From NCBI GenBank assembly GCA_022843175.1, contig JALHOE010000056.1, positions 1-42,645 on the forward strand: 42,645 bases of DNA. The letters run 5' to 3'. The notes under the pieces are model-generated. The model was not told the DNA's origin. It did not search any database and was given only the letters and a program-made list of their open reading frames with translations. Every line of letters starts with the position of its first letter. The first letter of the stretch is position 1. Source of the stretch: Deltaproteobacteria bacterium. Lineage in GTDB: Bacteria; Myxococcota_A; Polyangia; Polyangiales; JADJMO01. This document shows, piece after piece, positions 1-42,645 of the stretch. A program made the translations under genes and the position numbers.

Positions 1-1
1 C

Positions 2-1957
2 GGCGGCCGCGCGCGCTGGGCCCGCCGGCTCGACGGGTTGCGCGCGGAGCTCGAGCTCGATCGCCGCACGCTCGACGACCGCGATCCCGAGAGCCCGCGC
101 GCGCTCGGTATCGAGAGATCGCTCGCCGATCTCGCGGCGCTCCGCGCGTTCGCGCTCCCGCTCCTCGCCGCGCTCGACGCGCTGCCCGCGCTCGCGACCT
201 GGGAGGTGTGGCTCGAGGCCCTGTCCGCGCTCGCCTCGCGGGCGCTGCGCCGCCCGGACCGCGTGCTCGCGATCCTCGCCGAGCTCGCGCCGATGGGCCC
301 CGTCGGGCCGGTGAAGCTGCACGAGGTGCGCATCGTCCTCGCCGCGCGCCTGCGCGATCTCCTCGTCGCCCCCGAGACGTCGCCCGCCGGCCGCGTCTTC
401 GTCGGCGAGACGGAGAGCGCGCGCGGCCTCGCGTTCGACGTCGTGTTCGTGCCCGGCCTCGCCGAGAAGCTCTTCCCACAGAAGGTCCAAGAAGACCCGA
501 TCCTGCAAGACGCGGCGCGCTCCGCGATCGAGGGCCTCCTCGAGAACAACGAGCACCGCGTCGCCGAGGAGCGCCTCGCGCTGCGCATCGCCGTCGGCGC
601 CGCGCGCGAACGCGTCGTCCTCTCGTATCCGCGCATCGACCTCGATCAGGCGCGCCCGCGCGTCCCCTCGTTCTACGGTCTCGAGGTCCTCCGCGCGGCC
701 GAGGGCACGCTCTACGGGTTCGAGGAGCTCACGCGTCGCGCCGAGCGTGCCGCCTCGACCGACGGCGCGGCGGCCACCCGCCTGGGCTGGCCCGCCCCCG
801 CGTCCCCGGCCGACGCGATCGACGACGCCGAGCACGACCTCTCCCTGCTCGCATCGCTCCTGCACAGGCCGGGAGCCGAAACGCGCGGAGCCGCGCGCTA
901 TCTCCTGCACGCCAACGTGCACCTCGCGCGCGCGCTCCGCTTCCGCGCCCGCCGGTGGATCCCCAAGTGGACGGTGGCCGACGGCCTCGTCACCCCCGCG
1001 CCCGAGGCGCTCGCGGCCCTCGCGCGCCACCTGCCCGCGGCGCGCGCCTTCTCGCCCACGGCGCTGCAGCACTTCGCGGCCTGTCCCTATCGCTTCCTCC
1101 TACAGGCGGTGCATCGCCTCGCGCCGCGCGAGGCGCCCGAGGCGATCGAAGAGCTCGACCCGCTCCAGCGCGGCTCGCTCGTGCACGAGGTGCTGTTCGA
1201 GCTGAACACCGCGCTCCGCGACGAGGGCCGGCTCCCCCTTTCGCGGGCAGACTACGACTTCGCGCGCGACAAGCTCGACGAGGTCGTCGACCGCGTGGCC
1301 GCGCGCTTCCGCGACGAGCTCGCCCCGGCCATCGACCGCGTGTGGGACGACGGAATCGCGAGCATCCGCGCCGACGTGCGCGAGTGGCTCGCGCATGCGG
1401 TCGAGCCCTCGGATTGGGCGCCGCACAAGTTCGAGCTGTCGTTCGGCCTCACCGAGCGCCGCGCGGCAGACGCCGCGAGCACGCCCGAGCCGGTCGAGCT
1501 GCCGGGGCTCCGTCTGCGTGGTTCGATCGATCTCGTCGAGCGCCGCGCCGACGGCGCGCTGCGCGCCACCGACTACAAAACCGGCCGCGCGCGCGCCAAG
1601 GCCGACGCGGTCATCGGCGGCGGCGAGACGCTGCAGCCGGTGCTCTACGCGATGGCGCTCGAGAAGCTGTTCCCCGAGGCGCACGTCGAGGGCGGCCGCC
1701 TCTACTACTGCACGAGCGCCGGCGGCTACGCCGAGGTGTCGATTCGGCTCGACGACTACGCGCGGCGCGCGGTCGCCGAGGTCGTGGCGCTGGTCACCGA
1801 TTCGGTGCAGCACGGCTTCATCCCGGCGGCTCCCGCCAAGGGCGCCTGCGACTACTGCGACTACCGCGCCGTGTGCGGCCCCGACGAGGAGCAGCGCGTC
1901 GCCCGCAAGAACCGCGAGAAGCTCGTCCCCCTCCGCAAGCTGAGGGACATGCCATGA
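2..1957 (+). CDS. addB: AddB-like PD-(D/E)XK nuclease, 5' end outside window
   Basis: This is the C-terminal 651 residues of an AddB/RexB-type subunit of a RecBCD-like double-strand-break resection enzyme; the frame is open to the left edge, so the true start lies outside. The nuclease domain fills the last ~300 residues. It has the first iron-sulfur cysteine in ACPYRFLL (~359), a GSLVHEVLFEL helix, a catalytic D...DYKTG strand (~523) followed by QPVLYAMALE, and a final Cys-x2-Cys-x5-Cys group (CDYCDYRAVC, ~616-625). That cysteine spacing is the AddB/Cas4 iron-sulfur staple. The gene overlaps the downstream helicase gene by four bases (ATGA), so the two are translationally coupled, as in known addBA operons. 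The N-terminal inactivated-helicase part is mostly missing, so its length cannot be judged. Function is confident from family motifs; the subunit name is inferred from gene order. Confidence 0.88.
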   Translation, partial: GGRARWARRLDGLRAELELDRRTLDDRDPESPRALGIERSLADLAALRAFALPLLAALDALPALATWEVWLEALSALASRALRRPDRVLAILAELAPMGPVGPVKLHEVRIVLAARLRDLLVAPETSPAGRVFVGETESARGLAFDVVFVPGLAEKLFPQKVQEDPILQDAARSAIEGLLENNEHRVAEERLALRIAVGAARERVVLSYPRIDLDQARPRVPSFYGLEVLRAAEGTLYGFEELTRRAERAASTDGAAATRLGWPAPASPADAIDDAEHDLSLLASLLHRPGAETRGAARYLLHANVHLARALRFRARRWIPKWTVADGLVTPAPEALAALARHLPAARAFSPTALQHFAACPYRFLLQAVHRLAPREAPEAIEELDPLQRGSLVHEVLFELNTALRDEGRLPLSRADYDFARDKLDEVVDRVAARFRDELAPAIDRVWDDGIASIRADVREWLAHAVEPSDWAPHKFELSFGLTERRAADAASTPEPVELPGLRLRGSIDLVERRADGALRATDYKTGRARAKADAVIGGGETLQPVLYAMALEKLFPEAHVEGGRLYYCTSAGGYAEVSIRLDDYARRAVAEVVALVTDSVQHGFIPAAPAKGACDYCDYRAVCGPDEEQRVARKNREKLVPLRKLRDMP

Positions 1958-4900
1958 TCGAGCTCCACGACAACGAAGCGCGCCGCCGCATCCGCGAGGA
2001 CCTCGATCGCACGTTCGTGGTCGAGGCCGCCGCCGGCACCGGCAAAACCACCGCGCTCGTCTCCCGCGTCGTCGCGCTGGTCCGCACCGGGCGCGCCGAG
2101 CTGCAGCGCATCGTCGCGGTCACCTTCACCGAGGCCGCGGCGGGCGAGATGAAGCTGCGCCTGCGCGCCGCGCTCGAACGCGCGCGCGGGGAATCGACCG
2201 ACGCCGAGCGCGCGCGGCTCGACCACGCGCTCGCCCAGCTCGAAGAGGCGCGCATCAGCACGATCCACGGCCTCTGCGGAGACCTGCTGCGCGAACGCCC
2301 GGTCGAGGCCCGCGTCGACCCGCTGTTCCAGGTTGCCGCCGAGGACGAGCAGCGCCGCCTCTACGACCAAGCCTTCGACCTCTGGTTCCAGCAGGCCCTC
2401 GAGAGCCCGCCCGAGGGCGTGCGCCGCATGCTTCGTCGCGGCCGGCGCGGGAGCTCGCCACGCGAGCAGCTGCGCCTCGCCGGGTTCGACCTCCTCGAGC
2501 ACCGCGACTTCACGGCCGAGTGGCGCCGCGAGCCCTTCGACCGTGACCGCGAGATCGATGTCCTCGTCGAGCGCGTCGCGGCGGTCGGTCACCTGGTCGA
2601 CCTCGCCGACAGCAAGGACGACTGGCTGTGCAAGCTGTTCGTCCGCATGCAGACGTTCGACCGCGAGCTCGCGCGGAAGGAGTCGGTGCGTGCGCGGGAC
2701 TACGACGCGCTCGAGTCCTCGCTGTGCGAGCTCGCCGCCGCCAAGGGGTGGAACTGGACGGGCCGCGGCCAGTTCGCGCGCGGCAAGATGTCCCGCGCCG
2801 AGGCCATCGCCAAGAAAGAGGAGCTCAAGGCCGCGCTCGACGCGTTCTCCGCGCGCACCAGCGCCGATCTCGCCGCGCTCCTCCACGCCGAGCTCTCGCC
2901 GCTCATCGCCGACTACGAAGCCCTCAAGGCGCGCGCCGGCAAGCTCGACTTCATCGATCTTTTGCTCCGCGCGCGCGACCTCGTGCGCGACCACGCGGGC
3001 GTGCGCAGGGAGCTGCAGCAACGCTTCACCCACCTCTTCGTCGACGAGTTCCAGGACACCGATCCGCTCCAGGCCGAGCTCATCCTGCTCCTCTCCTGCC
3101 ACGACGAGGCGCACACCGACTGGGCCAGCGTCACCCCCGCGCCGGGGAAGCTGTTCCTCGTCGGCGACCCGAAGCAGTCGATCTACCGATTCCGCCGCGC
3201 CGACGTCGCGCTCTACGAGCAGATCAAAGAGCGCCTCGTCGCGCGCGGCGCCGAGGTGCTCCACCTCGTCACGAGCTTCCGCGGGGTGCCCGCGCTGCAG
3301 CACGCGGTCAACGCCGCTTTCTCCCTGCGCATGCAGCCCAACGAGCAGCGCTCGCAGGCCGACTACGTGCCGCTCAAGCCGGTGCGCACCGATCCGGCCG
3401 GCCGTCCGGCGATCGTCGCGCTGCCGGTCCCACGGCCCTACTCGGACTTCGGCAAGATCACCAAGTGGTCGATCGACAAGTCCCTGCCCGACGCGGTGGG
3501 CGCGTTCATCGAGTGGCTCGTGCGCGACTCGGGGTGGACGGTCACCGAGCGCGAAGACCCCAACACGCCGGTGCGCGTCGCGCCGCGGCACATCTGCCTG
3601 CTCTTCAAGCGGTTCAGCAGCTACGACAAAGACGTCACCCGCCCCTACGCGCGCGCGCTCGAGGCGCGCGGCATCGCGCACGTCCTCGTGGGCGGGCGCT
3701 CGTTCCATCACCGCGAGGAGATCGCCGCGCTGCGCGCCGCCGCCACGGCCATCGAGTGGCCCGACGACGAGCTCTCGGTGTTCGCCGCGCTGCGCGGTCC
3801 GTTCTTCGCGCTCGCCGACGACGCGCTCGTCGCGTTCTCCGCCGCGCGTGGCAGCGCGCCGTTTCACCCGCTCCGGCCCGTCGAGGGCGAGCTCACCGAG
3901 CTCACGCGTCCCGTCGCCGATGCGCTCGCGATCCTCGCCGAGCTGCACCGCGCGCGTAACCGCCGGCCCATCGCCGACACCCTCGGCCGGCTCCTCGAGA
4001 TCACGCGAGCCCACGCCGGCATCGCGATCTGGCCCACCGGCGAGCAGTCCCTCGCCAACGTGCTGCGCCTGGTCGACCTCGCACGCCGGTTCGAGGCCGC
4101 CGGAGCCACGTCCTTCCGCGCCTTCGTCGAGTCGCTCGAAGAGGCCGTCGAGCGCGGCACCACCGGCGAGGCGCCGGTCGTCGAAGAGGGCACCGACGGC
4201 GTGCGCATGATGACGGTCCACAAGGCCAAGGGGCTCGAGTTTCCCGTCGTCATCCTCGTCGATCCCACCGCGCCGCTCTCCCCCGAGAGCCCCGACCACC
4301 ACGTCGATCACGCGCGCCGCTTGTGGGCGAAGCGCATCGCGGGCTGCGCGCCGATCGAGCTCCTCGAGCACGCAGACGAGGTGCTGCGCCGGCAGCAAGA
4401 AGAGGGCGTGCGGCTCGTGTACGTCGCGGCCACCCGCGCGCGCGATCTGCTCGTGGTCCCCACCGTCGGCGACCGCGTCGAGGAGAAGGACAAGGGCTGG
4501 GTCAACGTGCTCGACCCGGCGATCTACCCGCACCCGCGTCACCGCGCCGAGGCCGCGCCGGCGCCCGGCTGCCCGCCGTTCGGTCGCGACTCGGTGCTCG
4601 AGCGCCACCCCGAGGCCTACGACGGCGACGCCGTCGCGCCCGGCGAGCACGCACCCGACGCCGGAGAGCACCGCGTCGTGTGGTGGGATCCGCGCGCGCT
4701 CGGCCTCGACCGCGAGGTCGACACGGGCCTCCGCCAGCAGGCCATCCTCGTGGCCGACGCCGACACCGGGCCCGACGAGGCGGGCTCCGCGCACGAGACC
4801 TGGATCGCGCGGCGCGCCGGGCTGCTCGTGCGCGGCGCGGTCCCCACCGTTCGTGCGGCGTCGGCCACCGCGCTCTCTCACGAGGGCATCGAGGGCCTCG

Positions 4901-5385
4901 TGCTCCCGGGCGAGGTGCAGCACACCCGCGTGGCGGGCGATCGCGCAGGGCACCCGCGCGGCAAGCGGTTCGGCGCGCTCGTCCACGCCGTGCTCGCGGC
5001 GCTCGACGATCCGGCGTCGTTGGCCTCGGTCGCGGCCGCGCACGGTCGCTTGCTCGGCGCCACGCCCGAGGAGATCGCCGTCGCCGCCATCCGCGTCGAG
5101 CGCGCGCTCGAGCACCCGCTCCTTTCGGCCGCGCGCGCCGCGCCGGAGCGTCGCCGCGAGGTCGCGATCGCCGCCCGTCTCGCCGACGGTCGCGTCGTCG
5201 AGGGCATCGTCGATCTCGCCTTCCGGGCCGAGGGCGCCGCGCACTACACGGTCGTCGACTTCAAGACCGACGTCGAGCTGCAGGAAGCCGCGCGGTCCGC
5301 GTATGAGACCCAGGTTCGCCTCTACATGCTCGCGATCGCCGAAGCCACGGGCGCGCCCACGCAGGGAATTCTTCTGTCCGTCTGA
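1954..5385 (+). CDS. addA: AddA-like UvrD/RecB-family helicase-nuclease
   Basis: This 1143-residue protein has the full set of SF1A helicase motifs. They are Walker A GTGKTT (~30), motif Ia VTFTEAAAGEMK, ISTIHGLCGDLL, Walker B DEFQDTD (~364), motif III GDPKQSIYRFRRAD (~403), motif V TVHKAKGLEF (~753) and motif VI YVAATRARD (~823). A C-terminal RecB-like nuclease domain follows (GKRFGALVHAVL, VEGIVDLAF, DFKTD at ~1102, QVRLYMLAI). It would unwind and degrade DNA ends with the AddB partner and load recombinase. The start ATG lies inside the stop of the upstream gene, with translation coupled at ATGA. The length is near the usual ~1200 residues for AddA. No lesions are visible. A plain RecB assignment is less likely because the partner has an AddB-type iron-sulfur nuclease. 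Confidence 0.92.
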   Translation: MIELHDNEARRRIREDLDRTFVVEAAAGTGKTTALVSRVVALVRTGRAELQRIVAVTFTEAAAGEMKLRLRAALERARGESTDAERARLDHALAQLEEARISTIHGLCGDLLRERPVEARVDPLFQVAAEDEQRRLYDQAFDLWFQQALESPPEGVRRMLRRGRRGSSPREQLRLAGFDLLEHRDFTAEWRREPFDRDREIDVLVERVAAVGHLVDLADSKDDWLCKLFVRMQTFDRELARKESVRARDYDALESSLCELAAAKGWNWTGRGQFARGKMSRAEAIAKKEELKAALDAFSARTSADLAALLHAELSPLIADYEALKARAGKLDFIDLLLRARDLVRDHAGVRRELQQRFTHLFVDEFQDTDPLQAELILLLSCHDEAHTDWASVTPAPGKLFLVGDPKQSIYRFRRADVALYEQIKERLVARGAEVLHLVTSFRGVPALQHAVNAAFSLRMQPNEQRSQADYVPLKPVRTDPAGRPAIVALPVPRPYSDFGKITKWSIDKSLPDAVGAFIEWLVRDSGWTVTEREDPNTPVRVAPRHICLLFKRFSSYDKDVTRPYARALEARGIAHVLVGGRSFHHREEIAALRAAATAIEWPDDELSVFAALRGPFFALADDALVAFSAARGSAPFHPLRPVEGELTELTRPVADALAILAELHRARNRRPIADTLGRLLEITRAHAGIAIWPTGEQSLANVLRLVDLARRFEAAGATSFRAFVESLEEAVERGTTGEAPVVEEGTDGVRMMTVHKAKGLEFPVVILVDPTAPLSPESPDHHVDHARRLWAKRIAGCAPIELLEHADEVLRRQQEEGVRLVYVAATRARDLLVVPTVGDRVEEKDKGWVNVLDPAIYPHPRHRAEAAPAPGCPPFGRDSVLERHPEAYDGDAVAPGEHAPDAGEHRVVWWDPRALGLDREVDTGLRQQAILVADADTGPDEAGSAHETWIARRAGLLVRGAVPTVRAASATALSHEGIEGLVLPGEVQHTRVAGDRAGHPRGKRFGALVHAVLAALDDPASLASVAAAHGRLLGATPEEIAVAAIRVERALEHPLLSAARAAPERRREVAIAARLADGRVVEGIVDLAFRAEGAAHYTVVDFKTDVELQEAARSAYETQVRLYMLAIAEATGAPTQGILLSV

Positions 5386-5404
5386 CGATCGCTACAATCG
5401 CTCG

Positions 5405-6904
5405 GTGCGCTTCGCCCGGACGCTGTGGTTGCCGCTCGCGCTCGTCGCGGTGCCCGCGCGGGCCGAGCGCAAGGAGACGCCGCCGCAGGTCTACAAGGCG
5501 GGCGCGGTGGTGAAGCTCTCGGCGCTGTCGGTGGAGCTCACGCTGCCGAGCGACGACGAGTGGTCGGTGAGCGTCGCGGTCGACGGGAGCGACGCGTGGG
5601 ACATCCTCCGCCGCGCCGACGGCGCGTTCAGTCTCGAGCTCTCGCTCGCGCGCGCGAAGAGCTGCGCAGCGATCGCCGAGTCGCTCGACGCGCTCAAGAC
5701 CAAGCGCCACGACAACCCGGGCTTCGCGCCCGCGGCGTACGATCCGTGGACGTACGAGCCATCGCCCGGCCTCTTCCGCGTCTGCACCAACACCAACCGC
5801 GGGCCGGTCACCGTCGACCTCAGCGCGTCGGTGCCGCCGGCCACGGTCTCGGCGTTCCTCGCCGAGATCGCGCGAATGGTCGGCGGGAGGCGCGAGACCA
5901 AGGCGCTCGGCTTCGTGCCGGTCGCCGTCGCGGGTCGCACGCTGCTCGCCGTCGCCGGAGTGCACGTCGACATCCCCAAGGGCTTCAGCCTGCGACAGCT
6001 CGTCGGCGACGACGGCGTCAAACGAGACGTCCTCGAGCGATTCGAGCCGCGCGATCCGCCGCTGTCGATCACCTTCGAGCGTCGCGTCGGCGCGTGCCCC
6101 ACGCCGAGCGGCACCCGTGTGAAGGCGCCCGCATATCTTCCTCCGGGCCTCGCCGCCGAGGCCTTCGAGACCGAGGCCAAGGGCGTGCGCACCGGCGCGT
6201 TCTGCTTCACGCTCGGCCCCGACGCGATCGTCGCGCGGATCACCTTCACCAACGCCGACGACGCGCGCATCGCCCGCGGCATCCTCGCTCCCGCGGCCGC
6301 CGACCGGAGCGGCGTGGGCAGCAGCCTCTCGTCGGACGAGGACGTCGATGACCGCGAGATCGAGGACGACCTCGCCCCGCGCGTCCGCGGGGTGCTGTCG
6401 TTCGATCTGGTGGGCGTCCGCCCGCGGAGCGCCGACGAGCGGCCGTTCGGCGTCGGCCTCGGCTTCCACGCGTGGGGCGTCACGAGCACGCCGAAGCAGC
6501 GCATCGGCTACGGCCTCGAGCTCGCCAGCTCGGCGGCGATCGGCACCGAGCGGCTGCTCTTCTTCGACGCCCACGCGGGCATCGGCCCGTCGCTCTCGCT
6601 CGGGCGGTTCGTCGTCTTCCCGGCGGTCGGCGGCGGGGTGGACGCGATGCGCGGCGATCCGCTCACCGTCCACACCGCGCCGTATCTGCACGGCGGCGGC
6701 CGCGTGTTCATCCCGTTCGGGCGCCGCGCCGGGCTCACGCTCGGCGGCGCCTATCACCATCGGTTCGCGCGCGAGTCCGATGTCCCCACCGAGGCCCGCG
6801 GCTCGGCGATCGTCACGGTGGGCTCGATCTCGGTCGGCCTGCGCGTCGTCGACTACGCGTCGCGCGGCGCGATGGGCACCGTGGTGCTCGGCTTCACGCT
6901 CTAA
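5405..6904 (+). CDS. Exported protein of unknown function with barrel-like C-terminus
   Basis: The chosen GTG start gives a 499-residue protein that begins with a clean signal peptide: basic MRFARTLW, hydrophobic core LPLALVAV, cleavage after PARA. The reading frame continues upstream through the end of the helicase gene, but only this start yields a signal peptide. The first ~300 residues are soluble-looking with two well separated cysteine pairs. From about residue 330 the sequence alternates hydrophobic and polar residues with many glycines (GVGLGFHAWG, GIGPSLSLGRF, LTLGGAYHHRF) and ends in GTVVLGFTL. That pattern suggests a small outer-membrane beta-barrel. It starts 19 bases after the helicase stop but is unlikely to share its function. 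No family was recognised. The exported location is well supported; the barrel is an inference from residue pattern. Confidence 0.72.
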   Translation: MRFARTLWLPLALVAVPARAERKETPPQVYKAGAVVKLSALSVELTLPSDDEWSVSVAVDGSDAWDILRRADGAFSLELSLARAKSCAAIAESLDALKTKRHDNPGFAPAAYDPWTYEPSPGLFRVCTNTNRGPVTVDLSASVPPATVSAFLAEIARMVGGRRETKALGFVPVAVAGRTLLAVAGVHVDIPKGFSLRQLVGDDGVKRDVLERFEPRDPPLSITFERRVGACPTPSGTRVKAPAYLPPGLAAEAFETEAKGVRTGAFCFTLGPDAIVARITFTNADDARIARGILAPAAADRSGVGSSLSSDEDVDDREIEDDLAPRVRGVLSFDLVGVRPRSADERPFGVGLGFHAWGVTSTPKQRIGYGLELASSAAIGTERLLFFDAHAGIGPSLSLGRFVVFPAVGGGVDAMRGDPLTVHTAPYLHGGGRVFIPFGRRAGLTLGGAYHHRFARESDVPTEARGSAIVTVGSISVGLRVVDYASRGAMGTVVLGFTL

Positions 6905-7011
6905 ATCGGCAGCTTGCTGATCAGGTCCCCGAGATCGCAGCCCGAGAGCGCGACGCTGACGGAGAAGGTGGCGACGGCGAGGAGAACGGAGCGGAGGGTT
7001 CGGAGGTTCAT
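6901..7011 (-). CDS. 36-residue predicted lipoprotein
   Basis: A tiny open frame encodes MNLRTLRSVL, then a hydrophobic stretch, a lipobox ALSGC at residues 21-25, and a short tail ending SKLPI. Signal peptide plus lipobox plus 11 trailing residues is the plan of very small entericidin-like lipoproteins. A purine-rich GAGGGGG lies eight bases before the ATG. Its stop codon overlaps the stop of the convergent exported-protein gene. Function is unknown. The ordered signal-peptide and lipobox layout is the only evidence, so a chance frame cannot be excluded. Confidence 0.55.
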   Translation of the reverse strand: MNLRTLRSVLLAVATFSVSVALSGCDLGDLISKLPI

Positions 7012-7174
7012 GGAGGCCCCCTCAGCAGCGGACGTACCAACCTTCGACCGCGGCTTTTCTCGGCACTATTGAGCGTTGCGCGCGTCGCTACACGAGGCCC
7101 GCGGACGAATCGCGCAAGGCCCCGCACAAGGGACGCTTGCCGCACCGCGGCGTGACTCCTACACCCCGACCAGC

Positions 7175-8732
<1,558 letters not shown>

Positions 8733-8734
<2 letters not shown>

Positions 8735-8849
8735 GCGCGCGCGTCAGCGAGCGCCTATCTCACAGGCGCGCGCGTCAGCGAGCGCCTATCTCACAGGCGC
8801 GCGCGTCAGCGAGCGCCTATCTCACAGGCGCGCGCGTCAGCGAGCGCCT
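8733..8849 (+). repeat. Four tandem 31-bp palindromic repeats (REP-like)
   Basis: Copies begin at 8733, 8764, 8795 and 8826 with an exact 31-bp period. Each has a 24-bp core and a 7-bp spacer (ATCTCAC). The core folds on itself: outer AGGCGC/GCGCCT, one G-A mismatch, inner CGC/GCG and a GTCA loop. The array starts at the glpD stop codon and lies between convergent genes, the usual place for REP/BIME elements. Confidence 0.9.
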
Positions 8850-8914
8850 CGCCCGTCGCGCTCGGCTGTCGATCGGGCCTCACGCACGTCAGGCGCTCGC
8901 TGACGCGCGCGCCT
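8826..8914. repeat. Inverted copy of the repeat core forming a 24-bp hairpin
   Basis: Bases 8891-8914 are the exact reverse complement of the 24-base repeat core. With the fourth direct copy (8826-8849) they give a perfect 24-bp stem and a 41-base loop. It sits against the stop codon of the minus-strand gene and could terminate transcription from both sides, although there is no T-tract. Confidence 0.8.
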
Positions 8915-10646
8915 ATTTCTTTCGGTAGATCGCGCCGAGGAGGCGTTGGGCGAAGGCTTCGAAGCTCTCTTTGCTCATCGCTTCGTAGGCGGCCTTCTCG
9001 GCCTCGCCGGGCGTCGACGAGCCCTTGTACTCCTTGAGCACGTTCGTCGGGACGTTCTTCGCGATCACCGCGTGGTGCTTGAACGGCTTCGGATCGTTGG
9101 GGAGCTGAAACACCGCGTCGAAGTGGTAGTTGAGCCCGACGTAGATCCCGCGCGGGTGGTGGCTCGGGTACGCGGTGCCGGTCCACTCCACGCGGTGGGT
9201 GACGAGCAGCGTGGGCGCGGTGACCGCCGGGATCGCCTCGGCGTCGGTCGGCAGCGGCGCGCCGACGGAGAACGTGAGGATCTCCTTGGGGAACGACGAC
9301 GAGAGCTTGTCGACGAGCTGCTTGGCGAGCTCGGTGCGCGCCGAGTCGAACTTGCCGCCGCCCTCGAAATACTTCGACGGGTACGAGGTCTCGCCGTTGA
9401 AGAGCGGCTGCTTGGTGACGAACTTATCCGCGCGATTGAGCGAGGTGGACGGCTGCTCCTTGAAGCGGACCGAGACCATCGGAGCGCCGTGCGCCTCGGC
9501 GTACGCGAGCGCGCGCTCGAACAGCGCGTTGACCTGCGGATCCTTCTCGTTCGACGTGGCCTTGAAGGCGGTGAGCGCCGCCTGATACACGGCGTGCGTC
9601 GCCTCTTTGAGCTCGGGGCCGAGGCCGTGCTCGGGGCGCTTCTTCACGAAGTCCTGCAGCGCCGCGAGCGTGCCGGCCTTCTTCGCGATCTCGAGCTCGG
9701 CGAGCATCGCGGTGCGGAGCGAGGCGTCGACCTCCTTCTGGATCGCCGTATTGGGGTGCGACTTCTGATAGGCGAGGATCGCGTCGACGCTGTTCTCCTT
9801 CTGCGCCAGCGTCAGCTCGGCGCGCGGCAGGAGCGTCTTCTTCACCTCGTCGCGGTGCTTCACCCCGTGCTCGAGGTACGCGCGGTAGCTCGCGACGTCG
9901 TTCTTCGCCCTGGCCGCGGCGAACGCGCGGTCGTCGCTGACGCCGTTGCGCGCGAACCAGATCGCCGGACCGATGAGGATGGCGAGGAGCGCGGCGTAGA
10001 CGAAGCGCATCCGCACCCAGCTCGGCACCGTCGACCGGCGCGGATCGGTCGGCGCGAGGGGGCTCGAGACGCGCGGCTCGGCGATCGGGCTGATCGACGG
10101 CCGGCCCCGCTCCTCCTCGGCCAGTCCGCCGCGGGCGTCCTCGAGGACCGCGCGCGCCCGCGCCGCCTGCTCGGGAGAGGCCTGGAAGGTGAGCGTCTCG
10201 CCGCGGAAGACGAGGCGGACCGTCCCGCCGTCGCCCTCGACCCGCTCGATCTCGGTGACCTCGAAGAAGCGCAGCTTGTCGGTCCGCGCGTCGACGACCG
10301 AGTTGGGGAACGCGTAGACGCCGGCCTTCCACGGCAACGCAGACGTGGCGCGATCGCCGGCGAGCGCGTGGAGGAGCCCCCCGAACACGAGGACGAAGAG
10401 GACGGCCCACACGGCCGCGAGCGGCACCCCGTGAACGAGCGAGGCGGCCGAGAGATCGCCGAACCCCCGGAGAAAGAAGAGGACGGCGAGGACCAGGCCG
10501 ACCACGGCCACGCCCCACCCCGCGCGGTGCCCCTTGGGCCCGCCGCGGGTGACGAGGACCGGCGACGGAGGCTGCGCCCCGGTCGTCGAGTCGATGAAGT
10601 GGTCCTGAGCGGCTCGGGTCAGCCCGAAGAAGTCGACGGACCGCAT
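8913..10646 (-). CDS. Membrane protein of unknown function
   Basis: This 577-residue protein shows three probable membrane spans: WGVAVVGLVLAVLFFLRGF (~44-62), an alanine/valine-rich span around residues 75-95, and a third near residues 215-232 (FVYAALLAILIGPAIWF). Between spans two and three is a soluble part with EVTEIERVEGDGGTVRLVF, which resembles a small PH-like/DUF-type membrane-associated fold. The C-terminal ~340 residues are soluble, with helical repeats (alternating alanine- and lysine-rich) and a final mixed alpha/beta part. No catalytic motif was recognised. The start ATG begins MRSVDFFGLTRAAQ; the stop abuts the repeat cluster. It is transcribed toward glpD, so they are convergent. 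The gene is clearly real from its codon use, but the function is unknown. Confidence 0.75.
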   Translation of the reverse strand: MRSVDFFGLTRAAQDHFIDSTTGAQPPSPVLVTRGGPKGHRAGWGVAVVGLVLAVLFFLRGFGDLSAASLVHGVPLAAVWAVLFVLVFGGLLHALAGDRATSALPWKAGVYAFPNSVVDARTDKLRFFEVTEIERVEGDGGTVRLVFRGETLTFQASPEQAARARAVLEDARGGLAEEERGRPSISPIAEPRVSSPLAPTDPRRSTVPSWVRMRFVYAALLAILIGPAIWFARNGVSDDRAFAAARAKNDVASYRAYLEHGVKHRDEVKKTLLPRAELTLAQKENSVDAILAYQKSHPNTAIQKEVDASLRTAMLAELEIAKKAGTLAALQDFVKKRPEHGLGPELKEATHAVYQAALTAFKATSNEKDPQVNALFERALAYAEAHGAPMVSVRFKEQPSTSLNRADKFVTKQPLFNGETSYPSKYFEGGGKFDSARTELAKQLVDKLSSSFPKEILTFSVGAPLPTDAEAIPAVTAPTLLVTHRVEWTGTAYPSHHPRGIYVGLNYHFDAVFQLPNDPKPFKHHAVIAKNVPTNVLKEYKGSSTPGEAEKAAYEAMSKESFEAFAQRLLGAIYRKK

Positions 10647-10735
10647 CGGCCCGAGCGTATGCCCGGGCCGGGCCTTTGGGCCAGTTCACGAGCATTGACA
10701 CGTCGGGGCCGCCGACTACTGTGCCGTTCCCCCAC

Positions 10736-10808
10736 GCCCGGGTAGCTCAGTTGGTAGAGCAGCGGATTGAAAATCCGCGTGTCGACAGTTCGATTCTGTC
10801 CCCGGGCA
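10736..10808 (+). tRNA. tRNA-Phe (GAA)
   Basis: The 73-base cloverleaf has acceptor arms GCCCGGG/CCCGGGC, D arm GCTC...GAGC, anticodon stem GCGGA/TCCGC with loop TTGAAAA (anticodon GAA), a GTGTC variable loop, T arm GACAG/CTGTC with loop TTCGATT, and discriminator A. The 3' CCA is not encoded (ACCTTA follows). It is the integration target of the mobile region to its right. Confidence 0.96.
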
Positions 10809-12273
10809 CCTTAAATTGCTTGTTTTCAAGGCCCGCGTCACTCGCGGGCCTTGGTCGTTTTGTCCTGATTGTGTCCACAGAGTGTTCTGAGTCCACCGTG
10901 TTTGCGGCACGGGTGCGGCAGTCATTCTTCCGTGCTCGGCGGCGCTGATCCTTATGAGTCGCCGACATCGAGTCGACGAGCGCCTTGCCCTTGGTCCCAT
11001 GACCGAGCGCGATCGCGCTGCTCATGGACAGGCCCTTCGCCACCACGCGGTGATGCAGCGTCGCCTTGGAGATGCCCACCGCTTGCGACCACTCGGTGAG
11101 AGTGCGCGCGACCCCATCAACCTCGTATGTCACGGCAATCGTGCGCGGCTCGGGGATGATTTTCAGCGTATCGACGAAGCTGCGTTTCCTGCCGCGTGCC
11201 TTGCGCGCCGACTTGGCGTACTCGACCGGGAGCGCGTCGAGGATCCGCTCGTCAAGATCTTCGCGCTTCACGCGTGCGTAGATTGTCTCGGTGATCCTGG
11301 TGTCCGCGTGCCGCATCACTTGTGAAACCAGCTCGAGGGGAATCGTCAGATCGATTAACCATTGTCCCGCCGTCCGACGAAGATCATGAGTGGTGCAGTG
11401 CGGAATCGCGGCGAGCTCGCACGCCTTCGCCAGCTCGCGACGGATGTTGTGGCGCGCGGCGCCGAAGAGGTAGCCGTCCGTGCCCTCAGCGTGACGAAGC
11501 GCGTAGGCCATCAAGAGGCGCTGCTCGTCGGTCACTAACGGCACTTCCGCGAAGCGGTGTTTGTTCTTGGTGCCGCGCACCAGGACCCGGACTCTCTGCG
11601 CGCCGAGGTCTTTCGGGACATCTTCGCGAAGTGCGTTGAAGACCGCAGCTTCCTCGGCTCCGGTCGCAAGTACAAACGCCGCCGCGGCGGCCTGATCCGG
11701 CAACAGCAACGCAAACAACTTACGCGCTTCGTTGCGGGTCAAGCTGCGGCCCTCGTCGGTGTCGGGTGTGGGCTGGAAGTCCTCGGGGACTACGACGGCG
11801 GCGTCGCCGTTGAACTTACCTCGCGACTTCGCGAGAGAGAGTGCCGACCGGAGCACAGAAAGCTCCTTCTCGATGGTCCGGTCCACGACGCACTCACGGC
11901 GTCGCTGCTCGATGTACCTCCAGGACCGGGTTGAGTCTTTGAACGAAGCGAGCAGCAGTTCGTGTCCGAAGATCCTCACGAGGTGGCCGACCTTCGTCTC
12001 GTAGAACGAGACGGTGTCGTTGCTAAGATCCTCATTGGCGGCGCGATGGCGACGGTCCTCGAGGAATGCGCTCAAGGCATCGTTGAGCGTCGTCGCGGGA
12101 GCGTCACCGGCAGCGGCGGCTGCGCGCTCCCACTGGACGAGGACGGCCCGAGCCGCCGCCTTGTCGGTCGTCGCGGTCGTGAACTCTTCGCGCTTGCGGC
12201 TCCCGTCGGGCTGCTCGGTGTAGACGGTCGCGTACCAGACGTCTCCTCGCTTCCGCAGTCTCTCGGACGACAT
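10747..12273 (-). CDS. Tyrosine recombinase (island integrase) ending inside tRNA-Phe
   Basis: This 508-residue site-specific integrase would insert and excise the element at tRNA-Phe. The N-terminus has an Arm-binding-like domain (RGDVWYATVY) and a core-binding SAM-like region. The catalytic domain follows, with HDLRRT (H-x-x-R), VMRHADTRITETIY (second His and nucleophile Tyr) and a plausible RGTKNKHR lysine strand. The first catalytic arginine is not where expected: the TG-x-R box reads TGAEE. A C-terminal extension of ~130 residues carries LTEWSQAVGISKATLHHR, a helix-turn-helix like those on phage enzymes. The last ~20 codons are the antisense of the tRNA. The ATG was chosen because GGAAGGG lies nine bases upstream. 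The frame is open 11 codons further. Confidence 0.88.
   Translation of the reverse strand: MSSERLRKRGDVWYATVYTEQPDGSRKREEFTTATTDKAAARAVLVQWERAAAAAGDAPATTLNDALSAFLEDRRHRAANEDLSNDTVSFYETKVGHLVRIFGHELLLASFKDSTRSWRYIEQRRRECVVDRTIEKELSVLRSALSLAKSRGKFNGDAAVVVPEDFQPTPDTDEGRSLTRNEARKLFALLLPDQAAAAAFVLATGAEEAAVFNALREDVPKDLGAQRVRVLVRGTKNKHRFAEVPLVTDEQRLLMAYALRHAEGTDGYLFGAARHNIRRELAKACELAAIPHCTTHDLRRTAGQWLIDLTIPLELVSQVMRHADTRITETIYARVKREDLDERILDALPVEYAKSARKARGRKRSFVDTLKIIPEPRTIAVTYEVDGVARTLTEWSQAVGISKATLHHRVVAKGLSMSSAIALGHGTKGKALVDSMSATHKDQRRRARKNDCRTRAANTVDSEHSVDTIRTKRPRPASDAGLENKQFKVPGDRIELSTRGFSIRCSTN
10775..10808. other. Probable attL core inside tRNA-Phe 3' half
   Basis: The integrase gene to the right is transcribed into the tRNA and no other gene intervenes, the classic layout of a tRNA-targeted element. 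The exchange core is usually the anticodon-to-T-arm half. I could not find the second copy of this sequence inside the window, so the exact limits are inferred. Confidence 0.4.
10828..10862 (+). terminator. Rho-independent terminator after tRNA-Phe
   Basis: A perfect 10-bp stem (AAGGCCCGCG/CGCGGGCCTT) with a TCACT loop is followed by GGTCGTTTT. It lies 20 bases past the tRNA. It also lies antisense inside the integrase reading frame. Confidence 0.8.
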
Positions 12274-12440
12274 TGTCTTGTCCCTTCCTGGACGTACCGC
12301 TCCCAACGGTCCAGCTCAATGCGCAGCGTGCCGAGTATCTGGCGGGCGCCTGCGGCGCGAAGCTCGCGGAACGCCTTCGACTTCGACCAGCGAAGCGACC
12401 GCATCAGATCGCGGGCGCTGACGTACTCGACGAGGGGCAC
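12072..12440 (-). CDS. Excisionase-like helix-turn-helix protein
   Basis: The first ~55 of 122 residues read as a MerR/AlpA-type winged helix: EYVSARDLMRSLRWSKSKAF, then LGTLRIELDRWERYVQ. That is the fold of phage excisionases, which bind att arms and steer integrase toward excision. It lies directly upstream of the integrase on the same strand, the normal int-xis arrangement. The gene overlaps the integrase by ~200 bases, and its C-terminal 65 residues are arginine/serine/proline-rich and look like a by-product of the integrase frame. The functional protein may therefore be just the N-terminal domain. Family call moderate; precise 3' end doubtful. Confidence 0.6.
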   Translation of the reverse strand: MPLVEYVSARDLMRSLRWSKSKAFRELRAAGARQILGTLRIELDRWERYVQEGTRQCRPRDCGSEETSGTRPSTPSSPTGAASAKSSRPRRPTRRRLGPSSSSGSAQPPLPVTLPRRRSTMP

Positions 12441-12479
12441 GATCTCCGTACACCGGTTCGGCCGCGACCGGGGTCAGGG

Positions 12480-12785
12480 TCATGACGATTTCGCCCGGAA
12501 CAGCGACAGCACCGCCGAGCGGTGGTTCGCCGCGACCGCGAGGCCCTTCCGAGTGATCCGGTATCGGTGCCGCCGTATCGTCGGGTCCTCGGGATCGTCG
12601 AGACACGTAGCGAGGCCCTCTTCTACGAGACCATCGAGCGCGCGATAGACGCTGCCGTCCCCGAGCTCGAGCTCGCCGAGAGTCAGGCCAGCAACTCGGA
12701 GCTTGAGGCCGTAGCCGTGCCCTTCGCGATCAATTGCGAGAACTTGCAGGAGGGCCGCCCGGGCCGTGATCGGAGCCGTAGCCAT
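12480..12785 (-). CDS. PadR-family transcriptional regulator
   Basis: This 101-residue winged-helix repressor has the PadR features. They are TARAALLQVLAIDREGHGYGLKL near the N-terminus, then LGDGSVYRALDGLVEEGLATCLDD (recognition helix, GSVYRAL in place of the common GTLYRAL), and a wing RRHRYRITRKGLAVAA. MATAP was taken as start because it aligns with other PadR proteins; the frame runs 31 codons further upstream across the palindrome. It is divergent from the 126-aa gene at 13049. A broken second copy lies at 13541-13695. It probably controls itself and the divergent gene through the palindrome at 12797. Confidence 0.85.
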   Translation of the reverse strand: MATAPITARAALLQVLAIDREGHGYGLKLRVAGLTLGELELGDGSVYRALDGLVEEGLATCLDDPEDPTIRRHRYRITRKGLAVAANHRSAVLSLFRAKSS

Positions 12786-12796
12786 GGCGGAACCAT

Positions 12797-12813
12797 ACAT
12801 CAAACTTTGATGT
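12797..12813. promoter_or_regulatory. Perfect 17-bp palindrome, likely PadR operator
   Basis: ACATCAAA-C-TTTGATGT is an exact inverted repeat with a single centre base, 12 bases upstream of the PadR start codon and in the divergent intergenic region. Size, symmetry and position fit an autoregulatory operator. Operator identity is inferred. Confidence 0.65.
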
Positions 12814-13048
12814 TTCTCGACGAGGCGTGTGAACCGAAGACGATCGCTGCGGAACCGCTCGATTATTTCTGTGCACATACCCGCGGACAGGTCCGTGGCG
12901 AATCCGTGATGCGTGTGGAAATGGATCGGCAGGAAATCGAAATTGGGAAACGAACGGGGTGTGGTTCAAAAATTGTTGCCCGGAAAAAAATCCGGCGGCG
13001 AGTGAAATATCTCGGCTCGCTGATCGCGGAACTCGGTGTACCAAGAGC

Positions 13049-13429
13049 ATGACAACTGCACCAACGACCTTTCTCGCCTGCCTTGAGTGGATGCTGTCGC
13101 GCGGGTACCGCGAGCTGATGTGGCCCCTCACGGTGATCGGGGGGACCGTGTCGTCGATGCGGAACGAGTCGCTCGCCGACGCCCTCCGCGCGTACAGCGG
13201 CGCCGAATCAGCACGCGCCCGGCGCTACTTCGTCGCCGAGGCGGAGAGCGCGGGGGGAGACATCAACGCGTTTCTGTACGAACTGCCGGCCGACCTCGAC
13301 CCGGCCAATGTGCAACGCGAACGCGAGGAGATCGAAAAACTGCTCAACGGCCCTCAGCATATTCGGCACGACCGCGACAACGCGTACTCTGCCTACCAGG
13401 CCATCGGCCACCGCGGCGTCCGCGAGTGA
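13049..13429 (+). CDS. Unknown 126-aa protein, copy 1 of a duplicated pair
   Basis: The protein starts MTTAPTTFLACLEWML and contains RGYRELMWP, RRYFVAEAES, YELPADLDPANV and EREEIEKLLNGPQ. A protein of exactly the same length at 16702 matches it without gaps at roughly half of positions, with those blocks best kept. This is strong evidence that both are real genes. The sequence is soluble, rich in Glu/Arg and probably helical. It is divergent from the PadR gene, with 263 bases between them that contain the palindrome. The ATG is shared by both copies; the frame is open further upstream here but the homology between the proteins starts at MTT. No family was recognised. Being paired with a repressor, it could be an effector kept off by PadR. 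Confidence 0.75.
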   Translation: MTTAPTTFLACLEWMLSRGYRELMWPLTVIGGTVSSMRNESLADALRAYSGAESARARRYFVAEAESAGGDINAFLYELPADLDPANVQREREEIEKLLNGPQHIRHDRDNAYSAYQAIGHRGVRE

Positions 13430-13540
13430 GCGCACTCGTCCGCGGGGTTGACCGTGCCACGACCGGAGGCGCGGATGCGACCAGCGCCCCGCGGAAGCTC
13501 GTGCGGACCTGCACCCGAGCCATCCCACGGCATTCCCCGC

Positions 13541-13695
13541 GAGACCATCGAGCGCACGGTAGATGCCGGCGTCGCCCAACTCGAGCTCGCCTCGACTGAG
13601 GCCCAGGACCCGGAGCTTGAGGCCGTAGCCGTGGCCCTCGTGATCGATCGCCCTGTAGCAACGCCCTCCCGAGCCGTGACCGACGCCGTAGCCAT
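13541..13695 (-). pseudogene. Broken second copy of the PadR gene
   Basis: Reading leftwards, MATASVTAREGVA aligns with the start of the intact PadR, then the match jumps frame to YRAIDHEGHGYGLKLRVLGL and LELGDAGIYRALDGLAGN. After that the similarity ends, so the wing and C-terminus are gone. There is at least one frameshift near codon 14 plus a 3' truncation. The palindrome seen upstream of copy 1 is also degraded here. Confidence 0.75.
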
Positions 13696-13810
13696 GTTGG
13701 AGCGAATACATCCTCTTTTGAGTTCCTTCCGTAGATGGCTGCGGACCATCTCCCCAAAAGCCGATCGGCTATCTTTTCGGCGCTCTGCGTGCGTCGGTGC
13801 GCGGCAGATC

Positions 13811-13816
13811 CGTGAT
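13811..13816. repeat. IS21-family target-site duplication, left
   Basis: CGTGAT directly abuts the left TG end of the IS and is repeated at 16550-16555. The uninterrupted sister sequence at 12901-12915 has a single CCGTGATGCG, confirming the pre-insertion site. Confidence 0.88.
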
Positions 13817-13822
13817 TGCCGC

Positions 13823-13866
13823 TGTTCACCCTGATGGGACCCCCCGTTTTCACCATCATGGGACAC
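13823..13866. repeat. IS21 left-end multiple terminal repeats (two copies)
   Basis: Two 20-bp units (13823-13842 and 13847-13866) share TTCACC-T-ATGGGAC. They are inverted relative to the right-end set. These are the expected transposase binding sites. Confidence 0.82.
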
Positions 13867-13928
13867 GGGGAAACAAACTCGACGACCTCCGCCAGCATGC
13901 CGCGTGAGGTCGTCGAAGGGAAGCCCGG

Positions 13929-14744
13929 TCAGTCCCTCGTGCGACGTGGGCGGCGAGCGCGCTTGTCGGCGGGGGCCTCGGGGGTCGGATCGGCCTCGAG
14001 CTTGGGCTTGAGACGCGGCCTGTAGGACTCGCCCTCGATAACGAGATCGAAGGCGGCGTTCATAAACCGATCGATCGCGCTCTGTGCGAGAAGCACGTCG
14101 TCGAACATCCGGATCCACTCGGCGGTGTCGCGGTTGCTGGTGATGATTGTCGACGCTCTGCCGGTGCGCTCGACGAACAATTGATAGATGTCCTTGCTCT
14201 CCTCGCGGCTCATGGGCTCGAGAGCGAAGTCATCAACGATGAGGAGGTCGACCGAGCAGAGAGCGACCATCTCGGCGTCGTGCGAATTGTCGAGCCGACT
14301 CTTTCGCAAGAGCGAGAGCATCTGATCGGCACGAATGAAGCGCACGTCGTAGCGATGCCGGCAGGCGAGGTGTCCGAGTGCGTTGGCGATGAACGTCTTG
14401 CCGACGCCGACGGCGCCGAGGATGACGACGTGTCGATGGTCGTTAAGGAAGCGGAGCGAACAGAGCTCGGCGAAGAGCTTCTTCTCGAAGCTGATCTTGG
14501 CCGACTTGTCGAAGCGCTCGAGCCTCATCTCGGGGTCGAGCTTTGCGGCGCTGACGCGGTTGTCGACGGCCGCACCATCACGGCGCGCAATCTCGTCGGT
14601 CAGCAGGAGGGTGAGGAGGTCCTCGGTCGACATGCCCTGCGACTCGGCGAGCGCGAGTCGGTCGGGAAGCGTGTCGGCGATGCGACCAAGTCGGAGTCGG
14701 CGAAGCGCGACGACGAGCTCGGGAGAGACGGTGGCGGCGCTCAT
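13929..14744 (-). CDS. istB: IstB-type AAA+ helper ATPase of IS21 element
   Basis: This 271-residue DnaA/IstB-family ATPase remodels target DNA for the IstA transposase. It has Walker A GAVGVGKTFIANALGHLA, Walker B LLIVDDFALEPM, and sensor I STIITSNRD with the downstream IDRF block, all standard for IstB. The start is the ATG (MSAATVSPEL) overlapping the istA stop by four bases. The N-terminal RRLRLGRIADTLPDRLALAE helix is the family's DNA-binding/IstA contact region. Length and motifs are complete, so the element is probably active. Confidence 0.95.
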   Translation of the reverse strand: MSAATVSPELVVALRRLRLGRIADTLPDRLALAESQGMSTEDLLTLLLTDEIARRDGAAVDNRVSAAKLDPEMRLERFDKSAKISFEKKLFAELCSLRFLNDHRHVVILGAVGVGKTFIANALGHLACRHRYDVRFIRADQMLSLLRKSRLDNSHDAEMVALCSVDLLIVDDFALEPMSREESKDIYQLFVERTGRASTIITSNRDTAEWIRMFDDVLLAQSAIDRFMNAAFDLVIEGESYRPRLKPKLEADPTPEAPADKRARRPRRTRD

Positions 14745-16324
14745 CGCAACTCCTTCTTCGTCTTCGAGGCGAACGTGCGGAAGTGCTCTTCGTTGCGAGC
14801 GAACCGCGGGGCGGGCAGCGGCAACTGCACGACCTTCCCTTCGGTCGTGTCGCTCGGCGCGCGGCGAATACCGAGCTTGAGCATGCGGCCGATCCGCTTC
14901 ACATCGACTACGTCGAAGCCGAGTGCGCTCTGGCACACGGCCTCCACGCGGCCCTCTCCGAATTTGTCGCAGAGAGACAGCAACGCGTACGCGGCGCGCA
15001 TTTGCGTCCATGGCAGCGGCCCGTCGAGGAGGCGCTCCGCGTAACGACCGATGTGATTGCCTCGCTCGCGCGCCTTTGCGAGGAGCGCGTCGACGCTGCG
15101 GAGGGCGTAGATCGATTTGCCGGTCGGGTAGTCGTTGGGATCAGTCGCGCGGCCGCCGGGCTGCTGGCGCGGGTGCATCTTGATCAGCTCGGTGCCCAGG
15201 TAGATGCGCACGAGCTTCGAGTCGAGCCGAACGCGAACTCGCTTGCCCAGGTACGCCGTCGGCACCGAGTAGAGCGCGCGTGCGACCTGCAGATGATGAT
15301 CCGGATGGACCTTCGCCTCGGTCCACGTCGGCACATCGAACGTGTCGGTCGGCGCGGGGAGCATCGTTGCTCGCTCGACCTGCTCGAAGACATCGCGTGG
15401 AACGGCACGCGTGGTGCCGTGCACTCGCGTACCCGCGATCTCCGCGCACCAGTGCGCGGCGCTCTTGCGCCAGTCGTCGAGCGTCGTGCACTTCTCGCCG
15501 GCGAACCAGCCACCTCGCACGTACTGCACCTGGCGCTCGACGCGCGCCTTGTCGCGCGGGTGTGCGACGCGCGCAGGATCGACGAAGATGCCGCGGGCCT
15601 GCACGTACTCCGCGAAGGTCTCGTTGAGACGCGGGTTGGTTGGGTCGGCGCCGACGATCATCGTGGTCGGGTTGTCGGGCAGCAGAGTGCGCGGCATCGC
15701 GCCGAAGAAGCGCCAAGCGGCCTCGAGACCGGCAATGATCTCGTCGGTTGTCTGTCGCCACGTGGGCCACGCGAATGTGTGCCTGCTGAACGACAACGTC
15801 ACGATGAGAACGTGGAGCTTGCGACGTCGACCGGTGTCGGGGTCCACGACTCGACCCATCTCTGCGAAGTCGATCTGCGCTTCCTGCCCGGCCGGTGGGT
15901 CGGTGAGCCGCACGGTCGCTTTGGGCAGGCCCCAGCCGAACTCCTGAATCGCGAACCGACGCAGCGTGGCGTAGCTCGTGGTCACGCCATCGCGCAGCAG
16001 CAGCGTGTGCACGCGCGTCAGTTGAAGTGGAGGTTTTGCCTCGAGCCACGCGGCAATCCGCGCGCGCTCGGGCATGAGATCTTCTCGCGCCTCGCTCGGC
16101 GTCGGCGTGGGCCGAGCCTGTACGAACTGCGCGACCGCGTGCACGAGGTCATCGGTGAGCACCGCGTCCAGCGCGATGCCCAGTGCCTCGGCCGCCGCGA
16201 TGTAGCGACGGATCGTCTTGCGATCGATCCCCGCCTCGCGCGCGATTGCCTTGATGCCGTGTCGCGACTGCCAGCGTCGCAACAACTCTCGAACGTCCAA
16301 CATGGTGAGCTCCCGGTAGGCCAT
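14741..16324 (-). CDS. istA: IstA-type DDE transposase of IS21 element
   Basis: The 527-residue transposase begins with a helix-turn-helix (SRHGIKAIAREAGIDRKTIR) for end binding. Its RNase H-fold core has catalytic Asp in QIDFAEMG, Asp in LLPDNPTTMI and Glu in DKARVERQVQYVRGGWF, followed by the beta-barrel-like C-terminal domain (DHHLQVARALYSVPTAYLGK, VRVRLDSKLVRIYL). The order and spacing are typical of IS21 transposases. The stop overlaps the istB start. No lesion is seen. The start ATG begins MAYRELTMLDVRELL, and there is a GGAGGA-like purine run just upstream. Confidence 0.95.
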   Translation of the reverse strand: MAYRELTMLDVRELLRRWQSRHGIKAIAREAGIDRKTIRRYIAAAEALGIALDAVLTDDLVHAVAQFVQARPTPTPSEAREDLMPERARIAAWLEAKPPLQLTRVHTLLLRDGVTTSYATLRRFAIQEFGWGLPKATVRLTDPPAGQEAQIDFAEMGRVVDPDTGRRRKLHVLIVTLSFSRHTFAWPTWRQTTDEIIAGLEAAWRFFGAMPRTLLPDNPTTMIVGADPTNPRLNETFAEYVQARGIFVDPARVAHPRDKARVERQVQYVRGGWFAGEKCTTLDDWRKSAAHWCAEIAGTRVHGTTRAVPRDVFEQVERATMLPAPTDTFDVPTWTEAKVHPDHHLQVARALYSVPTAYLGKRVRVRLDSKLVRIYLGTELIKMHPRQQPGGRATDPNDYPTGKSIYALRSVDALLAKARERGNHIGRYAERLLDGPLPWTQMRAAYALLSLCDKFGEGRVEAVCQSALGFDVVDVKRIGRMLKLGIRRAPSDTTEGKVVQLPLPAPRFARNEEHFRTFASKTKKELR

Positions 16325-16397
16325 GAGGTCCTCCCGACGGCGTCCCGCGCCGTCGTCGAAAGGAACCGTGCATCACTTCACCGGTCGCCGCGTCCGG

Positions 16398-16543
16398 GGG
16401 TCCCTTCGTCCTGAAAACGGGGGTCCCATGACCTTGAAAATCCTTCGATCACGCACCCCGTGCGGGGGTCCCATGAGGGTGAAAATCGGGGGGTCCCTTG
16501 AGCCTGAAAATCTCGGGCTCAGAGGGTCCCATCAGTCTGAAAA
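16398..16543. repeat. IS21 right-end multiple terminal repeats (five copies)
   Basis: Five 20-bp units of form GGGTCCC(A/T)T-----TGAAAA start at 16398, 16421, 16466, 16491 and 16524. They match the two inverted units at the left end. Five on one side and two on the other is an unusually large and asymmetric set for IS21. Confidence 0.88.
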
Positions 16544-16549
16544 ACGACA

Positions 16550-16555
16550 CGTGAT
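16550..16555. repeat. IS21-family target-site duplication, right
   Basis: CGTGAT follows the CA end of the element and matches 13811-13816. The sequence continues GCGCC, aligning with GCGTG in the empty sister site. Confidence 0.88.
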
Positions 16556-16701
16556 GCGCCTCGAAATGGATCGGGTGGATGGCCGAATGGGAAAACCGAC
16601 GGCCAGCGGTTCAAGAATTCTTGCCCGGCAAACATTTGCCCGATTTCTCGATAGTCCCACCGAGGTCTGCGTCGACTGGCCATCGGCGGTGTAGGGAGGG
16701 C

Positions 16702-17082
16702 ATGACGACTTCTCCGATGACCTGGGTCGCGTGTCTCGAGTGGATGCTGGCTCGTGGATACCGCGAGCTCATGTGGCCGTGCTGGAAGATCATGGGCACC
16801 GCCTCAGCCACGCGGACGGAGTCACTCGAGCGCGCACTGCAGCTGGGCGAGTACCAATGCACCCGGGGTCGCCGCTATTTCATCGACGAGGCGCCAAGCG
16901 TGCGCGGGGAGGTCTGCGCGTGGGTCTACGAGTTACCGACAGATCTGGACCCGGCGGACCTGATTGCCGAGAGACGGGAAATCGAGAAGCTGCTCGATGG
17001 CCCGCAGTGGATCGAAGAGCCCGCGAGCGAAAGCGCCTCCTACGCGTACGAGGCCGCCGGCGTCGGTCGCGTCGACGGATGA
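16702..17082 (+). CDS. Unknown 126-aa protein, copy 2 of a duplicated pair
   Basis: This is the partner of the gene at 13049: same length, no gaps, same blocks (ACLEWMLARGYRELMWP, RRYFIDE, VYELPTDLDPADL, EREIEKLLDGPQ-like REIEKLLDGPQWIEE). A strong GTAGGGAGGG ribosome site precedes the ATG. The upstream ~130 bases also match the upstream region of copy 1 (GAAATGGATCGG, GGTTCAA-AATT-TTGCCCGG). Its regulator copy is broken and its promoter region is separated from it by the IS, yet the reading frame is intact. Function is unknown. The open frame extends upstream to 16579, but the paralogue alignment begins at this ATG. Confidence 0.8.
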   Translation: MTTSPMTWVACLEWMLARGYRELMWPCWKIMGTASATRTESLERALQLGEYQCTRGRRYFIDEAPSVRGEVCAWVYELPTDLDPADLIAERREIEKLLDGPQWIEEPASESASYAYEAAGVGRVDG

Positions 17083-17156
17083 GCGGCGCGCGGACAGAGC
17101 CTGCCGACCCAGCAATGACTTGGAAGCGTCGCTACGGACAGGTCGTTGCGAAGGCG

Positions 17157-17790
17157 CTACTGCATTCTGTCGTCAGCGTCACCTGCGTCCCGCCGAGGCC
17201 TGTGCCTACTGGGGGATTGTCTTTGCAGTGCTGCTTCGCGCGCGCCGAATAGTCCCCCTCTGTGCTCCTCGAGCAGGTACTTCTTTTTCGCCGGGCAGAA
17301 CTGCTCCGAGATGATGACTTTGAGGTGGGCCTGGATGTTTGTCGCGCCTTTCACGTTCTGCGCCGTCTGAGGCAATTTCGTGGTCGCGCAGGCATGCAGG
17401 TAGCGCTTGTGGGCGACTTCGTTCGCTGCGTCGCGAAGATCGAGCCATAGAGACTCCAGCTCGTCGCGGTACGCCTTCTCGTCGCGATCGACGTGCTCGA
17501 TCCAGTCACACGAGGTAAGCACTCGGAGCTTGCTGCCCTGCGCGAAGGCGGCGCGCGCATCAGCGAACTTCGGTGTGGGCCCATAACGGAGATGAGCGCC
17601 CAGCCGAACCCCCAGCAGTAGTAGCCGTCGCCCTTTTCGCACGGTGCCCTTGCGGGAGCCCGGGCTTGCTTCCACACCTGCCGCGCGGCGGTGATGTCAG
17701 GCAGCTCGGCCTCGATGGCGCTGTCATGCATCGCCTTCGCCTTTGCCTTCGCGGTGAGCTCAGCGTTCTCGGGGTGAAACGGCCCGACGA
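17157..17790 (-). pseudogene. Frameshifted gene of unknown function
   Basis: Two minus-strand frames each give natural-looking protein that joins near 17585. The upstream part includes FHPENAELTAKAKAKAMHDS and CEKGDGYYCWGFGW. The downstream part includes KFADARAAFAQGSKLRVLTS, CDWIEHVDRDEKAYRDELES and VKGATNIQAHLKVIISEQF. The lysine-rich composition is unlike the arginine-rich shadow frames, which argues that both parts were once translated. A single frameshift at the GPTPK/GPHRS point would unite them. No family was recognised. A sequencing error is an alternative to real decay. Confidence 0.5.
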
Positions 17791-18068
17791 CGCGAAGTAC
17801 GACCCTCGGCTGAAACGGGTCGGCCGGGCCATCGCCGCTGCGCGACGCGGTGCCGGATTCACCCAGGAGGAGTTCGCGGAGAAGCTCGGTGTGATCCCGC
17901 GTGTCGTTCAGAAGATCGAGTCCGGCGGGATGAACTGTGCGTACGATTGCGCGGATCGCGGACGCGCTCGGGACCGAGCCGGCAACGCTCGTCCGCGGCG
18001 CCTCGGCCGGGAAGCGCACCGTGTCACCCCGCGCGCGGGCGGGCGGGAGTACATCACAGAGAAAGTGA
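17774..18068 (+). pseudogene. XRE-family regulator with a frameshift
   Basis: From a GTG start the frame reads LKRVGRAIAAARRGAGFTQE and EFAEKLGVIPRVVQKIESGG, a clear XRE helix-turn-helix (the two segments are contiguous). At ~17933-17937 the match shifts by one base to VRTIARIADALGTEPATLVR in another frame, ending at a TGA at 18066. Joined, it would be a normal ~95-residue Cro/C1-type protein. It overlaps the opposite broken gene at its 5' end, as a divergent pair might after decay. Confidence 0.65.
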
Positions 18069-18110
18069 CGCAGAGACCGTCGTCGGAACTCCTATGGAGG
18101 AGCGGCCCGC

Positions 18111-19061
18111 CTACGGAACGCGGCCGAAGGGCGCCAGCGGACTCGCGTTGCCAGCCCGAGCTTCTCGCGACGAGGTCGCGAGAACAGGTAACCCTCCTCT
18201 TCGGACGCCCGCGTCCCGAGCCGTGGCATCGCGCTCGAACACGCGTGCCGTCTGGTTCGTGCGTCTTTGGGCCGCGCGTTGGGCGCGCTGCTCCGTCGAG
18301 AGAATTCTTCCGGGATGAGCAGCGATGGCCGCGCGCACGCGCTCGATGGCGTCGCGGGTCCAGAGGTGCACCAAATAGGTCCATCCGGAATTGCGGCGGC
18401 GCTCGATGCGTGGCGCGAATCCGAGCTTCCTGGCGCGTGCGACGAAGGTCGGAGCGGTGAGCCCGAGCAATGTCGCTGCTTGGCGCGTTGGCAACCGGGC
18501 GGTCATGCGTGACCACCGTGCGCGTCGTGCTCGCGGCCTTCGAAAGTCGAGCACGCAATCGAACGAAAGCGCGTGTGCCGCGATCCACCTCGCGATCGCG
18601 TCGTCGTCATCCTCATAGACATCCGTGTCGTAGATCGCGACAACGCAGGTCCCGGCGTCCCAGAAGGCGTCGAGCTCGTCCCGGATCTCGTCGCGCGAGC
18701 CGACCACCACAGCGTACCGTCGAACGCGGGCGGCTGAGCAGATGGCGGTCCACTCGAAGTCCGGCCATTCGGGACTCTCTGCGTCCCAGCCCCATGCTGG
18801 ATTGCCGTCGTCATCGAGTGCGACGACGCGATGCACCTCGCTGCCCTCAGAAGGATCGTCCCAGTGACCCTCCGCCGGATGGTCGTGGGGTCCCGGCACC
18901 CATGTGCGGATGCCAGCAATTATGACGGCAAGGCACGCCTCCGCGTGATCGACCTCTTCGGCCAACACGTCGATGATCTCCGGAGATCCGTCAGCTTGGT
19001 GCCACCGGCCGATCTCGTACGCGGCCCACGTGGTTTCCGCCGGTTGGCTCATTGTGCTCAT
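18111..19061 (-). CDS. Unknown acidic protein with C-terminal helix-turn-helix
   Basis: This 316-residue protein is the last gene of the RT operon. Residues 1-185 are acidic and Trp-rich (TWAAYEIGRWHQADG, WGWDAESPEWPDFEWTAICS, YDTDVYEDDDDAIARWIAAH) with a likely alpha/beta fold (RRYAVVVGSRDE, CVVAIYDTDV). From ~186 an arginine-rich segment leads to MTARLPTRQAATLLGLTAPT and then RNSGWTYLVHLWTRDAIERV, a MerR/excisionase-like winged helix. The C-terminal ~65 residues are low-complexity. The start ATG overlaps the previous gene's stop (ATGA), so it is translationally coupled. The two halves might be separate genes whose stop was lost; an internal ATG exists at 18506. No family was assigned. Confidence 0.65.
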   Translation of the reverse strand: MSTMSQPAETTWAAYEIGRWHQADGSPEIIDVLAEEVDHAEACLAVIIAGIRTWVPGPHDHPAEGHWDDPSEGSEVHRVVALDDDGNPAWGWDAESPEWPDFEWTAICSAARVRRYAVVVGSRDEIRDELDAFWDAGTCVVAIYDTDVYEDDDDAIARWIAAHALSFDCVLDFRRPRARRARWSRMTARLPTRQAATLLGLTAPTFVARARKLGFAPRIERRRNSGWTYLVHLWTRDAIERVRAAIAAHPGRILSTEQRAQRAAQRRTNQTARVFERDATARDAGVRRGGLPVLATSSREARAGNASPLAPFGRVP

Positions 19062-19294
19062 GAGGACGCACCCTCTGACGCAATGCGCACCAAGCCACGC
19101 TTGCCGACTCGATACCGCGCGAGCTCGCCGCGGACGTTCCGCAGGATAATCGTGAGGTCTGGCATCACCTCCGAGCCTGAGGCAGAGGGCTGCGTCGGCA
19201 CGTAGCCGCGGCGATCCGTCCAGCGGCAAAACGCGGCGATCGCACGCGCGATCAGTTTGCCGTCGTCGAGACTTTCGATGGGATGACGGGGCAT
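19058..19294 (-). CDS. Unknown 78-aa protein in RT operon
   Basis: A short basic protein reading MPRHPIESLDDGKLIARAIA, then RRGYVPTQPSASGSEVMPDL and TIILRNVRGELARYRVGKRG. The last part suggests a small beta-rich fold (IILRNVRGELARYRVG). Its ATG shares one base with the previous stop (TGATG), the same junction type seen twice upstream, and its own stop overlaps the next start. Tight coupling on both sides supports translation. Function is unknown. A GTG one codon upstream is an alternative start. Confidence 0.62.
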   Translation of the reverse strand: MPRHPIESLDDGKLIARAIAAFCRWTDRRGYVPTQPSASGSEVMPDLTIILRNVRGELARYRVGKRGLVRIASEGASS

Positions 19295-19527
19295 CACTTG
19301 TCTCCCTTCAGGTGGGCAATGCGCGCAGCGATTGACGACCCTTGCGCACCCAGCGCCGCGTCGAGTTCCCGCCAGGCGCGCCCGCCGGGGGAGAGTTGCC
19401 CGTCATCCTCCGGCCAGCCCTCGTCCGGGTGCCAGGTTGGTGGCCACTGAATCGCGGCGTTCGCCACTTTCGGGAATTCGAATCCCGAGGGGGGCCGCCG
19501 ATCTGCGCGAAAAGCTTTTCTGTTCAT
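19294..19527 (-). CDS. Unknown 77-aa protein directly after the RT gene
   Basis: The protein begins MNRKAFRADRRPPSGFEFPK and contains WPPTWHPDEGWPEDDGQLSP, then a helix RAWRELDAALGAQGSSIAAR. The Trp/Pro/Asp-rich middle is unusual. A GGAG ribosome site lies five bases before this ATG, so it was preferred over one nine codons upstream that would overlap the RT gene. It begins seven bases past the RT stop and overlaps the next gene through TGATG. Small, tightly coupled proteins beside RT genes are often accessory factors, but no specific role can be read here. Confidence 0.65.
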   Translation of the reverse strand: MNRKAFRADRRPPSGFEFPKVANAAIQWPPTWHPDEGWPEDDGQLSPGGRAWRELDAALGAQGSSIAARIAHLKGDK

Positions 19528-19534
19528 GTCTCCT

Positions 19535-21775
19535 CTACACCGCGGTTCGAACAACGCGCGGCGGCGCCCCGTCGATTTTTACGGTCGAGCTCCGCCGACC
19601 ATCCGCCACTTCCGGCATGGGGACGCCGCCGACGATGTGGAGATCGATGTTGCGCTCGCGAGTAACCGCGTGAAGCCCCTCGACAAGTCTGAACCGGATG
19701 GGAGCGCGAAACGCCTTGAGCGGTTGGAGCAGGTGCTTCACGAGTCGCGTTGTCGGCAAGGCCACGACCACTCGTGTTGCGCGAAGGTGCTCGACGACCC
19801 CCAGGATCGAGGCCAGCTCCGCCACCTCCGGCCGGCCGCTGACATCTTTCGTCGTCCGGTCGCCGATGACCTCCCCGCGGAAGATGAGTGCGTGCACGAC
19901 GGTGCAACGGCCATCGTTGATGCGGGTAACAGCGACGTGGACCATCGGGGCGTCCGCGAGGTCCGGCGGGAGGGGAGGCGCCTCCCGATCGGACTCGTAG
20001 TCTGATCCATCGAGATGTCCGAAGACCTGCTCGACGGACGCTACAAGGAACCTGGATGACGTACAGCCATTGCTCCGCAGCGGAGTGCCGGCTCTGCATC
20101 CTTCAGACGATTCGCTCGGACACCGTTGCCCTCGCATCGACAGCTTCCCTGCGCCATCGCCCCCTATGGGGCCTGGCACCAGGACGCTGACTTCCTCCAG
20201 TTGGAGATCGTCCGCTACCCCATGGGAGGATCTTGCCTCCTGTGGAGTAGGCTCCAGTCCCGTGGTCTCTTCCTGGGTTTCCTCGGGATCCCGTGTTCCG
20301 ATGGGATCCAAAGAGTCTCCCCTTTGAGAAGTCGACTGCCCCGCAGGGGCAGTCGAGATCCCGTAGGGGATACCCAGATCGAGGCTCAGGTCACTATGAG
20401 CAGCCACGCCCACGGCCCCTTGCGGGATCATGGCCTCCGACGTGGCGCTCGTCTGGTCGCCCCAGAGCCGGGCGCGCCAGACCATCCCAGACCCTGCACG
20501 ACGTGGTGCGAGGGTGGCGGGAAAGCTCTTTTCGATCGTGCGGCGAATGAAGTCCGCCTCCTCGCGGTCAAGGTACGACCAGTATCCGACGAACCCCTCC
20601 ACCTTGGCTTCGAGGTCTGCGGCGTCGTAGACGTCCGCGCCGCAGCCGTCGCCATACCGGGATACCCCATCAACAACATTGCGCCGAGCGAGCTTGCGGA
20701 CCACTTCCCTGATCTCGTCCATTCTCTCGGCGAGGACATCCGCCGGGATGCGGATCCTTCCATTTTGATCGATGGCCGCGCCCAGCAGCGGGATCCGACG
20801 CTGATGGACGCGATGGACGAGCTTGTCGAGGTCGATGTTCCACGAGACGGTGCGCGGACCGGTCTCACGACGCTCCAGGGGGTGCGCCGTCCTCGGCTCG
20901 CGCGAGCGACTCGGGCGGTCGTCCTTGATCAGGATGCCGTGGCGGCGAGCCCAGTCGAGCACCCGACGGACGCCCTCCCGCACCACCCTCTTCGTCGGAC
21001 CGCCGATGAAGATATCATCGCAATACCGCACCACGTGGGCGTCCTCCGCGATGAGAAGCTCAAGCGTCTTGTCGAGCGCGAACGGCACCATGTTTGCGAG
21101 CAGGGATGATTCGGGCAGCCCCTGTTGCAGACCTCGCCACGTGTGGTGTTCGTCGCGACGGCCTCGCGTCACACGCACCGCGCGGCATCGGATCAGGGCG
21201 CTGACGATCGCGATAAATCGCCGCTCGTAGCCGTGGTGCTCGAGCGCAGCCTCGACAACGTCCCAGGGGATCGAATTGAAGTATCGGGCGAAGTCGAGCT
21301 TTGCCCAGTAGACAATCCGACCGGAAGAGACGCCGCCCGCGACCTCGAGCAGGGTGTTCTGCACGGCGCGGTCGGTGCCCGAGCGGTATGCCTTCGCGAT
21401 AGGGCTCAGAAGGTGATCGCCGGTCGCCGTCAGGACATCCGTGACGAGATTCGAGAGGCACCTCCGCCGATACGTCGCAATCGCCACCTCCCGCGACCTT
21501 TGGCCCTTGGATGGGGCGTTCCCGAGCCGGACTGGTTCCCCCTGAAGACCTGCTTCGAGGTCGGGCGTCTCGCGATCTAACAGTTCAGCGACGTCCAACG
21601 CCATCGCTGCAGCGTCGGCGCTTCCTTGCACCACGTCGCACAGGCGAAGGCCGTATGCGTCGCGAGTACGTGCGTCAGCACGCGCGAACGCCGCGTTGCG
21701 GGCGACGTCACAGGCAAACGTGATGCGGCGTCGATCCCGAAGGAGCCGCATGGCGTCTGTGGGCATGAGCGGCAT
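19535..21775 (-). CDS. Reverse transcriptase with long linker and RNase H-like C-terminus
   Basis: The 746-residue protein has the RT palm and fingers at ~100-420. Motif 3 is KLDFARYFNSIP (catalytic Asp161), motif 4 RGLQQGLPESSLLANM (214-229), motif 5 VVRYCDDIFIGG (YCDD 251-254), motif 6 ARRHGILIKDD, and motif 7 PLLGAAIDQNGRIRIP. Residues ~430-610 form a Ser/Gly/Pro-rich linker. Residues 611-725 look RNase H-like: three strands (VHVAVTRI, CTVVHALIFRG, EVIGDRTT), a helix PEVAELASILGVVEHL with Glu653 at the usual place, strand-helix RVVVALPTTRLVKHLL, and DLHIVGGVPMPEVADG. The canonical strand-1 and strand-4 aspartates are not seen. The start MPLMPTDAMR overlaps the previous stop (TGATG). It is not obviously a retron, group II intron or DGR RT: no maturase domain, avd or VR repeat is visible. 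Confidence 0.85.
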   Translation of the reverse strand: MPLMPTDAMRLLRDRRRITFACDVARNAAFARADARTRDAYGLRLCDVVQGSADAAAMALDVAELLDRETPDLEAGLQGEPVRLGNAPSKGQRSREVAIATYRRRCLSNLVTDVLTATGDHLLSPIAKAYRSGTDRAVQNTLLEVAGGVSSGRIVYWAKLDFARYFNSIPWDVVEAALEHHGYERRFIAIVSALIRCRAVRVTRGRRDEHHTWRGLQQGLPESSLLANMVPFALDKTLELLIAEDAHVVRYCDDIFIGGPTKRVVREGVRRVLDWARRHGILIKDDRPSRSREPRTAHPLERRETGPRTVSWNIDLDKLVHRVHQRRIPLLGAAIDQNGRIRIPADVLAERMDEIREVVRKLARRNVVDGVSRYGDGCGADVYDAADLEAKVEGFVGYWSYLDREEADFIRRTIEKSFPATLAPRRAGSGMVWRARLWGDQTSATSEAMIPQGAVGVAAHSDLSLDLGIPYGISTAPAGQSTSQRGDSLDPIGTRDPEETQEETTGLEPTPQEARSSHGVADDLQLEEVSVLVPGPIGGDGAGKLSMRGQRCPSESSEGCRAGTPLRSNGCTSSRFLVASVEQVFGHLDGSDYESDREAPPLPPDLADAPMVHVAVTRINDGRCTVVHALIFRGEVIGDRTTKDVSGRPEVAELASILGVVEHLRATRVVVALPTTRLVKHLLQPLKAFRAPIRFRLVEGLHAVTRERNIDLHIVGGVPMPEVADGRRSSTVKIDGAPPRVVRTAV
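20073..20426 (-). other. Hairpin-dense segment inside the RT gene, candidate structured RNA
   Basis: About nine short perfect stems follow one another with little spacing. Examples are 20332-20356 (11-bp stem, 3-base loop), 20286-20309 (7 bp), 20358-20371 (5 bp), 20244-20255 (4 bp), 20225-20240 (5 bp), 20195-20206 (4 bp), 20172-20183, 20161-20171 and 20073-20085 (5 bp). One minus-strand loop is GCAA, a GNRA tetraloop (20417-20426). The segment encodes the low-complexity RT linker (residues ~450-568). Flanking RT-coding DNA shows no such pattern. A structured RNA role is inferred. Confidence 0.55.
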
Positions 21776-22890
21776 CAGATCGCCTCTCGTTGGACGATCA
21801 AGCTGAGCCGGTTCGGCCGGGAAGTTCCGACAAAAGGCCATGCGACGGGTGCCACATCTTCGACGGCATTGCTTGCGACGACCTGCATCCCGGACCCAGC
21901 GACGGTCTCGTGCACGCGGCGCGTCAGCTGCTCGTCGAAGAGGTACCCGCGCGCGTCGCGAACGCTCGTCGGGAGCAGAAGGTAGCCAAGACGTCCCGAG
22001 CGGAGCGCCCGCAACGCGAGCTCGAGGTGGCCCGACAGCGAACGGAGCCATCGTTGAGGACCGAGGCGCGAAGGGTCGTCCACAACTCCGGCATCCGAGT
22101 CGGCGCTGTAGATGCGCCGGTGCTGTGACGCCGCGGGCGTCGCCGGAGAGGGGAACACAACAACGACGGCGTGATGTCCGCCCTGCAGTGCCGCCTCCCC
22201 GCGAGGCCGTCTCCCATCATCCCGAAAATTCGGCGTGCAGGAGACCGAGAACTCGTCGTGGATCCAATCGCCCTCGTCGAGGTCGACAAGCGTGGAGCCG
22301 CGCGTCGCAAGCGCCCGAGCGATGCCGCCGACGCCAGCTCCGATCACCGCAGCCCTCGTTCGCTGCCCCCGACGCGCATGCTCCGAGGCCAGGATGTGGT
22401 CCGCGGCCCACAAGGCCCATCCGTCGGGCTCTCCCTCAAGGTAGCGCGACGAGCCAAGACCCACGTCGCTCTCGACCTTGAGGAGACCGCCCTCCAGCTC
22501 CCAGGAGCGATCGCGGCTCTCCGCGACGCCGGAAGCGAGCGAGGGAGCCAGTCGCACGAGGTGCTCGCTGCGGAGAATCCGGCGTGCCTCGCGTCGAAGC
22601 CATCCGACGATGTCCGGGCGCGCCGCGAGCTCGTTGAGGATGGCGTGCTCATCGCACCGACGCACGAATGTGCGGTCCGGGTCGCCGCTGCGGTGCTCAA
22701 CACGGACGAGGCCGCGCTCCCTCGCGACGGTGAGGACGCGGTCGTCGAGTGCACGCAGGAGGTGACTCGCAAGGTCGTCACGACGGACTCCGCGGAGGAT
22801 CCGGCGCAGCGGCCAAGGGAGCACCGCTTCCTCGAGCCTGCGAAGGCGGCGCTCTGTGCGCCAATCTCCGACAGGGTTTGGCGCGGCCAT
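21775..22890 (-). CDS. Divergent SAM-dependent methyltransferase-like protein
   Basis: This 371-residue protein sits directly upstream of the RT, with stop and start sharing one base (TGATG). The N-terminal ~170 residues are helical and basic. A class I methyltransferase core begins at AAVIGAGVGGIARALATRGS (~185) with glycine-rich motif I, acidic motif II LVDLDEGDWIHDEF and motif IV HHAVVVVFPSP. Helix and strand elements follow: LRSLSGHLELALRALRSGRL, GYLLLPTSVRDARGYLF and PNRLSLIVQRE. Motif IV reads FPSP instead of the DPPY or NPPY of DNA amino-methyltransferases, so the chemistry could be altered or lost. An ATG at 22890 was chosen over a GTG one codon earlier. Substrate is unknown; tight coupling implies it works with the RT. 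Confidence 0.7.
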   Translation of the reverse strand: MAAPNPVGDWRTERRLRRLEEAVLPWPLRRILRGVRRDDLASHLLRALDDRVLTVARERGLVRVEHRSGDPDRTFVRRCDEHAILNELAARPDIVGWLRREARRILRSEHLVRLAPSLASGVAESRDRSWELEGGLLKVESDVGLGSSRYLEGEPDGWALWAADHILASEHARRGQRTRAAVIGAGVGGIARALATRGSTLVDLDEGDWIHDEFSVSCTPNFRDDGRRPRGEAALQGGHHAVVVVFPSPATPAASQHRRIYSADSDAGVVDDPSRLGPQRWLRSLSGHLELALRALRSGRLGYLLLPTSVRDARGYLFDEQLTRRVHETVAGSGMQVVASNAVEDVAPVAWPFVGTSRPNRLSLIVQREAI

Positions 22891-23348
22891 CACGTTTCGC
22901 CTTCCTCGGCGTGATGGGCGACGACACCGGCTGCAACCGACGGTTCGCGCGACTGATCGGCGGACTGCGTATCCTCGAGCTCATCGAACTCCCACGGGAA
23001 CGGCTCCGACGGCAACGGGTCCGGCTCGCCATTCCGGACGCGCTCGATATACGCATCGAGGACTTCCTCGGACGCCACCGGCAGGTGCTGCGCCGGCAAC
23101 CCAATGCTCTTGAGCGCGCGGTCAGCAGCGCGACCGGACTCGTTGAGCCAGTACCGCAGGGGAGCATTCTCTCTCCCGCGCGCGTGGTGCTGAAAGTAGA
23201 CGCGCGAGTAGTACTCGAACTCGACGACCTGAGCGCAGCGCTTCGGTTTCAACACTATGGTGAGGTCCTCATAGCGCCGGCAGCGTCGCATGAGCGCCAG
23301 CACTTCATCGTCCGTGTACGGTGTCTTGGTCTTGGCTTTGGTCGGCAT
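22890..23348 (-). CDS. Unknown 152-aa protein opening the RT transcription unit
   Basis: The protein reads MPTKAKTKTPYTDDEVLALM, then RRCRRYEDLTIVLKPKRCAQ, FEYYSRVYFQHHARGRENAP, RAADRALKSIGLPAQHLP and EEVLDAYIERVRNGEPDP, ending in an acidic tail. It is basic at the N-terminus and acidic at the C-terminus, with a predicted helical body and no cysteines beyond two near residue 23-37. A GGAGGG ribosome site is four bases before the ATG. Its stop overlaps the start of the methyltransferase-like gene. No family was recognised. Position first in the unit and lack of membrane or signal sequence suggest a cytoplasmic, possibly nucleic-acid-binding partner of the RT. Confidence 0.72.
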   Translation of the reverse strand: MPTKAKTKTPYTDDEVLALMRRCRRYEDLTIVLKPKRCAQVVEFEYYSRVYFQHHARGRENAPLRYWLNESGRAADRALKSIGLPAQHLPVASEEVLDAYIERVRNGEPDPLPSEPFPWEFDELEDTQSADQSREPSVAAGVVAHHAEEGET

Positions 23349-23543
23349 GTGGCCCTCCGATGCACAGGTCCGTGCGAGCTGAGTCGCCTCCGCTCGCGAA
23401 CGCCCTGTCCACTACACCGCGAGCCAGGTCCCCGACGACGAGACGAAAATTCCCCACGGAAGGCGCCGCCTTCACCGCCGCGGAGCTCTTGACGGCTACG
23501 TTTCAGCCGAAGAATTCGTGGACATCACGCTCCGCCGTGAGGC
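23349..23543 (-). promoter_or_regulatory. 195-base leader upstream of the RT operon
   Basis: No gene is visible between the methyltransferase stop and the 152-aa gene. On the minus strand it holds a small hairpin (CGGCT, 7-base loop, AGCCG) near 23500 and an AT-richer stretch GGGGAATTTTCG near 23455. It is the natural place for the operon promoter or for an upstream non-coding RNA; I can see no convincing sigma-70 boxes. Confidence 0.3.
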
Positions 23544-25223
23544 TCAGCCCGCCGGATCAGCGGGCACGACTCGGTATGTCCGCATGGACATCTTCACGGG
23601 GGCGCACGCGCGTCGCATCCGGGCGCGGCAGATATCCGCGATCGTCCTGTACCCCGCGGAGTATGCAGCCGATGCGACATCGATGGCGTCCCGCGTTTGG
23701 ATGGCGACGACGCGGCGGTTGCCGCTATCGGCGGCGTTCGCCGCAGCGAGGGCCTCCGCGAGGGCGCCGGAGCCGGCGAACAGATCGAGCGCGACGTCGT
23801 GCGTGCCGCGCCTCGTTGTCATCTCGACGAGTCGCCGCAACAGCTCAACAGGCTTCGCGAACTCGAAAACATGCCGCCCAACAGCGGTATCGGCGGCACG
23901 CTTCCCAGCTGCGTACGAGAATACCGGGTCGGTCCAGATCGAGGTTGCCCGGGAGAGCGTCGGCTCTTCCTCAGCGTAAGTCTTGCGATAGACGCGCCAA
24001 ACACCGCGTTGCGATCGCTTGGCAAACAACAGGTGCGCGTTACGCGAGGCGCGCTCGTGTCCCCAGCACCACACGCCGTCACGCTGCTCGCCGCCGACGG
24101 CCTCGGGGTAAACGCAGACGATGAAGGGTCGGCGACGCCGACTCGCGACCCGTCCGGTCGCAGGGTCGACGAACAGCGGGTAGAACATCGAGGGTTGGTC
24201 GTCGCGGCGTCGGCGATGATCCGTTCCGCGCAGCGGATGGATGGCATAGCGGCCACGTTCGTCACTGTGGCGGTAATGCGAAGCTGCTTCCTCCGGGCCG
24301 AGACGAGGCCCGCGCATCACTTCGGGCGCGCGTCGATCTTTGGCGTAGATGACCAGGTATTCGTGATTGGTCGCAACATGACGGCGAAGCCCCTTGCCAC
24401 GCGGATTCGTTCTCACAGCGATGCAGCCCACGAACTCCTCGTCGCCATACAGTTCGTCAAGCAGCATGCGGACCTGGTGAACGCGGCGGTCGTCAATCGA
24501 CACCGCAACGACGCCATTCGGCACCAAGAGGTCACGCGCGACCGCCAGTCTCGAGTACAACATCGACAACCAGCTCGCGTGGCGCGCATCGCGACGGGTG
24601 CGGGTTGCGGCTGGCGCAAGCCGATCATCGAACGTGAACCGGCGTCCGGTGCCGTACGGCGGGTCGACGTAGATGAGCTTTGCAAACGCACCGCGCTGGT
24701 CGCGAAGGATCTTCATCGCTTCGAGGTTGTCACCTTCGATGAGCTCGGCGGCCGGTCGCCGTCGCGCGCGTCGAGGCCGGGGGTCAACCTGTTTCAGCAC
24801 GTGTGCAGCCGGCTCCTGCACTTCGCGCTGCGCCGCGGACTTGCCGGCCCACGAGAAGTCGTAGGATTCGGGGCCCGCATGGGTCGGCGGTGCGGCCGAC
24901 GCCTCGGCCCTCTTCGTCCGTCGGTTCGCGGCGATGACGCGCTGGATCGTTCGCGCGCTCGCCTTCACGCCACCGTCCGCGGCGAGTTCCGCTGTCCGGC
25001 GCGCGTTCAGCCGCGCTTCGCCGCGAAATAGCGTCATCACGAGCTCGACCTGTTGCGGCGACAACGACCGCGCCCGCGGCCTTTTCTGGACCTCCGCATC
25101 GGTCGACGAGAGGTACCGCCTGACGGTCTTCGGTGCGACACCAACCTGCCGGCCGATGACCACTGTCCCGTAGCCGCGAGCCGCAAGGCGGCGAATTCGT
25201 ACGACTGTCGCGCGGCTCAACAT
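23544..25223 (-). CDS. DNA methyltransferase (beta class) with N-terminal helix-turn-helix
   Basis: This 559-residue protein is probably an N6-adenine or N4-cytosine DNA methyltransferase. The motif order is beta class, as in type III Mod proteins: motif IV LIYVDPPYGTGRRF (DPPY 187-190) precedes motif I VALDLFAGSGALAEAL (~490). GDNLEAMKILRDQRGAFAKL leads into motif IV and NGVVAVSIDDRRVHQVRMLL is typical of Mod. The first ~105 residues are a homeodomain-like pair of helix-turn-helix units (VVRIRRLAARGYGTVVIGRQ, VGVAPKTVRRYL), like IS630-type transposases or resolvases, an unusual fusion. No res or restriction gene is adjacent, so it is an orphan. It lies 195 bases upstream of the RT unit on the same strand and may be co-expressed. 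Confidence 0.87.
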   Translation of the reverse strand: MLSRATVVRIRRLAARGYGTVVIGRQVGVAPKTVRRYLSSTDAEVQKRPRARSLSPQQVELVMTLFRGEARLNARRTAELAADGGVKASARTIQRVIAANRRTKRAEASAAPPTHAGPESYDFSWAGKSAAQREVQEPAAHVLKQVDPRPRRARRRPAAELIEGDNLEAMKILRDQRGAFAKLIYVDPPYGTGRRFTFDDRLAPAATRTRRDARHASWLSMLYSRLAVARDLLVPNGVVAVSIDDRRVHQVRMLLDELYGDEEFVGCIAVRTNPRGKGLRRHVATNHEYLVIYAKDRRAPEVMRGPRLGPEEAASHYRHSDERGRYAIHPLRGTDHRRRRDDQPSMFYPLFVDPATGRVASRRRRPFIVCVYPEAVGGEQRDGVWCWGHERASRNAHLLFAKRSQRGVWRVYRKTYAEEEPTLSRATSIWTDPVFSYAAGKRAADTAVGRHVFEFAKPVELLRRLVEMTTRRGTHDVALDLFAGSGALAEALAAANAADSGNRRVVAIQTRDAIDVASAAYSAGYRTIADICRARMRRACAPVKMSMRTYRVVPADPAG

Positions 25224-25407
25224 CGCGCATGCATCCTATCCCACCGGTGGACCTTTTGCTGACACAGAGACAGAGGTGTGTGCCAGTAAACGGTCTACGC
25301 CGGCTGCCGTGCCGGAGCTCGCGGAAGAGACGTCGAGCGATCGCGCCGAAGGAGGCCTCGGTGGTGTAACGGAGACTCAAGGTTGCGAGTCGAGAAAGGA
25401 CTGAGAA

Positions 25408-25875
25408 ATGTACAACACACCCAGAAGGCACTTCGTCCTCGAACGCGCAGGCGACGGCATGCGCCTCTTCGTCGTCACCACGGCGAACGAGGACAACCTT
25501 CGAGCGCAGGTCTTGGAGGAAGCACTCCAACAAGTCGCGCGAATGGCAGCGGCAATCGCCGTCGCACGTCGGCTCGGCGATCGCGACCTCGCAGCTGCGC
25601 ACTACTCGCGACTCGAACGGCTCCGCACCGCAACAGCGCTTGAGATCGTGGCCGACGCAACGATCGTCTGCCGCGCCGGCGGCCCACCCGTGAGGGTAGT
25701 TGTGGAGCGGGTCCCGGCGACGCGCCACAGGACTTCGCACCGCGCCGGTGCGATCGCGACAGGGCTGCTCGCGGGATATGCTGAATGGCTTGGACGTCGC
25801 GTGACCCGCGTCGCGGTCGAGGCCGCGCTGGAAGGAATGGCGCTCTTCCGGATGCAGCGTCCCGGTTCCGCATGA
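25408..25875 (+). CDS. Unknown 155-aa protein
   Basis: The ATG follows AAGGA with good spacing. The protein reads MYNTPRRHFVLERAGDGMRL, FVVTTANEDNLRAQVLEEAL, then a long alanine/leucine helix region (QVARMAAAIAVARRLGDRDL, AAAHYSRLERLRTATALEIV), a short beta part (PPVRVVVERVP) and a final GYAEWLGRRVTRVAVEAALE. It is soluble with no signal peptide. It is divergent from the DNA methyltransferase gene across 184 bases, which probably contain both promoters. No family was recognised; regular codon use and the ribosome site support a real gene. Confidence 0.65.
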   Translation: MYNTPRRHFVLERAGDGMRLFVVTTANEDNLRAQVLEEALQQVARMAAAIAVARRLGDRDLAAAHYSRLERLRTATALEIVADATIVCRAGGPPVRVVVERVPATRHRTSHRAGAIATGLLAGYAEWLGRRVTRVAVEAALEGMALFRMQRPGSA

Positions 25876-26165
25876 CGCGATGGCGCGGCGCTCCGGAACG
25901 ATCGAGTCGGTTGTCGTCGACATCGGCGCAACGCCGTTCGTGCGCTTCAAGGATGCACCGGCGACGGCGCGGGCAGCTCCTCCACGGGTACGGCCAGCGG
26001 CAGAACGCCGACGCCGCGCTCTCGTGGTTGAAGCGCACCATCGCGGCGTCGGTCAGCAGAGTGCCTATTGGAAGCCATCGCCGTGGAACCACTCGGCGTT
26101 GACGTGGCGGCTGAGTAGAGCAGTTGGCCCGCCCATGAGGATCTTGCTTTGCATTGCTGACAGGC

Positions 26166-26420
26166 ATGAGCACGATCTGCACGGGCTTCGAGGTCGTCTG
26201 CCCCGACGGACTGGTTCGACACCTCCCGTACCACAATCGAGGAGACGCGCAGAGCCATGCACGGCATGCATCCGATGCGGAGTGGTTCGCCGACCGAGGT
26301 TGTCGTTTGGCACCCAAGCCGGGGCGCCTCGAACGAGCGATGCCGGAATGCTGCGGCGGTGAGCACAGCGTGCGCGCGCTCGTGGTTCAGCACTCGATCG
26401 CGGTTCGCGGCGATGCCTAG
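26166..26420 (+). CDS. Unknown 84-aa Cys/His-rich protein
   Basis: The protein begins MSTICTGFEVVCPDGLVRHL and continues PYHNRGDAQSHARHASDAEW, with FADRGCRLAPKPGRLERAMP and ECCGGEHSVRALVVQHS. Five cysteines and many histidines in 84 residues suggest metal binding or disulfides, but no classic zinc-finger spacing is evident. ACAGGC precedes the ATG. Its 3' end overlaps the 3' end of the convergent GIY-YIG gene by four bases. The stretch just upstream (25876-26165) contains several mutually incompatible frames and could not be resolved. Confidence 0.55.
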   Translation: MSTICTGFEVVCPDGLVRHLPYHNRGDAQSHARHASDAEWFADRGCRLAPKPGRLERAMPECCGGEHSVRALVVQHSIAVRGDA

Positions 26421-26815
26421 TTGCGCTCTCCGTTGCAGCCCATCTCCGAGCACCTGGGGTGGTTGCGAGGCGCTCCCGCCGGCACCGGCGGGTGGTTGAT
26501 GTTGTCGAGGTTCTCGGCCTTGCCGTACTTGTGGAACAGGCGGCACTCCTCCGCGAAGCCCTCATCATCGTCGTCGAGGGCCTTGCAGTAGAACTCCGGG
26601 CAGTCTCGCTCGTTGAGATGCTCGGTGAGCCGTTCCCGCAGGATGCCGCGCCCCACGTAGCGGGCGATCGTCTTGCCACTCTCCCCACGCGACACGAGAA
26701 CGTAGACGCCGTACACGTCCGACGGGATCTGGCGCAGTGTCTTCATGTCCAGCGTGAAGGGACCCGCGAGATGCCTCTCGGGGCGGAAGTGGCAGTAGAA
26801 TTTTTCCCTCGGCAT
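26417..26815 (-). CDS. GIY-YIG-like nuclease domain protein
   Basis: This 132-residue protein has the GIY-YIG signs. These are DVYGVYVLVSR (G-x-Y), then IARYVGRGILRERLTEHLNE (the Y-x-G strand with catalytic Arg on the following helix) and a later AEECRLFHKYGKAENLDN with a Glu in the metal-binding helix. A C-terminal tail NINHPPVPAGAP completes the fold. Such small single-domain enzymes cut DNA one strand at a time and occur as repair or mobile-element nucleases. MPREKF was taken as start; an ATG three codons earlier is also possible. It is convergent with the 84-aa gene and divergent from the lipoprotein gene at 27051. Confidence 0.72.
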   Translation of the reverse strand: MPREKFYCHFRPERHLAGPFTLDMKTLRQIPSDVYGVYVLVSRGESGKTIARYVGRGILRERLTEHLNERDCPEFYCKALDDDDEGFAEECRLFHKYGKAENLDNINHPPVPAGAPRNHPRCSEMGCNGERN

Positions 26816-27050
26816 GGCCTGCATCGTAGCCGACCCGAGCCATCGATTTTTGGGATTTGTGGTCGAGTAGCGCGATCCGACAGATCGACCCGTTTGTCCA
26901 TCACCCCCCAGGGGTGACATTCCAGGCTTGATGGGACTTTCCTCATGATTTTGCCGGCGTTCTCGACGCGAGACGCTCTTTTGGATGTTGGGGACGGAGG
27001 CTCGGAAGCGTTGCTTGTGGCTTGCCGATTTGTCGGTTGACGATGGCCGC

Positions 27051-28283
27051 ATGCGCTCGTTGCTCCGCCCCATCTCCGCTGCCGTTGTCGTCACGTTCGG
27101 GTTGGCCGTCGCATGTTCGACGAGCGACCCATCGCCGACGGGTGCGCCGATCCCCAAGGGCGAGATCGCGTGTGACATTCGCATCACCGACAACTCGGTG
27201 ACCCAGACGTGGACTATCGAGGATCGAGGCGCCGTCGCGAAGGCGACGGTGGAGAACACCGGCTCGGCCGCGACGTACAACATCGAGGTCAAGCTCGATG
27301 GGGTCGTAGCGTTTCAGTCCGACGTGACCATGAGCAAGCTCGGCGGAGTCTCGAACACGTCTCGCTACCTCACGCCCTTCGCCACCAAGGAGACGGTTGT
27401 CGATGTGCAGGCGCAAGGTGGATCATGGACCGTGAAGGTCGATGGCCGCCGCCTCGCCATTGACACCGAGGCTGCCAAGAAGGCGCCGCCCGCCACGATC
27501 GCGTTCGACGATGGAACGTCGGTCGGGCCGATCGTCCCGAAGGCGATCGAGACGCGCATCAACGATGCGGTGAACAAGTTGATGGGCGCCGAGAAGGACG
27601 CCCGCGAGTCGTGCGTGAACGGCACCGCGCCGGATCTTTCGCAGAAGGGGGAACCGGGCCGTCCGAGTAGTCCGCACAAGTCGGCCGAGTGCAACTCGTG
27701 TCGCAACTTCTGCGGCACGAAGTTCATCGCTTGCACTGCGGGGACGATCTTTGGCTGTTGGGCCGGCTGCTTCGGCTTGGCGGCGGTACCGATCGTTGGC
27801 GCGGCCCTCGTGGTGACGTGCAACGTGCTGTGCAACCTCGTCCTCCAGCCAAGGTGCGCCACCGACTACTCCGACTGCCTAGAGAACTGCCGCAACCAGT
27901 TCTGCTGCCCGGTGTCGTGCGGTCCGAGTGCGACGCAGTGCTGCGCGGCAGGCGAGTCCTGCTTGAACAGCGCCACCGGTCTCTGTTGCAGGGTCGGCCT
28001 CACGCCGTGCCGGGGCAAGACATGCTTCGACAACGCCGCCGAGAACTGCATGCCCGACGGCTCGGCATGCCCGAAGGAGAAGACCTGCGGTAGCAACTGC
28101 TGCAAGAGTCCCGGCGGTGGGTTCGGCACCGAGGAGAACTGCGTCTCGCCGGTCCACCATCTCTGTTGCCGCGTCGGTTTGATCGCGTGCGTGGCGCCCA
28201 ACGTCGTTGGCCCCGGAGCTGCTGTATGTTGCCCGCCGGGTGGCTGTCTGCCGGATGGCACCTGCATCAATCCGAACCCGTAG
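27051..28283 (+). CDS. Cysteine-rich lipoprotein
   Basis: The 410-residue protein has a signal peptide ending LAVACSTSDPS (lipobox-like, Cys22). Residues ~40-200 form a soluble beta-rich domain (WTIEDRGAVAKATVENTGSA, YNIEVKLDGVVAFQSDVTMS). From ~215 to the end it is packed with cysteines in C-x2-C-x3-C, CC and C-x5-C groups (ECNSCRNFCGTKFIACTAG, RNQFCCPVSCGPSATQCCAA, GLCCRVGLTPCRGKTC), recalling granulin-like or multi-disulfide surface proteins of myxobacteria. A glycine/alanine-rich hydrophobic stretch (GCWAGCFGLAAVPIVGAALV) lies inside the cysteine region. The downstream lipoprotein gene starts 14 bases later, so the pair is an operon. Surface exposure is inferred; function is unknown. Confidence 0.78.
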   Translation: MRSLLRPISAAVVVTFGLAVACSTSDPSPTGAPIPKGEIACDIRITDNSVTQTWTIEDRGAVAKATVENTGSAATYNIEVKLDGVVAFQSDVTMSKLGGVSNTSRYLTPFATKETVVDVQAQGGSWTVKVDGRRLAIDTEAAKKAPPATIAFDDGTSVGPIVPKAIETRINDAVNKLMGAEKDARESCVNGTAPDLSQKGEPGRPSSPHKSAECNSCRNFCGTKFIACTAGTIFGCWAGCFGLAAVPIVGAALVVTCNVLCNLVLQPRCATDYSDCLENCRNQFCCPVSCGPSATQCCAAGESCLNSATGLCCRVGLTPCRGKTCFDNAAENCMPDGSACPKEKTCGSNCCKSPGGGFGTEENCVSPVHHLCCRVGLIACVAPNVVGPGAAVCCPPGGCLPDGTCINPNP

Positions 28284-28297
28284 CCAAGGAGTCTCTC

Positions 28298-29179
28298 GTG
28301 AAAATGCTGCTGGCGTCGTGGTCGAAGTTGCGCCACGTCGGCCTCGCCGCCCCCCTCGTCATCGCTCTGGGGTGCGGCAGTAATGTCGACGATGGGACAG
28401 ATCGCCCTGACACGGGCGTCATGGGGGACAGCGGCACGAACGAGACGGCCAGCGACGTCGGCGGCGACGACATGCCCCCGGACGGGGCGGTGCCGCTGGA
28501 GAACGTGTGCGACGTGATCGCGTCAGCGGCTTGCAGCTCCAACACCACGACGTGCTGCACGGCCTCCGGGTTCACGTTCGATGAGAAGACGTGCCGCTCC
28601 CGTCAGAAGCAGTATTGCGACGAACAGGTGGCCGTCGTGAAGGCAGGGAAGGCCACCTACGACGCAACGAAGATCCCCGGATGCGTGGCGGCCTGGAAGG
28701 ACACCTTCTCGAAGTGCAAGGTGTCACTCACCGACGAGCTTCGTGCCGGTGGGGCATGCGCGTTGGTGTTCCGGGGGACCATCACTCGTGGGAGCCCCTG
28801 CACCTCTGACGGCGAGTGCAAGGCACCGGAGGGCGGACTGGCGGCGTGCGGGTCGAGCAAGCTTTGTGAGGTGCTTTTCTACGGCGAGGCCAAGGCCGAT
28901 GAGCCGTGCCGAACCAACGGCTACCAGTGCGCTGCGGGACTTCAATGCACCGGCGATAACGTCTGCAAGCCCGCAACTCCCATCGGTGGTGCATGCCCGT
29001 CAGCGATGGACCAGAGCTGCGGCTTCGGCAACTTCTGCAACGCGCTCAAGTGTGCCGCCGGTCTCCCCGCAGGGTCAGCCTGCGGCAACTACCTCGAATG
29101 CGCGTCATGGCAATGCGTGTCGAGCAAGTGCTCGGACCCGACGCCGCCGTTCGCCAACAAGTTCAGGTGCGGCGTCTAG
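28298..29179 (+). CDS. Cysteine-rich lipoprotein, second of a pair
   Basis: The 293-residue protein starts at GTG, six bases after AAGGAG; an ATG two codons later is too far from that site. A signal peptide ends APLVIALGCGSNVDDG, with the lipobox cysteine near residue 26. An acidic Thr/Gly/Asp linker follows. Then come cysteine knots of the form GACALVFRGTITRGSPCTSD, GECKAP, CAAGLQCTGDNVCKP and GSACGNYLECASWQCVSSKC, a pattern common in Dickkopf-like cysteine-rich myxobacterial proteins. It forms an operon with the preceding lipoprotein, and the S8 protease gene begins 72 bases downstream on the same strand. Confidence 0.8.
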   Translation: MKMLLASWSKLRHVGLAAPLVIALGCGSNVDDGTDRPDTGVMGDSGTNETASDVGGDDMPPDGAVPLENVCDVIASAACSSNTTTCCTASGFTFDEKTCRSRQKQYCDEQVAVVKAGKATYDATKIPGCVAAWKDTFSKCKVSLTDELRAGGACALVFRGTITRGSPCTSDGECKAPEGGLAACGSSKLCEVLFYGEAKADEPCRTNGYQCAAGLQCTGDNVCKPATPIGGACPSAMDQSCGFGNFCNALKCAAGLPAGSACGNYLECASWQCVSSKCSDPTPPFANKFRCGV

Positions 29180-29251
29180 AAGAGCAGCCACGTCTGGTTC
29201 GGGGGCACGTGTTTAAAGAAGCGACGAAAGTGGTCAACAGGGGAGGATCCG

Positions 29252-30649
29252 ATGTCCAATGAGCCCATGCGGGAAGAGCATCGAACGTCGAAGGTGAGCA
29301 CGCGTCCCTCACGGGCGAGCATCGCCGCGTTGAACGTGAGCGCCGTGCCCTCCCACATCGTGTTGTTTAAGAAGCCCAGCGAGGACAATGAAAAGGCCCT
29401 CAACGACGTCATGCGAACCAGCATGCCGCCGGGGACCGCCGAGCTGCGGTCGGGTGCGCGTCTGCTGGAGACCGAGGATGGGCGTGACGTCCGCCTCTAT
29501 AGGCCCCTTGGCGTCGCCGCTGCGACACTTACCGACGAGGAGATCGAAGGATTGCTCGGCGCCGGAGTTGTCCGCAACGTCTACCGGAACGGCACGCGCC
29601 ATCTACCGAGGCCCGTTCAGATTCAGTTGATCGGTCACGACCAGTCGATGCAGAGCACGTTGCGTTCAGCCGCCGTTCGGTCGGTAGACCGCGACTTGAT
29701 CGCGTACATGCGTGGTCAGCGCGATTCGATCGACAACTTCCTCCGGTACGCCGGAGAGCAGATCGAGATCGCACCTCACGTTCGCCAAGGACCGATGGTC
29801 CAGCAGACCGGCGAGCGGTCGTGGTGCCTCGACATGATTGGCGTGACCGCCACGACGGAGACGGGGAGCGGGATCGTTGTTGCCGTTCTCGACACCGGCA
29901 TGGACCTCCAGCACCCCGACCTCGCACGTCACTTCAACGCGCACCCCGATAACTTCGAGACGTTCGTCGGGCAGCCCGTGCAGGATCACAACGGTCACGG
30001 GACGCACTGTTGTGGCGTCGTCGCGGGAGCCGTCAAGCCGATGCGTGGCCCTCGGTATGGCGTCGCACCCGACGTGACGTTGCTGGCCGGGAAGGTATTG
30101 AAGAACAGCGGGTCCGGGCGAGACGACCAAATCATCGAGGGCTTGATGTGGGCCGCTACAAAGGGCGCGCACATCATCAGCCTCAGCCTCGGTAGCGCGC
30201 GGTCAACTGGCGACCTACCCGACGAGGCATACGACGAAATCGGCGAGAACCTGCTCAAGCAGCGGAACATCTTGCTCGTGGCTGCGACGGGCAACGAGAG
30301 CGATCGAGAGTCCGGCATGATCGCGCCCGTCGGCGATCCAGCTGCGTCGCCGCACTACCTCGCCGTCGCCGCCATCGACCGAGAACGGCGGATCGGTTGG
30401 TTCTCCTGCGCCGGTCCCGAGGTGGGCATCGCGGCTCCGGGCCTCGACGTTTACGCTGCGTACAAGGGGGGCACCTACGCGAAGCTCGATGGAACCAGCA
30501 TGGCGACGCCGCACGTTGCGGGGGCGGCGGCCATCTGGGCCCAGCGGACCGGCAAGCGTGGCGAGGAACTGCGAAACCTCGTGAAATCCAAGGCGCTTCT
30601 GCTTCCGCTATCCGCTGAGGACGGGGGAGCTGGACTCGTCCGCGTCTGA
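29252..30649 (+). CDS. S8-family (subtilisin-like) serine protease
   Basis: This 465-residue subtilase has all catalytic residues: Asp214 in VVAVLDTGMDLQHPDL, His249 in DHNGHGTHCCGVVAG, oxyanion Asn348 in LLVAATGNES, and Ser416 in LDGTSMATPHVAGAA. The first ~190 residues include an I9-like propeptide (SHIVLFKKPSEDNEKALNDV and later EEIEGLLGAGVVRNVYRN). No signal peptide is present, so it is predicted to be cytoplasmic or exported by an unusual route. GGGGAGGAT lies before the ATG. The gene follows two cysteine-rich lipoprotein genes and is followed by a separate small I9-like gene. Together they look like a protease-inhibitor cassette. Confidence 0.93.
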   Translation: MSNEPMREEHRTSKVSTRPSRASIAALNVSAVPSHIVLFKKPSEDNEKALNDVMRTSMPPGTAELRSGARLLETEDGRDVRLYRPLGVAAATLTDEEIEGLLGAGVVRNVYRNGTRHLPRPVQIQLIGHDQSMQSTLRSAAVRSVDRDLIAYMRGQRDSIDNFLRYAGEQIEIAPHVRQGPMVQQTGERSWCLDMIGVTATTETGSGIVVAVLDTGMDLQHPDLARHFNAHPDNFETFVGQPVQDHNGHGTHCCGVVAGAVKPMRGPRYGVAPDVTLLAGKVLKNSGSGRDDQIIEGLMWAATKGAHIISLSLGSARSTGDLPDEAYDEIGENLLKQRNILLVAATGNESDRESGMIAPVGDPAASPHYLAVAAIDRERRIGWFSCAGPEVGIAAPGLDVYAAYKGGTYAKLDGTSMATPHVAGAAAIWAQRTGKRGEELRNLVKSKALLLPLSAEDGGAGLVRV

Positions 30650-30667
30650 GGCTACAGTTGGCCGATA

Positions 30668-30697
30668 GGCGGGATCCGTGTTTACACTTATCCCGCC
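30668..30697 (+). terminator. Hairpin between protease and I9-like gene
   Basis: GGCGGGAT/ATCCCGCC gives a perfect 8-bp stem with a 14-base loop, 19 bases after the protease stop. There is no T-tract, so it may be an attenuator or leader structure for the small downstream gene instead of a terminator. Confidence 0.45.
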
Positions 30698-30757
30698 ACG
30701 TGGGTGGCACGTCGCGTGCGGTAACGCCGAACCGTTCCCCCAGCGAGGAGTAGTTTT

Positions 30758-30997
30758 ATGGCTCTTGTCAAGTACCACGTCGTCCTGAACAAGGACCATC
30801 AGAGCGAAGACGCGATGCGTCGTATCGTGCAGGCCGCTGGCCTCGTCAACGTCAACGAGAGCCGCGCTCGCTTCTTCGATTTCAGCATCGTGACGGCCGA
30901 CGGTTCTCCGGCTGCGCGGCTCATCTTGGAGTCGCTGCCGGAGGTCAAGGCGGTCAAGGAAGACGGCGAGAAGCGCACTATGGGCCGCGTCGCGTAA
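30758..30997 (+). CDS. Free-standing I9-like protease propeptide/inhibitor
   Basis: This 79-residue protein (MALVKYHVVLNKDHQSEDAM, then RARFFDFSIVTADGSPAARL and ILESLPEVKAVKEDGEKR) has the subtilase propeptide pattern. A first strand KYHVVLN is followed by a helix, a central strand RFFDFSIV, and a terminal LPEVKAVKEDG matching the P-x-V-x-x-V-x-x-D signature. Such domains fold as ferredoxin-like inhibitors or chaperones of S8 proteases. A GAGGAG ribosome site precedes the ATG, and a strong terminator follows. It lies just downstream of the S8 gene, so it probably inhibits or helps fold that enzyme in trans. The family fit is by pattern only. Confidence 0.75.
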   Translation: MALVKYHVVLNKDHQSEDAMRRIVQAAGLVNVNESRARFFDFSIVTADGSPAARLILESLPEVKAVKEDGEKRTMGRVA

Positions 30998-31018
30998 CGA
31001 CGTCCCCAACGCGACATC

Positions 31019-31056
31019 GAACGGCTATCCGCTCGTGCGGGTAGCCGTTCGTTCTT
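31019..31056 (+). terminator. Rho-independent terminator after I9-like gene
   Basis: GAACGGCTATCCGC and GCGGGTAGCCGTTC pair over 14 bp with a single G-T wobble around a TCGT loop, followed by GTTCTTTG. It ends the lipoprotein-protease-inhibitor cluster. Confidence 0.85.
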
Positions 31057-31225
31057 TGTCGCCTCGTAGCCAGCGAGAACGTCGTCGACGGCGCTCACCG
31101 AGTGATCGCTCTTGCCTGAGGGTGCCGCTTGGGCGCGTACGTCGGTCCCCGCGGCACCCTGGGTCTCGTCAAACACGACGCTGCCCCCAGACATTGCGTT
31201 GAGGCAAAGCCCACCTCGGTCCGTC

Positions 31226-32668
31226 TCATGGCGCGGGAGGCGCTGGCGTATCTGCCACCACCCATCCGCCGCCGTCCTGCCGAATCGTTCCCTTCGCGGC
31301 GAGTGCGCGGAGCGCCGACGTCAGTGACTCGTTCCTGCATCGGAGGAGCTCGCGGAGCGCTGCCCTTGCGAGCGGCACGCTCGAACCTTCAATGGCCTGA
31401 TGAACACGCTCCTCGAGCGAATCCGTGTCGCGCACTGGCGACGGAGCACCGTCGTCCTCGTCGACCACTGTCACGACCTCGATGTGCGGTGCGGGATCGC
31501 GCGCGAGAGAGACTTGCATCGGCTCGGGCGACGCAGCGGAACGGTGCTCGACGCGAAGGGTAACGACACCGCTCCGGCGCCGCAGGAAGAGCCCGGTGTC
31601 GGTCCATGCGTGAAGGTCGCCGGATCCGCGTAGTCCCTGCCCCTCCGGAGCGCCGATCGAATGCGTCTTCCGGTTGTGATGGGTGAGAACGATCGCGGTA
31701 CCGAAATCACGCTGCAGCGAGCGCAAGAACCCGAGCAGTCGGCCGATGTGGCCCGAGTCATTCTCGTCGCCCGCGTGCAACCGGACGAGCGGATCGAGCA
31801 CGACAAGGCGAGGACGTATCTGTGCGATGACATCGCGAAGGCGCTCCTGATCCTCGCGCGAGTCGAGTCTCAAGGTGCTCGACGACACGAGATGGAAGGG
31901 GAGGCGCTCGAGATCGAGGCCCCGCGCAATGCAGACAGCGAGGATCCGCTCGCGAATCGCGGCCAGCGAGTCCTCCGCAAAGAATGCGATTACAGGACCG
32001 GCCTCAGGTACCCCGAAGCGACCGAAACACGGTGTCCCGGACGAGACGGCCAGCGCCATCTCGAGTGCGATCCACGTCTTATAGGACTTGGGGGCAGCGC
32101 CGATGATCCCGACGCCCTCGCCGACCCAGAGATCCGCGATCAGCCAGCGTGGTGGCGCAGGAACTTGCAACAGTTCCATCGGGCCAATCAGGATCAACGG
32201 TGTCCTCGCGGCGTCCGCTGGCGGGGCCTGCGTCACCTCGACGGCGCGCGTCGGCCGCGGTGCGGGACGGAACGCCGCCACCCAATGTTCCCTCGACAGC
32301 TTGCCCTTCGGCGGCAGCGAAGGAAGCTCGCCGTTGCTGCGACGCCGCAGAACGGACTCGAGAGCTCTCCGCGCACGCGTGTATGCCACGGCGGACACAC
32401 CGGGACCGACGGCGTCACCCGGCGCTTCGACCAGCCGGGCAAGATAACGATGCGCAGCGTTCCAAAACGGGGTGACATCGTCGTCCGCTTGGCGCCTGAT
32501 CTGGTGCGCGTGGAGATCGTTGAGCAGTTCGATGACGTGCTCGTCGGACACGGTGTCTTCGAGCAAGCCGGCATCCAGGAGGGGTTGAGGGTTCTTCACG
32601 ACGATCGCTACACCGGCCGCCATTCTCGAACGGTCAACGTTTCGAGGCGCGTGGAAACAACGACTCAC
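31226..32668 (-). CDS. RepA-like hexameric helicase/AAA ATPase
   Basis: This ~480-residue protein has an AAA_25/RepA-type RecA-fold core. It includes WLIADLWVGEGVGIIGAAPK (Walker A GAAPKSYKT), VIAFFAEDSLAAIRERILAV, Walker B RLVVLDPLVRLHAGDENDSG and TAIVLTHHNRKTHSIGAPEG (sensor), then RGSGDLHAWTDTGLFLRRRS. This arrangement is typical of plasmid and phage replicative helicases of the RSF1010 RepA/DnaB superfamily. The C-terminal ~70 residues (SSVPLARAALRELLRCRNES) are a winged helix. A GTG preceded by GGGAGAAT was taken as start; TTG six codons earlier and ATG 15 codons later are alternatives. With the clamp-like gene it suggests the element can replicate itself. Confidence 0.8.
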   Translation of the reverse strand: MSRCFHAPRNVDRSRMAAGVAIVVKNPQPLLDAGLLEDTVSDEHVIELLNDLHAHQIRRQADDDVTPFWNAAHRYLARLVEAPGDAVGPGVSAVAYTRARRALESVLRRRSNGELPSLPPKGKLSREHWVAAFRPAPRPTRAVEVTQAPPADAARTPLILIGPMELLQVPAPPRWLIADLWVGEGVGIIGAAPKSYKTWIALEMALAVSSGTPCFGRFGVPEAGPVIAFFAEDSLAAIRERILAVCIARGLDLERLPFHLVSSSTLRLDSREDQERLRDVIAQIRPRLVVLDPLVRLHAGDENDSGHIGRLLGFLRSLQRDFGTAIVLTHHNRKTHSIGAPEGQGLRGSGDLHAWTDTGLFLRRRSGVVTLRVEHRSAASPEPMQVSLARDPAPHIEVVTVVDEDDGAPSPVRDTDSLEERVHQAIEGSSVPLARAALRELLRCRNESLTSALRALAAKGTIRQDGGGWVVADTPAPPAP

Positions 32669-32867
32669 ATTCTCCCGATCGCGCAAACGAGACCGTGGCC
32701 GAGCGCGAGTTCGGGGCAGCTCGACGTCGCATCTTCACGTTCTCGCCCACATTTTGGGGTGCGGGCCCCCTCTAGGTGCGGCACATGCCGCGCGCGAACA
32801 TCGACGGGACGCGCGCCTACGGGACGGTGAGCGCGGAAGCGGTACTCCTTTTGTTTTCTCTCCAAAC

Positions 32868-33173
32868 GTGGACATCACCCTCATCGGCTACGCCCTGCAG
32901 AATCCCATCCGGGCCGCGCTTCTGCAGGGGCTTGGCGATCGCGAGGTCACCGTCACCGACGTCGCGCGTGCATTCGGCATCTCGTGCGCTACAGCGCACC
33001 GGCACGTCTGCATTCTGGCGCACGCGAAACTCATCCGTACGGCTCGTCGTGGACGGTGGCGTGTGCTCCGACGCGATGCTCGCTGCTGGGAGGCGGTCGA
33101 GCGATTGGTCGCGGCATCGCTGCCGCAACCCCTGGCGCGTCACGCGGCGAGCGGATCGCAGATCGCTGGATAG
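32868..33173 (+). CDS. ArsR-like winged-helix regulator
   Basis: The recognisable part is NPIRAALLQGLGDREVTVTD, then VARAFGISCATAHRHVCILA and HAKLIRTARRGRWRVLRRD. It is the classic order of an ArsR-type helix-turn-helix with a following wing. It likely represses genes on the element. It lacks the metal-binding cysteine box on helix alpha-3 of the arsenic sensors (only FGISCAT and HVCI), so metal sensing is not assured. The start is doubtful: a GTG at 32868 with no good ribosome site was used, and the frame opens upstream to 32754. Its 3' end overlaps the convergent gene by ~34 bases. Confidence 0.6.
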   Translation: MDITLIGYALQNPIRAALLQGLGDREVTVTDVARAFGISCATAHRHVCILAHAKLIRTARRGRWRVLRRDARCWEAVERLVAASLPQPLARHAASGSQIAG

Positions 33174-33724
33174 TAGAAGTCTGGCGCGCCCGGCTCGAGG
33201 CACCCCCGCCCCAACAGCCCAGTCGATACCGCGGCCCCGAGCGCGACGGAGACATCAGCGACGTCCAACCCGGTCTTGTCGACGAAGAAGGTGACATCGG
33301 CGGCGCACAAGTCGTATTCGCTCAGGTGTCGATAGGCGGTCGCGACCACATGCCACATCTGTTGTTCGCTCGCGGAGCACGAGGCCCCGAGCGAGAGGGC
33401 TGAGGCGAACAGATCGATCGTCCAGAGCGCCGCGTGGTACGCATCGTACGACCACCGCGTGATCTCGAGCAGAGCCGACGAGATCGCCTCACGAAGGATC
33501 GCCTCGTACGTCGTCGCGTTCGCCTCGGTGGCCAATCGCCGAGCGAGTTGACGCGCAACGCCTCGGATCCGCCCACCGGTGGGAACACTCGTTGATTCGG
33601 GCGTTTGGCCGAGTGCCTCGTCGTAGCGCGCAGGGAGCTGCTCGACGAGGACTCGGACGAGGAGCTCGCGCATTTGGCGTTCCGTGCTGTTGGCGTTGAG
33701 GGAAGGCGGGTCCGCGTTCGACAT
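33140..33724 (-). CDS. Unknown 194-aa protein
   Basis: It begins MSNADPPSLNANSTERQMRE with a GAGG site upstream, and is largely helical (VRVLVEQLPARYDEALGQTP, RGVARQLARRLATEANATTY, LREAISSALLEITRWSYDAY). The C-terminal half has several cysteines (GASCSASEQQMW, LCAADVTFFVDKTGLDVADV, DFYYPAICDP). No membrane span or signal peptide is visible, and no family was recognised. Convergent overlap with the regulator at 32868 suggests compact element organisation. Composition and length support a genuine gene. Confidence 0.62.
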   Translation of the reverse strand: MSNADPPSLNANSTERQMRELLVRVLVEQLPARYDEALGQTPESTSVPTGGRIRGVARQLARRLATEANATTYEAILREAISSALLEITRWSYDAYHAALWTIDLFASALSLGASCSASEQQMWHVVATAYRHLSEYDLCAADVTFFVDKTGLDVADVSVALGAAVSTGLLGRGCLEPGAPDFYYPAICDPLAA

Positions 33725-33801
33725 AACCTCGTTACACCGCGTCGGTCAGGCCGCACCGCGGAAGTCGGTTGATGATTCGGCTGGCGACCTGTAGAGGTTC
33801 G

Positions 33802-34146
33802 ATGAACACGAACAACCTCCCCGCGTGGGTCTACGCGTCGATCGATTCCGAGGTGGGTGGCGAGCTCCGAGCATTCGAGCTTCGCGCGATGTCCCATGCT
33901 CGGGAGACGTACCTCCTCATCGACAGCGACCGGCCGCCCTCGGGACCATCGCGCTGGGGCATCGTGGCGCTCGCGGTCGACGCGACAGCCCGGATCGACG
34001 ACTGGCAGGCGTGGACGATCAGGACATCACGCATTCGAAGCTGCATGGCGCTGACCTTGCTCGGGCTCGCGCAGGTCGACCCCGTTCTGATGGGACCGTT
34101 CGGGTTCGTCGCCGATCTTCGCGAAAGCAAGCGCGCGTCGGACTGA
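33802..34146 (+). CDS. Unknown 114-aa protein
   Basis: The start ATG is preceded by AGAGG. The protein reads MNTNNLPAWVYASIDSEVGG, ELRAFELRAMSHARETYLLI, then DSDRPPSGPSRWGIVALAVD and ARIDDWQAWTIRTSRIRSCM, ending with ALTLLGLAQVDPVLMGPFGF. It is soluble and alpha/beta in appearance. A strong inverted repeat lies just downstream at 34163-34218. No family was recognised. It is divergent from the 194-aa gene, with about 77 bases between starts. Confidence 0.6.
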   Translation: MNTNNLPAWVYASIDSEVGGELRAFELRAMSHARETYLLIDSDRPPSGPSRWGIVALAVDATARIDDWQAWTIRTSRIRSCMALTLLGLAQVDPVLMGPFGFVADLRESKRASD

Positions 34147-34162
34147 CCGCATCCGGCATAAT

Positions 34163-34218
34163 GTTCCCGTTCCCATTCCCGCCGCCTCGTAGGTGGGTCG
34201 GGAATCGGGAACGGGAAC
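34163..34218. terminator. Large inverted repeat between convergent frames
   Basis: Left arm 34163-34181 and right arm 34199-34218 (GTTCCCGTTCCC/GGGAACGGGAAC plus ATTCCCG/CGGGAAT, one extra C in the right arm) pair over 19 bp. The GTTCCC and GGGAAC motifs are themselves repeated. It probably terminates transcription from both sides. Confidence 0.72.
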
Positions 34219-34226
34219 GAACGCCG

Positions 34227-34415
34227 CTACGGCTGCGAGGCCTGCAGTAGTCCCCCGAGAGCTTCTGCTTCCGTGCGCAGGCCCTCGGCCTCTCGGCTGA
34301 GGCGGTCGTTCTCGAACGCTCGGCTCACCTTCGCACGGTCCTTGTCCTGCGGCGTTAGGTCGTCGGGCGCGTAGCGCCCGCGGCGTTGCGCCCGCGCCTG
34401 CGGTGTAGTGCCGAT
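34227..34415 (-). pseudogene. Short coding-like frame without a start codon
   Basis: The minus strand reads RRGRYAPDDLTPQDKDRAKV, SRAFENDRLSREAEGLRTEA, EALGGLLQASQP and then TAG: a natural-looking hydrophilic coiled-coil-like sequence. Upstream it meets a TGA with no ATG, GTG or TTG between. It could be the 3' remnant of a truncated gene, or use a rare start. Confidence 0.35.
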
Positions 34416-34417
34416 TC

Positions 34418-35515
34418 ATGAGCCACCAACCCCGGTCCCGTGCGTCGCAACCAACAGTCCATCCACGCGCGTTCGATCAAGCGCGTGTCGTTCAGTGGTA
34501 CCTTGCCGTGCCTCGCGCAAGCCAGGGGCTGGAGGCGGTGCTCGGCGACCTCTCACGGACACGTGCGGCGACCGAGGAGGGCGTGCTGTGGGCTGCCCAT
34601 GACGCGCTCGACCGAATGTCCCTTCGCGCTTCGACGAGAGAGGTCCAGGAGCTCGCCATCCTCCTTGCTGGAGTCAGCCTCCAGTCGCGGCCGTTCTCCG
34701 GCGCGACCTGCGGCCTCGTCGAGACCGTGCTGGAGGATCCACTTGGAGCTCTGAACGACCACTTCGATGGACTCTCAGTTGGCGAAGCGCGCGGTGCCGT
34801 CGGCGCTATCGTCTGCGAGGCGTTGGTCGCGACCTCGCTGGACGCAGCCGGCGTCGACGCGCTCGTACACGCGCAGCTCACCTATCTGACTGAGGGGAGA
34901 GGGCCGGCGCAACGCGCAAGTCGCGTCGCCGCGCTGCTCGCTGCGCGTGACGCGTCGTCCGAGGGGGATGCAGCGGCGCGCGCGCTCGTCGTCCTCGCGA
35001 CGCTCGACGCGTACATCGCGAAGTTCGACGGAGACGGCCTCGGGGTTTCGGCGATCACCGCCGCCACTCGAGAGTCGATCGAGGTTGGGCGCTCGTGTCG
35101 TCCGAAGCCTCGGAGCGAGTTCCCCGACGCGACGGATGCCTCGGCCGACATCTCCGACTCGGTCTCCACGGAGCTCGGTGACGCCGAACCCGTACGCCAC
35201 TGGAGTGGCCGCATCGTGTTCGAGGCGGCCGACGCCAAGGGAGTGCTGCTGGAGGTGACGGTGCTCGCGGAGGCACCGACGGAACGCGAGGCGCACATGC
35301 GTCTTGCGCAGTGGGCCGACGAGTATGCGACCGGCACCGAACTCGAGTTCCCCACCGGGAGCTCGCGAGGCCGGGTCGTGCGTATCGATGTCATCGGGAA
35401 GCTGGGTGTCTCCCCGCTCGGCCACGTCGAGGAGATCGCGCGGCACGCGTTCGAGGTCCGTGACACGGCGGCGTTCCTCAATGGCAGCTCACGGGCGGCC
35501 GTCGTCGATTGGTAA
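34418..35515 (+). CDS. Unknown 365-aa protein
   Basis: The protein starts MSHQPRSRASQPTVHPRAFD and is largely helical for the first 240 residues (RTRAATEEGVLWAAHDALDR, REVQELAILLAGVSLQSRPF, SVGEARGAVGAIVCEALVAT, RASRVAALLAARDASSEGDA). The last 120 residues switch to a beta-rich region (RHWSGRIVFEAADAKGVLLE, VTVLAEAPTEREAHMRLAQW, RGRVVRIDVIGKLGVSPLGH). The order suggests a helical domain plus an alpha/beta domain. No signal peptide, membrane span or known motif is present. Plus-strand genes continue after it toward the second recombinase. Confidence 0.65.
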   Translation: MSHQPRSRASQPTVHPRAFDQARVVQWYLAVPRASQGLEAVLGDLSRTRAATEEGVLWAAHDALDRMSLRASTREVQELAILLAGVSLQSRPFSGATCGLVETVLEDPLGALNDHFDGLSVGEARGAVGAIVCEALVATSLDAAGVDALVHAQLTYLTEGRGPAQRASRVAALLAARDASSEGDAAARALVVLATLDAYIAKFDGDGLGVSAITAATRESIEVGRSCRPKPRSEFPDATDASADISDSVSTELGDAEPVRHWSGRIVFEAADAKGVLLEVTVLAEAPTEREAHMRLAQWADEYATGTELEFPTGSSRGRVVRIDVIGKLGVSPLGHVEEIARHAFEVRDTAAFLNGSSRAAVVDW

Positions 35516-35554
35516 GGCGCTCGCCGATCCGCGCTCGCCGCGCGGACTCACCGT

Positions 35555-35605
35555 ACGGACGCAACGGCGGTTGATGGAGTGGGCGGTGGCGCGTACGGAC
35601 CGCAT
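35555..35605 (+). repeat. Copy 1 of a 51-bp promoter-like repeat
   Basis: It shares ACGGACGCAAC--CGGTTGAT at its left and TACGG-CCGCAT at its right with copy 2 at 37618. Between them lies a diverged GC-rich spacer of 18-19 bases, the gap expected between -35 and -10 boxes. It lies ~117 bases before the HAD-like gene. Confidence 0.55.
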
Positions 35606-35721
35606 AGGACGCCACGATCCGGGTTCGTCTTGTAACGACGTCTCGCCACAACAGACGTCGCGAGCCCATCAGATTCGAGCTGCCGAAAGTCCACGTGTCT
35701 TTCGGCCGCAGAGGCAAACGA

Positions 35722-36138
35722 ATGAAGTTGTTTCTCGACGTCGACGGCGTGCTCCTCGGTCGAGCGGACCCGAGAGCGCCCAACGTGATCCTCGCTGCCC
35801 ACGCCGCCGAGTTCCTCAGGGGGGCGCTCGCGAGCTACGAGGTGTACTGGGCGACGACGAATTGCGATGGCACGACCGAGAGTGTCGTCCAGTACCTGCG
35901 GCCCTACTGCAGCAGCGACGTCTTGGCGCTCGTGCGGCGGGTCCGGCCGACCAAGTTCGCGACCCTCAAGACGGAATTGTTCGATGGCCTCGCTGACGAT
36001 TTCGTCTGGATCGACGACCAGCCGCTCCAAGCCGAGCTGCGCTGGCTCGCCGATCGAGGATGGCAGGACCGCTTGTTGCGGGTCGACACCCGAAGACGTC
36101 CGGACGACTTGGCGCGGGCAATCCGAAGGCTGACCTAA
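35722..36138 (+). CDS. HAD-superfamily-like protein
   Basis: A 138-residue protein opening MKLFLDVDGVLLGRADPRAP, a good HAD motif I (D-x-D-G). YEVYWATTNCDGTTESVV provides a Thr-bearing motif II strand, and LADDFVWIDDQPLQAELRWL a paired-aspartate motif IV. The expected conserved lysine (motif III) may be in VRPTKFATLKTELF. This size fits a small HAD phosphatase or nucleotidase, or a PNKP-like 3'-phosphatase, but the substrate is not evident. GAGGC lies before the ATG. Copy 1 of the repeated promoter-like element lies ~117 bases upstream. Confidence 0.75.
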   Translation: MKLFLDVDGVLLGRADPRAPNVILAAHAAEFLRGALASYEVYWATTNCDGTTESVVQYLRPYCSSDVLALVRRVRPTKFATLKTELFDGLADDFVWIDDQPLQAELRWLADRGWQDRLLRVDTRRRPDDLARAIRRLT

Positions 36139-36423
36139 CTCGTCGCGCAAATGCCGGCGGCGCTGCATTCTCACGAAGGACGGCGCCCCAGCGAGCGCCC
36201 TGCTCGTCCACGTACGGGCGACGCGCGACAGCCGCTCATCTCTAGCAGCCGACATCCCGCGCGGCGACGCCCCGATTGGCGATGCGTCCACATGACCGAA
36301 GCGTCGAGCGCGCCCTGCCCACCGCCTTGAGCCACCCTACGCTCCGAACGTCCGACCACCACCCCGGGAGCTCATCGCCGGAGCGGCCGCCTCGTTCTCC
36401 GCGTCGCCCGGTGTATGGGGGGC

Positions 36424-37485
36424 ATGACCCAATTCACCATCACGACCAGCGGCTTCGAGCTCCAGTCGGCACTTGACCATCTGTCGCACGTGGCCCCGGC
36501 ACCACACGAGTCCTACGTCGCGGAGATCGCCAGCGAACGTTGCCGCCTCTGGTCGGGCGACGCGAGCTTTCACGCATGGGCCGATCTGCGTCTGATCGAG
36601 CCCGTGCAGGGAGACGTGGGACTCGGCCACGTCGTCGGCGTCCGACACCTTCGAAGCGGTGCGGGGTGCGTGCTCATCCGGCATCGCGCCTCGGACCCCG
36701 CGGGCCCCCCTTTCACGCGGGGTGCGGCGGACGCCGACCGCTGGACGTCGGTCGCCCCGGCGGCGCTCGTGCGCGTGCTCGAGATCGCACAGTTCGCAGG
36801 CGAATTGTGTTGGGGTGTCGAGTTCACGGGCGACGGGCACGCGCGCGCACGCTGTTCGAGAACGACGGTGGACATCTGGTCGTCCTCGCTTCCTGCGATG
36901 CCCTTCTATGTCCCCGCGCGCGCTCTCGTGGGGGTCGCGGCGCTCCTGCGCGACGAGACGCGCGAGACGATCCGTGCCGCCCGTCATGGACGGCACGTCC
37001 TCCTCGAACGAGCCGCCTGCGGAGTCGGGTGGGTGTCGCCGCACGAGCCGCAAGTCGTTGTCTCGGGCGTGATCGCCGATCCGGACCTCTGGCTCCGCGC
37101 ACCGGCGCGCAACCTCCGTGCCCTCGCGCTCTCCGCCGGGGCCAATCGGGAGCACGTCCTCTTTCGTTTCGACGACCGCGAGGGGCTCACGTGCTCGGGC
37201 ATGGGCAACGACTGGTGCGTCCCTGTCCCGGTCGCGCTTCGCAAGGGCACCCACAGACCGCGCATCGCCGTCGCGATGGCGCCAGACGCCCTGTGGGACG
37301 CGGTCGGCGGCGTGCGCGGGCAAACCGTGGAGCTGCGTATCAGGGAGCTCGGGGACCGAACGGTCGTGCAGACCATCGATGATGTCCAGGAGGACGCACA
37401 ATGGCTCGTCGTACGCACCATCGAGTGCGAGCTGCCCGAGGGCGTCCGACGGGACCGATCACGTTCTGACGATCTGATGAACTGA
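36424..37485 (+). CDS. Divergent sliding-clamp (DnaN)-like protein
   Basis: This 353-residue protein has the length and threefold texture of a bacterial beta clamp (~366). Domain 1 reads FTITTSGFELQSALDHLSHV, APAPHESYVAEIASERCRLW and SGDASFHAWADLRLIE, comparable to the L-x-x-L...S-x-L-x-L-x-A-x-D pattern. Domain 3 has PDLWLRAPARNLRALALSAG, REHVLFRFDDREGLTCSGMG and PRIAVAMAPDALWDAVGGVR. It ends QTVELRIRELGDRTVVQTID. The C-terminal MP-x-R-like ending of DnaN is not present. If correct, it would be an element-encoded processivity factor, matching the RepA-like helicase. GGGGGG precedes the ATG. The assignment rests on pattern, not on a strict motif. Confidence 0.55.
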   Translation: MTQFTITTSGFELQSALDHLSHVAPAPHESYVAEIASERCRLWSGDASFHAWADLRLIEPVQGDVGLGHVVGVRHLRSGAGCVLIRHRASDPAGPPFTRGAADADRWTSVAPAALVRVLEIAQFAGELCWGVEFTGDGHARARCSRTTVDIWSSSLPAMPFYVPARALVGVAALLRDETRETIRAARHGRHVLLERAACGVGWVSPHEPQVVVSGVIADPDLWLRAPARNLRALALSAGANREHVLFRFDDREGLTCSGMGNDWCVPVPVALRKGTHRPRIAVAMAPDALWDAVGGVRGQTVELRIRELGDRTVVQTIDDVQEDAQWLVVRTIECELPEGVRRDRSRSDDLMN

Positions 37486-37617
37486 CCCGACGCGGCATGA
37501 TCCCATCCGTGGTGGCGCCGCGCGGCGCGCGCTCGGGTTCACATGCAACTCGGTCCGCCGCCCCAGCGCGATGTCCGGGGATGGGTAGCACGCGCGGCGG
37601 CCGTTGGTCCTGACAAC

Positions 37618-37669
37618 ACGGACGCAACAACGGTTGATAGCGAGCCCTCGGGCGGGGTACGGGCCGCAT
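37618..37669 (+). repeat. Copy 2 of the promoter-like repeat, ending at the recombinase start
   Basis: It matches copy 1 at 35555 at both ends. TTGATA and TACGGG are 18 bases apart, and the recombinase ATG begins only ten bases after the start of the TACGGG box, so a leaderless transcript is possible. Confidence 0.55.
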
Positions 37670-38609
37670 GTTACTTATGAGAAGTGCGGTTCTAGAAAGC
37701 GCCGTGGTGCTCGATGTCGAGAGCGATCCGGCGGAGCTCTACCTCTCGTCGCTCGCATCCGGATCGCAGCGCGCCATGCGTGGCGCGCTGCGGACCCTCG
37801 CAACGCTCCTGACCGGTCGCGGCGACGTCGGCGCCGTGCCCTGGCAAGTGGTCACGTTCGCGCACGCGAGCGCCGTGCGGACCGCGCTCGCGAACAAGTA
37901 CGCGCCCGCGACCGCCAATCGGATCCTTGCCGCGCTCCGGGGCGTGATGCGTGCCGCCTTCCAGCTCCGCCTCATCGACTCCGACGAGCTCGCACGCGTG
38001 AGTCTCGTCAAAGCGGTACGCGGATCGCGCGTGGTAGGCGGACGCGCGCTCACGAACCCGGAGCTCCGCGCGCTCTTCGCGGCCTGCAATCCCGAGAAGG
38101 CCTCCGGCGCCCGCGACGCCGCGCTCCTTGCGCTCCTCTACGCCGGCGGTCTTCGTCGCTCGGAGGTCGTCTCGGTGGACATCGATGACCTCGATGTCTC
38201 GACCGGCCGGCTCCTTGTGCACGGCAAGGGTGCGAGGGAACGCACGCTCTATCTCGGGAACATCGCGACGGCTGTCATCCGTGCATGGCTCGCGCGCCGG
38301 GGCGGCGGCGCGGGCCCGGTCCTCCTACCGGTCAACCGCGCCGATCGAATCGTCTGCCGGCGGATGACCGATCAGGCCGTCGCTGAACGCCTCCGCGTGC
38401 TCCAGCGCCGCGCCGGGGTCGCGCACTTCACCGCTCATGACTGCCGGCGGTCGTTTGTGAGTAGCTGTCTCGAGAACGGGGTAGACCTCGCAACCGTGCA
38501 GGCGACTGCCGGCCATGCCTCTCCCGTCACGACATCGCGATACGATCGGCGATTTGACCGCGCGAAGAAACTCGCCGCGACGCTGCACGATCTGCCCAGC
38601 GTCGCGTGA
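37668..38609 (+). CDS. XerC/D-like tyrosine recombinase
   Basis: This 313-residue recombinase has a full catalytic set. They are Arg in LLYAGGLRRSEVVSVDIDDL, Lys in LLVHGKGARERTLYL, His-x-x-Arg in FTAHDCRRSFVSSCLENG, and His plus nucleophile Tyr in VQATAGHASPVTTSRYDRRF. The SAM-like core-binding domain covers residues 20-110 (ANKYAPATANRILAALRGVM). The protein is similar in size to XerC and to integron or plasmid resolvases. It could resolve dimers or integrate the right-hand part of the region. ATG 37668 was used; another ATG is three codons later. No ribosome site is visible, consistent with the leaderless arrangement suggested by the repeat. Confidence 0.93.
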   Translation: MLLMRSAVLESAVVLDVESDPAELYLSSLASGSQRAMRGALRTLATLLTGRGDVGAVPWQVVTFAHASAVRTALANKYAPATANRILAALRGVMRAAFQLRLIDSDELARVSLVKAVRGSRVVGGRALTNPELRALFAACNPEKASGARDAALLALLYAGGLRRSEVVSVDIDDLDVSTGRLLVHGKGARERTLYLGNIATAVIRAWLARRGGGAGPVLLPVNRADRIVCRRMTDQAVAERLRVLQRRAGVAHFTAHDCRRSFVSSCLENGVDLATVQATAGHASPVTTSRYDRRFDRAKKLAATLHDLPSVA

Positions 38610-39097
38610 TTCGTCGCCGCTCGGGCGCGGGATCGGACCTCAGCGCCGATGAGCGACGCCCGCGGCCGAAGTGCGTCCTGGTCTAGACCCTGTCGCGGGT
38701 CGCCGCACGAGAGTCCTACGACGCGAAGTCGACGAAGGCATTCAAACTAATCGGACAACGATTGGCGGATGAAGTCCTCGCTTTCACGACCTTCGTCTCC
38801 GTGGCGGAGGAGGTGTTCCGGATGACGCCGCTCATGCGCATGCGCGTCGACATGCCGACGACTCCGAGGAGAAGGATCGGTCCGGAGGAACGCGTCGGCG
38901 TCGGCCAGCGATCCCAAGCACGCGCGCAGGAAGGACACGAAACGGGGGCGCGGCTGAGCTCCAGGTCCGAGTCGCAGAGGAGCCTACCTCCGGCGTGTGC
39001 ACGGCGCGCCGTACGAGCAGTCCTGCGCGCGCGTGGGCCGCTTCCTGCCGCGCGTCTGAGTTGCGACATGATCGGTAAGCGCCTACAACTAAGCGAG
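38610..39097 (+). other. 488-base stretch with a probable gene remnant
   Basis: From ~38690 a plus-strand frame reads VAARESYDAKSTKAFKLIGQ, RLADEVLAFTTFVSVAEEVF and RMTPLMRMRVDMP, natural-looking protein without an upstream ATG, then drifts into arginine-rich filler. It is probably a truncated remnant. The frame continues open into the next gene, but that gene has its own start. Nothing else is seen here. Confidence 0.4.
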
Positions 39098-39478
39098 ATG
39101 CGTCACGACCGGGTCAAGAAGACTCGCCGTCTGCAACGAGCGTTCGCAATCATGTTGCGCGTGCTTGTGGCGCTGCTCGCGCTCCAGCTATCGGGGCTAC
39201 CGCACGCCATCGACGATCTCGCCGACGCTGTCGTCGCCCAAGCCGGCATCTCGCACCACGCCGGCTGCAACGAGGGCGACACCAACGACGCCGACTGTCC
39301 GCCGGGCTGCCCGAGCTGCCACTGCGTGCACCCAAACGTGCTACCGCCGGCGCACACCGCCGATCTGTTCGGCTGGCACGTCGCGGGTGCTGAGCTAGCC
39401 GAGCTCCTCTACGACCAGAACCAGCCGCCCCAACCGCTCCTGCCGCACGTGTTTCGCCCTCCTCGCGCCGCCGCCTGA
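39098..39478 (+). CDS. Cys/His-rich exported or membrane-anchored small protein
   Basis: This 126-residue protein starts with a basic head (MRHDRVKKTRRLQRAF) and one hydrophobic segment (AIMLRVLVALLALQLSGLPH). Then comes AGISHHAGCNEGDTNDADCP and PGCPSCHCVHPNVLPPAH, a dense Cys/His cluster on the far side of the membrane, and a proline-rich tail. Small proteins of this plan often begin metal-efflux operons (CusCBA/Czc type), but no efflux genes are seen here, so metal handling is an inference. Another ATG ten codons upstream is possible. Confidence 0.65.
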   Translation: MRHDRVKKTRRLQRAFAIMLRVLVALLALQLSGLPHAIDDLADAVVAQAGISHHAGCNEGDTNDADCPPGCPSCHCVHPNVLPPAHTADLFGWHVAGAELAELLYDQNQPPQPLLPHVFRPPRAAA

Positions 39479-39653
39479 CTCGCGGGCGATTGGAGACACC
39501 GAAACAACTCGGCACGCCGAGTCACGCGGGAGCACCGCTGTGCGACAACTAATTTGTATGGGCGATCGCCGTCATGGCGTTCGCTCCCACGCGCTCGTGC
39601 GCAAAACCTGTTTTTCTCGGCACCATGCCCACAAACTCCCCCCGAGCGCTGGT

Positions 39654-39905
39654 TCAACAAAGGCCGCCAGCTACCCTCTTACGCGTTCTCGAGGAGACCC
39701 GCTCAAGCGCGCGGCCGACCAGCCGTGAGTGGCCCCAGGACGCCTGCATCGTACGTGCGATGACCATCATCTTCTCGGCGTCGAGAGGCCGGCCTCCCGC
39801 CTGCTCCACCCAGCCGCGGAGCAATTGCTCCGTGCGATCTTCGCCCAGGATGGGGGCAAGCGCGTCGCGTGCCCGCCTTAGCATCAGCTCCCAGTCTCCG
39901 GACAC
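39654..39905 (-). CDS. Unknown 83-aa protein
   Basis: A GTG start lies six bases after GGAGGA, a strong ribosome site that supports translation. The protein reads SGDWELMLRRARDALAPILG, EDRTEQLLRGWVEQAGGRPL and DAEKMMVIARTMQASWGHSR, an amphipathic helical protein with a basic end. There is no signal peptide and no recognised family. It is flanked by about 175 and 215 bases of non-coding DNA. Confidence 0.6.
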   Translation of the reverse strand: MSGDWELMLRRARDALAPILGEDRTEQLLRGWVEQAGGRPLDAEKMMVIARTMQASWGHSRLVGRALERVSSRTRKRVAGGLC

Positions 39906-40121
39906 GTTGTTCCTCCATGAAGCGACCTCGCTGAAAGAGAACAGCCTGCTCGACTCGAGATGTTAGCCGTTGCGCTCCATCGCGCATGAGTTCGTTCAGC
40001 CAGCGTTAGGCTGCGGTGCTCGACTCGCGGGCTCGTTTTGTTCTAGGAGTTTCGACTTCTACGGCCCCGGAGGGGGAACGCGCGCGAGGAGCAGCGCACC
40101 CGCGCGCTCATCGCACCGATG

Positions 40122-41102
40122 TCATCGGGCGCGACCCATCGTGATCGCGGTCGAGTGTGCGATCGATCCGCTGTTTCCGCCGTTCCAATAGAACGCGGTC
40201 GGCTTGCCGGCTCCGTCGACGATGAGACCGATCGAACCCACACCGAGTCCGGTTGCACCGGCTGCGGTCCGCGGGTCGCTGCTTCCGTGTGGGGTCGAGG
40301 TCGCATCGGCGATCGGAACAATGACCTCGCTGCGAGACGGGTTCGCGATGGGTGCCCCGTAGACGAACATCGCGTGACCCGTGTTCGCGCTGGGAATGTC
40401 GGCGGGCTGTAGCCAGGCGACGAGGTCGCCCGGTTTCAGATCGATCGCTCGGTCGACCCGCGACCACTGCGCTGTCGTCGTCGAGATGAAGCGCGCGAAG
40501 TCTTCGGCGAGCGGACGTGCGCGGGTCGCAGCACGGAGTGCGGCGATGCCCGCCGGAAACGCGCGATCGAGCGCGTACCCAAGGAACCCGGAACAGTCGA
40601 AGTTGTACACCCCCTTCGCCTCGTCGACGAATGTGGTGTGCGAGTACACCGCCGACTTCTTGTTGGCGAGCTCGCGCGCGATCTCGGCAACGATGGCTGC
40701 CCCCCGCGACGTCGTTGTCGGCACCGCGGATGGGGGCGCCGCATCTTCGACGACGGGCGGAGTCGGCGCGCCGTCGTCGCCCGTTCCGGCATCGGGTGTT
40801 GCCGGCTTTGCGGCAGCGTCCGCGGATCCCGGATCAGGCGCGGGGGTGGCATCTTCGGCTGCCGGCCATGTGGGTGAGGCCGCCGCGTCGTCCGCGGGCT
40901 TCGGAGAAGACGGTGTACCACCTCCGTCCGCGTCCGCGGGAAACGGCTTGAAGGGGACGCCGCGATCGCCCTCGCCCTCACGCGCGGATTCAACGCCACC
41001 CGCCTCGGGGACCTCCGCGATCGGGTCGGCGCCCATGCCGCCACCGCAGGCAACGAGCATCACGGTCGAGACTGCAAACAGGAACGGTGTTCGTTTGGAC
41101 AT
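40122..41102 (-). CDS. Lipoprotein with NlpC/P60-like domain
   Basis: The 326-residue protein has a signal peptide with lipobox LVACGGG (FAVSTVMLVAC, Cys ~20). A long Asp/Pro/Ala-rich linker (~30-140) follows. The C-terminal domain has GVYNFDCSGFLGYALDRAFP (a Cys nucleophile in the D-C-S-G signature), DLKPGDLVAWLQ and NTGHAMFVYGAP (the catalytic His). These are the NlpC/P60 endopeptidase landmarks, so it probably cuts peptidoglycan stem peptides in the periplasm. The ATG was chosen at the signal peptide; the frame runs 12 codons further upstream. Neighbouring genes are unrelated. Confidence 0.83.
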   Translation of the reverse strand: MSKRTPFLFAVSTVMLVACGGGMGADPIAEVPEAGGVESAREGEGDRGVPFKPFPADADGGGTPSSPKPADDAAASPTWPAAEDATPAPDPGSADAAAKPATPDAGTGDDGAPTPPVVEDAAPPSAVPTTTSRGAAIVAEIARELANKKSAVYSHTTFVDEAKGVYNFDCSGFLGYALDRAFPAGIAALRAATRARPLAEDFARFISTTTAQWSRVDRAIDLKPGDLVAWLQPADIPSANTGHAMFVYGAPIANPSRSEVIVPIADATSTPHGSSDPRTAAGATGLGVGSIGLIVDGAGKPTAFYWNGGNSGSIAHSTAITMGRAR

Positions 41103-41337
41103 GCATGGCGCTCTGTCACCCTGAAAACTGTCGGTCAATCAACAATCGGCACTGTCTCCGCGCGGCGACGCTGCGAGACACCGTGAGTTCGAAGATCTAT
41201 CAAGTCGCGTCGCTACGAAGAGACAGCGGTGCCCGACATCGACGTGTCGAGTGCGCGTCAACGGTAGATGGGCTTGTAGCGGCTGTTCGCTGCTCCTCTC
41301 GATTGGAACATCGCATCTCGCTTCGACGTCGCTTCCC

Positions 41338-41880
41338 ATGCCCACTCACGCGTCCACGAGAGCTTCGCGTCTGCTGATCGTCGAGGACGATGCTGCCCTC
41401 GCCGACTCCCTTGCGCGAGGGTTTCGCGAGGCGGGATTCGGTTCACGAGTTGCCGGCACTGCGGCAGACGCGACGCGGATGCTGCAAGAGGAACATGCGG
41501 ATGCGGTGGTGCTCGACCTCGGTCTCCCCGGCCTCGACGGCCTCGAGCTCCTGATTCAGCTACGCGCCGCCGGGGGGCTCGTCCCAATTCTCGTGTTGAC
41601 CGCGAGGGACGCGGTGCGCTCTCGCGTCGAAGCGCTGGATGGCGGTGCCGACGACTACTTGGTGAAGCCCTTCGTCTTCGACGAGCTCTTGGCGCGAGTG
41701 CGATCGCTCCTCCGCAGGGCTGCGGCTCCGCGCGCGCCGCCCATCGAGGTCGCGTGTCTCCGTCTCCAGCCCGGCGAGCCGAAATTGCTGTCGATGGAAC
41801 GGTGAAGCGTCTGTCCCCTCGCGAGCATGCGCTCCTCGAAGTCCTCATCCGCCGCCTGGGTGAGACCGTATCTCGTCGCG
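41338..41880 (+). pseudogene. OmpR-type response regulator, frameshifted and cut by an inversion
   Basis: The receiver domain is intact: LLIVEDDAALADSLARGF (acidic pocket), VVLDLGLPGLDGLELLIQLR (phospho-Asp), PILVLTARDAVRS (Thr), DDYLVKPFVFDELLARVRSL (Lys). The frame then ends at a TGA near 41805. A +frame reading from ~41782 resumes as VDGTVKRLSPREHALLEVLI and RRLGETVSRR, the start of an OmpR winged helix, which stops abruptly near 41880. The rest of the helix is found on the opposite strand at 42118-41985. At least one frameshift and one inversion are needed. Confidence 0.85.
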
Positions 41881-42125
41881 GACGTAGAGTGCACCCGCGA
41901 AGGTGACAAGGGTGAACAGGGTCGAGACCGCCACCCACCACGCGAGCCGAGCTCGTAGCGTCGCCCGGGGTGCATGCGCGCTCATCATAGGACCCGCAAT
42001 CGGTAGCCGAAGCCGCGGATGGTTTTGATCTCGACCCCGCCAGCTGCGAACTTTCGGCGCAGGTGAGAGATGTGCACGTCGATCACGTTCGCGCTCCGGC
42101 TCGAGGAGCGCAGCGTGGATCACGC
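41881..42125 (-). pseudogene. Inverted block: regulator tail and kinase head
   Basis: Read leftwards it gives SANVIDVHISHLRRKFAAGG and VEIKTIRGFGYRLRVL then TGA: the missing C-terminus of an OmpR regulator. Overlapping (ATGATGA) is MMSAHAPRATLRARLAWWVA with TLFTLVTFAGALYVRDEIRS, the N-terminal membrane span of a histidine kinase. Both pieces belong to the plus-strand pair on either side, but point the other way. Confidence 0.85.
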
Positions 42126-42645
42126 GAAGGCAGGAGAAGCGCTCGCGGCCGAAGCGAGCGAGCAGGTGCTCGTCCCCATGGGGATCGCTGCGCCGCTCGC
42201 GCTCCTCGTCGGTGTTGGCGGCGCAGTCGTTCTCGGCCGGCGAGCCCTTGCTCCGCTCGATGCGATTGTGCGCGGGACGCGGAGCATGAGCGTGTCGGAC
42301 TTGCATCGCCGCCTCGCACTCCCGAGTCGACGCGACGAGCTGTACGTATTGGTGGAATGGTTCAATGAGGCTCTTCGGCCGACTCGAGGGCGGGTTCGCT
42401 GTGCTCTCGCGTTACGCGGCGGACGCCTCACACGAACTCCGTACCCCACTCGCGATCGTCGCTGCGGAGCTGGACGTCGCACTTCGTGGCCACGAACAAG
42501 CGAGGAGTGGCGTCGTGCGGCGGAGACCTCTCTCGTTGAGATACGACGCCTCTCGAGGCTGGTCGACGCCCTGCTCGCGCTCGCACGAGCGGACAGCCCA
42601 CTCGAGCGCTCCGTGCGCTTCGATCTCCGCGAGCAAGTCGATCAA
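42105..42645 (+). pseudogene. Histidine kinase fragment with two frameshifts, 3' end outside window
   Basis: The plus strand reads DHAKAGEALAAEASEQVLVP, then a second membrane span (APLALLVGVGGAVVLGRRAL), a HAMP-like LHRRLALPSRRDELYVLVEW, then FNE. A +1 frameshift near 42370 is followed by RLEGGFAVLSRYAADASHEL with RTPLAIVAAELDVALR, the H-box. A further shift near 42500 returns to EWRRAAETSLVEIRRLSRLV and DALLALARADSPLERSVRFD at the window edge. The ATPase domain is outside the window. Its N-terminus is in the inverted block. Confidence 0.85.

Follow-up and report, generated by a model that had tools for sequence, protein, structure and literature searches.

What kind of system is encoded by a reverse transcriptase (RT) operon that an earlier note could assign to no recognised class? 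We addressed this question for a window of 42,645 nucleotides, the whole stretch of DNA analysed, which is contig JALHOE010000056.1 of a Deltaproteobacteria bacterium. The earlier note had described six minus-strand frames with tight junctions and had read them as one functional system. An open-frame check confirmed that the six overlapping frames at 18111-23348 are real and all on the minus strand, with coordinates and junction letters as described (from the 152-aa to the 316-aa frame: TGATG, TGATG, 7 bases, TGATG and ATGA). The six frames are:

22890-23348, minus strand: 152-aa protein, encoded ahead of the methyltransferase-like gene; a partial homologue occurs in the paralogous island only
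21775-22893, minus strand: 372-aa methyltransferase-like protein, whose gene immediately precedes the RT gene and overlaps it
19535-21775, minus strand: whole RT open frame of 746 aa, its ATG overlapping the upstream stop; RT domain, RNA-bearing linker and RNase H-like domain
19294-19527, minus strand: 77-aa accessory protein, in the two islands of its own genome only (48% identity in the second island, L006)
19058-19294, minus strand: 78-aa accessory protein, in the two islands of its own genome only (76% identity in L006)
18111-19061, minus strand: 316-aa protein, in the window copy only and absent from all related loci

We compared six loci in five genomes, namely the window's own genome (G000, with two islands, the second being L006), G453, G046, G438 and G420. 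The second locus of G000 carries the 152-aa, methyltransferase-like, RT, 77-aa and 78-aa frames in identical order, and the methyltransferase-RT pair is also found in the four other genomes, all of the same order. Because five frames recur in the paralogous island and the pair recurs in four genomes, the gene arrangement exceeds chance. Counting how often the neighbours recur, as the earlier note had proposed, separated the methyltransferase-like gene, which lies upstream of the RT in 6/6 loci, from the small downstream proteins, which do not recur in this way. The small accessory proteins are confined to the window's own genome, and the view of six genes as a single functional system was not sustained. 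As judged from sequence, the recurrent core is smaller, and consists of the RT and, immediately ahead of it, a protein with a probable methyltransferase fold. In G453, the genes following the RT lie on the opposite strand. The 152-aa protein has no family match, and we recognised no defence genes and no toxin-like effector beside the RT operon.

Single-sequence searches of genome contigs and viral contigs retrieved no relatives, and alignment-based searches of contigs retrieved the G046 contig as the sole relative, the other hits being unrelated RTs. The methyltransferase-like protein had no match in plasmids or phages, and the G453 RT had none in plasmids. Phylum-level matches of 43-73 bits were other RTs, and those that were retrieved lacked the methyltransferase-like partner. 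G424 reached 99 bits but was rejected as a relative, because the tree places it with ordinary RTs of group II introns and it lacks the partner.

The RT operon sits on a tRNA-integrated mobile island in a myxobacteria-like genome. The earlier note had placed it next to integrases and an insertion sequence, which captured the mobile setting but was incomplete. One end of the host island was located, and the att repeat of this tRNA-Phe end was not found within the window:

10736-12306, unstranded: end of the host island, with tRNA-Phe (10736-10810) and the adjoining tyrosine integrase (10747-12306, minus strand)

The two islands of G000 are syntenic and lie at different tRNA genes, with the RT copies at corresponding places. 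All loci with enough flank have the look of a mobile island. The G000 islands include integrases and an AAA_25 protein; G438 has a relative of the latter, and G420 has ParB with an MCM-like AAA protein. Such genes around these loci would suit a methyltransferase-RT pair that serves the life cycle of the island (its replication or transfer, or superinfection exclusion) rather than host defence. We regard this as distinctly unlikely because the island backbones vary among genomes while the pair stays constant, as expected for cargo.

The methyltransferase-like protein recognised in the earlier note is a real partner, as its recurrence indicates, and its matches suggest a class I SAM-methyltransferase fold. 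The best Foldseek matches are the 16S rRNA methyltransferases Kmr/KamB, and the comparison with the class I fold gave a VIA Z of 7.8 (rmsd 3.7, 130 aligned) for a model with a pLDDT of just 54.8. The protein has a SAM-site-like motif, GAGVGG; a GxGxG-like motif I is present in most members and degenerate in G046. Motif IV is degenerate, reading FPS in the window protein, and DPPS occurs in G438 only.

We assessed the class of the RT using profile models, solved-structure sequences and a tree. The domain is located as follows:

20471-21775, minus strand: RT domain, aa 1-435 (Pfam RVT_1, 1.8e-15), in a clade of its own in the tree

The YCDD motif is intact at aa 251-254 (~21025-21014) and the catalytic residues are invariant in the alignment, with YSDD as the variant in G453. 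The best PADLOC score of the window RT was 59 bits, and the window RT and its relatives scored 50-92 bits on UG/DRT models, compared with 208-320 bits for true members. The nearest PADLOC models were UG17, UG26, UG4, Drt9 and CRISPR-RT. Scores were below member level both for UG17 (window RT 50.3 bits, relatives 66.8-87.3) and for Drt9 (window RT 52.8 bits, G453 71.9, G438 49.1, G046 39.5). We note that matches to the UG17 model are not specific because CRISPR RTs and one group II RT reach 99-166 bits on it. The window RT scored 22.5 bits on the NCBIfam Drt2 model (cut-off 390), and its relatives scored 34-60 bits on the PADLOC Drt2 model versus 208-320 for DRT2 fragments. The best retron scores were 36 bits with PADLOC and, for St85, 47 bits against a cut-off of 235. 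The group II RT/maturase model TIGR04416 gave 57.3 bits against a cut-off of 300, and PDLC01136 gave 59 bits versus 224-268 for CRISPR RTs. Among solved structures, the nearest sequence was the group II intron RT GsI-IIC (83 bits), followed by chain 9ioa (an RNA-dependent DNA polymerase that we take to be DRT9; 63.5 bits), Cas6-RT-Cas1 (61 bits) and G2L4 (58 bits).

The RT tree, a check proposed by the earlier note, separates this clade from group II RTs and from CRISPR RTs. It contains no true UG17 or DRT9 sequence because a presumed UG17 reference grouped there as a group II RT. The low model scores and the separate clade bear out, at member level, the earlier claim that the RT fits no described class (retron, group II, CRISPR or DGR). 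By its sequence, the RT looks like a previously undescribed lineage outside every group tested. UG17/DRT10 systems encode a SLATT-domain protein beside the RT (PMC12632851, PMC8934634), and profile searches detected no SLATT match among the operon neighbours. This absence, the unspecific UG17 matches and the gap between 50-92 and 208-320 bits make it unlikely that we are dealing with a divergent defence RT of an existing UG/DRT group that is unsampled here (e.g., near UG17/DRT10 or DRT9), rather than with a new lineage, although the identity of the nearest PADLOC models and the match to chain 9ioa would favor such a placement.

The RT frame contains more than an RT. It comprises the RT domain (aa ~1-435), a linker of ~170 codons whose properties are those of a structured RNA, and a C-terminal domain with an RNase H fold:

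19971-20467, minus strand: structured RNA of ~500 nt within the RT frame, separating the RT domain from the RNase H-like domain; approximate limits
19598-19954, minus strand: RNase H-fold C-terminal domain, aa 608-726, by structure comparison

The structured RNA and the RNase H-fold domain had been missed in the earlier reading. The same architecture is found in the paralogue (741 aa) and in G453 (712 aa). Consensus-fold z scores were -4.9, -5.0 and -6.2 at 20467-20071, and no other segment of the operon scored below -2.1; a 541-nt stretch gave a fold z of -5.9. The G453 linker has a single-sequence fold z of -5.6 at the equivalent place, and the strongest signal, -7.8, lies just after the RT in G046. 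In all, four loci carry a structured-RNA signal; no strong one was detected in G438, and no strong structure was found upstream of the RT. Substitutions between the paralogues at codon positions 1/2/3 number 84/75/202 in the RT and 31/27/34 in the RNA stretch, where the codon-position bias is absent (p = 0.67 versus uniform; p = 0.005 for RT versus RNA stretch). The ratio of synonymous to non-synonymous differing codons is 126:137 in the RT and 17:50 in the RNA stretch. A 17-nt hairpin motif is common to the window stretch and G453 (14-15/17) and is not kept as protein, because its codon phase differs in G453. Covariance model R1 had one match within 85 kb of the six loci, a weak one in the G453 linker (E 0.54), and shuffled sequences can reach the local nucleotide similarity that the RNA stretch shows to G453 or G046; RNA homology between lineages thus rests mainly on position and folding. 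We do not claim short motifs in common with G046 as homology, as the nucleotide similarity is not above that of shuffles.

An open frame spans the RNA at each of four loci (the two G000 copies, G453 and G046), with chance probabilities of 0.006, 0.008, 0.006 and 2.8e-6. This implies that the RNA is either translated as well or obliged to be free of stops, neither of which a pure template would require. The open frames, and the single frame running from the RT to the RNase H-like domain in both G000 copies and in G453, would be accounted for if the folded stretch were a structured part of the mRNA that sets the timing of translation, or of folding, between these two domains, or controls downstream expression, and were neither bound nor copied as a cognate RNA. 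We find this doubtful given the size of the stretch (~500 nt, several stems), the complete loss of codon-position bias and the situation in G046, where the fold signal is strongest although the RT terminates ahead of the RNA and no RNase H-like domain was detected downstream. Tentatively, in what would be a categorically new retro-system, the RT message may instead hold its own template or guide RNA in a translated, stop-free frame, so that one transcript would be both mRNA and cognate RNA, and the methyltransferase-like partner would act on the RNA or RNA-DNA product.

Within its own genome, the RNA stretch is present at the two RT loci only. No second copy lies elsewhere that would form the template/variable repeats of a DGR. 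An Rfam search over 18000-23600 (E up to 5) gave no group II match and a single chance snoRNA match. A mobile retroelement of a group II intron-like or retrotransposon-like kind, copying itself through the RNA, is very improbable: the location on mobile islands and the proximity to GsI-IIC would fit, but the copies are restricted to corresponding places of syntenic islands and the group II RT/maturase score is far below its cut-off.

The model of the C-terminal domain matches RNase H1 (4e19) with a VIA Z of 9.7 (rmsd 3.5, 117/133 aligned), and the rows shown are RNase H. For the full-length RT, AF2 gave a poor model (pLDDT 39.6) in which the RNase H part alone is interpretable, so that the RNase H fold is assigned from a low-confidence model. 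The domain is 31-33% identical to that of G453. By alignment reading, the DEDD acids of beta1 and beta4 are absent in all three sequences and the alpha1 Glu is absent in G453. The domain apparently lacks the catalytic acids and has probably lost RNase H activity. A 191-aa protein after the G438 RT seemed RNase H-like by eye, and profile comparison gave no support for this.

We favor, with a probability of about 0.48, the view that the locus is a bacterial RT-RNA system of a new lineage, travelling as cargo on tRNA-integrated islands, probably of defence type and working in the manner of Class 2 DRTs or retrons. The sequence itself shows the RT, the recurrence of its partner, the folded-RNA signal with its location, an RNase H fold (low-confidence model) and the island context. 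The core would be a class I methyltransferase-like protein, the RT and a ~500-nt structured RNA encoded in cis within the 3' portion of the RT message; in G000 and G453, an RNase H-fold domain follows the RNA as a fusion to the RT. The RT would bind this RNA element on its own transcript and may copy part of it into cDNA, and the apparently dead RNase H-like domain could help to hold the RNA or an RNA-DNA hybrid. The methyltransferase-like partner might regulate the complex, mark the RNA or hybrid, or be the effector. The likely trigger would be phage infection, in a putative defence role. Weighing against this reading are the weak R1 match, the position of the RNA inside the RT frame and the open frame across it, the early end of the RT and the missing RNase H-like domain in G046, the lack of a strong fold signal in G438, and the absence of recognised defence genes or a toxin-like effector nearby.

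Class 2 DRT and retron RNAs lie upstream or separately and not within the RT frame: UG17/DRT10 has an upstream ncRNA with an A-B-A' template, and retrons have an msr-msd RNA upstream of the RT and use branched priming. In DRT2, DRT9 and DRT10, the RT is accompanied by a structured ncRNA that serves as template (PMC12632851), and our locus resembles these Class 2 DRTs in having an RT with an adjoining, apparently structured RNA on mobile islands. The Drt9 and UG17 models are also among its better RT matches. It differs in the ~500-nt RNA, which lies within the RT frame and 3' of the RT domain, and in the methyltransferase-like partner, the RNase H-fold domain and the lack of a SLATT protein, with RT scores far below member level. 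An RT, a structured RNA in cis and an accessory gene in the operon recall retrons, although the RNA is not upstream, retron models give at most 47 bits and no retron accessory type matches. Group II and G2L RTs supply the nearest RT sequences among solved structures; the clade is separate from group II RTs, with no other copies. CRISPR RTs (RT-Cas1, Cas6-RT-Cas1) show a similar degree of RT similarity, but no cas gene was recognised in the operon, whose proteins have no Cas match beyond the RT domain itself. The order of RT followed by RNase H-fold domain resembles retroviral RT; unlike there, the catalytic acids are not kept, a ~170-codon structured-RNA linker separates the domains and the RT is of bacterial type.

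By analogy, the RT-RNA locus looks like a new relative of RNA-copying bacterial anti-virus systems. Bacterial RTs with cognate RNAs build unusual DNA, including repeat cDNA, de novo genes and telomerase-like repeats. If correct, our reading would add a different architecture, combining an undescribed RT lineage, a methyltransferase-like partner, an RNase H fold and a large in-frame RNA. The locus lends itself to asking whether one transcript can be both message and template, and new RTs are possible DNA-writing tools.

One further gene lies just upstream of the operon in both G000 islands:

23544-25223, minus strand: N6/N4 DNA methyltransferase, type III Mod-like (Pfam N6_N4_Mtase, 5.7e-24; PADLOC MTase_III, 4.9e-77)

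It has no match in the other inspected loci, and its membership in the system is uncertain. The L006 copy is 59% identical, and the protein carries an IS21-transposase-like N-terminal HTH.

The earlier note described the six minus-strand frames and the junctions between them correctly, and the reverse transcriptase (RT; 19535-21775) matches the RVT_1 family and has an intact YCDD. Querying 57 related genomes with the full-length RT recovered a second copy, 70% identical, on a paralogous island in the window's own genome (C84, loci L005/L006) and a distant relative in G046, an uncultured deltaproteobacterial MAG contig. The gene order in C84 is that of the window (N6/N4 methyltransferase, 152-aa-like protein, methyltransferase-like protein, RT, 77-aa and 78-aa proteins), and its RT bears the same C-terminal extension; the gene after the 78-aa protein differs. 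The loci of G453, G438 and G420, the last interrupted by a contig end, came from profile searches that covered 184 genomes at the level of the order and 318 at that of the class. The six genes had been proposed to form one system. In the related genomes this stands for the methyltransferase-RT pair, with a ~370-415-aa methyltransferase-like protein directly upstream of the RT at every locus, and not for the rest of the six, which were seen only in the window's own genome (57 related, 184 order and 318 class genomes). At the sensitivity used, searches of plasmids and phages did not recover the pair.

Beside tRNA-Phe lies the ~28-kb island that carries the window locus; it encodes an AAA_25 protein and has a tyrosine integrase at either end. 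The C84 island is syntenic with it and adjoins tRNA-Arg, and the RT operon is cargo common to both. The island features are:
10736-38700 (window) and ~10000-29700 (C84): the syntenic island pair of this genome (~20-28 kb), both encoding AAA_25 and, next to the tRNA (tRNA-Phe and tRNA-Arg, respectively), a tyrosine integrase
13929-16324, minus strand: IS21-type istA/istB pair inserted in the window island, missing at the corresponding C84 place
23544-25223, minus strand: type III Mod-like N6/N4 DNA methyltransferase whose N-terminal helix-turn-helix resembles that of IS21 transposases; the C84 island carries a copy at 59% identity
29252-30649, plus strand: subtilase-family peptidase (PF00082, 3.8e-48), in the island but outside the C84-shared blocks

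At the level tested (PADLOC, TIGR04416 and a tree with group II and CRISPR RTs), the RT appears from its sequence to fall outside described groups, as had been claimed. The window RT reached at most 59 bits in PADLOC and its relatives 72-92 bits, against own-model scores in that library of 224-268 for CRISPR RTs and 208-320 for DRT2 fragments. With TIGR04416, whose cut-off is 300, the score was 57 bits. Among solved structures, group II intron RTs were closest to the RT family profile (83 bits), followed by chain 9ioa, which we take to be DRT9 (63.5), Cas6-RT-Cas1 (61) and G2L4 (58). In a maximum-likelihood tree of our five RTs with 12 group II and 10 CRISPR RTs, a set without true UG17 and DRT9 sequences, a branch present in 99% of bootstrap trees separated our five from all the others; the four closest were joined on a long stem (support 100/99).

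Between the paralogues, third codon positions take most substitutions up to aa ~435, after which the bias is lost for ~170 codons (84/75/202 by codon position in the RT; 31/27/34 in the embedded RNA stretch, 20467-19971). This stretch folds strongly as a single strand (z -5.9), and the two-sequence consensus fold, compared with column shuffles, reached z -4.9, -5.0 and -6.2 at 20467-20071 and -2.6 on to 19971, with no consensus-fold window outside the stretch under -2.1. A single z value is no proof, because 6 of 710 windows in a background scan of the whole window reached z < -4.5. In G453, no window in 6.5 kb falls below -3 except in the equivalent linker (z -5.6 and -3.6), and in G046 the strongest fold signals of the locus lie directly after the RT (z to -7.8). 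The same position in three lineages is much stronger evidence than any one z value. Strongly folding windows also occur at 8761-8925 (z -7.4), 30961-31120 (z -6.1) and 34081-34245 (z -5.5).

A hairpin motif, CCC[AG]U[CA]GGA[AC]CACGGGA, is common to the window's genome and G453 in different codon phases and therefore does not reflect protein conservation. Run over the six loci (85 kb), the covariance model built from the two paralogues matched once, in the G453 linker (E 0.54); this match is weak by itself and telling by its place. Direct nucleotide similarity of the stretch was marginal to G453 and not significant to G046. Stops are absent across the RNA in 181, 180 and 173 codons (0.6-0.8% by chance), so the RNA is either also translated or required to be stop-free. 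In G046, a 239-codon open frame covers the RNA in a frame other than that of its RT (chance 2.8e-6). At this locus (L042, 2780-3703), the RT stop precedes the RNA and the 239-codon frame has no family match.

The absence of any other convincing copy of the RNA stretch in the genome argues against retrohoming and a DGR. The locus is best read as an RT-RNA system that would work like a Class 2 DRT or a retron, its RNA being encoded in cis within the message for the RT. A neighbouring structured RNA serves as the template in DRT2, DRT9 and DRT10 (PMC12632851). The RT would bind this RNA and could synthesize cDNA, and the system may serve in defence. It is not filed under any DRT or retron class, because the RT scores were tested at member level and fell short of it. 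No such system turned up as described in a search of open-access papers.

Residues 608-726 of the RT match RNase H (Z 9.7, rmsd 3.5, 117 of 133 aligned; the matches displayed were all RNase H). This domain is 31-33% identical to its G453 counterpart, and the alignment indicates that strands 1 and 4 have lost their acids. The methyltransferase-like partner was modelled with modest confidence (pLDDT 54.8), and its structure matches are class I methyltransferases, many RNA-acting (Z up to 7.8, rmsd 3.7, 130 aligned). Its activity is uncertain, since G438 has DPPS as motif IV and the remaining members a degenerate form. G453 and G438 each have one gene in divergent orientation upstream of the methyltransferase (L053 10334-11044, plus strand; L055 1939-2580, minus strand), and the two are homologous (30% identity, E 4e-16).
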